In this document: positions 1 through 64,000 of the stretch, piece after piece
Position numbering within the stretch: position 1 is the stretch's first letter
Layout of the letters: every line of letters starts with the position of its first letter
NCBI RefSeq assembly: GCF_018873765.1
Contig: NW_025317446.1
Coordinates: 1 to 64,000 of the forward strand
DNA length: 64,000 bases
Direction: 5' to 3'
Origin: Telopea speciosissima
Taxonomy: Eukaryota > Streptophyta > Magnoliopsida > Proteales > Proteaceae
Translations under genes and position numbers: made by a program
The notes under the pieces: generated by a model
Seen by the model: the letters and a program-made list of their open reading frames with translations, nothing else
Told to the model about the DNA's origin: nothing
The model's database searches: none

Positions 1-255
1 ACTTCATTATTCTGCTCATTTCTTGCTAGAATTACCCAAAAACTCAAAATAATGACATCTGATAGATTTGAAGTGAAAAGCTTTAAGGTTCAGTTAAGGG
101 CATGATTGTATTATATATCCTTTCGCAGTTAAGTTGGTTGAATTAAATTTGTAGTTTCAAATTACCCTCTTCTTTTAGCAGATTTCAATTACCATTAATC
201 TGGTTTTAAAATAGTTGAATAATTGAAGGCCTCATTCGATTGTGAATAACAATAG

Positions 256-408
256 GTGGCGAAGGAGCAGGCGGAGAGGAGAGCGACGGCCAAATTAATG
301 TTTGAGTTGGGTCAGAAAGCTTATGGGAGGGGCCTGTATGGTCGGGCTATTGAGTTCTTAGAAGGTGCTCTCACAATCATTCCCAGGTCTACTCTGTTTG
401 GTGGAGAG
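256..408 (+). CDS. TPR-like gene, exon (first in window)
   Basis: Open from 256 after the AATAG acceptor. It ends with GAG before GTCAGT, phase 0. The 51 encoded residues include a TPR-like amphipathic helix pair. A GTG codon starts the exon; it is not a start codon, and translation must begin upstream of the window. Confidence 0.8.
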
Positions 409-3400
409 GTCAGTTCTGATGTAGAAGAAAGCAGGATATTTTTGGCATTTTTCCTTTGAATTTTTATTTAACAATCAGAGTTCAATTGTTATATCAGATA
501 CAAATATGGCTCGCTATGGCTTATGAGGCCAAGAACCGCCATGCAGATTGTATTTCTCTCTATCAACAGCTGGAGAAGCAACATCCCTGTGTCAGTATTC
601 GACGCCAAGCTGCTGAGCTCCGCTACATCTTGCAGGCACCAAGGCTTAAGATATCTGCCGAAGAGATGGTCACCATACCATTGATTGGTTCCAGTTATGA
701 CAGGTTAGTTGAGGTTTATTTGGTTCAGTTCATTTGTAAAGTATGTGACTTATGCTTCTTATTTTTGGGTGAGTAATACATGGCTATGTGATTACTTGTC
801 GCTCCAGTGGCTACTTGACCACCTATCACTGTGCTAAAGAAAACTTATGTAAAGAAAAGAAAGAAAGAAACATGATTAGGTAATTATAAGTCTTTTCAGA
901 TTTCATGGGTCACTCATGAAATGACACTTCATTGTGATTTGGTCAAGTTCTAATCCATCAACCCATAGCAATTCTTGGTGCTATGTTCAGTTATTTCTAC
1001 AAAGCTGGAGTCACTTCAGCTTAACATATTGGAAAATGTGGCTTCTGAAACCAGGATAACTTAGAGGGTATGCATTTCCGGAAGTTTCAGTGCTTGGAGA
1101 TATGGACATTTGCAGGCCAACATTGGAAAGGAGTTTCTTTTCCAAATTGGATTCTTTGAACAGGAAGTAATGATAGAAAAATTTAGGAGAATTTATTTGA
1201 GGCCTTATGTTCCTAGGCTTATGCACCGAGCAAGCATTCTCTGTTCTTTTGTTCTCCAAATCTCAGAAGTTCTGAAGTTGTCTGCTATGGGAACCACCAT
1301 ACCTGCTGTTTTTCTGTTATTGGAGGAAATTATGAAAATATTGTCATCTTTATTTTTATGGGCTTTGCTAACCTCAGAGTCAGTCACAGGATCTGTGAAG
1401 CTGATCGCTCACTGCCCATACCTGCAAAGTAGGGGGATAGAAAAGAAAATTTGTTTTACCTGATGAGGATTGGGCAGTAAGGCTCATGAGGCTAATATAT
1501 TTGTGATGTTAGCATTTTGTATATTCATATTTTCTCTTCCTCTCCTGTTCTTTTTTCTGTTTTTTGGGCCTTTTTAATCTGCTTTTGGTTGTCCATAGAT
1601 GATATAAGTTCCATCCTGTTCTTGGTAGGCTCTAACCTTGGTTGTTTGCAGTGTACTCGTTTGCTTGTTCTTTTGGTCAGATCAGTTCTTGTGTGTGTAC
1701 ATGTGTGTGCATGTGTTTGAGGCCCGTGTGTGTGTGTGTGTGCACACTTATCTATCATGACCTTAGGATTATACTTTGCGAACCCACTATTTGACCATTG
1801 GCTATATACTTGATTCATTCTAGTTCATCAGTGGATGCATGGTTACATGTCAGAGTATGTTCTGTCATTGTGTGTATGTGTGTGTGTGCACGCACAGACT
1901 GTCGGTATCTGTATGAATTCACTTTTTTTGAACCCCACTGTTATACCGTTTGGCTACCTCCTTGGGTCATTTTAGTCTCATGAGTGGGTTACTTGTCAAG
2001 TTTGAAACATTTAGTATTTCTGCTTAACATGGTTAAAGCGCTATTATTGTCGGATGCCTCATTCTTGCTATGTTGTGCAATAGAGGATATTTCTTGAAAA
2101 GTTTAAATGCCATTTTAGTAGCGCAGCAGGCATGTGATCATATCCATGTATGTGCACTGCTATCGTCAGGCCATTCTTGATATGTGGTGCAATAAAGGAT
2201 ATTTCTTAAAAAGGACATGCCCAGTGCATGAGGCTTCCACCACTGCGATGTCTGGGGAGGGTCATAATGTACGCAGCCTTCTCTCTGCTTTCACAGAGAG
2301 GCTGTTTCCAGACTCGAACTCGTGACCTCTTAGTCACAATGGAGCAACCTTACTGTTGCACCAAGGCCCACCCTCAAAGGATTTTTCTTGAAAAGCTTAA
2401 ATGTAATTTTACTAACTCAGCAGGCATGTGATTATATCCATGTATGTTTGTGTATCGCCTTTAGAGTTTATCTTGTCGACTCAAAATGCAACGTCACAAA
2501 TACTTTGTTTGCTCGTCTCTTCAGAAGTTAGATATAGGCTAAGATGCACTCTGCATTTTATAATCCTTAATGACATTTTTATCTTAAAGCACTGGAAAAG
2601 ATTGCCGACATTTCAGTTCTCTGAACATGTGTTCAAAGGTTCATTTGCTGGACTAGGCTATTGAGATGTTTCATTCCTCTCTCTCTCTCTCTCCCCGGTA
2701 CAAAAACTTCAAATTGTACATGTTATGTTTTATTTATTTATTTGTTGACAGTTACGATGTTTAAGATTTAATAAACTCATTTTGATGCCATTGACTTAAA
2801 CTATTTGTTTATCCCCATCTTGCCCTCCCTCATTTCTGTCACAAGCAACCATATATATACTGGATAAATTTCTGTCAGGTATATTAACTGATGACTTTTA
2901 ACTAGATTTTCTCATCGCAGAACTTCAGACAATTAAGTAGAATCATTTACCAGGACATACAATAAGCATATCAACATTAATGGTTTTATGAATTTATGAT
3001 CAAAATGTTAGTGTCAGTTTTATTAAATTAAAAATAAAAAAAGCATCTGGAATACCCTGATATAGATGAACTTGCAGACCAGATTGGGGATCACATGGAT
3101 AGAATGAGGGAAAAGATAGTTCACAAGTAGTAGTTACTGTTCAGGCACTGGACAGTAGTACTCCAATTTGTTGGTTATTAATCAAAATCTTTATTTCAGT
3201 TTTTGTATGTTTCCTAGAGTTTCTCTTTGTTTACTGAGTCAAGTGTTTATTACTCCTAGAAACTAGATGCATTATTAAGTTAAGTGCTGTATTTGTTACT
3301 TTTTGGGCTTGCAGTTTGACTCTCTATAAAACGGTGGGTTTTGCATGGGAATATTAGATTATTGTTTGTGCCTAGTAGGATGTGAGGAATGTGTGGTTGA

Positions 3401-6400
3401 AATCCTAATGTAGTCCTAGAATAGGTGATAATCCTACTAGGAGCCAATTGGAATCAAGCTTTGGTCAAGCCTGCTGTTTAGGGCTGATTTGGGGCTGTTT
3501 TAGGGCAAAATTAGGGTTTAGGATGGGAATTTGGGAATGGGGTTTATAGGGTTTTAATCTGCAGGTTTAGAGGGTCATTATGGTATAAAAATATCTGAAT
3601 TTGAATCAGTTTTAATTTCCTGCAGAAATTAGGGTTAGGGTTTCGGGTTCTAAAACTAAGGAAAATAGCCAAAACTAGGGTTTTTAATGGGGGTTTAGGG
3701 CTAGGCTTGGGATCGAGTTTAGGGCACTGTGGGAGGGAGGTTCGATCCTAATATGGGCCTGTTTTGATGGTCCGAAATGGGAGATCTGTAATTTTAGGGT
3801 TTAATGGCTAATGGAACTTTTTACAGAAATTAGGGTTGGAGTGATGGGAAGGGGCAGCAACTTGGGTTGAGTAGGGATGGTGTTGAGGGGAGGCTATGGT
3901 CAGAATTTGGATGGCTTCTGATAGGTAAGCAGATCTGGACAGAACTAAGATTCAGATCTGGGCAGAATGTAGCAGTCTAGGGTTTATGAGAAATAGGACA
4001 GAAAAGAAAGGGGATCGATTGGGGAAGGAAAGAAAGGATAAAACAGAAAATTAAAACCCAAACTTACACTGGATTCCTCCGGCAACAGCTTGGATTGTTG
4101 AAGGATGAAACCACCTTCGAAATAGGGATCCTCCCAGCCGTCACGGCGTAAGGAGTCGCAGGATTCCACCCACCCTTCCACCTTGATAAGCCCACAAGGA
4201 TGCACACACTCTTGGAGAGCAAGGAGCAGCAATTAGCCACGAAAATCTCTTTTTTTAAATTCAAATCTGTTCTGGGGGAGCCTCCCACGATTCCTTTATT
4301 TATAATTAAAGGCCTAAGCCAAATCCTAATACAATCTAATCTCCTCCTCACTTAAATCGTGGAAGAGATCTAATCAAATTCAAATTACTAATTTAAAATA
4401 CTAAAATGTCCTAACTACCCCTACTAACTTAAAATTAAAATAAAAGAATCTAACTTAAAAACAACTAATTAAAAGAAGATTCCATATTAGCCAATAGGAT
4501 AAAAGAACCTATTAACCAATAGGAACACTTCACTTAAATTAGACCCATTGAACCAATTGGATGCAACCAAATCTAAACCGGTTCAATCTAAAAACATAAA
4601 AATAACTAAGTATTGGGCTCATCCCGTATGCAACTTAAGTATCCCTAGTTTAGGCTCATTAAAGTGGCCTATTACATAAAAAACCCTTGGGAACAAAGGC
4701 CCAACATGGATATAACCTAACCCTAGCCCTATTTCTAAAGAAATAAGCCCTATTTGGTGATCATTCTGCATCAAATCCATTCTTGAAGTGTGTGTATCTC
4801 TTAAGGGCTAAGGTATCCAAGTCTATATAAAGGGGCCTATGTGTAAAGCAAAGGCAATTCTATCATCAGTTTATTGACAATCCATAAGCCTTAATTTGGC
4901 TTTCTTCTCTATTTGTGCTTTGAAACCCTTGGTGCCTTCCGGTGCAAGGAATCATATCCTTTCCTTGCATTAGATGGTTGCTTTGGATAATCTGGTTGTG
5001 CTGTAGGTCTTTTATATGTATTACCAATGGCTAGATGTGTTAATATTGATTGTCCTAACTGTTAATACTCAATTCAGAACTACCGACAGTGATTTTGTAT
5101 GGAAGTTAAATTCATTAGCTTTATATGCATCAGGCAGAGGAGTTGGATTTATAAGATTTCAAAACTCCTAGGTCCCAGCCTTTTGAGCTCTGCTAGAAAG
5201 CAGTGGCTGACTGTTTGGCTATCCATTCAATCAGGGATATTATCTGTGTCTTATTGTACCTAAGGCTTATATTCCTTTTAATCTTTCTAATGTCATCTAA
5301 TTTGTCTATGCAAAAAGCAGATTTTGTTATATTAATATTAGGGTTTGATCTTTTTGCTCTCCAGTATCTGCTTTGCACTTTTGTTGCACCTTCTTCTTCG
5401 GTTTTCCCGTATCAATGACATGATATCTGCCGATACACTTTCAACATTAGTTCTTTTCAACCGTTCAATCATTTGGATTTGTGTCTATGGTTTATGCTGT
5501 CAATTAGCTGTTCTTTCAGACTGTTCACTCATGTAGATTTTTGTCTATGCTTCACGCTATGATTTGTCCATTAGCGTGAACTGGATTGCTTCTGCATGTG
5601 GCAGTCTCTTGCTTATGCAGTGGTTATCTTCCTAATTCAGTTGTGTCATGTTCCTGCTCATTTGTTCGTGGCATTTTATCCTCTCCCCACAGATTCTTTA
5701 TCAGTTTGGTGGCCATATACCACTGGCTAAAGATCTACATACATGATCAGACATCTAAAATCTTACCATATATGTGTGAGCTTTCTTCTATCCTCTATGC
5801 TGCCTCATATTAAGTTGTTCATCAGCTAGGTAGCACTTATCAAGGGTCCAGTGTCAATCAGCTTCCCCACTGACTATCTGTTGGAGATTGGGGGCTCTAG
5901 TGACAATCCATACCTGCAAAGACTATCCATTAACCCTTTTTTTTTTTGGGGGGGGGGGGGGTGTCCAAATTTTCATTTTTCCTCTCTACTTGTTATGGAT
6001 CAGAGAGGGTGGACCTTGGTGCAAGGGTAAGGTTGCTCCATTGTGATCATGTGGTCACAGGTTTAATTCTCTGGAAACGGTCTCTCCGCGAACTGGGGAT
6101 AAGGCTGCGTACATTATGGCCCTCCCTAGACCCCGCAGTGGCGGGAGCCTCATGCACTGGGTACGCCCTTTGTACTTGTTATGGATCAGAAATAAATACT
6201 TGCCCCTCTTTACAATCTCTCTGGTTGTCCATTGGATCCTTCACTTTGATTCTCCTGTGATCATTATGGTTTATCGACATGTTTTAGAGTGGTTATCATT
6301 ATGGTCTCCCATGATCATTACAATCTCCAATGGTGATTGATCTAGTTTACTTAGGGATTCCTTGTTTCTTGAGAAATGGAAATGATTCCTGTGAGCCCAG

Positions 6401-7617
6401 GGTAAACAAGCAGATGTCATGGTGAACTAATTTGAATATATTTCTTATAATAATATTAGGCTCTTCTTTCTAATTCTGTCGTAGTACATTCTGTGTGTCA
6501 TAAATAAAGAATGTGATTTAGAGGATGTTTCACAGAGAATTAAAATAGGATGGATGGAGTGGAGAGGTGTGCCCGTAGTGTTTTGTTATCGGCATATTCC
6601 TTTAAAACTTAAAAGGAAAATTTTATAGGACAGTGATACGATCGGCTATGATGTATCGTGCGGAATGTTGGACAATTAAGAAGCATCATATAGAGTGTAG
6701 CGGAGATGAGGATGTTGAGATGGATGAGTGGCAACACTAGGAAGGATAAAGTAAGGAATGATCATATTAAAGCTGATTTGGGAGCAGCTCCGGTACATGA
6801 TAAAACTACAAGAAAGTTGTTTGAGGTGGCATGGCCATGCTCAATGGAGGCCTTTGGATGCTCTAGTACAGAGGAGTGATTTGATTTAGATTGATGGAAC
6901 TAAACGAGAAAGGTGGTGACCTGAAATGACCTTAGGAGAAGTGGTGAGGAAAGACATGCATAGCTTAGGCCTTGTATCAAGTATGACGTCGAATAGGGCT
7001 GAGTGGAGGGCAAGGATCCATGTAGCCGACCCCATTTAGTTGGGAAAAGGCCGAGTTGTTGTACATTCTCTCTGTCTAAATTTTCAATTTAGAGGATTAA
7101 CAACATTCAACCTTAATCAATGTGTCAAGACATGTTATTCCTAATTGGAGATAGTTGGCTAAAACAATGAAGACAGTATCTCCAGCTTCAAATCTCGGTT
7201 TCTGGGCGTGCACTCTGGTGGACTCTACTAATCTCTTTCAGATTGAACAATTATACTTGCGAGACAGATACCGAGAAAGATGACTAAATGTAGGACTTTT
7301 TGGCTTTACTTTTCTATAGGATAAGTTCTTTTCAGTCTTGTCTTGAAGTTCATGGCTTCTAGCAATGTATGTGATCAAGTGTATTGACAGTGCTGGCTTT
7401 TATTTGCAGCTATGCAGCGACATGGAGTGACAAATACAAGGATAGTGATCAAAGGAGAAATGAGGTAACAACCAATCAGCTTCCTTCTTCCAGGGACTAT
7501 TTAGCTGACTTCTTGGTCTGGCGACCACCGGGTGGGTGGGAGAAGAACCAATCTTTTTGGATTGCTGTAACCATTTGGTTGGGCTTGGTTGGAGTTGCCC
7601 TCTTTGTTCAAAGATGA
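256..7617 (+). CDS. TPR-like membrane protein gene, 3' three exons
   Basis: The last three coding exons can be spliced in frame: 256-408, 498-703 and 7410-7617, giving 188 residues and a TGA stop at 7615-7617. Exon 1 follows an AG at 254-255. The donors are GTCAGT and GTTAGT, the acceptors TATCAG and TTGCAG. Exon 1 has a TPR-like helix pair (FELGQKAYGRGLYGRAIEFL), exon 2 continues with a second helical repeat (WLAMAYEAKNRHADCISLYQ), and exon 3 ends in a hydrophobic span (FWIAVTIWLGLVGVALF) that looks like a C-terminal membrane anchor. The pattern resembles plant plastid TPR-like superfamily proteins of unknown function; that family assignment is from memory. The N-terminal exons lie left of the window. 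The exon 2-exon 3 intron is 6.7 kb and full of repeats, yet the splice sites and frame are intact, so the gene is probably functional. Confidence 0.8.
498..703 (+). CDS. TPR-like gene, middle exon
   Basis: It begins after TATCAG and ends CAG before GTTAGT. The length is 68 codons plus 2 bases, and the split codon is completed by the first base of the exon at 7410. It continues the helical repeat region and ends with a conserved-looking IPLIGSSYD segment. Confidence 0.8.
1689..1985. repeat. GT-rich decayed tandem duplication in intron
   Basis: A (GT)n tract near 1689-1745 is followed by about 110 bp that recurs, diverged, after a second (GT)n tract at 1868-1890. Both units read GT repeat, a 'gaaccccact'-like stretch and 'gtggttac'-like sequence in the same order. 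This is an old tandem duplication of about 150 bp, with no coding signal. Confidence 0.5.
2041..2450 (+). repeat. Tandem duplication of ~115 bp, second unit split by a SINE
   Basis: Unit 1 (about 2041-2155) and unit 2 (about 2160-2213 plus 2376-2450) share 'tgcaata.aggatatttctt', 'aaatg.catttta' and 'cagcaggcatgtgat.atatcc' in order. A SINE sits inside unit 2, so the duplication is older than the SINE. Confidence 0.7.
2214..2375 (-). mobile_element. tRNA-derived SINE (Au-like), minus orientation
   Basis: Read on the minus strand, the body starts with an A-box-like 'TTGGTGCAACAGTAAGGTTG' and a B-box-like 'GGTCACGAGTTCGAGTCTGG'. It continues into the 'gctgcgtacattatgaccct' and 'gtggaagcctcatgcactgg' parts typical of Au-type plant SINEs. 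Near-identical 20 bp direct repeats at 2194-2213 and 2376-2395 (2 mismatches) are the target-site duplication. Confidence 0.85.
3408..4772 (-). mobile_element. Unclassified 8-bp-TSD repeat, copy 1 (1.37 kb)
   Basis: This is homologous along its whole length to 48287-49337. It starts ATGTAGTCC, ends TTCTGCATC, and is flanked by AAATCCTA (3400-3407) and AAATCCAT (4773-4780), an 8 bp target duplication with two end mismatches. On the minus strand it has a TATA box (TATAAATA, 4297-4304) and, about 230 bp downstream, a GTAAGT splice donor (4062-4067). Between them lies a short open segment (HPCG.IKV, DSLRRD.WED) also seen in copy 2. No transposase is visible. It could be a non-autonomous DNA transposon. 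A solo LTR was considered because the inner ends read TG...CA, but no 5 bp duplication fits. Confidence 0.7.
5941..5961. repeat. T-run followed by G-run
   Basis: A homopolymer block of T then about 14 G lies just left of the SINE at 6005. Its exact length is unreliable in most assemblies. Confidence 0.6.
6005..6172 (+). mobile_element. tRNA-derived SINE (Au-like), plus orientation
   Basis: The body contains an A box (TTGGTGCAAGGGTAAGGTTG), a B box (GGTCACAGGTTTAATTCTC), then 'ctgcgtacat' and 'ctagaccccgcagtggcggg' ending 'gggtacgccctttg'. It is flanked by a perfect 18 bp target duplication, TACTTGTTATGGATCAGA, at 5987-6004 and 6173-6190. The perfect duplication points to a fairly recent insertion. 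Confidence 0.92.
6500..7060 (+). mobile_element. 5'-truncated RTE-type LINE (C-terminal part)
   Basis: Decayed coding matches the C-terminal part of plant RTE LINEs: a SQRIKIGWMEWRGV-like start, an MYRAECWTIKKHH-like stretch, RWMSGNTRKDKVRND, and MHSLGLVSSMTSN near the end. It closes with the RTE 3' end 'gtagccgaccccatttagtt' and a GTTGTT tail. Sixteen-bp direct repeats at 6484-6499 and 7061-7076 (2 mismatches) frame the insertion. Several stops and frameshifts are present. Confidence 0.85.
7410..7617 (+). CDS. TPR-like gene, last exon
   Basis: It begins after TTTGCAG with the base that completes the split codon (AG+C). It encodes YAATWSDKYK, a polar linker, and a C-terminal hydrophobic helix, then stops. 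The high content of charged residues followed by the hydrophobic helix suggests a tail-anchored topology, which is inference. Confidence 0.8.
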
Positions 7618-10600
7618 AATGCATCTCGTTCACCCGCGCTGGCTTGGGTCACTACATGGTACTGTGCTCATTTGCATGCGAAAAAAAGATTATGAGCGGT
7701 TAAAATGCTTGGGTACACACTTCATCAACATACAAATGCATGTAAGAGCACATGGATTTCAGCTATCAGCATAGAAAGCTTTTCCCATTATAATGCTCGC
7801 AACTGTGTAAATTAAAAAATCTGTCATTTCTTCATAACCTTGTATTGTATACAGATTTAAAATGACTTGTACAAATGTAGTTATTTATGTGGATCATTAT
7901 GTTGGACTGTAAATCTATAATGTAGCCTTGTCATGTACAAATTTAAACATTCCAATGGTGGTGGGGCTCTTAGTTGTATTCGGAAGCCATTCTGGATCTC
8001 TCCTAGGCATCCGACCGGTAAGTAATGCCTCATTGGTTGTAATAGAAGGACAAAAGCGATAAAAACTAGGTGCATGCTTGAGCCAATCAAGGTTACAAGA
8101 GGCTACTTTGAAGAGAAAGGCATCCAATTACGAATTTAAATGAGAAGTGAATTTTTATAATCAAATATGGAATAATTTGGAGTTAATAATATAATTATGT
8201 GGGCTAATGATTATAAAAGTTTTTTTAATAGATTTGAAAATTTCATTTTCCTTCCAATTAATTTTCCAAGCAATCAAACGGAGCCATAGGGAAATTCTAG
8301 TTCAAACAAAGAGGCTGGAAAGAAGTCTCATAGCTCTATAACTTTCCTCTTTTGAGATTCTACAGATCTGCAAGTAGGATTGCTCAAAAATTCAATGAAC
8401 TTACTGCATTTGCAAAACTATAATTCTATGCATATGTTGTTGAGACTATATCTCCTTCGGTCGGCGTAGGATTAATGAGATTCCAAAGCCAATAGAAAGA
8501 TGACTGAAATAGCTTTAATCTTCTTGTTTTGAGATTCATCTCAGGTTTAGTGGGAGAGGTTCAAAATGGAGCTTGAAGTCACTCTATCATTTTCACTGTC
8601 CATGTCATAACAATAGTAAGTTTGGGTACGGCAAAAAATCTGGTATGGATACCTACGTGTAATAAATGGATTAAATGGTAATAATACTTTTAAAAAATCT
8701 GACGTAATAAAACATGTGCACGGGCAATTATATGTACGTGTTTCATACAGGTTCTTCTAAAAGCTAAAATACATGATATATGCAGCACAGGTGTAACTGA
8801 AATTTCAAGCGAAAAAGGCTTAAAAAAACTTATGCATCACACATTTAATTAAGACTGCAAGCCAAAAATTCTTAAAAGAGCATCTTGTGATCATGGAAAC
8901 CATTCCTAGGATAAAATAATGGTTGTATAGCAAGAATGCTCTACAAAATCATACGTGTTTAACAGGTGAAGTTATAAAATACACAGTTTTTTCCATATCT
9001 AAGGAAGAAGTCGTAAAAATACATTTTTTTATTCATGCATTTGGATATGCGTATTATATGTGTATTTACTATGGTCATAACTCCTCCGCCCAACCTCAAA
9101 TTGTCTTGATTCTCGAGGCATTGGAACAATGATTTTGAGATATAAAAATCTCATCTTCTGAGCTTTAACATAATCTACCTTGAAGACAACTCAAAACACT
9201 CTTGAAGATATTGCACATACAAAATTCCACTGCAAATCATTTATACTTCACCTTCAAGCTTCCCTGAACCAAATCAACATCCACTCCAGTTTACCTCACA
9301 GCAACTCCATCTCATCACAATGCATCTAAGGACTCTGCTGACCACGCCGAATCATCAGAGAGGCTGCCATCTGCCCATGTATTCCAGTGATTATCTCAAC
9401 TTCTTCTAGCCACACAAGGCTCTGGAAATGCCACCTAGTCATACCACACTCATTTGTGAGAGTGTTTGATGTCATGAATTATCTCATGAAGTGCCAGCAC
9501 AAGATGAAGCAACCCATTTCAACCCTGCTGTCAACAAGCATAGTAGCCTACCTTTTCACCTCTCTAATCAAGTCAACATGCCACATGGCTTCCTGACTGC
9601 CCATGTAACTGCAAACTGTAGCTACTAACTGTCAACTGTTACAAGCTTGTTATTTGTTCATACAACTGACAACTGAAACTCTGTTGGCAGCTCCCAACAA
9701 CTGACATGCTTATGTTATTATTTCCAGCTCCCACGGTATTCCTCATCTGCAATCTTCCTCATGCAAATGCTCTTGCTTTGTCAGTCAACCAAGCTAATTG
9801 CCCTTGCACATTACAGCTCATCCTTCAACTCTAAAGACTGCTCACCTTGCCAAACCTATTGTCCAGCTACCAAAGCCATCGGCCACACCTCTGCCAACTA
9901 TCCGGCTATTTCGGCCCAGCTATCAACTCTACTCATCTTCAAACTGACCATCCACATGCCACATGCCACATGCCTCATGCCTGCATCTCAGCCCACCTGA
10001 GTGAGTGTGTTGACCATCAATGCTCAACTGACTACAAGGCTGATTGTGTTGACCACAATGGCAACCAGTCTCTGCAAGTTGTGCTCAACTGATTGTACAA
10101 TAATTAACCAAACAATCTTGAAAGAATCAGAGGGAAAAGAGAGACAGAATGCTTTAGCAAATGATAGCATCTATATGATTAATCAAAGATTGCGAGAACT
10201 GATGTGAACCATGAAAAGAGATCAGGAGGTGAAAGAAAACAGAAATGGTTTCAGGGAAAAATCAATCCCAACTCATGCAAGGGAAAAATGACTTACTCAA
10301 TATAAAGCCACAGAGGAGACGGTAGGTGCAATAGGATGTATCAGTGAAAATGATGAAATGTGTAGGATCACTGTTTATGGTGTATTCTAAGTCTCTGTGT
10401 GGCATGTACACGCACGTTGACGCCGATGCTCTAGAGGTTCAAGAAGGTAAAATCCAAAACCCATGATATGAAGTTAGTTAAGATGCCAACTATTGGCACT
10501 AAGTTCTGCCTCCTAATTTACACTATACCCCCAGAAATAACTGAAAACAGCTGATAATGGCTTCTCTTCACCATACAATCTTTAGGACCTATTTGATTTC

Positions 10601-11497
10601 TGGCCATTTAATTATGTGTTTTGTCCCATGGAACTCAAATTGTGTCTTCAAATATTCATATAGTACAATAGACAAACACAAAGCAAATATATTATTGGCT
10701 GAGGGAGTTCAGAAGGAAAAACCAAAAAAGCTTCCTGCTAATAAGCATATGCCAAAGAAGTAACGGCAAAGCAAATTATGAAGCTGAGGCCTAAAGAGAC
10801 AACAAAAGACTCGAGTCCTCATCCGTGGCTTAGACAATAGAGAACCACCTTACCTCCAGAGCTAAACTACCAAAGGCTGAAACAAATAAAGAGGACTAAA
10901 TGAATAAGAAAAAAGAAGGCTGGAAAAGGTAACTCAAAATGCAGCTTCAAGTTTAATTACTTCATTTGGGAGAAAGAGAGCCCTAGCAAATTAAAAGTGC
11001 TACCAATAATACTACCTTATTCATATCTTCAATTTCACAGAATCACTAGTGCATGCAATTCAACTGGATAACCTACCAGTATTGTAAGACAATCAACTAA
11101 GCCAAATATTCAAGAACTACAAAGTTAAACTACTTATTCATCTGCAGGCATATGAGAAACACATTGCAAGAGTAGGGTAGACCATAACTTCTTGACGAAA
11201 ATACGGAAACTACAAACAGACCAAAACTTCTCCAGTGAAGTAAGACAATTGAGCTCATCTCAGACCCGGTTTTCCAGTTGATTTCCGCCTAATAAACAGC
11301 ATGCCATGTTCACAGAAAGGAAGAATCTACATAAAGAAAAACAAGTCATCCCAATGGTTCTAAATAGCATACGAATACATTGCAGCAAAATTTACATCTG
11401 CCCTAACAGGCAACCAGTAAAGCAGAAAATCTGGCTGCAGATTGTTACATCAACCACTACAACAAGCTTACAAACAACAGCCAGGAATCATCCCAAA
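7618..11497. other. Gene-poor interval between TPR-like and J-domain genes
   Basis: This holds the 3' flank of the TPR-like gene on the left and the 3' flank of the J-domain gene on the right; the two genes are convergent. About 9150-10330 is locally C- and A-rich, with short repeats of 'catgccacatg' and 'tcaactg', and might be an LTR relic on the minus strand. I could not find a paired LTR, a primer site or a domain. Open frames here (for example near 9761-10092) have no recognisable motif. Confidence 0.5.
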
Positions 11498-12928
11498 CTA
11501 TGCATCATCACCTTCAACCTTTCCACCATCATCAACAACATTAAATATTGGCATATTTCCCAGCAAATCATCAAGTCCCTCAAAGAAGCCAATCCCTGTA
11601 GCAACATTTTCATCCCCACTCCCTGTATCTGTTCCTTCCCCAGGTTCAGAATCCTCAACCTCAATCCCCACTTCCCCATTCAAATCAAATTCCACAGTTT
11701 CTTTCTTACTCTGGAGGCCTCTACCCTTCTGTTTCTGAGTTCTCTTTGCAACTGTCTTCTTCCTTTTTTGCGGCTTCGCAGTTGCAACATTGGGCGCCTC
11801 CGTCCTTCCATCACCATCCTCCTCCTGAGCCTTCCCCGGGTAGTTCTGATCTCTATTATTCGCTTTCTCTACTGATTTTTTAGGTTTCTTATTTGACAAA
11901 GGTCTCTCTTTAACCTGAGCAGGAAAATGCCCTTTTTCAATAATATCCACCGAACTATCATCATCATCTCCATCGACATCTAAATTAACGTTGTCTGCTG
12001 TAGCATTACGAATACCTTCAGCTTGAGATTGAGGTGGAAACATGGAAGAGAAAGGCATCCAATTAGGAAACCCAGCATTTTTGTCTGCAGAGCTACGATT
12101 CCCTCCAGGCTGAAGATGGGGTGGACGCATCTGAGGTGAAGACGACCAATTAGAAAAGCTAGGAAATTTAGGTTTACCGCTACCAGATTTATTTTCTGAG
12201 AAGGCCAGAGGGAAGAAACCCCAACAATAGAAGAACTCATCATCTCCGGATACAGCCGGCGGGAGAGACTTAACCATGACAGCATGAAAAGCCCTCTTAC
12301 ATTTCTCACATCTGAGACAACATTCCTCGTATATCCTAGGGTATTCATAGAGATTATAGCAGTACGGACACGTCGTCCAGAAAGTCGACATCAACGATGA
12401 AGTCCTGTTGCTAGCTGAGTTAAAGATTTGCTCTTTGGATGCCTTTCTCTTCTTGCCTCGAGGACTTGGCTTTACTGGTTGTTGTTGTAGATTGTGGTTT
12501 GAAACAAGCTTGGAGAAGAGATTAAGCTCGTTATCGTAGAGGGTTTTTTTGGATGGGTTAGATAAAACGGCCCAAGCATCAACGACAAGCTTGAAGGCGT
12601 CATCGGCGGCTAAGACGGATTTGTTCTTGTCTGGATGTAAGAGAAAAGCCAGTCTCCTGTACTTTTTCTTTATGAGTTCCAGATCGTTAGATTGACAACC
12701 GATTTGCAGGATTGCGTACCAGTCCAAGTGATTGTTGATCCGCTTCTCGGCTGCCAGAAGAACATCGACGATGGAGAGGATCTGCTCTACTCCGTCAAGG
12801 AAAGGGTCGGCTTCCTGAGCTTGAACTGCGAAATTCTTGCTTCCTATGAGATCTCGAGCCATGAGAAGCTTATCTGCTATTTCTAGACATCGTTGAGCTT
12901 CTGCTCTTCCGTTACTTCCCTCCTCCAT
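11498..12928 (-). CDS. J-domain (DnaJ/Hsp40) protein, single exon
   Basis: An uninterrupted 476-residue frame runs from ATG (12926-12928) to TAG (11498-11500). Residues about 1-65 form the helical N-terminal region common in this plant group (AEAQRCLEIADKLL). The J domain spans about 69-134 with the HPD motif at 98-100 (LLHPDKNKS). A cysteine-rich zinc-ribbon-like segment follows, with CPYC at 187-190 and C207-x-x-C210. The C-terminal half is low complexity and acidic, with a lysine-rich nuclear-localisation-like stretch (KPQKRKKTVAKRTQKQK). Such proteins stimulate Hsp70 ATPase through the HPD loop; this architecture is typical of plant nuclear or cytosolic J proteins of undefined client. No intron is present, and the frame is intact. 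It is convergent with the TPR-like gene. Confidence 0.93.
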   Translation of the reverse strand: MEEGSNGRAEAQRCLEIADKLLMARDLIGSKNFAVQAQEADPFLDGVEQILSIVDVLLAAEKRINNHLDWYAILQIGCQSNDLELIKKKYRRLAFLLHPDKNKSVLAADDAFKLVVDAWAVLSNPSKKTLYDNELNLFSKLVSNHNLQQQPVKPSPRGKKRKASKEQIFNSASNRTSSLMSTFWTTCPYCYNLYEYPRIYEECCLRCEKCKRAFHAVMVKSLPPAVSGDDEFFYCWGFFPLAFSENKSGSGKPKFPSFSNWSSSPQMRPPHLQPGGNRSSADKNAGFPNWMPFSSMFPPQSQAEGIRNATADNVNLDVDGDDDDSSVDIIEKGHFPAQVKERPLSNKKPKKSVEKANNRDQNYPGKAQEEDGDGRTEAPNVATAKPQKRKKTVAKRTQKQKGRGLQSKKETVEFDLNGEVGIEVEDSEPGEGTDTGSGDENVATGIGFFEGLDDLLGNMPIFNVVDDGGKVEGDDA

Positions 12929-13055
12929 GGATTCTCCTCCACTTTTTTCACTCTCTCCGCTACCCTTTAGCGAGACAACAAGAGAGCGATGTGTTGGGTT
13001 TCATTCTAAAGGAAGAAGGTGAACCGTGAAAGGACTGGAAGAGGAGAAACTTGCT

Positions 13056-13241
13056 ATTACAAATATAGGTCACACTTTTATCACAAAGTACATCTTTCTG
13101 TTAAAATATGGTGAGCAAATACTGAGGGTTTTTATGTCTTTCCACAATTACAAATGTAGGTCACCCTTTTATCAAAAAGTACATCTTTCTGTTAAAATAT
13201 GGTGAGCAAAAAGCCAAAAAATGAGGATTTTTATGTCTTTT
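13056..13241. repeat. Tandem duplication in upstream region of J-domain gene
   Basis: Two units of about 86-95 bp (13056-13141, 13147-13241) share 'attacaaat.taggtcac', 'agtacatctttctgttaaaa', 'tatggtgagcaaa' and 'tttttatgtctt'. They lie about 130-310 bp upstream of the J-domain start codon, so they may duplicate promoter elements. No function is shown. Confidence 0.75.
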
Positions 13242-14002
13242 CATATCCCGTATAGGGACCCCAGGTAGTCTCTTACGCAGCTCGCCTTTTTCATCAGCGA
13301 GTGTGTGACACGTGTTTTCTCTGAAAATTAGATTTCTTCTCATTTGCTTCTTTCTAGTTAAGGGCCGACTCCAACCAATTTTAGTTCAACGTGGCAAAAT
13401 GTTATTGGATAGAAGTTTAAATTATTTTAGGAAAACAGTGAGCTGGCAAACAAAAGGTACGAAAGCGCATTGACTGAATATCTCCACGAATGAAACCGGG
13501 CCGTTGCTTGTCTCAAGTTCAGACTCTCATCTGCTCTTTGTAAAAGTCAAAGCGTCCGACAAAGGTCAAGAGCGTCCTTAAAGTTTATCCATTTTCAGGC
13601 CCTAAATGCCACGAGGCTAAACAGCTTAGCACAGATCCGTAAGGGGTCCCACTTTAGAGTGGAATGTCTACCATGGGCCCTACACACCAGAGATGGGTCC
13701 CACACCCCATGCAGGTGCAGATCTGTCCCCATCGTCCACATGTGGGGGAATGTAGCTTGTCTCCAAGGAGCCTAGTACGCCTAGGGAGCTGTCAACTGTT
13801 GGATTGTACCACACACATCCCTAGGCATGAGCCAAGATGTGTGCGGTACAGTTCAGTCGATAGATGCCCCCTGGCAACACCCTGGGTGTTGGGCTCCCTG
13901 GAGATAATCCTGATCCCATGTGGGGACCTGATTCAGACTCGAAATCTAGGACCTGAATCTTCTCCGACATAACCAACAGTTGGGCAATGTATTGGGGATG
14001 CA
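13242..14002. other. Intergenic, no gene seen
   Basis: This stretch is upstream of the J-domain gene and left of the duplicated block. From about 13640 the DNA is richer in G and C, with repeated 'gggtccca' and 'catgtgggg' words. No domain, RNA gene or element boundary could be supported. Confidence 0.4.
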
Positions 14003-14727
14003 TGTCAAATGTGTCCAACGTTGGACACACAGGAAAGGATCTGGTTTTGGGATCAACCAACACTATAAATACCTCTGACTTTCCCCCCCCCGATGATTTA
14101 CTTATCTAACTTTGCTTGCCCATATGTAGGACTACTGGGAACTTAGACTCTACTTGTAAGGAATCAACCAATTGAACAAGCTTTTACTTCTAGTGCGACC
14201 TAAAAGACATGTTAAGTTCTTTTACTTCTTTTGTAATTACTAAAGTAGATAGGATCAATTCCATAAAAAAAAAAAAAAAAAAAAGTAGATACGAATCAAG
14301 TAACTATAGCTCATAACTATGCCACTACTGTTACGATTTCTAAGCTCTCTTTACGTAAATTAGACAACATCCTTTAATGTAATTTCTAATCTTAATAAAG
14401 TTTTCTTTAGCATCGAAATAAAAAAAACATTTGATGGCTTCAAACAAAAAACAAATCCAACTTAGAGAAGAAAGATGAAATTGTAGGTAAAGTCTTAAAC
14501 GTTTTCCACAACTAATCCTATTGATTATTTTGACTCAATAGCTGACCTTTTCAGAACTTGGAACAATCCCTGCATAATGTTGGGTATATTCGTGATGGGT
14601 GACATTGGATAGAGCCCATCTAATCTAAAATTCTAATCTTTCCTATAAATACTAGCTGGAAACAGCAATCTATATTATTCCAAACTTGATATGCAGAGTG
14701 TATTACTTTAAGCAACATTGTCCTTAA

Positions 14728-15094
14728 TGTTGGGTTTTAGGCTTCATTAATATATCTTATCTTTATTGGGTCCATAAGGTAAATATTAATAATTCACTCT
14801 AGGTTTAAGTCAAAGGTATAACTGACCTTACACATTGTGGGAGTGTGGTTAGGGTCGGGGAGAATATAATATATATTCAACCCTAAGGTTCCTATAGTCG
14901 TCACTTGTTATATTGTATTCCTACTCACGGGAGAAAGAGTGAAAAGGCTGTGGAAGGCTGAAGGGAAGAAAAAGCTTGGGGATCGATTTCAGTTCTCAAA
15001 ACCCAAAGGTATGTTTTATTCCTCTTCTATTATTGATGCATTCTAGATCTGTATGGGCATATGAATGATTGATTGTGGTTTACAAATCCTTACA
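14728..15094 (+). repeat. 5' LTR of copia element
   Basis: This 367 bp LTR has TG...CA ends and is preceded by target duplication CTTAA. It contains an AT-rich 'gagaatataatatatattca' stretch that may act as the promoter TATA region. Confidence 0.92.
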
Positions 15095-15399
15095 AGTGGC
15101 ATCAGAGCCAATCCATATGGATCTGGAATCCATCTTTGTGAACGAAAAGAGTTTTTTGAAAATTTTGGATTTTGGATTGACCTTGTACGGTCGCTCTCGG
15201 TGGTGTACGACCACCAAAATTTTAAAATTTTTATATGGAATGGAAGAGGAGGTCGAGGCGGTCACGGCCATGTAAGCCATTTCACTGAAAACGTCTCCAC
15301 GCACGGCACACGCAGCCAGAAAAAGCGCGTGGATTTCACACGCCTGATTTTCGTTAAAAAAAAAAAAAAAAATTTATGGCGGCGGGCGATTCATCGCTG

Positions 15400-15780
15400 G
15401 GTCGACTCGGTAGGGTTTTCGAGTCAACCCGGTGAGCAGGCGGGTCATGACTTGGTCAGACCCAGTCCAACCCGAGTGGGCTAGACCAGGCCGGGCCCGA
15501 CCCAAGTGGACCAGATCGAACCCAACCCAGATGGGGCCAGTTTAGACCCTATCCAAGTGGGTCGACCCCGGATCCAACCCGAATGGGCAACCCGACCCGA
15601 GAAATGCGGGTGACCCGGATCCGTGACCCAAACCCGATTGGGTGGGTCAAATGACCTGGATTTGCGACCCAGAAAATAACCCATGTGGTCCGATCGATCC
15701 AGTTCAACTCGAGTCAGACTGGTCCGGTCCAACCCGGTTCAGACTTGTTGGTTCGACTAGTTTGACCGGCCACGTGTGAT
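15400..15780. repeat. GC-rich degenerate GACCC/GGGTC repeats in copia leader
   Basis: Dozens of short degenerate units such as 'gacccaacccga' and 'gagtgggtc' follow one another in both orientations, downstream of the primer site. Composition is strikingly different from the AT-rich element around it. This is untranslated leader; no open frame of note. Confidence 0.7.
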
Positions 15781-16387
15781 ATCACGCGCCGGATTCAAAC
15801 CGCGTGTGAGAGGGAGTTTGAGGTCCCCCTTTTTTTTGCTGTGCTTGTTTTTTTGAGGGCTACGCAATGGTATGCCTCGCTTGCTTCAAATGTGACCTCT
15901 GGGACCCACAGTGATCATTTTTTGTGTTTTTACAACTCTTGAAAGGTGTGTTCCTGCACTTCTCCTTTTATCTTATTTTCTATCTTTTATGAGGCGTCAT
16001 ACACTTGCAATACTATGACATGATGCAATGCAGAACAACAGTAATTTTCTTTTATAAAATCGTCGTGTGTGATAAGATTCATTTATTATTGTTTGAATTT
16101 ATAGACAAACATCTCATGGCTGCATCATGAGTAATTGGGTGCTCTAATAAGGTCAGTCGGAACCCACCAAAGTGGTAAAATCTGATTTTATTATAATGCT
16201 CAATAACTTAAGGTTTTTCTTAGAGCAGCAAAGAATGGTGATGCTCACCCAAAGGTAACATCATCCAAGACCAAAGTAATAGACACACACACATAGGGAG
16301 AGACTAGCTTAGGGATAATTGTTTACCCAAAGGTGATAGTTCTTTCATAGGTTGGTGCTGTCCTGCAGTAATTACAAAGTATTGAGT

Positions 16388-16547
16388 GGACCAGTGCATT
16401 TCAAAACCCAAAGGTTAGGGACGTAGATTCGGTTGACACTCTCGATGAGGTGCTGGAACATTGTATTGTATAACCAGCAAAGTGTGAAGAGGACCAGTGC
16501 ATTTCAAAACCCAGAGGTTAGAAATGCAGTTCCGGTTGATACTCTTC
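16388..16547. repeat. Tandem ~104 bp duplication inside copia element
   Basis: Two copies of a segment beginning 'ggaccagtgcatttcaaaac' and continuing 'gaggttag' and 'ggttgatactct' lie at about 16388-16443 and 16492-16547. A weaker relative is near 17200. They are noncoding within the decayed interior. Confidence 0.7.
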
Positions 16548-19067
16548 TGGTTTTATAAGCTAGTTTATTAGAAACTGGCATGGACTATAAGTTATAGGTA
16601 TTAACACTACCCAAGACTTAAATTAACGAAAGGTCTTGATTGTGCATAGAAAACCTTACACACTAGCATTAGTTAAGGTGGTTGACGATACTACATGTGC
16701 TTGTAAGAAAGTACATTACTATATGTGATTAGCTGCAGTTTTTCATATATGAGAACTATAGGGGATTGAGGTGTTGACCACCACAGTGGCACATCAATTT
16801 CCTCTGCAGTTCGGTCATGGCAGCAAAGCTGGTAGTATATGCTTAGGAGAGTTGCTACCCAAGTTTAAAGAGATTAGGCATGCACATGTAAGTATAGGAA
16901 GGATTGGCACCCTGGGGCTCTTTATGCTCAAAAGTGATAGGACTACTGTAGTCACTTTTGATTTTACGACTTTATGAAAGCTTCTACACATCTTATGCCC
17001 AGAGAGGGGAAGATATGTTCCGATTATGTTGCTCGTAAATTATGTGGCTTTCAGCATCAGCTTGTCTTTTATGGCATGTTTGTAACACACCCTAGTTATG
17101 CTCCCATGGACAATAGTGCGCGTTTATCTATTTAGTAGTGACTAGAACTTGTGTATGCTATCCTGACTGAGTAAGGTGTAGGCAATGACTGTGGACCACT
17201 GCGTCTCAGGAAGTATAGGTTAGGAATGTACACCAGACTAAAATTCTTGGCTACTGCGCTGGTTTGTTTTGTTGGAATCGACACAGTCTTGACACTGGAT
17301 AATTATTGAAGTTATGGGTGCGGCAAATGCTAGTTATTGATTTGATATTTTATTTGATAGGATGTCACCCACCAAAGAAAAGTTGGTTGTAGGCGATAAT
17401 TTCAAGATGCAAAACTATAATACCTGTGCCTTAGATTCTTCCCAGCGCACTGGAAACCGCACTCGAGTAGGAAGTAAAAAGATGCGCTTGAATGTACGAA
17501 CATATAGGGCTATCATGAGGGCACGTGCAGCGGTTTTCAAAGGATCCAAGATGCCGAGACCATTTGGGAATGAGGGATTGGCCACCTGGGTGCGGACCAA
17601 TTGAGAAAATCCTCTCTGATGTAGTGGATAAGTCAGACTCACCTTACTATACTCCGAGGTCCCCACCAAGAGATGAGGCCGAATTTGAGGAAGTGGATAA
17701 ACCAAAATCATCATTCTACACTCCTAGGTCACGTGACCATTCACCACAGCCCTCAGAAGATGAGTTTTTGTTTCATGATCAAGGGGTGAATGGGAAGTAA
17801 AGGTCTTAGTGAGTGATGAGGATATGAAGATATAGAAGCCATAGGAGCCATTGAGAACCTTTAAACCATTCTGTTCATGTTTCTTTTATTGTTTTGTTTT
17901 CCTAAAACATATAGTTTTATTTAAATTCAGAAGAATTTTGTTTTACTTGGATAAGCATGTACACTATTTTTAATAAAGTTGGCTATTCTCATCAGTTGGT
18001 TCTTTTATTTTGTTTTAATCATATGATTGATGATTGCATGAACCGTTAATCTCTCCCATAGTTTAATCAATCACCGTGAATAGATGTTAGGACGGGCCTA
18101 TAGAGGAATAGAGGAAGGCATTATTGATACTTAGCCCTTGAAGTTTTAGGAAAGTGTGTTGACTGCATCAAGGGGAAGATGATAACGTTCGAAAGAAAAT
18201 TAGTCCCATAGTGCTTGGAAGTGTCACGAAAGTAGTGGTGATGCTAGTCAACATTTAAGAAGGAAGTAAACTAGAAAACCCTGAGCCTCTATTTAGGTTG
18301 AAATTTTGGGGTATGATATTTTTAAACTATAGAAGTCAATTAAAATACCCCATCTAACACAACCAAGGACTACCTGAGAACCTATCCTCTCGAATTTTAC
18401 AATCCAAAGCGAGTGATAGCTTTGGGGTTTCAAGTGAGGATGTAAGATCATAAGTTTGACACCCAGGCTCAGAGAGTAGAATTGATAAGATCACTTGTGC
18501 GAAGTCTCTTGAGAATGAGGGTAAAATGGTTGCGCTTGTAAGATGGTTGGAAGGATTTAAGGATGAAATGGTGTTTGAAAAATTGATTGAGCTTCCTTAG
18601 GGATGCAAGGTTGTTGCATCAAAGCTATTTTAGAACCAATATTGGCCTTCAGGGGAAGACAGAACACCACAATACCTAGCAGTACCAAAGATTTTCACTG
18701 AGAAGGAGAGGGTTTGATTACTTGGTAGCCGTTCATCTAGTGTCCTCATAGGAATCTTTTAGAATCATTATTGTAGCACCCAAACAGTGGAGTCACAGAT
18801 GTAGAAAAACTGGTAAGCTACCACCAACCTAGTAAGTTGAACTGCAAATGATCAGGTAGAGCAAGTTCACACGCGTCAGCATGAGTGTTTTGAGAAGAAA
18901 AATGAAGGACTATCGAATTCTTAAGTTGTCGGAATCACTGTAAGGACTAAAATAGGCTGCACGACAATGATTTTGAGGTTCGTGCGGATTTTGACTTCGT
19001 ATGGTTCTGTTAAGTGTGTGCAATTGGAAATTGCATCCACTAGAAAACTACTAGGGGTAGGTTCATC

Positions 19068-19442
19068 TTCTGTGTGCCCTATGTAGATGATATACTGCTA
19101 GTCGACAGTGATCTTGACCTATTTTGGGAGACCAAACAGTTTCTTTCCAGCGATCCTGAGATGAAAGACATAGAAGAGAACACCCATGTACATGGTTTCG
19201 TGATAAGTTGTGGTGGAAAGGAAGACCATTTTGGGTTGCCACAAAGGGCTTATATTAACAGGATCTTGTTGAGGTTTGACTTATCCAATGATCTGAGGAG
19301 AATGCACCTATCCACAAAAGGAGACAACTTGAAGGAGCAATGGTGTTCAAAGGAGATTCTTGAGACTGATTCCATGAAAGGACAAGCCCCATGCATCAGC
19401 TATGGGAAAGTTGATGTATGCACAGGTGTGCACTCAACCTGA
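19068..19442 (+). pseudogene. Copia reverse transcriptase relic
   Basis: The frame begins with the catalytic YVDDILL block and continues with the copia-type downstream pattern (FLSSDPEMKDIEE, HGFVISCGG, FGLPQRAYINRILLRF). Upstream RT fingers and downstream RNase H are not recognisable. It is a relic, not a functional gene. Confidence 0.8.
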
Positions 19443-20369
19443 TAGTGCCTTTGTAGTTAACGTGCTTGGGAGTTTTCAGTCCAATGTAGGACTGGGTCAT
19501 TGGACCACAGCTGAGGAGGTAGTGCAGTACTTACTGTGTACTAGAGATTGGGCGAGTCCACGGGAGAGATGACAAACTTGGAGTGGTCAGATAATCAAAT
19601 TCAGACTCCAGTGGTTGAACTAATGACATGGAATCGATCTCTGGTTGTGTCTGCTTGGTGGGTGGAGGAGTTCTTTAGGGAAATGGAAAGGTGTCAAGCA
19701 GATGGCTATTAGACTGTTGTTGCTTTATCCACCATGTAAGAAGCGTGATCGCGATTTTGAGATGATTGAGCGGATTGTTTAATTAGGCTTTTCACCGCAA
19801 AACTAAAGGTTGCTAACTCTGTCCCTAAACCCTTATGGTTGAGGTGAGGCAAGAATTCTGCAGTTATCTACCCAAGGAACAACAAAAGGCGAACAGCTCA
19901 AGATGTATAGGGACAAAGCATCTTCCTGTCAGAGAAAAGGTAACTAAGGGAGAGGTCGATGGTGTTTACGTCCCTACTGGGCAATTGGTGACTGAATCTT
20001 TTTCTATGGTTTCGCTCAATAGGGTTTTTCTCTGAGGTCATGTTTTAAGGAGACCAACTAGTACAGTATGAGCAAAAGTCCCTAGATTCATGGAGGTATA
20101 GAACAGCATAGTACTTGTCATATTTGTTTGGGTGATGGCAGTGTGATTCCCGAGGTTTAGTGAGAGTTTGTGTTGTTTTAACAATTATGACTATTATGTT
20201 CATGATATGTCGGTTTAGTGGGAGGATGTTGCTCCCCTTGTTATTTGAGCTCTTTATTTGACCAGTGATATCTGTATTTTTTGTCATCTTGATGCATTTA
20301 CTGGTTATGGTTTCTTTGTATATTGTTGTATGACATGTCTTATATGTACATAATGACAATATTTAGCCA

Positions 20370-20560
20370 AGGTTTTACGATTGCGGTATTTAGCCAAAGA
20401 TAACAAAATGGCAATTAGCCATAGATAATGAAGTGGCGATTAGCCATAGGCAGTAAAAAGACAAAGTTCTTTAAAATGACGGATAAAACCGTGGGCGTTA
20501 AGCCAAAGTATGGTGTTAACTCCAGTTTATGGCAGTTTAGCCCAAGTATGAGTTAATGTC
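20370..20560. repeat. Degenerate 'tagccaaagataa' repeats near 3' LTR
   Basis: Four to six imperfect units of about 30 bp, each containing 'ttagcca(a/t)ag', precede the purine tract and 3' LTR of the copia element. Confidence 0.55.
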
Positions 20561-20859
20561 AAAGTGTACTACCTGTGAGGATTTTCAAAGTAGAGGACCT
20601 ACGAGGAAATGAGCATGTACTTGCTGATCACTTGTTATGCTCTTGTTTCCTTATTGATACATATACCCAAAGCGGTTCGAGTTAATAGATCATTTGTGGT
20701 TGTGATGAGAGAAAGTTGTATGCCGTATATTGATGCATATCTTCTGCTGTCGTTCGACACAAGTGGGTATTAATAAGAATCAAAGTAATTTTGAGTGAAA
20801 ATGGGATTCTGACCAATTCCAATAAAGATATGCGTATTAATTTTGCCCAAGTGGGAGAT

Positions 20860-21226
20860 TGTTGGATTTTGGGCTTTATTAATATATCTTATCTTTATTG
20901 GGCCCATAAGGTAAATATTAATAATTCACTCTAGGTTTAAGTCAAGAGTATAACTGACCTTACACATTGTGGGAGTGTGGTTAGGGTCAGGGAGAATATA
21001 ATATATATTCAACCCTAAGGTCCGCACAACCGTCACTTGTTATTTTGTATTCCTACTCACGGGAGAAAGAGTGAAAAGGCTGTGGAAGGCTAAAGGGAAG
21101 GAAAAGCTTAGGGATCGACTTCAGTTCTCAAAACCCAAAGATATGTTTTATTCCTCTTCTATTATTGATGCATTCTAGATCTGTATGGGCATATGAATGA
21201 TTGATTGTGGTTTACAAATCCTTACA
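20860..21226 (+). repeat. 3' LTR of copia element
   Basis: This is the same length as the 5' LTR (367 bp), beginning TGTTGGATT after the purine tract and ending CTTACA at 21226, followed by target duplication CTTAA. Confidence 0.92.
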
Positions 21227-22689
21227 CTTAAACCCTAAACCCTAACACATAATACTTTTAGCCTTTGGTACCAAGTGGGTCCATGAACATCCATTGCTCA
21301 ATGCAACATAACAAAACTATGGTTTCACTAAATACAATAACCCAATCAACTTTATTGGTAGTCGAATGGTGCTTGCATTTTGTGGACATTCTACGCAATC
21401 AAGTGGCAAAATAAAATTTAAAAAATCCAAAAGAAAAATGAAGGGGAAATATTAGTAAATGTGAAACCATCTAACACATTTTCTAAACATATAATGGTCG
21501 GAATTGTTCCATCACCCTTCTAGATAGATCATCCATTGATTCTGCAGTGGACTTGTAGTCCAAGGAACTTTCCCCTGAAAATTATACAGTCAAATGAATA
21601 ATGTAATAATGGATTTTTCATAAAATGAAAAAAAAAAAAATGCAAATTTGAAAAATTTTAATTATTGCATGATGCTAAACTTAATAAAACCATCATCACA
21701 TCATTTCTATTAATATATGGAAAAATTTCCTACGATGCGAATGTTCTTTTCACCTTCTCACATGTTTTTTTTTCTTTTTATTTCATCTCATAACTCACTA
21801 TGTGAGCCGCATGTGAATGATACCATTGTCCAAGTCACCATTGGTGTGGCTTTGGAGATTTTCTCCACATTGGCATCATGGGGAACCCCTCCCCATAAAT
21901 AAAATGGAGAGTTGGAATCACCATTTCAAAAATTTATTATATCGGCTGATTCAGTTCAGAATTGATCAAGCCCGAATCCAGCCAATTCTAGGGTTTTGAT
22001 CACCGGATTGTTGAGTTTTCAGATCTAAGGATCGATTCTAGATTTTTGGGACTGAATTTGTCTGATCCGAATCGGTAGGGAGTTGGGACCGATTCGACCC
22101 CCAATTCCAATTTAATAACCTTGGCTGGAATGCTAGATTAACAGGTCTGGCCTTTTTCAACAAGTTCTTTTTTTTATTGTGAATAGGACAAACTTCATTA
22201 AAATTACTTGAAAAGGAAATTAGCCACATCATCTATAATACAGTCATTTAGTTTCCTACTCCTTAACTTGAAGGGCTAAATTGTGGGGTATGCTAATTAC
22301 TGATCTGTCCATTTTCTTGATACATACAAAGTTCATATATTTAAAAAATGAGAGGCAAAGAGCTACCACAGCCAAGGATAATCCACCGGTTTCGTCAGCC
22401 ATTGCATCATTTCTGTAGAATCGATCTAAATTTCTAAGTTTTTGAATCCCAATGACATAGCCCTGATGCACCTTGTTGGATTCCTCTTGCTTCAGCTTCT
22501 TGGATTGTTCTTGCAATTCCATAATTCATAGTTGCTAAGGAGAATTGATTGTTTAGAAATAACAACAGTTGTCAAGCTGGCTTCTTTTGTAGATGGGTCG
22601 AAGTTACCATAAGTAATAATAATGATGGGGAGTTTTAGCAGTTGGGAGGTTTAAATAAAAATTGGGAATAGGGGAAGTTCCTCTATGAG

Positions 22690-22838
22690 GCGCTGCCTGT
22701 AGCGGCTTGAGCGGTGCACAAACAGCGGGCAGTGCGATGACCATCTTACCCCTGTACGAGCGCCTTGTCTGAGCGGGGGTAAGGTGGTCATTGCGTTGCA
22801 CCCTGTTTGTGTGCCGCTCAGGCCGCTACGAGCAGCGC
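22690..22838. repeat. GC-rich long hairpin (MITE-like), copy A
   Basis: Arms of about 36 bp pair nearly perfectly: 'gcgctgcctgtagcgg' with 'ccgctacgagcagcgc', and 'tgcacaaacag' with 'ctgtttgtgtg'. Inner parts also pair ('gaccatcttacccc' with 'ggggtaaggtggtc'). A related hairpin is at 33023-33174, so it predates the block duplication. No clear target duplication. Confidence 0.75.
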
Positions 22839-22948
22839 GCCATAGATGATCACGATCCCTTGCAATTGGGGCTTGGGGGAATCAGTTGGGTAGGGAGTTA
22901 GCAGAAGGTCACGTTCCCATGTAGCAATTTGGAAAAGGTAATCAGGAT

Positions 22949-23147
22949 CAATTTGGCTCTCCTCCAGTCGTGGCGGGAACTGGAGGGTCCAGCCCAGCAA
23001 AACAAAGGTGGTTTTGATCATTTCATAGGTGAGACTCAAGTGAGCCCCTATAAAATGACCATACACCCCCCTTGTTTTTGAGTGTTTTTGCTGGGTTGGA
23101 CCCTCTAGCTCCCACCAGGCCACCAAGGCTGGAGGAGAGCCAGATCC
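22949..23147. mobile_element. MITE with 9 bp TSD, copy A
   Basis: This 199 bp palindromic element starts CAATTTGGCTCTCCTCCAG and ends with its inverted form CTGGAGGAGAGCCAGATCC. A perfect 9 bp target duplication AATCAGGAT is at 22940-22948 and 23148-23156. The 9 bp duplication suggests a Mutator-type source. The orthologous insertion is at 33282-33479. Confidence 0.88.
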
Positions 23148-23214
23148 AATCAGGATGCGTGATTTCTCAGGCTTTGAGAAAGTTGGGATGAAAGGAAAAC
23201 TTACAATGAAGCGA

Positions 23215-23332
23215 ATAAGAGCTTGGGAATCCAAGAAGACACACTCTTCGAATTCCAACAGCCTTGGTCCTACTCAGCCCAAGTTTTAAGGCCAAGGCCT
23301 CACCAACAAGTACAGATGAAGAAAAAAGATGA
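23215..23332 (-). pseudogene. L1 LINE RNase H-like relic, copy A
   Basis: The minus-strand frame reads VLVGEALALKLGLSR, then AVGIRRVCVFLDSQALI, matching the E...D core of the RNase H-like domain at the C terminus of plant L1 elements (RVT_3). It is truncated on both sides by other repeats. A matching relic is at 33560-33694. Confidence 0.65.
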
Positions 23333-23855
23333 TCCGTCGCAATCCATCCAAGAGATCCTTGTTCATTTTAAAAAAAAGCTCCATCTGAATATATGTAACA
23401 TTCGATATACCTTGGTGAGTGAGTGTAACAATTACTGGAAGGCCTAAGGGGTTGTTTCTTTAAAGGTTAATTTGTAAGAACCCGTATTGCACTCATAGCG
23501 GGCAATAACCCATATATGGCACAACTTAGCCCTACCAAAGTACCAAGTGGTTGTAATTCTTATTCATGATGAAAGCTCTCCTACAATACATGCATGGTTG
23601 CTAATATTCTAATTTATTTGGTATTAATTCCAATGGTAAGAAGTCACATATAGCAAGATAGATGGAAATGGGTGGGTTTAGTCCCAAATCGGGTGTGTGA
23701 GTATGGTGTGTGTTGTGTATATCCACCATTCCACAGTCCCAAAAGTCGGTTAACCTTTTGGGATTGGTGTGTGGTTTGTGTGATTACACTTTCATAAAAA
23801 AAAAAAAAAAGGGTTGATGGAAATGGAGGCTATAAAGGACCAGGAACACTAGATG

Positions 23856-24233
23856 CTAGAATGCTATTAGTATCAAGCTGATGCCATTCTTACTAGAATT
23901 CTCTCTATGACCTCTGAAAAAGACCAGCATTTCATCAAAATTTGGCTGGTTCTCTTTGATCACTGGGATTTCCTTGAAATCCTTTATCCATGCATCCCAG
24001 TGAGGGAAAGTATAGGGTTCGGCCAATTTCACCCCTACTATGTCTTCAATCACAGCCAACCAATGAGCAAGCCCTCCAAATGCCAAGTCAGCTAATCCAA
24101 TCTCATCTCCACCAAAAAATTTCTTTTCTCCAAGGCCATGTTCTTCGATGGTTTTAAGCATTTCCAAGCTCTCTTTCATAGCTTTCTCTTGTTCCTCCCC
24201 AACTGTCCGAAAAACTTTCCAAATAACTGAGCC
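23856..24233 (-). pseudogene. Tau glutathione transferase, exon 2 only (copy A)
   Basis: The exon starts after a TTATAG acceptor with GSVIWKVFR and reads through the C-terminal all-helical GST domain (KKFFGGDEIGLADLAFGGL, HWLAVIEDIVGVKL, DAWIKDFKEIPVIKENQP). A small deletion near the end shifts the frame compared with copy B, replacing the usual end by a short novel tail. Exon 1, with the thioredoxin-fold glutathione site, is missing: the intron runs into gypsy DNA at about 24467. Tau GSTs conjugate glutathione to herbicides and stress metabolites in the cytosol; this copy cannot make such an enzyme. Confidence 0.85.
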
Positions 24234-24384
24234 CTATAAGAAAAGCAACAGTTAGTTCATCTGTTCATGTCTTGAGGTGAAAAGTTTAGCCCAAATAGCA
24301 TTTGGTTGGCTTGATTCAACATTTCACCTTACATAACATAGATGGTAGAAAGAGAAAGATTAATTTCCCTCACCATATCATCTT

Positions 24385-24467
24385 CAATTTGGCTCTTCTC
24401 CAGCTGTGGCGGGAGCTAGAGGATCCAACCCAGCAAAAATAGGGGGTGGCCCCTGAATGGACCAAAC
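24385..24467. mobile_element. Truncated MITE in GST intron, copy A
   Basis: This is the same family as 22949-23147 (CAATTTGGCTCTTCTCCAG start), at the same intron position as the complete copy 34727-34869. The right arm is gone; gypsy sequence starts about 24468. Confidence 0.75.
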
Positions 24468-24485
24468 CGAGCTGAACAGAATACT

Positions 24486-24800
24486 TCATTGAAAAAATTT
24501 CTTCAAATTTTTCGAGTTCCAAGGCCTCGGTACCTTCTTGCCCCCCGGAGTCTGCAAGCGATACGTTCCTAGGCGAATTTGCTTGGAGACTATATATGGT
24601 CCTTCCTAATTGGGCACTAACTTTCCTTGCTTCATTGGCTGAGACGCGCTAAGTTTTCTGAGGAATAGGTCTCCTTATTGAAAGTATCGTTCCTTCACCC
24701 TTGAGTCGTAGTACCTCGCTGTCTTCTGTTGGTATGTTGTATTCCGCAGTAGAGCGTTTTCTCTTCTTGTAGGGATGGGTTTTCCAAAATTTTGATGTAC
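24486..24800 (-). pseudogene. Gypsy integrase C-terminal relic
   Basis: Minus frames give RYYDSRVKERYF, then PMKQGKLVPN, EGPYIVSKQIRLGTYRL, and WNSKNLKKFFQ followed by TGA. This is the usual end of a gypsy integrase. Zinc-binding and catalytic parts are absent, because the sequence joins directly to the RNase H region. Confidence 0.7.
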
Positions 24801-24926
24801 ACTGATCGGCTCAGATGTGGGAGGTCGGCCTTGGCCAACCTTGACAGGGAATCAGCCACAACATTCTCCTTTCTTGGTATTCGGGGTCATCTCAAAGTGC
24901 TCGAGCTCAGCTATCAATTTTTGTGC

Positions 24927-25532
24927 TCAACTCAGATAAGCTACCATCCTTTCATCTTTCGCCTCATACTCCCCGTTGATCTGGTTCACCTCAAGTTGGG
25001 AGTCTCTTCGTACCTTCAGTCGCCTGATTCCTATGACTTTGCTTACTCGGAGTCCGGCTAGAAGGGCTTCATACTCGGCCTCATTGTTGGAGGCGGGGAA
25101 CTTAAATCTCAAGGTGTATTGGATGTGAAATCCCTCGGGGCTAACTAAGATCAGCCCGGCTCCACCACCACCAGAGTTGCTTGAGCCATCTACATTCATG
25201 GTCCATGATTGCTCGACCTCGGCCCCTTCCGCTGCTCTCTCACCTCAGGCCTCGGAGTCAGGCATGGTGCACTCGACGATAAAGTCGGCCAAGGCTTGTG
25301 CTTTTATTGTGGTCCTCGGGCGATAGCTTATATCATATTCGCTCAGCTCTACCGCCCACGCAATCAACCGACCTGACACATCGGGCTTGTGCAGTACCTT
25401 CTTAAGGGGCTGATCGGTTAACATCATGATCAGATGAGCTTGAAAATAGGGCCTCAGCTTTCTCGCAGCCGTGACAAGGGTGAATGCTACTTTCTCAAAC
25501 TTGGAGTATCTTGTCTCGGCATCAACAAGCAC
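24927..25532 (-). pseudogene. Gypsy RT connection and RNase H relic
   Basis: The 25245-25532 frame (KVAFTLVTAARKLRPYFQAH, LSEYDISYRPRTTIKAQALA) is the RT-RNase H connection, and 24927-25199 (MNVDGSSNSGGGGAGLILVS, NNEAEYEALLAGL) is RNase H with D, E and D-region residues. The frames are separated by a short break. Confidence 0.85.
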
Positions 25533-25562
25533 ATGGCTAATGCAGTATATGGGCTTTTGTGC

Positions 25563-25964
25563 TCAACCCTCCTCTCTGATCAGTACCGCATTGACCGCTA
25601 TCGGAGTCACAGCTAGATTCACTTGGAGCTCTTCTTTGATCATGGCTTGCCGATCGAGGGCATAGTTCTTTCTTTTCTGTTGGATCCACTTTCGGCTCAG
25701 ATCCACATGGAATTTGTGCTCGGCTATGTGCCTTGGTATACCGAGCATGTCGGTGGTCGACCAAGCAAAGACGTCGGCATTCATCTTTAAGAAATTTTCG
25801 AGCCGATTTCTTTGTTCTTCGCTCAGCAGTGACCCGAGCTGTACCATCTTCATTGGGTCTTCGTCACTAAGGGAGAACGGGATGAGGTCTTCTATGGGCC
25901 TTCCATGCCTTTCGGTGAGCTCATCCCGCTGGTCTTCAGGGAGGTGCTCAATGCCCATAGCCAT
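25563..25964 (-). pseudogene. Gypsy reverse transcriptase N-terminal relic
   Basis: The frame covers the region before the RT core (NADVFAWSTTDMLGIPRHIA, QKRKNYALDRQAMIKEEL) and stops where the palm with its YxDD motif should begin. The next frame is already past the RT core, so the catalytic centre is deleted. Confidence 0.85.
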
Positions 25965-25967
25965 TCC

Positions 25968-26495
25968 TCAGATATTTCCTTTGTTTTGCTTAACAAAGGT
26001 GGCGTAGCACTCTCGAGCTCTCTTTTGATCATCTCGAATTTCTCCGATGCTATTCTCCGTGGGGAATTTCATCTTCAAGTGTATCGACGAGATGACAGCT
26101 TGGAGGGTGGTAAGCGATGGGCGACCAAGTATGGCGTTGAAGGCCACCACTGACCGTACCACCATGAACTTGACTTGGATCGTCGCTTGGTATGGAGCTT
26201 GCTTGAATGTGACCAGGAAGTCTATAGACCCCTTAATCGTGGCGGCGGCCCCCGAGAATCCATGGAGTGAGGTGCCTTCTGGTTTGAGTGCCTCATCCCC
26301 AAAACTGAATTGTCGATATGCGTCTAGCGACATAAGATCCACGGATGCTCCCGTATCGATCAATACCTGGTGAATGGGTCTCCTTGCTATTTCTACCTGC
26401 ACCACCAAAGCATCATCGTGAGGTAAACTTATACCTTCGAGGTCAGCCTCAGAGAAGGAGATCGTCGCCTCAGACTTCGGCCTTTTGCTCGGCAT
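25968..26495 (-). pseudogene. Gypsy aspartic protease relic
   Basis: The DTGAS active-site motif is near residue 48, with a flap-like AILGRPSL about 75 residues later. The 175-residue frame is open and lies between gag and RT on the minus strand, as expected for a gypsy polyprotein. Confidence 0.85.
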
Positions 26496-26857
26496 CTCTG
26501 CGACTCCGACGAACAGCGCATTCGCCTTGCTTTCTGAGTGGATTCTTGTCCGGGCCCTCCGAGGATGGTGTATATGAGAGCTCCTTTCTCATTGCTCGGC
26601 CCAGATCCGTCATCCTTCTTTTTGGATCGGACTTTGTCCTCATCGTGCTCGACCCTCCGACTCTCGGACCTCAGCTCGGACTTCCTTTGATCGCAGTCTT
26701 CAGATCATCGACTTCCACGTTCTTCTGGGCTCCCCTTGATGTACCGCTTTAAGTGCCCTGCTTTGATCAGCTCTTCGATTTCTCATTTCAGTTGGTAGCA
26801 CTCCTCGATGTGGCCTACGTCCTTATGGAATAGGCAGTACTTGTTAGGGTTTCGGGA

Positions 26858-27693
26858 TTACTCGGCTTGCATCGGTTGAGGTCGGTGTATGTATCCGTCG
26901 TCTTGAATTTGCATCAGAATTTCCTTCCACGACGTGTTTAAGGGAGTGTACTCGAGACTCTGAGCTCGGTCTGAGCTCTCGGCTCGACGGTCAGTCTTAG
27001 TCCGCTTTTTATCCCTTCGATCATCGATCGCTAACCTTTTCTTCTCTCCCTCATTTTTACTCTTCTTCAGGGCTTGGAGCACCTTCGCCATGTTTGCGAA
27101 CTCATTACATCTCTCAAGAGCTTGGCCATATTCTTAGTCAGCTTTCGGGCCAAGTCCTTGATGAGGTCCATGTTTGTAAGTCCGTTGTTCATCGCCGTGT
27201 GTACTGTGGCTTCATCCAGGTCCTTGATATCCAAGGATTCCTTGTTGAAGCGGGAAACAACTGCTCGAATCGACTCGTCCGGCCTTTGTTTCACGTTGAG
27301 GAGATTGACCGTCGTCTTTTTATGCTTCATGCTACTCTAAAAATGGGTGACGAAGGCCCGGCAGAGCTGAGCAAAGCTTGTGATGGAGTTCGGCGGCAAC
27401 CATGAGAACCACGAGGTCGCCGCGCCTTTAAGAGAAGAAGGAAAGGCATGATATGAGATGATTTCTGTTACCCCATACATAGTCATCATCGCATTGAAGT
27501 AGTTAATATGATCCGTCGGGTCTGTGGTTCCATCATACCGATCAAAAGGGGGCGGATTGAACCCGGCCGGTAGAGGTACAGTCATGATCTCGGGAGGATA
27601 AGGGTGTCTTCTGACCAGTGAGTAGTCATCTGGGGTCGCCTGTTTCTTCAATCCCTCCACCTGCTCTGCCAACTCTCGTAGCCTCCTTTCCAC
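26858..27693 (-). pseudogene. Gypsy gag relic
   Basis: Three overlapping frames (27337-27693, 27067-27330, 26858-27091) together give a retrotransposon gag: FDRYDGTTDPTDHINYF, SFAQLCRAFVTHF, RPDESIRAVVSRFNKE, and a lysine-rich tail. At least two frameshifts separate them. Confidence 0.85.
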
Positions 27694-28771
27694 CCCAGTT
27701 TTGGGTGCTCGGCCATTCAGCTCGTCAGCTTGGTGTAGGTTATCTCGTCTATTTGGCCGAGGTAGGCCGTTTTGCTCCTCAGCTCAGGATCGGCTCGCGC
27801 GGTCATCCCGTCGAGGTCTGCCATTGTGTTTGGCTCGGTCAGCCTCGCCCCTTCTTTGTCTTCTTTCCTCCTAGAAGTTGGTCTTGCGAGGGCTTCTCTG
27901 TTGCTCTTCTCGGAGAAGTGGGCTTTGGCGCCAAGGGCTAGGGCGAGATCTTTCTCCATTCCTCACTACATGTCTCTCGTTGGGCTCCTCCTGCTGTTCT
28001 TGACGTCCCCTCGGCTGCCCGTCCTCTCCAAGCCGTCCAAAAAATACTGATCTTCTAGCGATCGACGCTGCTGGTTCAATCTCTCGCCCTGCCCTTGGGC
28101 TCTGACGATGCTCCATCTCATCCCGTTGAGCACTCCTATTGGGAAGTAGAGGAGGAGTTTTTTGATGGGGCGGATGAGATGATGCTGCTCGGCTCAGCTA
28201 GGCCCGCCGCCTGCTGCCATTCTACTACATGTTTCCCTCGACGGGTATCGGTACCAAAGGGGGCGCGATCAGCTACTGGCCCAGCAACCCGCCCTGGGCC
28301 ATCCGACCCATGAGTGTACGCAGCATCTCGTTAGTGTGCTACAGTAGAAGTTGAAGGTCTATGACTTGTTGATTGTTCGCTGGAGCCTCAGGATCCGAGT
28401 TCTTCGGTAAGGGTGGCGGCGACAGTAGGTTCAACCCGTTCTGGTTTGGCTCGGCCTGGGTTCGCTCCACCGCTGTCGTGTCCAACACACTTCCTCCGTT
28501 CCCTCCGTTCACCAGAGGTGCCAGGTTGGCGACTACACCCGTGCTGCGCTGAGTTTGTCCTCCTCGTGGGGGTCTTCCAACCGCTCCTTGTCATGAAGTT
28601 TCGGGGGGGGTGGCGAGTGCCTTGCCTGTCGATCAGGCAACGGCTCATCCCCGCGGGAGGCAGAGCCATGCTACCCCGATCTTGTTTGCACAACCATTGT
28701 TCTTGCTCTTGCGATGGGTAGAAACGACACTGGCTTGCTGATGTCGTCCCCATAGACGATGTCAAATCTAT

Positions 28772-29769
28772 TGCGGATGAAAACCTCCGATGCTCGGTTC
28801 GCCCATGAATGAGTATGCAAAAACCGAGTGAGCGCAAGAGTGCCGGTGTGGCTCCGGCCAAGGATTCTCCAACGCTCAAGTCAGGTCTCCAATACAACAA
28901 CATAACTGCGTAGTGAAAGTAAGATGAGCGTTTGAGCTCCATACCTGAGTTTTTATAGAATGAGGTGAGACGGTTGGAGGAGTCCTCTGTTGGTAGGGCT
29001 CTTTCGTGCGGGGAGAAGTGAAGAGTTATTTTCGAGGTCGGACTCTCACTAAGGTAAGAGTCCTTATTGGAGTATAACTCCGTATCGTGGTGGGGATCGT
29101 AGCTCTATTCTTATCTCGTGATTGTCGGGGCATGCCGACGTGGCTCTGTGATCCCTTGTGGGCTGTTATTGTTGCTTTTGGGGAGGGCTCGACCTTGGAC
29201 AGTCGTGTCCTCGGTGCTTGGCCTCGGGCGATCAAGTTTTTGGCGCTTGGCTTCGTGCCCAGCACAATTGGTGTGGGAGCTACCTCCAGGAGTATGTGTG
29301 AGCCCAGTCGAACTCGGGTCGGCAGGGTGCTCGGCCTATGGTTGACCTGAGGGGGCTCGGCTCATGGCTTGGCGGTGTTCGGCCATAGTGCTCGGCCATA
29401 GTACTCGACTATAGTGCTCGGCCGTGTTGGTGATCAAGGTGATGGCCTTCTCCTTCGGAGGTTGGTTTGATGCCGCACCGTTTGGCTCGGCTTGGTCCTC
29501 AGACTGGACTGGGGCTTGACTAGGCATTCGTGCTTAGCGACGATTACCCTTTCGACCGTGCTTGGTGCGCTCGGCTTAGTGCTCGGCGACTGCGATGCTC
29601 GCCTCTGGTGCTCGATCGTATCTAGTGGGGTGATTACCCCCTGGTGTTTGGTTTGGAGTCCCTTGGCTCGGTTCGGTCCTCGAGTTCGGCTCTGTTCGGC
29701 ACTGCACCATTTGTGCTCGGCTCGGCCTTCGAGTTCAGCCTCAAACCGTCCATGTGTCACTTTTTGTCA
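28772..29769 (-). repeat. Probable 5' LTR of gypsy element
   Basis: This is the region between the primer-like site and the start of duplicated block B. It is rich in 'gctcggc' words and ends TG...CA on the minus strand if set at 29769 and 28772. With no second LTR to compare, the borders are inferred. Confidence 0.5.
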
Positions 29770-31282
29770 GATGGGGATTCTATGACTCATCACATGTCAA
29801 ATGTGTCCATCATTGGACGCGCTGGAAAGGATCTGGTTTTGGGATCAACCAACACTACAATGACTACTGGGAACCTACACTCTACGTCTCTACTTGTAAG
29901 TAATCAACCAATTGAACAAGCAGTTATCTTCAATATTTCTAGTGTGACCTAAAAAACATGTTAAGTTCTTTTACTATTCTTTTGTAATTACTAAAGTAGA
30001 TAAAGAATCAATTCTACAAAAAAAAAAAAAAAGATAAGAATCAAGTAACTATAGCTCATAACTATGCCACTACTATTAGGATTTCTAAGCTCTCTTTATG
30101 TAAATCAGACAGCATCTTTTAACGTAATTTCTAATCTTAATAAAGTTTTCTTTAGCATTGAAATAAAAAAAATATTTGATGGCTTCAAACAAAGAACAAA
30201 TCCAACTTAGAGAAGAAAAATGAAATTGTAGGTAAAGTCTTAAACGTTTTCTACAACTAATCCTCTTGATTATTTTGACTAAATAGCTGACCTTTTCAGA
30301 ATTTGGAACAATCCCTGCATAATGTTGGGTATATTCTATAACCCTAATATATGTTCTACTATAAGTCTACTTGAATAAGGAATAAGATCGATTGTGATGG
30401 ATCCCACTGGATAGAACTAGCCCATCTAACTTGAAACCCTAGTCTTTCCTATAAATACTAGCTAGAAGCAGCAATCTATATTATTCCAAACTTGATATGC
30501 AGAGTGTATTGCTTTAAGCAACCTTGTGCTTAAACCCTAAACCCTAACACATAATACTTCTGGCCTTTGGTACCAAGTGGGTCCATGCACATCCATTGCT
30601 CAATGCAACATAACAAAACTATGATTTCACTAAAAATACAATAGCCCAACCAATTTTATTGGTAATCGAATGGTGCTTGCATTTTATGGACATTCTATGC
30701 AATCAAGTGCCAAAATAAAATTTAAAAAATCCAAAGAAAAATGAAGGGAAAATATTAGTAAATGTGAAATCATCTAAAGCATTTCCTAAACATATAATGG
30801 TCGGAATTGTTCCATCACCCTTCTAGGTGGACCATCCATTGATTATACAGTGTAGTCCAAGGAACTTTCCCCTGAAAATTATACAATCAAATGAATAATG
30901 TAATAATGGATTTTTCATAAAATGAAAAAAAAAAAAAATAATGCAAATTTGAAAATTTCTAATTATTGCATGATGCTGAACTTGATAAAACCATCATCAC
31001 ATCATTGCTATCAATAAATGGAAAAATTTCCTACGATGCAAATGTTCTTTCCCCCTTCTCACATGTTTTTTTTTCTTTTTATTTCATCTCATAACTCACT
31101 ATGTGAGCTGCATGTGAATGATACCATTGTCCATGTCACCATTGGTGTGGCGTTGGAGACTTTCTCCACATTGGCATCATGGGGAACCCCTCACCATAAA
31201 TAAAATGGAGAGTTGAAATCACCATTTCAAAAATTTATTATATCGGCTGATTCAGTTTAGAATTGATCAAGCCCGAATACGG

Positions 31283-32127
31283 CCCACAGCTTTAGGGTGG
31301 AAGAAATGGCTAGCTAATAGTTTTCACTAGAAAAACAACGTTTTTCTTCGTGGCCGTCGCCGTCACTACCGTTATTAATGGTGTTGTGGTGATTGTTTCC
31401 GGTGGCGCTTGTTCTGGCGGCATTGTTTTGGGGGCTTGGGAAGTGAAGGAAGAGAGGGCTTCTTTTTCTTTTTCTTGGGGGAGTACAATGTGCGTTTAAG
31501 AAATGATTTAGACAAGATTTTTTTAATGTTTTAGTGTGAGGGGTATTTCGATCAAAATAATTTTAATGGTTAACACCGTTTAAAATTGGGTAATCATTGA
31601 TATTATGGTAGTTAATGGGTGTGCCTTAAAATATAGGCAAACGTGAGGGGGTGGCGCTGATAATTTCCCTTAAAAAAATCCAAAATAAAAACCGTCTGCA
31701 ACAAATCTTTGGGTCTCTCAAGAACCGTCGCACCCCTAATCGAATGGCTGAGATCCTTCCCACCAGAAAACTTCTCATCCTCGCTGCTGGCTTCTGATAC
31801 TCCATCTTCACCGATCATTTCGATACTCGGTTTCTTCTCCTCAACAATGATAGTCCTCTTCCTCGCATTTGTCTTAGAACCCAAAGCCAATGGTGGGTGG
31901 TGGTGGTGGGTATGTAAAAGAAGATGATGATTTGGGGAAGATGAGGGCATTTTGGGGTTTTTAGGAACAAATATTTATGGGTAAAATAGTCTTTTCAAAT
32001 TAGGTTAGGGTAATACATAAATGAGGGCAGTTAGGTCTTTTCATTTATAAAAATAAAATAAAAGGTAAAATGGTCATTTTCAATTAGTTTAAGGCAACAA
32101 ATAAGTGAAAGTAATTAAGTCTTTTCA
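31283..32127. other. 845 bp segment present only in copy B
   Basis: Copy A reads straight across this point ('cccgaatccagccaattcta'). The segment has no terminal inverted repeats that I can see. It holds a GC-richer stretch with a 112-residue minus frame of no known family (31612-31950) and two tandem ~63 bp units at about 31981-32043 and 32066-32128. It could be an insertion in B or a deletion in A. Confidence 0.6.
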
Positions 32128-32570
32128 TTCTAGGGTTTTGATCACCGGATTGTTGAGTTTTCTGATCTAAGGACCGATTCTAGATTTTTTGGACTGAATT
32201 TGTCTGATCTGAATCGGTAGGGAGTTGGGACCGATTCGACCCCCAATTCCAATTTAATAACCTTGGCTGGAATGCTAGATTAATAGGTCTGACCTTTTTC
32301 AACAAGTTCTCTTTTTTTTGGTGAATAGAAGAAACTTCATTAAAATTACTGGAAAAGGAAATTAGCCACATCATCTATAATACAGTCATTCAATTTCTTA
32401 CTCCTTAACTTGAAGGGCTAAATTGTGGGCTATGCTAATTACTGATCTGTCCATTTTCTTGATACATACAAAGTTCATATACTTAAAAGATGAGTGCCAA
32501 TCAAAGAGAGTGGCAAAGAGCTCCCACTGCCAGGGATAATCCACCGTTTTCGTCAGCCATTGCACCATTT

Positions 32571-32718
32571 GAATAATTATCACCTCCAATTCCTCTGATA
32601 GGGGGAGTGGACTCCACTTAGGACAGTGTTTTCGGGCAGGGGTAGAGTGGTCATTTCTATTCCATGTGAGGAATTGGAGGAATTGAAGGGGACAACAAAT
32701 TGGAGGGGATAACGATTC
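32571..32718. mobile_element. Small palindromic MITE, only in copy B
   Basis: Termini GAATAATTATCACCTCCAAT and the inverse of GAATCGTTATCCCCTCCAAT pair over about 21 bp. Copy A lacks it at the same position ('gcatcatttctgtagaatc'). The target duplication is unclear (possibly TT or TTT). Confidence 0.7.
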
Positions 32719-33022
32719 TTGTGTAGAATCGATCTAAATTTCTAACTTTTTGAATCCCAATGACGTAGCCCTGATGCACCTTGTTGGATTCCTCTTGCTT
32801 CAGCTTCTTGGATTGTTCCTGTAATTCCATAATTCATAGTTGCTAAGGAGAATTGATTGTTTAGAAATAACAATAGTTGTCGACCTGGCTTCTTTTGTAG
32901 ATGGGTTGGCAGTTACCATAAGTGATAATAATGATGGGGGTGTTTAGCAGTTGGGAGGTTCAAATAAAAATTGGGAACAGGGGAAGGAAGGGCTTGCAAT
33001 TGCAATTCAGATCCTCTGTGGT

Positions 33023-33174
33023 GCACTGCCTGTAGCGGTCTGAGAGACGCACAAACAGGGCGCAAGGCAATGACCACCTTACCCCTATCCGAGTGCCTTG
33101 CCCGAGCAGAGGTAAGGCGTTCATTGCGTTGCGTGTTGTTTGTGAGCTGGTCAGGCCACTACGGGCAACGCGGC
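33023..33174. repeat. GC-rich long hairpin, copy B
   Basis: Counterpart of 22690-22838. The arms pair ('actgcctgtagcgg' with 'ccactacgggcaacgc') but with more mismatches than in copy A. Confidence 0.65.
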
Positions 33175-33281
33175 TTAGACGATCACGATCCCTTGCAATT
33201 GGGGCTTGGGGGAATCAGTTGGGTAGGGAGTTAGCTGAAGGTCACGTTCCCATTTAGCAATTTGGAAAAGGTAATCAGGAT

Positions 33282-33479
33282 CAATTTGGCTCTCCTCCAA
33301 TCGTGGCGGGAGCTGGAGGGTCTAGCCCAGCAAAAAAAGGGTGGTTTTGGTCATTTCACAGGTGAGACCCAAGTGGGCCCCTATGAAATGACCATACACC
33401 CCCCTGTTTTTGAGTGTTTGTGCTGGGTTGGACTTTCCAGCTCCCACCAAGCCGCCAAGGCTGGAGGAGAGCCAGATCC
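33282..33479. mobile_element. MITE with 9 bp TSD, copy B
   Basis: Orthologue of the copy A insertion: same ends (CAATTTGGCTCTCCTCC and inverse) and same target duplication AATCAGGAT at 33273-33281 and 33480-33488. The insertion therefore predates the block duplication. Confidence 0.88.
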
Positions 33480-33559
33480 AATCAGGATACGTGATTTCTC
33501 CGGCTTTGAGAAAGTTGGGATGAAAAAGAGGAGTCCAAAAATCCAAGTCTAGGAAAACT

Positions 33560-33694
33560 TACAATGAAACGAATAAGAGCTTGGGAATCCAAGAAGACAC
33601 ACACTCTTCGAATTCCAACCGCCTTGGCCCTACTCAGCCCAAGTTTTAAGGCCAAGGCCTCACCAACAAGCACAGATGAAGAAAAAAGATGATC
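33560..33694 (-). pseudogene. L1 LINE RNase H-like relic, copy B
   Basis: Minus frame VGEALALKLGLSRAKAVGIR followed by RVCVFLDSQALIRF, the RVT_3-type core of plant L1 elements. Counterpart of 23215-23332. Confidence 0.65.
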
Positions 33695-34211
33695 CGTCGC
33701 TTTGTTCGTTAGAAGAAAAAGCTACATCTGAATATATATATAGCATTCGATATACCTTGGTGAGTGAGTGTAACAATTACTGGAAGGCCTAAGGGGTTGT
33801 TTCTTTAAAGGTTGATTTGTAAGAACCCATATTGCACTCATAGCGGGCAATAACCCATATATGGCACAACTTAGCCCTACCAAAGTACCAAGTGTTTGTA
33901 ATTCTTATTCATGATGAAAGCTCTCCTACAATACATGCATGGTTGCTAATATTCTAATTTATTTGGTATTAATTCCAACGGTAAGAAATCACATATAGCA
34001 AGATAGATGGAAATGGGTGGGTTTAGTCTCAAATCGGGTGTGTGAGTATGGTGTGTGTTGTGTATATCAACCATTCCACGGTCCCAAAAGTCGTTTAACC
34101 TTTTGGGATTGGTGTGTGGTTTGTGTGATTAAACTTTCATAAAAAAAAAGGATAGATGGAAATGAAGGCTATAAAGGACCAGGAACACTAGATGCTAGAA
34201 TGCTATTAGTA

Positions 34212-35336
34212 TCAAGCTGATGCCATTCTTGCCAGAATATTCTCTCTATGACCTCTGACAAAGACCAGCATTTCATCAAAATCTGGTTGGTTCTCTTTGA
34301 TCACTGCGACTTCCTTGAAATCCTTTATCCATGCATCCAAGAGAGGGAAAGTATGGGGTTCGGCCAATTTCACCCCTACTATGTCTTCAATCACAGCCAA
34401 CCAATGAGCAAGCCCTCCAAATGCCAAATCAGCTAATCCAATCTCATCTCCACCAAAAAATTTCTTTTCTCCAAGGCCATGTTCTTCGATGGTTCTAAGC
34501 ATTTCCAAGCTCTCTTTTATAGCTTTCTCTTGTTCTTCCCCAATAGTCCGAAAAACTTTCCAAATAACTGAGCCCTATTAGAAAAGCAACAGTTAGTTCA
34601 TCTGTTCATGTCTTGAGGTGAAAATTTTAGCCCAAATAAGCAGTTCATTGGCTTGATTCAACATTTCACCTTACATAACATAGATAGTAGAAAGAGAGAG
34701 CTTAATTTCCTTCACCAAATCATCTTCAATTTGGCTCTCCTCCAGCTGTGGTGGGAGCTGGGGGGATCCAGCCTAGCAAAAACAGGGGGTGGCCCCTGAA
34801 TTAACCAAACCCCCCTATTTTTGGGCTGGATCCTCCAGCTCCCGCCACGGCTGGAGGAAACCCAAGTCCCATCATCTTAGGGTTCACAGACTCTTATAGG
34901 GTTTTAGTATGTTTCTCAAAATATCCTCCCACATGCATATAAAGCCCCGCGGTGAATGAATTCTTATTCACCATGGCTCAATGAAAACTCGTATGATAGA
35001 ACATGAGTTTAGCATTTTTGTGAGAAAATAGATTACCTTATCATCGGCAAATTTAGCCCAAAACAGACGGCTGTTTCATAAGGATGGAAGCAAGGAGTTC
35101 CATGGCCACATCTCTTCAATGTATTCGAGGATGATTGTTGACTCTGCAATTGGCTTTCCCTTGTGAACGAGGACTGGGATCTTCTTGTGAACTGGGTTAT
35201 ATTGTAGAAGCATAGGACTCTTGTTGGTGAGATCCTCATTTACATAGTCATAATCTACACCTTTTAGTTTTAGAGCCCAAATGACTTTGTAGCTAAATGG
35301 ACTAGGCGAAGCTCCAATTAACTTCACTTCTTCCAT
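34212..35336 (-). pseudogene. Tau glutathione transferase, two exons, frameshifted (copy B)
   Basis: Exon 1 (35037-35336) starts [20 protein letters not shown], the tau-class N terminus with the serine of the SPF motif that activates glutathione, and runs through [20 protein letters not shown]. After LLP the frame breaks: the PYETA segment lies in another frame, and the FWAKFADDK end is back in the first, so two small indels remove normal translation. The donor is GTAATC and the acceptor AATAG; exon 2 (34212-34574) carries the helical domain and ends MASA-stop. Introns of this position and number are usual for tau GSTs. The likely state is a recent pseudogene. A sequencing or assembly error in exon 1 would be the alternative. 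Confidence 0.8.
34727..34869. mobile_element. MITE in GST intron, copy B (complete)
   Basis: 143 bp palindromic element, CAATTTGGCTCTCCTCCAG start, with AATCATCTT (34718-34726) and CATCATCTT (34870-34878) as a 9 bp target duplication with one mismatch. It is the intact version of the element that is cut at 24467 in copy A. Confidence 0.85.
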
Positions 35337-35395
35337 TTTAAAACAAGGATGGCTATGGCTATGGCTCTGGCTCTGGCTCTGGCTCTGGCTATGAA
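35337..35395. repeat. Hexamer repeat (ggctct/ggctat) upstream of GST start
   Basis: About seven units of GGCTAT or GGCTCT lie directly upstream of the GST ATG, in the presumed 5' UTR. Confidence 0.75.
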
Positions 35396-35860
35396 AGGCC
35401 TGTTAATCTACTAACTTGCTTTTATAGACATTAATGGAGTCGTCTTTCTTGAGCACCAAGCCTGTTGTTTAGAGTCAATGAACTTCCCTTCTTATTTTTA
35501 TAATTTATTGACCAAATGAGCGCCAAGCCTGTTGACTTTTGATTTTTGATAAAAATATGTGGGAGAATCATATCCAAATTTCGGTTTTGTCCTCCTCTCT
35601 ATGTAACTTTATTTTTTATTTTTATTAACCTTTATTTATTTATCTTTTGTTGAATACCTTTATTGCTTGTTGACCCCTTAAAAGAATTAAAAATAACATA
35701 TTCCGAACATAAATAATACATAATGAACAAGGGAAATGGCTTGTTTAGCTTGCATCATATCTTCTACCAAAAAAATTTTCAAACAGGGGAAAATTATGTC
35801 TACCACCTCTGGAGTTTCAAAAATTACTTCTGACTCCTCTACAACGCAGGGATGTGCCGA

Positions 35861-36065
35861 ACATCTTGTGGCTTAACATCAAAGCTCACCATGTGGACGA
35901 GCTCCCTTTTGGACAGCCTGGATCGAGTTGGAAATCTGAATTTCAAAATCCATAAATCCTCCTATACATTGCATGTGCACCATGTTTCGCTTTCCCAGCT
36001 CGATCCAAGCCGTCCCAAGGGGATCTCGTCCACGTGGTGAGCTGTGGTGCCGTGCCACAAAATAT
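35861..36065. mobile_element. Long palindrome, MITE-like
   Basis: Arms of about 75 bp pair: 'acatcttgtgg' with 'ccacaaaatat', 'aagctcaccatgtggacgag' with 'ctcgtccacgtggtgagct', and 'ggatcgag' with 'ctcgatcc'. Weaker pairing may extend outward to about 35847 and 36075 (CAGGG-like ends). No clear target duplication. Confidence 0.7.
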
Positions 36066-36100
36066 GCAACGCACCCTTGTTCCTAAGAGAAGCCCAATCC

Positions 36101-36270
36101 CCACTTGAGTGCCAAACTCAACTTGAATGTCGAGCTCAACTTGAATAGAGCTCAACTTGAATATCGTCGAGTTGTTGGCAGAGCTCAACTTGAGTGCCGA
36201 GCTCACTTGGATGCCGAGCTCACTTGGATGCCGAGCTCAACTTGAGATGCTGAGCTCAATTTGGATATTG
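36101..36270. repeat. Minisatellite with 'gagctcaacttga' core
   Basis: Eight or so units of 15-23 bp built on GAGCTCAACTTGAATGCC, in uneven spacing. Compatible with slippage of a simple unit. No coding role seen. Confidence 0.8.
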
Positions 36271-36289
36271 CCAAACTGTGGGGGGAGCT

Positions 36290-37333
36290 CAAATTTGATA
36301 TCATCGACAATGGAGCCATTGGGACACTCTGCAGTCGGGCAATGTGAAAGGTGAACTTGGCACAACCTTTCGGGGATCATGCCATCAACACTGGTGTTGC
36401 CAATACATTGAGTGGTGGAGGTTGCCACAGTAACGAGTATTGGGAGCAGAGATACCCAAAGGAGGGAAGGCATGTTTGAACAAGTTATAGGGTCTCAAGA
36501 TCAAGGAAGAGGTCAACCACAAAGACGGCAATGAATTCACAATAATTGGAAGCTATTTGGAACTATGTTTTACATCAACAGCCATGAAGCAAATAGAATG
36601 GCTCTACAAGAGTCCTTGGCTCTTCCAAAAGGTTTGCATGTAGGTACAAGTGTTATCAATGTTAAGTTTTTAGATCGTCCAGATCGGATCAGATCACTCG
36701 ATCCAAATTGCAAAGTTGTGAACAATAAGAATTAGGATCAGGGAGCACCGATTCCAATTCGAATCGGGTGACTGCCGATCCAATTCCCAAAAAATCCGTG
36801 AAACATCATATCACCACATAATAAACACAAGGCAAGCTACCAACAAATCAGTATGATACAAAATACTACATTGCCAAAAAATAAATCGTGGAGAAAATAC
36901 TACTATTACAGTTCCGCTGTTTGAAAACTGACCAAAATGATGTAAACAGCCGCCTGATTAAACATTGGATTACATAACGATACAACTGCTATCCAAAAAT
37001 AATATAATGCATAACCACATAAAACAACCCCCCATCAAAATTGCCAACATTGACCACCAATACACCGTGTAAACAAACAGTCCAAGCAACTGTATCAGGA
37101 TACAGTATACCTAATTGCCAAGAACAGATAATCTAAATACATACCACCAATTTCCACCATATTTAGACAACAGACCTGATATTAACAGCTCCCTGATTCA
37201 CCAGGATAACAAAGAGCATCTGTATAGACAACTGGTCCAAATTATATTCACAGTTCCCCATTTGATTATCTGAAGGTGCCATCCGTTAAAAGCAAACATG
37301 GAGATCTTCAAACAATCCACCCTTAGCACCTAT
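36290..37333. other. Intergenic between GST and kinesin gene, no gene seen
   Basis: A minus frame at 36237-36473 begins with a hydrophobic stretch like a signal peptide but overlaps the minisatellite and has no homologue I recognise. The rest, AT-rich, should include the 3' UTR of the kinesin gene near 37200-37333. Confidence 0.4.
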
Positions 37334-37786
37334 TCACTTTACATCTTTCATTACTCCCTCTTTTTCAAGTTCACTGACTACATCTCTCAATGAGGGAACC
37401 TTCATTGCCAGAGTCCTGTACAATCTAGAATACCGAGCTCGGGTTCCGTCTGCTGTCCTTGCTAGAGCAAGCAAACTTAAAGCCTCAGGGAGTTCAGCAA
37501 GTACCTGTTTCATCTCCTCCAAGCTCATATTTGCCAGAACACTTGGCCTTGGGACAACCCGCACAATCTCACCACCTTTGGGGTCTTGCACTCGAGCATC
37601 CGCTTTGATGACCAGCTCAGAACTAGAGTTTGCTCCACATTTTATGATGAAGGGGGTAGTCGAGCCTGTGTTGAACTGCAGGACATTCCACTGTGACACA
37701 TCTGTTTCTGTCCCTAGCCCCCAATCTGCAGGTGGATGGAGAGCATGTGCTTCTTCTTGAAGATGGTCATCTTGTTCTGGAACGGA
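37334..37786 (-). CDS. KAC: KAC last exon
   Basis: 150 codons plus stop, SVPEQDDHLQEEAH to EKEGVMKDVK. Acceptor CTGCAG. Carries the conserved C terminus. The joined GAG-TCC matches the VETIPEQ-type junction of relatives. Confidence 0.93.
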   Translation of the reverse strand, partial: SVPEQDDHLQEEAHALHPPADWGLGTETDVSQWNVLQFNTGSTTPFIIKCGANSSSELVIKADARVQDPKGGEIVRVVPRPSVLANMSLEEMKQVLAELPEALSLLALARTADGTRARYSRLYRTLAMKVPSLRDVVSELEKEGVMKDVK

Positions 37787-39206
37787 CTGCAGATGTCCAT
37801 AGAGAGGAATTAACATGAACCATTATGAAAGGTCATCAGAAGTAACTGAATCTCAACAGAAATATAGGTATGAAATAAACATTACATTATAATCAATAGA
37901 GTCCAGAGAAAGTAAAACTAAAGCATTTATTAGACTAATGATGGTAGATCCTAAACCTCCTCTTAAACTAAATGCCTCCATTAGCATTCTTATTATGTAA
38001 GTGCAGCCAAGCACTCTCAGTCTTGAACCTGTGTCCTCATGGTGGCAGCTCGAGCTTTTACCATCACACCAAATAACAGCCCCTCATCTATGTAACTACA
38101 GAAATTAGAAAACAAAGAGAAAAGAGTGCCTTTAGCCTCTCAAACTGGCTAGATGAACTATTCTTAGCCAATAACGAGTTCATTTACTGGGAATACTAGT
38201 AGTAGTATTGCTTGAGGCCAATGAAATGACTTCAGAGAGTTGCTTCAGCCACAAGAGGACCCAATATATACTTATTGAAATTCTTCATATTATACCCTCA
38301 TCCCCTCATCCTTCTGGAAATATTACTAGAATACAACTGCCTTCAATTTGGACTAGGAGAATCAACTTATCTCCCTATCTAATAACAAAAAAGCTCATCA
38401 CAACAGCAACACCTCCACCCTTCCCTGCCAAAGGGGGAAAAAACCCCCAAGTTTCTAAATCCATGACAGATACACTTCATTGAAGTTGAGAACAGTCAAA
38501 TAGAAAGGTCCTCACCAACTCATGCAACATTGGGTCCATTAATCTGCTTCTATCATATGTGTCGCTCTTTGAGGGACCAAATAAATTGGCAGTCCCTACA
38601 TTTGCAAAAGCATGCTTACTTGCACATCATCGATAAAGAACAACTTCTACTAGGTTCTGCTACAAGCATGCTTACTTGCACATCATCGATAAAGAACAAC
38701 TTCTACTAGGTTCAGCTAGCATGACCCATAAGATAGTGAAAATTTCATTTTCTCTGCCTAAAAGCAAGACATGACAAAGGCATGGAAAAGCTGGCTATTT
38801 TTGCAGCTTTCTCAACCATTGGTTTCAGTGAGCACAGTTATCATCAGTTTTATACATGGAAGGATATAAAATTCATCCTTGTGTTTGTCATAGTATCTTT
38901 CTGCTTCTATTTAATGTCACAACATCATTTAGATTACAACCATTTTTGTCTGATTGCATAGCTCTCTTTGGTATCAATTTTTTTTTTTTTTTTTCTGAAA
39001 CAATTTTGCAAGTGTTTGGTATCATTTATGGGCCCGATTTCTATTTAAATAAATCAAAATAATAGAAAAACACTATAGAGTCAAGACCCATTTATCTGGT
39101 GAAAAATCGGTTTTGGCCATTTATGCAGGTACCATTAATGAACATGTGCAAAATTGCTACTTAAGTGGGGATAAGATGGTAAAATCAATGAAAATTATAA
39201 ACAAAG

Positions 39207-39253
<47 letters not shown>

Positions 39254-42200
39254 TTTATATAACATATAAAAAACAAGGAATATTACATAATAATATAATA
39301 TAATAATAAATGAGAGCTGACTGCCACTCCCGGCACGATGTCTGCTCCTTCTGATCCCCATCCTGTGTCTACCTCAGAATCTCCTCCTCCCACCACCTTT
39401 GCTCCAGTTCCTGAAGCTCCTCCACACACTGCCCCTGCTCCTCCCCTATGGAGTTCCCTGTTTCGTTCAAACCAGCCCTCTTCTTCCTCACCCGAAGGAC
39501 TCCCTCTGCATTATGTTTCTCCCACTGTTGTTGGTTGCGCAAAAATGGCTATGTGTCCTTCCGGATTCCTTGCCGATGAGGCCAAAATCTGGGAAGCTTG
39601 TTTGGTAGGCCATTTCCTTGGCTCTCGACCTCCCTTCCACATTGTCAAACTCTCCCTCTCTAAGCAATGGAGAATCCAAGGCACCTTTGAAACCTTCCTT
39701 CTTGATAATGGCTTCTTCATCTTCAAGTTCTCCAGCTACCTTGACAAAGTCCGTGTGCTCGAAGGGGGTCCTTGGCTAGTTGGGAAGAAACCGATCTTTC
39801 TTCGTCAATGGCATCGTCACCTTCAGCTCCGGCGGCTTGATCTCTCCACTATTCCCCTCTGGGTCTCTTTCCCTGGCCTTCCTCTCCATTACTGGTGTAC
39901 TGAGGGTCTACGCACGGTTGGGTCTGTTCTAGGCAAGCCCCTTTTCTCTTATGTGAATACGATGAGGAAACTTCGCCTAGCCTATGCTCGAATCTGCATT
40001 GAAGTGGCTGCTGATGAGCCGTTACCCTCTTTCATCACCGTGAATGAAGGGGAGGATTTTTCGTTCGATCAGGAAGTGCACTACGATTGGAAGCCCCCCC
40101 ACTGCCTTGTGTGTAAGAAGTTTGGGCACGACTTTGCTCTCTGCTCTCCTAGAGGTCCAACGGAGCTTTCTTCATCCATCGCTGAGCAACCTCTTAATGA
40201 AATCAACCCAACGTTGACTCCTACCACCGCCGAAGAGGAACACGCTCTTCCTAATTCCAGAGGAAGAAGCAGAACTAGTTCCAGGGGAAGATCCATGGCC
40301 AGATTCCGTCACTAGAAGTCCAGCCGGAAAGCCAGCCGGAATCTCGCGCGGGCCTCTGTTGCCGTTAAGGATCATCGTCGAAGCATCTTGGGATCTCCTT
40401 TACCCAGCGGACAAAACAGATTCGCAACTTTATCCTCTGATGTTGAAGCAGAGCTGGAACCATATCCCGAGAGGATCATTGACTCTGTCGCTCCTCAATC
40501 TCGCTCACGAATGGCATCGCCATCTGCTGCAGGTAGCCCTAACTCTTCTCGAGAGTTGTCGCTCTGCTTGCCGGGGCCTATTCCTCCTCTGCAAACTGAT
40601 GACGCTCCTGTGAGAGGTTCTCCTACTCCCCTTTCCCAGGTTTCGCCTGCTACATCCTTTTCTTATGCTAACACTCCTGTGGGCCCCCCTAATACCTTTT
40701 TTAATTCCATCTCATCCCCCTCTTTGTCGTTACCCCCCCCCCCCCACTTTGCTCTTAACTCTTCTTCCCCCTTCACCTCATCTATCTTGGGCCCCATCCC
40801 ATCTGTTCTGTTACCTAACTCCCTACACGGCTACACACCCCTTCAGGTCTTCGGGTCGAGTCGACCCATGCCTCCAAACACTCTTCCACTCACTCTCCCT
40901 TACTCAACCACCCCCTTTTGAATTCCCCTGCTCCTTCTGCCAGGCTTGCAATGCCTTCTCTGGACTGCGCTTACATTAGGCGCCACCGAAGCTCTTCTAT
41001 GTCCCGTAGTGTGCTTTCTAGGCTCGATGGGCCTAAGTTACTCCCCCAATCCATTTCCAAAAGAATCTCGGCCATATTTGGAACACTCGGGGTCTCAATT
41101 CCCCTTGTAAGCATGCGGTTATTCGATCTCATATCAGGCTCCATCATTACAATTTTTGCTGCTTATTAGAGACCCATCTCAAAGACTCTAATGCAGAAAG
41201 TATCCTTAATTCCATTGCCCCTGGCTGGTCCTTCTTAACCAATCTCAATCATCACCCCAATGGCCGTATTTGTGTTCTATGGGATCCTTCAAAAATTAAA
41301 ATTTCCCTCCTCTCCTCTGCTCAATTCCTTCAGTTGAGTTTTTCAGACTGCCTAAGCCAAACTTCTTTCCTCTTTACTGTTATTTATGCTTCAAATAACC
41401 CTCTCCAGCGGGTTTCTCTTTGGGATGATCTTCGTAATGTTGCCAGTCAAATTGGTGCTTTTCCTTGGGGATTAGGAGGACACTTCAATGTGATCAGATT
41501 TGACCATGAAAAGCAGGGTGGTGACTTTCAATGATTGCTTAGAGGATATTGGGGTAAATGATCTCCGTTGGACTGGTCCTACTTTCACTTGGAACAACAA
41601 AAGGTCAGGTCTTTCTCGTATTGCTTGCAAGCTTGATCGTGTGGTTGTTAATGAATCTTGGCTTTCTTCCTTCCCCTCTTCCCATGCCTCCTTTGATGCC
41701 CCTGAAATTTCAGACCACTGTCCCACCTCCCTATCTATCCAGCCTTATACCTCCTTTGGTCCCAAGCCATTTAAATAATTTGATATGTGGTCTTCCCATC
41801 CCTCTTTCCTAACCACTGTTAAGGCTGCATGGGACAAGCCTGTCCAAGCTTTTTCCTCTCCCCTCATTGCTTTTGCTAGTAGGAAGCTTCGGAATGTGAA
41901 AGCTGCCCTCAAGGATTGGAACTCCAATACTTTAGGAAATATTTCTCAGCTTGTTTCAGAATGTAAGGACAAGCTCTCTTCTATACAGATGCAGCTCCAA
42001 ACTGACAGTCTTAATGCCACTTTGGCTGAAGAAGAGAAAGCTACATCCATTGAGCTCTCCAAGCTCCTTTCCCAAGAGGAAAGTTTTCTAAGGCAGAAGT
42101 CAAGGATCAAGTGGCTGGAGTTAGGTGACTCTAATTCAGCTTATTTTCATCGCTCTTTGAAAGCTAGAACCAACCACAACTCAATCTTACTTTTGGTAGC

Positions 42201-45200
42201 TCCTGATGGTTCTCCTCTTTCTAGAGTTAAGGACATTAAGGATACAGCTGTGGATTACTTCAAGAACCTCTTCAGCGGTCACTCGGTTGATCAAGGTCAG
42301 ATTCCAAACAATTTGCTCAACAAATTCATTCCAAGTGAGCTTCTAGAGTCCCTTTGGTCCATTCCAAATGAGGCAGAAATTGTTACAACTATTCACTCTC
42401 TCAAGTTGAATGGGACTCCTGTGCCGGATGGATTCAGTATAGGTTTCTTTTTATCTTCTTGGGACATTATCAAGGAAGACCTCATTAAGGCTATTAGAAG
42501 TTTCGTCCTCAACCCAAGTCAAATCAAAGGAGTTAACCACACTTTCCTCTGTCTCATCCCTAAAAGGGAGGATGCCTCAGTAACGTCGGACTTCAAGCCT
42601 ATTGCCCTTTGCAACCTACTATACAAGTTTATTGCCAAAATCCTTGCTCTCAGAATCAAGACTGTTGTGGATCTACTTGTCAGTGAAAAACCAATCGGCC
42701 TTCATTCTAGGTAGAAATATCACTGACAACATTTTGCTTTGCAATGAGATTGTTCGAGGATTTGCAAGAAAGAACCACTCCCCAGCTGCCCTTCTGAAGA
42801 TTGACATCCACAAAGCATTTGACTCCTTACGTTGGGATTTTATTGACAAGGTACTGGTCAAGATGGGTTTCCCCCCACCCTTCATCCATTGGATCCATTG
42901 CTGCATTTCTTCTCCCCGGTTCTCAGTTCTAGTCAATGGTAGCCCAGCTGGTTACTTTGCTTCTTTGGTGGATATTTGTCAAGGCTGCCCCCTTTCCCCC
43001 TACATCTTCACCTTGGCTCTCGAAGACTTATCTTGTGATATCCAAATCTGCACAGATCAGCAGCTCATTTCTCCAATCCCCAATTGCAAAGCCCTTAAGC
43101 TCTCCCATTTGGCATTCGCTGATGACATTATGATTTTCTCCAAAGCCTCCATCAACTCTTTCGAGGCTAATATGCAATGCCTTCAGCTCTTCCAAGATCT
43201 TTTGGGCCTCGAGATCAACCCAACAAAGTCTCTCCTCTTCCTTGCTGGAGTCACTAAATTGGAAAAAGAGGCTCTGATAGGAAAATGCGGGTTCCCTGTT
43301 GGTCAGCTTCCGGTTAAATATTTGGGTTTGCCTTTGATCCCGACTAGGCTCTCCGCTCATCACTGCACTCCAATGCTTGATCTCATTAGGAAAAGGCTTC
43401 AACTTTGGAAAGGCAAACTTCTTTCATTTGCGGGGCGATTGATTCTCATCAAATCAGTTTTGCAATCTTGCTACATTTATTGGTCTGGGATCTATGGGCT
43501 TCCTCACTCCACCATCAAGTCTTTGGAATCCCTTAATGTCCTCCTTCCTTTGGAAATGTTCTTACTCTACAAGATTTCTCCGGCCCATTAGTTGGGCCTT
43601 AGTTTGTCTTCCGCTGGAAGGAGGAGGTTTGGGCATCAGAAGGATAAAGGAAGTGAACTCTGTTGGCATAATCAAGCTGATATGGAAGATTGCTTCTAGA
43701 CAAAGGACCATTTGGGTGGATTGGATTTACTCGGGCCTCCTCCGATCTGATTCAATTTGGACAGTCTCAGCCTCTTCAGACGCATCTTGGGTTTGGCGCA
43801 AGATCCTATTTAATCGCTCTTCTATTCAAGGAGCTATCCAATCTTGCATTGGCGATGGAGCATCCACTTTGCTTTGGCTCGATCACTAGCACCCTTTGGG
43901 AATTCTTCTTCATCAAGTCAGCTCTAGAACTATCTATGGCTCTGGTCTCTCTCGTACATCTTTGGTGGCTGATATTCTTGATCCGAGTGGCTGGTCTGTC
44001 CCGTCCTCCTCCAGCCCTGCGCTCAATAACATTTGGAATATCTTGATTTCTATCCCTAGGAGACCCCATAATAGAGGTTGTTGAAGTACTGTTCATGTGA
44101 TACTATTCACGTGAACAGTGATTTGGTTGATATGTGTATCTTCTATTTTCCTAGTCCTAGTTGGAGTCCTAGTTTCTAATTATGTCAAGTCCTAATTCTA
44201 CTGTGAGTTGTTAGTCTTAGTTTCAGTTTGAGTTGTTAGTTCTAGTTCTAGTTCTTTTTCTATTGTAACTTGGAATCCTATCATGATTTGGAATTCCTAA
44301 TCTGATTAGGAGTTCCCCTTTCTATTGTAATTTGAGATTATAAATACAAGCATTATGAGGGAGACTGATTAGTTTAACAGTTCTCTCCTCTTCCTCATCT
44401 TCTTCTCTTTCTCTCTTCTTCCTCCATTCTCAGTTCTGGTTTTCTTCATCTATACTTTCAGATGAAGGACTTGGGAGTTCTCAAGTATTTTCTTGGTATT
44501 GAGGTTTTGCGAAGCAAGAAAGGTATTAGCCTATCTCAAAGGAAATATGTTCTTGACCTTCTGACTGACACTGGAATGCTTGCTTCTAAACCAGCAGATA
44601 CTCCCATGGATCCCCATCAGAAACTTGGGTCCATTAAGGGTGAGGATTTTTCAGATGTTCATCGATATAGAAGATTAGTTGGCAAACTCATTTACCTTAG
44701 AGTCACTCGTCCAGATATATCATTTGTTGTTGGGGTTATTAGTCAATATATGCAGTGTCCAAAGAAAATTCATTGGGATGTTGTTTGCTGTGTATTGCGC
44801 TATCTTAAGAGTGCTCTGGTAAAGGTCTTATTTATCGACCTAATCGAAATGCTAATTTGGTTGGGTTTTCTGATGCTGATTGGGCAGGTGTTGATGGTGA
44901 TAGGAGTTCTACTACTGGCTTTTGTACCTTCGTGGGTGGTAAATTGGTCACATGAAAAAGCAAGAAACAAACAATTGTTGCTCGATCAAATGCTGAAGCT
45001 GAATATCGAGCAATGGCACATACTACAACTGAATTGATGTGGGTAAAATCCTTGCTCCAAGAATTGGGATTTTCCATCACTCGGCCTGTGCAAATGTTTT
45101 GTGATAATCAAGCCGCCATCTATATTGCAAGCAATCCTGTATTTCATGAAAGGACCAAGCACATTGAGGTTGATTGTCACTTTGTTCGGGATGCTGTTAT

Positions 45201-46474
45201 GAAGAAGTTAATTGCTACTCCTTTTGTCTCTACTACCAATCAACTTGGTGATATGTTTACAAAGGCTCTATTTGGACCTGCTTTTCATCGAAATTGTACC
45301 AAGCTGGGTCTAGGTGATTTGTAAGCTCCAGCTTGAGGGGGAGTACTGAAGTATTGTTCACGTGATACTGTTCACGTGAACAGTGAATTGGTTGATATGC
45401 GTATCTTCTATTTTCCTAGTCCTAGTTGGAGTCCTAGTTTCTAATTATGTCAAGTCCTAATTCTACTATGAGTTGTTAGTCTTAGTTTCAGTTTGAGTTG
45501 TTAGTTCTAGTTCTAGTTCTTTTCCTATTGTAACTTGGAATCCTATTATGATTAGGAATTCCTAATCTGATTAGGAGTTCCCCTTTCTATTGTAATTTGA
45601 GATTATAAATACAAGCATTATGAAGGAGACTGATTAATATAACAGTTCTGTCCTCTTCCTCATCTTCTTCTCTTTCTCTCTTCTTCCTCCATTCTCGGTT
45701 CTGGTTTTCTTCATCTATACTCTGTCATAGAGGTGATTGTGTTACTTGGCTGCGGAATTCTTCGGGCTCCTTCAGTTCCAAAGCCGCTTGGGATCATATC
45801 CGCTCTCGCAACCCTCTAGCCCCTTGGAGGAATCTAGTCTGGTTCAAGTACCACATCCCCCGCCATTGCTTTACAACATGGAGAGTTTTTTCAGATTGTC
45901 TTCCAACGCAGTCCTTCCTTCGGCACCTTCATATTGCGGTCTCCCCAAGCTGTGATCTTTGTTTGAAATGCGGATGAGGATTCAAACCATCTTTTCTTTG
46001 TTAGTCCTTTCTCTTCCTCTATATGGAAAGACATCCTCGCTAAATGCTGGCCAAGAAACCATAGGATTCTTCCTTTTGACAGAGAATGCGTTTGGGTTGA
46101 TAGACTTTAAGTGGCCACTCCCTTTGTGACGCGGTCGGAAAGCTGGCTTTTTGTGCTGTCATCAATCATATTTGGATGGAACGCAACCTCAGGAAATGGA
46201 CGACCAAATCCCGCTCTCTTCAACAGATTTAGGATTCCATTTTCTTTGAGATTAAAGCTAAACTTAGCTCGTCTCCCCCCTCCACTTGTATTGATACCCC
46301 AAGGAACAGGCTCATTGTTGTTTCCTGGGGGCTTACCTCTATCTCTCTTCAGGCTTCTGACTCCTCTCTCTGAGTCTTTGCCTTTTTTATATTTTCCTCT
46401 TATTCTTCTCCCCTCCTAATTTGAGGGCTGCTGTATTTCTCTCTTTGGTAATGGATTTTTTATTCACCCAAAAA

Positions 46475-46516
<42 letters not shown>

Positions 46517-49500
46517 ATAAATAATGAATAATATAATACATACTATATTATTATATTATATCTAATATTGTATAGTATATAATATAAAAAGGAAGTTTTC
46601 TTTATATATTATAAATAATATAATACGTAATATATTATTATATTATATATAAAATATTGTATATATTATACAATATTCACTTGTGCTGGTCAAAGACGAG
46701 GTACCGTGGATGAACTTAGCCCTTATTTGTTTGCGTTTATCATGGATGAATTAATCAAGAACATCCAAGATGAGGTACCGTGGTCTATGCTCTTCGCCGA
46801 TGACATTGTTTTGGTGGATGAGACAAAAGCATGGATTAACGCTAAGTTAGAGTTGTGGAGATCGACTTTGGAAACAAGAGGCTTCAAGATTAGTAGATCA
46901 AAGACGGAATATATGATGTGTAACTTTAGTCACACTATGATGGATGATGACGTGGTAAAATTGAGGAGCGTGAGATACTGCCAAGTGACTATTTCAGATA
47001 TCTGGGGTCTATCATACACAAAGAAGGTGACATAGATGATGATATCCATGGTTCAAAATCTCGCGATATATCACCAATATTTCGGTATATTTCGGATATC
47101 TTGACACTGCCGAGACGAGATGACCAAACGAAATGAAAAAAGTCCAAATTTTGGTATGTTTCGTGAAATTTCGGTATATTACTTAAACAATGTGTATGTA
47201 ACTATTTATACATCAGGGTCCCCGACCGTATACTGTCAATCAAGGGTGCAAACCCAAAACACTACTTTGAGTTCATTTTTTTGTAATATGAAGGTTTTAA
47301 TGTGTTTATTTAGCTTGAATAGGGGTGTATATGAAGTATTAGGCCTTAATATGGCCAAAAACCCACCGAAATGAACTGCCGAAATATGGCAGAAAAAATA
47401 CCATATTTCGGCGAAATTTCGGTAAATTTTGGATATTTCAAAAATCTTTACCTACCCGAAATGGTGAGACGAGACGAGATCTTGAACTATGATATCTCAC
47501 AAAGAATTAAAGTAGGATGGATGAAGTGGAGAGGTGCGACCGGAGTTCTATGTGACCAACACATTCCTTTAAAGCTTAAAGGAAAGTTCTACATGACTGT
47601 TGTCTGCCTGGTTATGATGTATGGGGCGGAATGTTGGGCAGTTAAGAAGTGCCATATAGCGAAGCTATGTGTTGCAGAGATGAGGATGTTAAGATGGATG
47701 TGCGGATCACCCCGATCAGAGACAAGCTCCAAGAATGTCGCCTGAGGTGGTTTGGCCATGTACAACGGAGGCCTGGGGATGCCCCAGTAAGGAGAAGTGA
47801 TCTGACGCCGATTGAAGGAGCTAAAAGAGCTAGGGGCAGGCCTAAAATGACCATAGGTGAGGTTGTGAAGAATGACATGCATAGTCTGGGTCTTGTACCA
47901 AGTATGACCTCGGATAGAGCCTATTGGAAGGCAAGGATCCATGTTATCGACACCATGTAGCTGAGATTTTCCTGAATTTCTGGGTTATCCTCTTTCCTCT
48001 TACTTTCATCTTTCAGTTTCCATTACTTACTTTTCTTATCCAATTTCTTTTAAGTTTCTCTTACTTTCCTTTGTTTTGAAAGGATCCATGTAGCCGACCC
48101 CATTTAGTTGGGATAAGGCTGTGTTGTTGTTGCATTCACTTGTGCAGCTAGCGGAGAGTTTGGCGTTTGTGTTTTGGCTCTGGGAGGTGTTCCCTTTCTC
48201 TTCTACAGTTAGGTTGCCAACTATGGTCTCATTCTTTCCTTCCATATATAATATATACAATATTTTTATATATAATATATTAGGTAATGTAGTCCTAGAA
48301 TAGGAGATAATCCTACTAGGAGCCAGATAAAAGCAAGGTCTGGACAAGCCTGCTGTTTGGGGCTGATTAGGGGCTGTTTTAGGGCAAAATTAGGGTTTAG
48401 GATGGGAATTTGGGAATGGGGTTTATAGGGTATTAATGGGCAGGTCTAGGGGGTCAATATAGTATAAAAAAGTTAGGGTTTGGATGAGTTTTGAAATTCT
48501 GCAATTCTGGACAGAATTGAGTTGCAGGTTTTGGGCTTTAATGGAGTTAGGGTTTATGGGATTCAAACCAAAAATAAAGGGGATCAATTGGGTAAAAGGA
48601 TTAGAGGATTAGAAGAAGAATTTTGGCGTCAAACTTACTGAAGATTCCACTGGCAGCAAGCTTCGATAGTTGTGAAGGATAAAGCCACCTTCGAATTTGA
48701 AGAAGATCCTCCCAGCTGTCACGGCGTAAGGAGTCAACCGGATTCCACCAGTCCCTTTTCACCTTGATAGAACCACAAGGATGCACACTCACAAGGAGCA
48801 CAGGAGCAGCAACAATGGCAGCCAACAAGCAAAAGCTTTTTCATTAATCAAATTCGTGTTCCCGGCTTTGCCCCCTTACAACCTTATATAAAAGACTCAA
48901 AAATAGACTTCTACTCTAAAAAGGAAAGGCCTAACCCAATCCCTAACCTATTAGATAACTTAAACTGATTAGGAAACTAAAATAGACTCAAAATAGAGTC
49001 CTATTGACTTAAAAACAACTTAAGCTACTTAAAATAAAGAAGATTCCCTACTAGCCAATAGGATATGAGAACCTCTTAGCCAATAGGATCACTTCACTTA
49101 AATTAGATCAATTGAACCAATTGGATGCAACCAATTCTAAACCGGTTCAATCTAAAAATAGGAAAATAAACTAAGTATTGGGCTAATCCCGTATGCAACC
49201 TATATGCCCCTAGTTTAGGCTCATTAAAGTGGCCTAATACATAAAAAACCCTTGGGAACAAAGGCCCAACATGTATATAACCCAACCCTAGGCCTATTTC
49301 TAAAGAAATAAGCCCTATTTGGTGATCATTCTGCATCATTAGGTATATATTATATCTAATATAATACAATAACAACCATAACCTTATCCCAACTAAATGG
49401 GGTCGGCTACATGAATCCGAAGAGGCTATGACCGTAAAAGAAATAAGAGAGGTAAAAAGAAGTAAAAGGAAGAAGAATAGAAAATAAGTAAAGGAAAAAT

Positions 49501-52500
49501 TCAAAGCAGCATCCCAGGAACATTCCCTTACAAGGGGTCGGCTACACGGGTCCTTGTCCTCCAAACAACTCTATCTGCGGTCATACTATAATATATCTAA
49601 TATTATATAATAAATAATATAACAAAAAAGACCTTTGTTATATATATTATGGAAAAGAGGACGTCACATGGTCGAGCACCGCACGCTGCCCCGATGCCCA
49701 GACATAGGGGCACTCAAAATGACCGCCACACCCCTAGTCATTTCCATCTTTCTAGGGTGGTGCGGCGGTCATTATACGCACCCCTTATGTTTAGGCATAA
49801 GGGTGGCGTGTGTTGCGCGACCGGGTGGCATTCTTTCTTCCAAATATTATATTATAAATTCTGAATAATATAATACTTATATTATTATTATTATAATATA
49901 TATAATATATAAAATAGTATATTAACATAGGGAGGAAGATGGGTGACGGGGGAATCCCTTCACCCACCAATTAAAATTATTTACCCATAGGTAGTTACCA
50001 AACGGTTTCTCATTTTATACTCTATTATGTCTAATGGTTACCAAACGATTTTCATTTTCTGATAAAAAATGGTTTTCATTATTATACACCAGCTGTTTTA
50101 AATGCTAAACTCCAGTGCAATCATTTACAAAAACATTGAAGAGAAGCCAGTATCCCAGACAATAAGGATTTTGAGATCCATGAATCTGTATCCAATGAGC
50201 TATTAATAACCCAATAGCCACATTGTGAGAGAATATTATAAAGCAAAATAATTTCCACTTCCCAAAATTTCATTTATTGTTTATTCTTGATAAATCTCTG
50301 GACAATAAACATACCATTGCATGGTTGCATATCTTCCTCATCAACCAGTTGTACTTAGGATATAAAGAATTACTTGGAATAAAAACATCTCTAATTGCGA
50401 ATACAAGATTTGAGGCATACCTCAACCATACTATGAGCATTAGCAATTTGTCTCTGGACACAAGGATGATCAATCTCAAGAAGAGAAGGCATCTGTCCTG
50501 CAAGATCATCTAGAGAAGCAAGTAGGGCCTTCTTCTTACTTTTGGTTAGTGAGTTTACAGAGGCCTGTCTGATTATGTCCTGTTTATAAAATTGACTTAT
50601 AAGAAAAACAATCCCCACTTCAAGTAAATAAAAAATTCAACTGAAGTAAAGTAAAAACCTTGACTCCTTTTAATATGCCACCAAGGGATATCAGAGATGC
50701 CAGCCGTGCATCTTCCACTGCAGTGGAAGGATTTTGAATAGGCGAACCACCTTGTCCTACCATTAGTAAAGCTGCATCATTTCGTATTTGTTCCAGAATC
50801 TGGTGATAGAAATATTGTCAGCAAACCAAATATATCATTCACAGTTACATATGATAGGGTATTTAGAAACATGTTACAAGGCTTACACTTTGCATTCATA
50901 TTAGATGATATACAACTTACAAGGCTCAGACTTTACATTGGTTGACAGATTTTTTTAGATTTCTTTGAACTTCACGTGCAGGAGTAAGAATCAAATCATC
51001 CACATCAAAAAAATTTGGGAACTAGACATTTCAATGTACCAGTGACAACCGTGAAATATTGGGCATTTCTCCCAACACAGGATGTTCAGCAGGCTGGACA
51101 CAGTCCTCTGCCCTTCATCATTGATATGAGTCTACTTTGGGCCAGCTATCAGGTCACACCCTTCGATTGTATAGCCTAAACTAGTACCTAAATTTTGCAA
51201 CCTCAAGAATCACCCATGGTCAATGAGATTAATAGATTTGTCAACAGATTTACGTTTACTAGGATTTATTTCAATTGAATTAAATCAATAAATAAGTATT
51301 TCATTCCAATTGGAAGTATTAAAATAACCCCCTCAGGACAGAAATGAAACCATAAAAAAACAGCCTTTTCATCTCAGACAAACCCCACCTAACCGAGCTT
51401 CTATAGTACAGTCCTGTACAGGTTTCCAAAGAGCTAGCGTGCCTTTCCTCACGCCCTTGGTGCACCCATCATGAAGGATAAAGATAAAGCAAAACAACGT
51501 TCTTTTTTTTGGTGGTGGGGGGGGGGGGGGGTTGGGGGAGGGGGAGAGTGAGACAAGAGATCCACCACCCAAACAAGGAACAGAAGTCCAAAAGCAGAGA
51601 AAGGCAACGAAAAATCAACACCCTTTCCCTCCCCCTAGAGCACCAACTCCCAACCCCTAAAAGAAGCCTGACACCCAAACAAAACAAACACATAAAACCA
51701 CCTCCATCCTCCACCACTAGACATACTAACTCCTAATAAAAAGGGGAAAAAATACTGCATCCTAGAAGGAAATATCAACAGAGCTTCAAATACAAGAAAC
51801 AAAGGAGTTAGTTGCTGAAAAGCATTGGCACTCCTGGCATTTTCCCTTCGGCAAGAACATTCTGCTGCCACTGTATTACAAACTTCTTTTGTATAGAAGA
51901 CCAAGGTAAATTTTGGTTTTTTTTTGTACTCCCAGTTTTTTAATCAGTTTTCATACATATCAGATTCCTTTCTCTGGTTTTATCTGCAATAGATTCGTTT
52001 ATTGGAACCACGTTGCTGATCTGCAGGTCAATCCCTTAGAGTACACCAATTAAATCATCAGAGAAAGTGACTTCTTGATAACACATGGTTTGTCACTTCC
52101 AATTCAGAACCCAGTTAAAATTCAATGATTCTCGACATTAATTTGATCAGGTTCTGGAACTTCACTGTATAATCTAATTGTCTTCCAGAACTACTAAATT
52201 CTGTTCTTTACTCAATTTGACTTCAATTATATTACTTTGAAATTAAACCCTATAATTATCCCACCGCTTTACAAATCTTTCATCCAAAACCATCTCCAAA
52301 TACAATATCCCATAGGACCCTAATTCGATAGCCTTAATCATAAACCTAGTCCTCTAACAGAGAAACCCCAAGAATCTGAAAGCTTTATACTTAATATTTC
52401 TCAAGTGAGTTGATTTCCCTCAATGAGGTCTTGCATCAGTCTATTGAAGAATATATTGACCATATCACAAATTCAATGCATGTGAAAACAAGTTCTTGGC

Positions 52501-55500
52501 TACAGACTATTTACCTAGGATTTAGATACCAAGTACAACATGAGAGAGCTCAAAATTCTCATGTGATGTAAATGGAATCGGGTCGTCAAGATGGCTTTCT
52601 GTACTCCTATTTATCATATTTAGTGGGAAAGCAACAAGCATAGATGGTCTACTACATCTCGAACCTTTAGACTAGACTTAATCAGCTTAGTGCTTCTGAC
52701 TCAGATTGTGATAAGAACCGCCAGATTGTTTCTTCTTGGGGTCTTCAGATTAGGCTACTTTAAGTAGTTTATTTTTTTTCCCTTAAATTTTATTCACCCA
52801 AAAGAAAATATCCTCATGTGATGTAAAGAAGTATATCAACTTTCTCCAGTGGAAGAATAGATAAGTTGGCAGTTTTACATATATGATTGATGAACATAAA
52901 TTGATACCTTTCTTCTCTTATGATCAACAGACTCAAGTGCAGTACGAAGCTTAGCTACTTGTGCAGAGTCTTCTGCTTCTTCTGTTGCCAAGGTACCAGC
53001 AATATCCTAGTAAAAGACCAAAGTAGGTATCAAGAATATGGACTCTAAAACATTGAACTATACAAATACAGAAAAAAGAAAACAATACATGCTTATTTCA
53101 AATGAATCACTTGAAAAGTCAAAACTGAAAACTTGTCAATATCACAATGATATTTGGAAGTTCACCAATCTGAAGACGTGTGTGCAACTATACTTAAGAG
53201 AACTGTAAAAAGTACAACTCAAGCTCCAATTCAAACATTACCAAAATTGGAACTCTCAAGGAGGTCAAATATCCATTATGACTGAATAAGATCTTCATGT
53301 CAATAAAAACTAAATAATAGTAGAAAACATAATGATCACTTGAAAGTGATTAATGAATCGAATATCTAATTGCCACAGTGATACTGGTAAAAAATTTGAA
53401 GGAAAAAAAAAAAAGGAGAGGGGGGGGGGGGGAGAGGAAGGAGTGTGGAAATAGGAAGAGAAAATGGGTGACAAACTAAAGAATGATGTGACTTATTTGA
53501 CAGCACTAAGGAATTACATACATGATATAAAATCAATTGCAAATACTTAAAAATTAAGAAGTTTTGTATGTCCCCAGCCTATCACACTTGAGTTTTAATT
53601 TGATTGCAAATTTTAAAAATTATGAAATTGCTTTTGTCACCAGTCTATTACTCCTTTCTTTTATTGTGGTTTGCCCAGTTTTGGTACCATGTGGAGTTTT
53701 CTGGGCATCATATCAGCACCAGTAATCCACGGAAAACTTGTGTAGCTATAGTATAACTCAACTCAGCCTTATCCCAACTATAAGGAGCCAGCTATATGGA
53801 TCCTCTTTTACCAATCAACTCTATATTGTGTAGCTATAGTACAGAAGCTAAAGCACCAATCAACTCTATATACTTGTTTTAACTGCTAAGTTGTTATTTT
53901 AAGACTTCACCCCAAGTACAGAGAGACAATGATCAGACATGAAATAAGCACAAACATACAATATCAGAGTTGAAAAATAATTAGGAAAAAAAAGCAACAA
54001 ATTTAAAAATGCAGTACAGATAGCAGTTAAACTCAAGAAATTATTCAAGAAACATATTTCTTCAGAATTTATAATGCAGGAGACACAAATAAGGCAAAAC
54101 AACAAACTATAGAAAAATGTTTCCAGTATTGTGCAAGACAAGACAGTTGGAACCAAATATTTAATAGCAATAGAATATCTATAGTGCTAGCATATCTTAC
54201 AGGAAAAAAATCATAAGAAAAAGGGTTGACAATAATGGCCATGTTTGGTATAACTATCAAACTTTGGAGTGGTACTCCTGGAATGCAGTTCTATTATTCA
54301 TACAAGTGTCTCACAGTAAATGAAAATTACTATATAAATAGAACAAGGAAGTGACTCGTAGGAAAATATTTTGCTCAAGAAAAACCACCACTAAAGATCC
54401 CTAACCTAAAAATCATAAAGAATCAAATTTGTGCCAAACACAATTCTAGTCATAATCACCTCAAATAATAAAAAACCCTCATATCAGTATATCACTCCAA
54501 GGAAGTGATACTGAATAACACCACAGCATCTCATGATGACACACAAAAGCACCACTCACAGAAAAGAGTGCTCCGCAAAATTTAATTGAGGGAAGTCAAA
54601 GAAGAGTTTGGACTCAGAAGGAAGATCTGAAAGTCTAGAAGAGTAGCTTTGAGAAGCTAGGTTTCAGCTATACCAAGTACCTTCAAGTGCTGTAATTGAG
54701 AAGTATAAACCCGCTTGGCATACTCGGACAGAAGTTGTCCTAGAGCATCAGTATTGGGTGGCAATGCTGCACCAAGACCAGCCATCCAACCATCCATAAT
54801 GGCTGTTGAAAGAAGCTCCAGCTGTCCAGTTGTTCCCCCTATGGCCTCACTGCCAGTAACAGAAAGAAACTCAAAGTTCTCTGCCAGCCAAGATCTAATT
54901 TGGCGTTGCAGCTCACCGGCTGGAGTATGAACAAAGAGAGCTGCAAGAGCCTTGTTCCCAATTGCAAAAGTTTTGGCTTCTTCCGTTAGCTCCCTTAACT
55001 TTCCACCAGTAATATGCTGCTTCCATGCCTCCTGCCCATGCTCAATAATCTCATATAATAAATAACGAGATCCAATTTATTACAAGAGAAACTGGTACAA
55101 TTTCCCAATGACAATATAAGCGGTACACAACAGTGTTCTAACATGAAAGCAGCAACAGTAACTAATACAAATGATAAGGTCAACAAAAAAAAACTGTGTG
55201 TAGTGAGCATAACATGCTTTAGTTAGTGATCATTTCTTGGAAAATGAGTAAATACACTTAGGAATCTCAACCAATAATTCCTTCCCTGCCTCCATCAAGA
55301 AATAGAGCTGACTAATCCTAAGGCAAAGGGTTGAGAAACTCAACGCCACTATTCCTGAACAACTTGGAGCCGGGCCTTCTTTTCGCACTATACGGATACG
55401 AAAATAATGGGAAAAATGGGATTCAATTGTCAACTGCTCCCATCGGAAATAGGATTGACTACAGATTCGAGCCATAGCACATGGTTTCATAAAATCTGTA

Positions 55501-56093
55501 CGATTTTCCTTATCTAAATCGAGCAGGTTTTACATGAAGAACATTTTGCTCTTACAATAAAAGTTTGAGGTAGGTACCTGATCAATTCCTCGGAGCTTCA
55601 AAACAACCGATGAGAGCTTAGACTTCTTTTCTTGCTTTATATTTACTTTAAATCCATGAAAGTGCTCATCAACCAGAGAGCTCCTTGTGATGGAATCATA
55701 AGGTACTGGAGACCTACCAGGACTATTGCCCCGACTGGAGCTTCTACTGCGACCAGTATTAGACTTCTCTAAGAAGCGTTCAACTGGAGAAACCTGTCAG
55801 TTAAAAGGAAGTAAGCAGTGTAACCTTCTCATCTCTACAAAATATGCAGGTGATGGCATATATTTTAAACAATAGAAATACAGAGTTTAAAGTCTAATTA
55901 CCTTGATGGATTGCAGCTCGGGTGATCTAGCAATCAAAGATCTTATATATAGAATTCTAACACGAGAAACAAGCATTGTATCCATTACCCTCCTTGGCTC
56001 CATCTTCCGGAAAAATGAAAATATAGCATCTCTGATTTCAGCAAGTATTTCATGCTCTCTTGCAGCCCCTGCTTTGATGACTGCAGCCAAGAC
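37334..56093 (-). CDS. KAC: KAC/KCA-type kinesin, C-terminal seven exons
   Basis: Minus-strand exons 55902-56093, 55578-55793, 54681-55031, 52908-53006, 50659-50799, 50421-50579 and 37334-37786 join in phase 0 into 536 residues with a TGA stop. The protein reads like the C-terminal half of Arabidopsis KAC1/KAC2 (KCA1/2): LAAVIKAGAAREHEILAEIR, MEPRRVMDTMLVSRVRILYI, ALAALFVHTPAGELQRQIRS, KRVYTSQLQHLKDIAGTLAT, TETDVSQWNVLQFNTG and ALARTADGTRARYSRLYRTL. KAC proteins are kinesin-14-related and act in actin-based chloroplast photorelocation and anchoring; that role is from the literature on the family. The motor and coiled-coil exons are not in the window. Every exon found is open with proper splice sites. 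Introns total about 17 kb, including a last intron of 12.6 kb packed with transposons. Confidence 0.92.
38608..38717. repeat. Tandem 56 bp duplication in KAC last intron
   Basis: Two nearly identical 56 bp units beginning 'aagcatgcttacttgcacat'. The high identity implies a recent event. Confidence 0.9.
39206..39253. repeat. (TC)n(AC)n microsatellite
   Basis: About 13 TC units run directly into about 11 AC units; compound dinucleotide repeat at the left edge of the L1 insertion region. Confidence 0.95.
39338..40315 (+). pseudogene. L1 ORF1 (gag-like, DUF4283 plus zinc knuckle)
   Basis: 325-residue open frame. The middle shows the plant L1 gag-like pattern (NGFFIFKFSSYLDKVRVLEG, GPWLVGKKPIFLRQW, PLWVSFPGLPLHYW), and a CCHC-type knuckle CLVCKKFGHDFALC lies near residue 265. 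RNA-binding chaperone role by family. The frame itself is intact although the element is dead. Confidence 0.9.
41079..41778 (+). pseudogene. L1 AP-endonuclease domain, frameshifted
   Basis: Frame 41079-41534 opens WNTRGLNSP, with LLETH and the motif GGHFNVIR, where plant L1 elements normally have GGDFNVIR; the catalytic aspartate is replaced by histidine. It ends at a TGA, and frame 41500-41778 continues with RWTGPTFTWNN and the ISDHCP end motif. One frameshift near 41515. Confidence 0.88.
41785..43591 (+). pseudogene. L1 reverse transcriptase, frameshifted
   Basis: First frame 41785-42714 covers the region up to AILALRIKTVVDLL, second frame 42602-43591 starts around SAFILGRNITDNILLCNEIV. 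RT blocks present: LLKIDIHKAFDSLRWDFI, QGCPLSPYIFTLALEDLS, and the catalytic LAFADDIMIF near 43105-43135. Frameshift near 42700. Confidence 0.92.
44079..45727 (+). mobile_element. Internally deleted copia element nested in L1
   Basis: LTRs 44079-44460 and 45344-45727 (about 382 bp) enclose only the end of RT and RNase H; gag, protease, integrase and the primer site are gone, and RT sequence starts directly after the 5' LTR. A purine tract (GAGGGGGAG) precedes the 3' LTR. TAGAGGT repeats at 44072-44078 and 45728-45734 mark the insertion, and the L1 zf-RVT frame reads across (PHNRG then DCVTWLRN). Seven matching bases is longer than the usual 5. Confidence 0.88.
44462..45324 (+). pseudogene. 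Copia RT end and RNase H relic
   Basis: 44462-45037 begins MKDLGVLKYFLGIEVLRSKK with PADTPMDPHQKL and RRLVGKLIYLRVTRPDISF; 45013-45324 holds the RNase H end (CDNQAAIYIASNPVFHERTK, HIEVDCHFVRD) and stops just before the purine tract. A frameshift near 44815 breaks RNase H (SDADW region in another frame). Confidence 0.9.
46484..46680. repeat. AT-rich microsatellite DNA
   Basis: (AT)n followed by TA-rich irregular repeats. The same type of DNA reappears at 48240-48286, 49338-49400 and 49580-49650 and flanks the L1 on the left, suggesting one AT-rich region split by successive insertions. Confidence 0.8.
46687..48133 (+). mobile_element. 5'-truncated RTE LINE, split by a MITE-like element
   Basis: RT end (46706-47035: [32 protein letters not shown]) and C-terminal region (47500-47960: MMYGAECWAVKKCH, RWFGHVQRRPGDAPVRR, MHSLGLVPSMTSD) are separated by 47047-47491. 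It ends with 'gtagccgaccccatttagtt' and GTTGTTGTTG. A 12 bp target duplication ATTCACTTGTGC is at 46675-46686 and 48134-48145. Stops and frameshifts make it inactive. Confidence 0.92.
47047..47491. mobile_element. MITE-like palindrome nested in RTE LINE
   Basis: 445 bp, starting CATGGTTCAAAATCTCG and ending with the inverse of CATAGTTCAAGATCTCG. The interior is full of 'cgaaatttcgg'-type words. Flanks share ATATC (or ATGATATC if the end is placed differently). It interrupts the RTE frame between DDDI and SQRIKVGW. Confidence 0.8.
48287..49337 (-). mobile_element. Unclassified 8-bp-TSD repeat, copy 2 (1.05 kb)
   Basis: Full-length relative of 3408-4772 with a perfect 8 bp target duplication ATTAGGTA (48279-48286, 49338-49345). 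Minus-strand TATA-like TATATAAG at 48883-48890 and donor GTAAGT at 48633-48638 sit in the same order and spacing (about 245 bp) as in copy 1. The segment between includes the same HPCG.IKV and DSLRRD.WED words. About 300 bp are missing relative to copy 1. Confidence 0.85.
49370..49570 (-). mobile_element. RTE LINE 3' fragment
   Basis: Minus-strand 3' end of RTE ('ccttatcccaactaaatggg', 'gtcggctac') with a second related fragment 'ggggtcggctacacgggtcc' near 49535. Flanked by AT-rich DNA, so the target duplication cannot be placed. Confidence 0.75.
49651..49841. mobile_element. GC-rich MITE in AT-rich DNA
   Basis: 191 bp imperfect palindrome with ends GGAAAAGAGGACGTCACATG and the inverse of GGAAGAAAGAATGCCACCCG. 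ATATATTAT (49642-49650) and AAATATTAT (49842-49850) look like a 9 bp target duplication with one mismatch. Confidence 0.75.
50421..50579 (-). CDS. KAC: KAC exon
   Basis: 53 codons, DIIRQASVNSLTKSKKKALL to NAHSMVE. Acceptor AAACAG, donor GTATGC. This donor must be joined across 12.6 kb to the last exon. Confidence 0.92.
50659..50799 (-). CDS. KAC: KAC exon
   Basis: 47 codons, ILEQIRNDAALLMVGQGG to GILKGVK. Acceptor CACCAG, donor GTTTTT (weaker than usual). Confidence 0.9.
50800..52557. other. KAC intron, no gene
   Basis: Intron between KAC exons 52908-53006 and 50659-50799. Contains a poly(G) tract with flanking GA repeats at about 51516-51550 and nothing recognisable as coding. Confidence 0.6.
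52573..52812 (+). mobile_element. 5'-truncated L1 LINE fragment
   Basis: 240 bp of L1 C-terminus and 3' UTR related to 46130-46470 ('tcatatttagtgggaaagca', ending 'tttattcacccaaaag'). A perfect 15 bp target duplication CTCATGTGATGTAAA is at 52558-52572 and 52813-52827. Confidence 0.88.
52908..53006 (-). CDS. KAC: KAC exon
   Basis: 33 codons, DIAGTLATEEAEDSA to DHKRRK. Acceptor ACTAG, donor GTATCA. Confidence 0.92.
53407..53450. repeat. Poly(A)/poly(G) tract
   Basis: A-run, GGAGA, then a G-run of about 14. Purine-only on the plus strand for over 40 bp. Confidence 0.8.
53754..53825 (-). mobile_element. 72 bp RTE-tail insertion with 16 bp TSD
   Basis: Minus strand reads 'ggatccatatagctggctcc' then 'gttgggataaggctgagttg', the RTE 3' end. 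A perfect 16 bp duplication TTGTGTAGCTATAGTA flanks it (53738-53753, 53826-53841). So either an extremely short RTE copy or a very short SINE using the RTE tail. Confidence 0.85.
54681..55031 (-). CDS. KAC: KAC exon
   Basis: 117 codons, EAWKQHITGGKLRE to TSQLQHLK. The most conserved block (ALAALFVHTPAGELQ). Acceptor GGGCAG, donor GTACTT. Confidence 0.93.
55578..55793 (-). CDS. KAC: KAC exon
   Basis: 72 codons, VSPVERFLEKSNTGRSRSS to LRGIDQ. Includes a serine-arginine-rich stretch. Acceptor TGACAG, donor GTACCT. Confidence 0.92.
55902..56093 (-). CDS. KAC: KAC exon (first in window)
   Basis: 64 codons, starting VLAAVIKAGAAREHE after a TTACAG acceptor and ending LQSIK before GTAATT. The exon that should precede it (ending near NKLLML in Arabidopsis) was not found up to 64000. 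Confidence 0.92.
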
Positions 56094-57048
56094 CTGTAAT
56101 ACAGCAATGTAGCAGTTTTTTCTTCAGCCTTGATTGCAAATAATAGGCATATAGATAAAACCTCCACTAATTTTTTTTGTCATAACAACTGAATGTTGGA
56201 TGGATTCGTAATCTTTAAGAAAATTGCCTATGAACTCGTCAAGTCGTCATTGTTTCTTTTAAAGGGAATCTCAATTAAATAATTTCACTTTGAGGGTAAA
56301 ATGAAATGGTGAACTCATGGGTAGTCCCATCATAATGCAGGGCCGGTTAAAATTTGGAAATTGGGACACGTTTTAGTATTAGCGTGGGTCAGGACTTAGT
56401 TTTTGGATTTTATTGTTGTAATGGGCTGAAATATAAAGCCCAAAAGTGGGGTTTTAAGGGGGTGCCTGAAAATTATGATTTTATTTGTGGGTCTCATGTC
56501 TAGAGTCCTTATCTTAGCTATCCAAGAGTCCTATTGTTAGTTATTTTGGCTAGTAAGAGTTTTATTAATTTGGTTATTTATTTAGCGTAAGAGAGTGTTA
56601 AGAATTCCTTCTAAGCATAGTTGCTACGCCACCTAGGCAAACCAAGATGGTGGGGGGGGGGGACTAAGGCGACACCAACAAGATGCCAAAAAAAAAGTGG
56701 CAAGGACCCCTAGGCAGCCGCCTTGATATGTATGCTTATAAGAGTCAATTTAAGAACGTTTACAGATTATAAATATGTAAATTTGTAACCACCCCTCCTA
56801 CGGTTTGGAATTTGAAAGGATTGTTTTGGTTTGTCTGGTAACTGCGTTGTGGGATGTATTCGCTCTTCTCTTGGTTTTGTAAGGGATCTCTTCTCTCTTC
56901 CTAATTTCTTCTCTCCATCCCAATCCCACAGTAATTCTCTCATTATTTCTTTCCTTTCTTATCTATCCTTTCATTAATTCTCCCATTATTTCTCTCTTAT
57001 ATCACCCTCCATAGTAAGAAGATTTTCCCTTTCTTTTTTTCCTTCTAA
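56094..57048. other. Upstream KAC intron or flank, no gene
   Basis: No KAC exon found. Near 56616-56735 there is decayed DNA with 'gccacctaggca' and 'cctaggcagccgcc' words like those at 59100-59190 and 63054, perhaps the same TIR family. Confidence 0.45.
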
Positions 57049-58330
57049 ACTTAATGGGGTCGGCTACAATAGTTGTCACGGCGTCACGGCGATCCAAGTC
57101 GGTGGAGGGGTGTCATGTCGATATATCGACATGTCGCTCGCCATGGCGAGCATGTCAACCATGTTTTATTTTTTATTTTCTTTATTTTTAATGTTTTAAT
57201 AGATGTATACTCAAGCCATGTTTTATTTTTTCTCTATTGTTTCTCAAGTTTTAAGAAGAAAATTCAGAAATCAAAGAAGAAATCGAAGAGGGAAAGAAGA
57301 CAGGAAGAAGAAATCGAAGAGGGAAAGAGAGACAGGAAGAAGAAATCAAAGAGGGACGCTGGCGTAGGTCGCCATGCAACCTTCTCCAGCGCCATGGATC
57401 CAAACAAAACAAAGTAGGGAAAGATGGGGAACAGAGGGATGAGAAAATGAAAGAGAACAGAAAAATGGAAAATGACAAATGAAAGATTAAAGAGGGATAT
57501 TTGTCCTCCAATAGGTTCTATCCGAGGTCATACTTGATTCAAGACCTAGACAATGCATGTCCTTCCTCAAAACTTCTCCCATGGTCATTTTAGGCCTGCC
57601 CCTAGCTCTTTTAGCACTTTCAACTAGATCATATCACTCCTCCTTACTGGGGGCGTCCCTAGGCCTCCGTTGAACATGACCATACCACCTCAAATGACTC
57701 TCTTGGAACTTTTCATTGATCGGGGCAACCCCCAAGTCAGCTCTAAAACGTTCATTCCTTACTTTATCCTTCCTAGTTTTTCCGCACATCCATCTTAGCA
57801 TCCTCATCTCTGCTACACATAGCTTCTCATTATGGCACTTCTTAACTGCCCAACATTCTGCCCCATACATCATAGCCGGTTGTACAACAGCCCTATAGAA
57901 CTTTCCTTTAAGCTTTAAAGGAATATGTCATCCATATAGGACTCCAAACACATTTCTCCAATCCATCCATCCCACTTTAATTCTTTGTGAAACATCATCC
58001 TCTATGTCACCTTCTATATTTATGATTGACCCCAGATATCTAAAATAGTCATTTTGTGGTATTATATACTCCGTCTTCGTTTTACTAATCTTAAAGCCAC
58101 TTGTTTCCAAGGTACATATCAAAATATGGGCATCTCTCTTTCTTCAATTCGCACCATGTCAGTATCAATAATAGAATGATTAAAATTACACATCATATAC
58201 TCCGTCTTCATTCTACTAATCTTAAAGCCTCTTGTTTCCAAGGTAGATCTCCATAGCTCTAACTTAGTGTTAATCCCTGCTTTTGTCTCATCCACCAAAA
58301 CGATATCATCGGCAAAGAGCACACACCACT
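57049..58330 (-). mobile_element. RTE LINE copy, rearranged
   Basis: Minus-strand order: RT end ([20 protein letters not shown] near 58322), DVSQRIKVGWMDWRN near 57960-58010, MMYGAECWAVKKCHNEKLC (57873), LRWYGHVQRRPRDAP (near 57670), and the 3' end 'taatggggtcggctac' at 57049. The RT segment 'atactccgtctt.' to 'acttgtttccaaggta' occurs twice (58067-58115, 58198-58245), an internal duplication. A foreign stretch beginning 'agttgtcacggcg' occupies part of the 3' region (57071 to about 57440). Confidence 0.85.
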
Positions 58331-58354
58331 AATCCCTGCTTTCTCTCTTTACAA

Positions 58355-58905
58355 TGAGCATCACAGTGCATGAGGCTTCCACTACTGCAAGATTTGGGGG
58401 GGGCAAATGTACGCAGCCTTACCCCAGCTTCACGGAGAGGTTGTTTCCATGTTTTGAATAGGGATGTAAATGGATAACCGAAATCCGAATCCGCATCCGT
58501 ATCCGTTTAGGGACATTCGTATTCGTTTAAAGATATCCGGAAAAAAATCCGAATACTCCGATAAAAATCCGTCCCAAAAAAAATCCGAATACTTAATAAT
58601 AAAAAATTAAGTAAATAATGATTTTGAGGGTTTTTTAACACTCAACATGTTCTAGAATATGATGAAAAAAGAATCATGATCTAAGAGATATGGATTGAGA
58701 GTGAATTGTATCCAGTAGGGGGAGGAAGGTCCGAGTTACACAAGGTAGAGATGTAAACGAATGATCGAAAATCCAAATCCGATCCGCATCCGAATCCATT
58801 TAGAGGTATCCGTATTCGGCTAAGGAATATCCATATCCAATCCGAATCCGATCCATTTACATCCCTAGTTTTGACAGCAACCTGATGGTTGTAATAGCGC
58901 AACTT
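58355..58905 (-). mobile_element. SINE (Au-like) split by a MITE
   Basis: Minus-strand SINE sequence at 58355-58458 ('agtgcatgaggcttccacta', 'tgtacgcagcctta') resumes at 58868-58905 ('ttttgacagcaacctgatgg', 'ttgtaatagcgcaact'). The gap is filled by the element at 58459-58867. Confidence 0.75.
58459..58867. mobile_element. hAT-like MITE nested in SINE
   Basis: 409 bp, termini TAGGGATGTAAATGGAT in inverted orientation, flanked by GTTTTGAA (58451-58458) and GTTTTGAC (58868-58875), an 8 bp duplication with one mismatch. Interior has many 'ccgaatccg' words. A further terminus-like TAGAGATGTAAACGAAT at 58748 suggests that 58748-58867 is a shorter relative fused or nested inside. Confidence 0.85.
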
Positions 58906-59186
58906 CTATTTCTCACTTTAGTAGGCTTTATTCTCTCTCCTTTATGTTTATTGCTGTGTTTTTTGATGAATGTGCTTATATTATATCCTATGCTTTGTTT
59001 ATTATATCAATATTAGCATACTTATAGCATATTGCATTGATATGGCTTCTATGTTGCAGCATAACTATATATAATTATCATTGCTATATTACATGTGGTC
59101 ATATACTGCACACCTAGGGCACCTAAATGACGCCTAGGTGGGCACCTTGTCAGCACATCAAACGATTCCTAGTCGCCTTTGACAAC

Positions 59187-59530
59187 CATGGTACTAAATC
59201 TCGTTTCGTTTCGGTGTTTCGGTCTGACCGAAATTTCCGAGATACCGAAATTTCGTCGAAATCTCGGTCGAAATATGGTATTTTTCTGTGGGTGTAAAAT
59301 GCCAAAAATGTCCGAGATTTCCGAAATTTTCAAAACGAGATGACCGAAATTACCGAGATTTCCGAAATTTCCGAAACGAGATGATCGAAATTTCATCGAA
59401 ATTTCCGAAATTTCCGAAATATTCGAAATATTGCATTTTTTCATTTCAGACTTGCGTTTCGTTTCGGACAGGTCAAGATACTCGAAATATTCGATATCTC
59501 GACCGAAATTTCGCGAGTTTTAGTACTATG
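59187..59530. mobile_element. MITE-like palindrome with 8 bp TSD
   Basis: 344 bp, starting CATGGTACTAAATCTCG, ending with the inverse of CATAGTACTAAAACTCG. TTGACAAC duplication at 59179-59186 and 59531-59538. The interior repeats 'cgaaatttccgaaa'. Related in plan to 47047-47491, and inserted in the end of another TIR repeat ('ctagtcgcctttgacaac'). Confidence 0.85.
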
Positions 59531-59674
59531 TTGACAACTATGATGCAGAATGTCATAAGAGTGCTTAAAGTAACAGACTATGACAATTTTATTTATTCAA
59601 ATGATTAGCAATACTTTGTTTGAGGTTCTAAACTAATTTTGGGTTGGAGTAATATTTAGGAGTTGAAAAAAATA

Positions 59675-59835
59675 AAGCAACACAGTGCACGATGCTCCCG
59701 CTACAACAGGGTCTGGGAGGGGCAAATGTACGCAGCCTTCCCCCTGCTACAGAAGAGAAGCTGTTTCCAAGTTTTGAACCCATAACCAACAGGTTGCAAT
59801 AGCACAACTTAAACGTTGTGCCAAGGCTTGCCAAC
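59675..59835 (-). mobile_element. SINE (Au-like), minus orientation
   Basis: Minus strand has 'ttggcacaacgtttaagttg' (A box region), a decayed B box and 'gctgcgtacatttgcccctc'. The left flank 'ttaggagttgaaa' (59656) recurs at 59836, the target duplication. Confidence 0.8.
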
Positions 59836-60071
59836 TTAGGAGTTGAAACAAAGTACAATATTTTTTCCAGTTTTCTTACACTAGAAGTTGATGAAACAAA
59901 CATTGCATTTATCAACCAGGTAATGAAATCCATACATGCAATTTGAAGAGTACTTCAACCTTTTTTAAATTCACGTCTCATTTCTTCACAAACCTTTTCT
60001 TATTGAAGATTGGGTATTGAAGTATGAAATTGGATACAGATAATTTTTATGACAGACTTCTACTCCATGCC

Positions 60072-60160
60072 AATGGCTTTGAATAAGTTGAATGGAGAAA
60101 CAAACTCCACGTGGCTGACCCCATTTAATTGGTATAAGGCTTAGCTGAGTTGAGTTCTAC
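60072..60160 (+). mobile_element. Short RTE-tail insertion
   Basis: 'cgtggctgaccccatttaat', 'tggtataaggcttagctgag' and a GAGTTGAGTT tail. Flanks 'ttctactccatgccaatgg' (about 60058) and 'ttctacttcttcatgccaac' (about 60158) look like an imperfect target duplication. Same kind of object as 53754-53825. Confidence 0.65.
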
Positions 60161-60389
60161 TTCTTCATGCCAACAGTGGATCGAATAAGATAAGAACAAA
60201 ATCTTTTTTTTTTTCAAATTTAGTCATTATATGATTTTTAAATGAGCAAGAATGTAGTAGCTATAAACAGTATAAAGAATTGGTTAAAGTTTCATTTGGA
60301 CGGCAAATCCCCTTAAAATATGCACCAGAAATACAATTCAGAAATGGCAGAAAAAAATTCCGACGATAGTGTAGACATCTTTTTATTAT

Positions 60390-60625
60390 GGGTAGTTTAC
60401 ACATACCACCCCTAAGGTTTGACGAAAGGATGATTTTACCCCCCAGTTTTGGAAAATTCTGCGTACCCCCCCCCCCGAGGTTTGCAAACGGTAACAAATA
60501 AGCCCATTCCGTCAGTTCATGACTAACTGTGTTAAAATTTAGATTTGAACTGACAGAATTGCCCTTGCAAAAAAAGAAAAAAAAAATGCAACTCATCTTC
60601 CCCAAATCGATTGGGGAAGATGAGT
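60390..60625. repeat. Left TIR of Pack-MULE
   Basis: Pairs along its length with 61930-62167. Contains a C-run at about 60466 and, at its inner edge, a short self-complementary 'catcttcccc...ggggaagatg'. Confidence 0.9.
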
Positions 60626-60639
60626 TGCAGGTTTTATGC

Positions 60640-60880
60640 AGAAACCAATTCCAATCTCTTCACTTCTCCTCGAAATCGAATTTGCAGAAGAGGAAGATGG
60701 ATTATTAGGGATTGTAGCCATCTGATCAGGCTGATCGGCTTTCCGACAACAAGCAATAAACAGAGACATCAACGAAATTCCATCCCCCAAAGCGTGATGG
60801 ATTCTCAATACACAACAATTTCGTTAACTTACCAAGAGTTGCTCTTGAAAACCAAGAGTGCGAAGGTGAGATAGCAAGCA
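60640..60880 (-). pseudogene. WSD/DGAT-like acyltransferase fragment in Pack-MULE
   Basis: The minus frame reads VLRIHHALGDGISLMSLFIA followed by CCRKADQPDQMATIPNN. HHALGDG is the HHxxxDG active-site motif of plant wax ester synthase/diacylglycerol acyltransferases (WSD1 family), which make wax esters at the endoplasmic reticulum. Only about 70 residues around the motif are present. The segment is bounded by a 25 bp inverted repeat (60611-60635 and 61030-61054). Confidence 0.8.
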
Positions 60881-61468
60881 GCAGATCTCAAATCAAGGAT
60901 CGCCATTGTCATTAAGCTGTTTCAAGAGTAGCAATTGATCATGATCCTTGATGCAGATCTGAAGACCTTCCCGCGAGAGATTGAAGAGAAGAAGAGGCCA
61001 GCCTAAAAAAGAATTCCAGCATTCCCTACAAAACCTGCAACTCATCTTCCCCAACTCTTTTTCTCTGTCTCTCTGCAATACAATCGTTTTTTCGATTTTA
61101 GGGTTTACTTCCTTTCTTCTCCATTTGTAATCTGTTTCTTCCGATGACTGTGCAGTAAGTCACGCAGCCTAATAATCCATGAAAAATGTGTGTATAATCC
61201 ACTCCTTATTAATTAATCTAAACATATAAGTATTTCCAGGGAAGGAATCACCGACATCTCATGGAAATGGAAAAAATTGATACCCTAATCTATTATTTCT
61301 TCATTACCATTCGGTAATTGATATCCTAATCTGTTTTCTGACTCTTCCATTGAATCCACAGTTCATGTGGGAGCAAGTGAAGATTTAGGGTTTTTTGACG
61401 ATTTGAAATCCTTATCCTAAGGTTTTGTAACCTCTGTTTTTTTGTGAGAACGATTCTGAGAAGGAAAC

Positions 61469-61924
61469 ATGGCATCAATAGACGAGGAAGAGAGGGAGAA
61501 GATAGAGCAACAACTCGCGTCCCTCACGAAGCAGTGTATGAACACATAACTAGACGCTGATTACATTCGTATTATGATTTTGCCTGACTTCTTTCCTAAT
61601 TTCTGGGTTAGATGGATGGCACTGGATCCCAGAAACTATAGGCAACTGGTAGATACAACTGTGGAGATTGCAAACAAAGTTGGTGCCGCTGATATCATAG
61701 GAAGATTATTTGAGGATCTTAAAGATGAGAGTGAACCATATAGGCGGATGGTGATGGAGACAACTGGGAAAGTCCTTACGAACTTGGGTGCTTCTGATAG
61801 TAATGATCGTTTGGAAGAGGAACTTATGGTGGAAGCTTATATGCTTTACAAGAGCAGACCAGTGATGAAGATAACGTTATGCTCAATGGGTTTGAGGCAG
61901 TGGTCAAGGCTCTTGGGATCAGAG
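61469..61924 (+). pseudogene. SF3B1 fragments fused in Pack-MULE
   Basis: From ATG 61469 about 20 residues (MASIDEEEREKIEQQLASLT) resemble the plant SF3B1 N terminus. They join directly to KQCMNT, an in-frame TAA (61547-61549), then [56 protein letters not shown]: the HEAT-repeat region of SF3B1, the U2 snRNP scaffold. Near 61850 the frame shifts and continues as [20 protein letters not shown] and ALGIRVKP. Several hundred residues between the two pieces are missing. The full sequence cannot encode SF3B1 function. Confidence 0.88.
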
Positions 61925-61929
61925 TGAAA

Positions 61930-62167
61930 CCCATCTTCCCCAATTGATTTGGGGAAGATGAGTTGCAGATTTTTTATTATTTTTTTTTTTTTGCAAGGGC
62001 AATTCCATCAGTTCAAATCTAAATTTTAACGCAGTTAGTCATGAACTGACGGAATGGGCTTATTTGTTACCGTTTGCAAACCTCAGGGGGGTACGCAGAA
62101 TTTTTCAAAACTGGGGGGTAAAATCATCCTTTCGGCAAACCTCAGGGGTGGTATGTGTAAATTACCA
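61930..62167. repeat. Right TIR of Pack-MULE
   Basis: Inverted copy of the left TIR, ending 'gtgtaaattacca'. The inner edge 'ccatcttccccaattg' directly follows the SF3B1 fragment. Confidence 0.9.
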
Positions 62168-62176
62168 TTTTATTAT

Positions 62177-63053
62177 TTACAATCAATTTTTGTTGCCATG
62201 GGAAATCCAGACAATGTGCAATAGGCACAAGGCGAATTGAGTTGCACGGATTGCACCTTGAATTAGTTCTAGGCACAGGCCTTTAAGTCGACTAATTAGA
62301 ATCTTCAATCTCAGGCTGCTAAGGTGAAGGTCTACATGCAGGGAATTTGGGCTACAGCAGTAATGAGCATCAACATGGACATTTGGAGAGAAGGTCAAGC
62401 TAGTAAAAGCCCCAATTGAGAAGAAACCTGTATGAGCAGTGGATGATGCTGAGACATTAAACATTTAAGATTATCAAACACTATGCTCTTGGTGCTAACA
62501 ATAATGGGGAAATGGGCCTGCTAGTTGTGTTGACAGAATTTATTGTCTTACTGCCATTGTCAGTCGGAATCAACTGAATGATTTTATGCATTTTTATGAC
62601 AGATTCCCACCTCTTTAATCACAGAGATATGAAAATTAAAATCCAAATTTAGCGATGCTGGTCATTAAAATCCAAACTTTACAATGCTGACCAACACTGC
62701 TGCCACTCAAACAGTGGACAGAAGAAGGCATAAGAAAGAAGAGGAAGGATAGTAGAAGAAAAAAGGGAACAAACATGTGATGGGAGCAACTGAAAGACAG
62801 TATAATGTAAAAGGATTTTTTACTCAATTAAAAAGTGTCTCTTATTTATAAAGTTAGGAAATGGTCGTACATTGGTCATATCCTTTTGTCCCAAAAAGCA
62901 AGTGCTGTGAAACACTTGTTTCAATGAGAAAAAATAAAGATTGTCCTTATGTGAACAATTTGAAGCATCAGGCCCTTACAAGTAATTTTTTTTCTACAAT
63001 AAACAATGAAAGTCCATTAAAAAGTATCTAAAAAAAATGTCTTCACACCATAG
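62177..63053. other. No gene seen
   Basis: AT-rich DNA right of the Pack-MULE. 62280-62500 is slightly richer in G and C, with short open frames on both strands lacking known motifs. Confidence 0.5.
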
Positions 63054-64000
63054 TTGTCAAGGCGACCCAAGTCGGTGGAGGGTGCCTAAGCGCTTAGGGA
63101 ACCAAGGCGCCCAAGTTTTATTTTTATTTCCCCTCTTTACTAACATTATTTAGTATGCTACAATATATACCTTATATCATCAAAAATCAACATTAAGCCA
63201 TATCAAGTCATCAAAAATCAATATTAAGTCACATCAAGACATCAAAAATCAATATTAAGCCACATCAAGTCATCAAAAATCAACATAGAATTAAAAGACA
63301 ACAGAACTAAAGAAGCAAGCTATTGGAAGTTTGAAACAATCAGAACATACAATTGGTTTATACTGTTATTGGAATTGGTCATTGTCCTAGTATACCTAGT
63401 CTGACATTTGGTTTATACTATTCTTAGAATATGATCTTATCTATAAGTAATTAAACTGCTCTTGATTTAGAGAAATGTTCTTGTTCTCTAAGAAGTTTGA
63501 CTGGTCAAATGATTTTATTTTTACGTGAGACTTTTTGTATTAGGTAGAATACAACACCAGTTTTCCAACAAATCCAAGATTGCTTAAATCTAATTTATAC
63601 TGAAGGAGTTATGTTCCAGTCAAACCTTATTTGGTGTGATGAATGCTATCAAAATCACTCTGAATGAAAATATATTTTTTAAATATCAAAACAGATGAAT
63701 ATTTTACCACTTTTTTTTTAGCAATATTTTATTATATTAAGATTTATAGAATTTTTAGATATGAGAAAAATACTCAGCATTAGAAAATTAAAAATTTCAC
63801 CTACCGCCAAAAATCTAGTTTCTGACCTTGAACTAGGGGGTTGACTTTTTATCTTTTTGGAATTGATCTTTTTAACTATTTTTATTGGATTCAAATAGGG
63901 GGTATTTGTTTATTCATGAATAATATCATTAGTAAATGAAATAACAAATATAAAACATTTACTTGACTGATATTTGGTAGCCTAGGCGACACCTTGACAA
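63054..64000. mobile_element. TIR element reaching the window end
   Basis: Begins TTGTCAAGGCGACCCAAG at 63054, and the window ends with the inverse of TTGTCAAGGTGTCGCCTAG at 64000. About 947 bp, or longer if the true end is outside. Similar starts at 57071 ('agttgtcacggcgtcac') and an inverted end at 59170-59186 suggest a local family. No target duplication can be read. Confidence 0.7.
63177..63286. repeat. 31 bp minisatellite, 3.5 units
   Basis: Units 63177-63207, 63208-63238, 63239-63269 and a partial 63270-63286, each starting 'catcaaaaatcaa(c/t)attaag'. Units are directly abutting and 90% or more alike. Confidence 0.92.

Follow-up and report, generated by a model that had tools for sequence, protein, structure and literature searches.

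The element at positions 60390-62167 of a Telopea speciosissima contig raises the question of how fragments of two host genes came to lie in it, and in particular how pieces of one gene, SF3B1, came to stand in an order that differs from that of the parent gene. The window, that is the whole stretch of DNA that was analysed, is 64,000 nt long and comprises positions 1-64,000 of the forward strand of contig NW_025317446.1 (assembly GCF_018873765.1); all coordinates refer to it.

The element is flanked on both sides by TTTTATTAT (60381-60389 on the left and 62168-62176 on the right), the two copies being identical in 9 of 9 positions. Nine bp is the size of the Mutator target site duplication (TSD) listed in Table 1 of PMC4423477. 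The left terminal inverted repeat (TIR), with its inner hairpin, occupies 60390-60635 on the plus strand, and the right TIR occupies 61932-62167 on the minus strand. Both were found by inverted-repeat search, which gives arms of 115 and 81 nt with 95% complementarity, and by alignment, in which 223 of 246 columns are identical if gaps are scored as differences; the outer part of the TIRs has 11 substitutions in 191 aligned bases. Pfam finds no transposase in 17 of the 40 open reading frames (at least 30 residues; the other 23 are short), and the only family with a meaningful score among these 17 is the WSD domain. The long TIRs, the 9-bp TSD, the transposase-free reading frames and the fragments of host genes together make the element, by these tests, a non-autonomous Mutator-like element of the Pack-MULE type. 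This identification leaves very little room for doubt, and the first-pass annotation, which had described a Pack-MULE with long Mutator-type TIRs and a perfect 9-bp target duplication, was right in all three respects. The window contains no further copy of the TIRs. A 20-base TIR pattern has no matches in the viral_contigs collection, which is not of plant origin and carries little weight here, and the TIR motif, taken as a text string, was not found in the literature search.

One of the two host genes is represented by a wax ester synthase/DGAT (WSD) fragment on the minus strand at about 60662-60811, which contains the motif IHHALGDG. The reading frame with this motif matches the Pfam family WS_DGAT_cat (PF03007) with an E-value of 5.4e-5 and 23.5 bits, the cutoff being 23.6, and the trimmed piece reaches 23.6 bits (E 5.3e-5). 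The NCBIfam model acyl_WS_DGAT (TIGR02946) gives an E-value of 1.8e-6 at 27.2 bits, far under the whole-protein cutoff of that model (309.95). Only about 150 bp are recognizable as WSD. The left half of the element, earlier read as WSD throughout, also holds a plus-strand SF3B1 piece (60837-60939) and a stretch of about 90 bp without assignment (60940-61029). The latter is not significantly similar to the next SF3B1 codons, as 4 of 100 shuffles fit them equally well.

The SF3B1 sequence is on the plus strand, in agreement with the first reading. The open reading frame at 61550 matches SF3B1 over its residues 2-94 (phmmer E 1.8e-34), and a second frame, at about 61828-61941, matches it at 2.3e-8. 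The codon numbers used below are those of a presumed Arabidopsis SF3B1 sequence, which we take as the reference; a 176-residue part of this sequence around the codons in question matches human SF3B1 at 1.3e-90. Piece B (61529-61931) corresponds to codons ~757-896. It contains a TAA stop at 61547-61549 and a frameshift at about 61828-61840, and its similarity to SF3B1 extends into the arm repeat described below. Piece C (60837-60939) corresponds to codons ~902-936 and contains two in-frame stops. Its identity follows from a phmmer E-value of 6.5e-5, with SF3B1 accounting for six of the seven sequences listed and an unrelated protein for the seventh (0.026), from tblastn E-values of 3.5e-6 within the element and 3.4e-4 within the window, and from a codon-compatibility score of 89.3 against a maximum of 27.8 among 100 shuffles. 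Pfam assigns no family to piece C and no domain to the HEAT reading frame of piece B.

Piece A (61469-61528) is the probable N terminus of SF3B1 with its ATG. Its codon-compatibility with the N terminus of the presumed plant protein is 32.5, a value that none of 200 shuffles attains, and tblastn aligns it to SF3B1 with an E-value of 0.06 within the element. A search of the PDB with the 26-residue peptide that begins at the ATG returned no SF3B1 chain, the matches being two unrelated designed proteins (E 3.8-3.9). When piece A is read as HEAT sequence instead, the score is 24.9 and one of 200 shuffles is as good; yet tblastn joined piece A to the HEAT alignment from codon 745, and the rejection of a HEAT origin is not beyond doubt. 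The ATG at 61469 is probably SF3B1's own start codon, as judged against this presumed plant sequence. Pattern searches with the SF3B1 sequence gave 4 stretches in viral_contigs and 64 in genome_contigs, none of which was confirmed; neither collection is of plant origin, and these results have little weight.

From left to right, the element is thus composed of the WSD fragment (minus strand), piece C, a hairpin arm, the leader with piece A, piece B and a hairpin. SF3B1 contributes at least three pieces, all on the plus strand and in permuted order, and pieces B and C, which are separated in the element, are neighbors in the parent gene, where the last codon of B is 896 and C starts about five codons farther on, at ~902. 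The identities of the two captured genes as first proposed are confirmed, and their arrangement as two opposed blocks is not, because one of the SF3B1 pieces is situated in the WSD half.

The inward end of each TIR is a hairpin, a feature missed in the first reading. The left hairpin (60587-60629) has a perfect 19-bp stem and a 5-nt loop, whereas the stem of the right one (61925-61967) has 2 mismatches. A scan of the 64 kb that required a 19-bp stem, a loop of 0-8 nt and at most 2 mismatches finds these two and no others. The DNA fold of 60581-60635 has an energy of -24.2 kcal/mol. The hairpin is not a known miRNA precursor: Rfam gives three matches with E-values up to 0.1, the best of which reaches 28.2 bits, where the gathering score is 74. 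A single hairpin arm, likewise overlooked before, is located in the middle of the element at 61030-61054 and is the exact reverse complement of 60611-60635 (25 of 25). In direct orientation, arms are found at 60594, 61043 and 61932. Elsewhere in the window, a stretch at 31928-31953 that has no TIRs contains a 14-nt exact match to the arm (TTGGGGAAGATGAG at 31932; BLAST E 0.002-0.008), which may be due to chance or may be a relic. A second element around this match was considered and rejected, as none of the seven inverted repeats found in 30500-33500 spans it.

The block formed by the leader, piece A and piece B (61055-61931) is flanked by two plus-strand copies of CATCTTCCCCAA, 12 bp that repeat the arm in direct orientation, at 61043-61054 and 61932-61943. 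When the block and one copy of CATCTTCCCCAA are removed in silico, the flanks pair in a perfect 20-bp stem around a 5-nt loop. The right end can then be aligned with the left TIR at its inner end, and the alignment takes in the GGTTTT/AAAACC extension, which is not present on the right side today. Random cuts within the element, 20,000 in all, give a stem as long in 13 cases (the longest is 52), and cuts that unite the two TIRs would be among these. Read most simply, these observations point to a right-hand hairpin that was still intact when it received the block, in an element where the WSD fragment and piece C were already present.

At the junction of pieces B and C, SF3B1 reads RVKPYLPQICGT in both the presumed plant sequence and the human one. 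The arm ATCTTCCCCAA is codon-compatible with the Y-L-P-Q of SF3B1 over 11 nt, beginning 1 nt past the breakpoint. Of 482 breakpoints in SF3B1 itself, 10 are as good; as ten is also the width of the test window, they probably represent one site. In six other open reading frames of the window, 21 of 1,800 breakpoints are as good. As a priming site, the microhomology between the arm and SF3B1 is suggestive, not strong.

The element as a whole is best explained by ectopic repair that captured host DNA in steps, the final one inside the TIR hairpin. The probability of this explanation can be put at roughly 0.55, and the chances that the capture proceeded by a route through the hairpin appear about even. 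According to this explanation, host DNA would have been acquired in at least two steps of repair-type copying from ectopic templates. An earlier form of the element would have had two symmetric TIRs, each with an inward hairpin, and between them the WSD fragment and SF3B1 piece C. A break in the right TIR hairpin, or a stall there, would then have been repaired by copying from SF3B1: the exposed arm may have annealed to the gene at the codons Y-L-P-Q, perhaps primed by the similarity of about 11 nt, and copying would have proceeded away from this site through piece B and afterwards, following a jump, through the N terminus and the leader. Rejoining of the new DNA to the broken hairpin would leave the 12-bp arm repeat on either side. 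Insertion at the present locus would have produced the 9-bp target duplication.

Several observations argue for capture at the hairpin. Removal of the leader-A-B block restores a perfect 20-bp stem that is symmetric to the left TIR, such hairpins occur only twice in 64 kb and the middle arm is identical in all 25 positions, the end of B (896) and the start of C (~902) flank the SF3B1 site that is compatible with the arm, and stem-loop gap-repair models for MULEs exist, as part of PMC4858842 describes. Against the explanation as a whole, the microhomology is only suggestive and the joint is off register by 1 nt. Furthermore, if the two steps were independent, the nearness of the end of B to the start of C would be a coincidence, unless pairing through piece C guided the second step.

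This nearness is the strength of the main rival, in which a single event would have sufficed. Both ends of a gap in an element carrying the WSD fragment would have invaded SF3B1 at codons ~896-902 and copied it in opposite directions, the left end producing piece C and the right end pieces B and A, and the products would have been joined through the hairpin arm. Such an event accounts directly for the abutment of B and C in the parent gene and for their position toward the outside of the element, which the favored reading explains less well. By itself, however, it does not account for the complete hairpin with the AAAACC extension that appears when the leader-A-B block is removed, where the favored reading does better, and it requires an extra switch for the arm in the middle of the element. 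A single event is, on balance, unlikely.

Still less probable is a single capture of A, B and C in their parental order, followed by a tandem duplication through the hairpin arms and by the later loss of A and B from one copy and of C from the other. The hairpin is palindromic, so its arms can act as direct repeats, and the three arms in direct orientation agree with such a duplication, which would likewise result in the order C, arm, A, B. It needs more steps, however, namely the duplication, two deletions and the insertion of the WSD fragment, and no intermediate is seen.

The stretch 61055-61468 on the plus strand is plausibly a captured leader with an intron-like part, and SF3B1 would be its source. 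The intron-like part is a 207-nt GT-AG stretch at 61155-61361 and would agree with genomic DNA as the source of the capture. In the first-pass annotation, the N terminus with its start codon was fused to a HEAT segment from far downstream, behind a possible captured promoter and leader, as a candidate for a new chimeric transcription unit. In the element, piece A, with the ATG at 61469, is followed by piece B from codon ~757; the N-terminal identity of A is the weaker assignment (the tblastn value of 0.06), and the frame is broken. That the leader, N terminus and HEAT segment form a functional chimeric gene is very improbable. A leader-like, intron-like stretch does precede the ATG, and the HEAT frame resumes in phase beyond the TAA and stays open for 125 codons. 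The frame from the ATG, however, ends at this TAA after 26 codons and is later shifted between about 61828 and 61840, piece C has its two stops, and the HEAT frame lacks a Pfam domain. Because of the early TAA and the subsequent frameshift, a chimeric SF3B1 protein from the element is not supported. If the element has an effect on its host, it would be through RNA, sense to SF3B1 and antisense to WSD, rather than through protein. As to nested or unrelated insertions in place of a capture by the MULE, or an error of assembly, nothing was found in favor of either, the perfect TSD exactly adjoins the long TIRs and the inner joints are marked by arm sequence, which makes such an origin scarcely credible.

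The element may lie upstream of, or within a large intron of, what is presumably a KCA-type kinesin gene, with scattered minus-strand exons that would extend over ~19 kb (37337-56246; among them 37337-37822, 54660-55076 and 55890-56123). Pfam finds no kinesin family in five candidate reading frames, and five kinesin motor motifs, sought in all six frames of the whole window, give one short match, at 29049 on the minus strand and not in a kinesin context. Retroelement remains are present on the minus strand at 57490-58328, with a weak reverse transcriptase match (PF00078, 58122-58328, E 8.1e-5, 22.9 bits, below the cutoff of 29.6). Long plus-strand reading frames at 39314-43889 resemble what we take to be a non-LTR retrotransposon. 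Two minus-strand reading frames, 23856-24233 and 34212-34574, resemble what is presumably the C-terminal part of a glutathione transferase; they are nearly identical, which suggests a tandem duplication.

The idea that stem-loops take part in acquisition is not new. Bennetzen and Springer are said to have proposed in 1994 a stem-loop/gap-repair model in which MULEs gain new sequence through gap repair at stem-loops, and Yamashita et al. reportedly dealt with stem-loop gap repair in their 1999 work on Tam3. Those are models or work on Tam3, whereas the present case is one natural element with a fitting anatomy.

Pack-MULEs with fragments of several genes are already known, and it is the layout of the pieces that is the point of interest here. 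Pack-TYPE elements to which several loci contributed are reported in a section of PMC8903248. Long TIRs, a 9-bp TSD, the absence of a detected transposase and fragments of more than one host gene are common to the present element and to the Pack-MULEs, multi-locus ones included, treated in the relevant parts of PMC8903248, PMC4858842 and PMC3310237; permuted SF3B1 pieces together with a capture inside a TIR hairpin are not met in those parts. MULEs with multiple TIRs, as covered in portions of PMC3310237, share with it the extra TIR-derived sequence inside, which here consists of the 25-nt arm only, an additional or nearly whole TIR being absent. The FoSTeST model for animal Pack-TIRs has microhomology-guided template switching in common with the reading favored here: 190 of these elements (67.6%) have microhomology at one or both breakpoints, according to the portions of PMC8277862 used here. 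The host group there is animals, and the word hairpin is absent from the main text of that paper. A Pack-MULE together with SF3B1 was not found in the literature search. Nor was a permuted capture situated in a hairpin, in a search over titles, abstract openings and parts of texts, which does not imply its absence from print.

The mechanism of gene capture by MULEs is described as yet to be understood in a passage of PMC3310237, and a 2026 review leaves room for an undiscovered mechanism in the part that concerns us (PMC13317346). Judged by the layout of the pieces, the small hairpins at the ends of the element appear to be the sites where host DNA was copied in. More generally, and as a tentative proposal that is rather doubtful at present, palindromic hairpins at the inner ends of TIRs might serve as capture sites, the arms of a broken hairpin annealing to short matches in host DNA and copying away from them. 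Captured genes would then be permuted and flanked by arm repeats, more genes could be added at the same place, and the element would be a fossil that records two or more of these steps. If one capture is subtracted, a perfect TIR hairpin is left, and neighboring sequence of the parent gene stands divided on the two sides of it; a comparison of copies of such an element within one plant genome would put the stem-loop repair model to a direct test.
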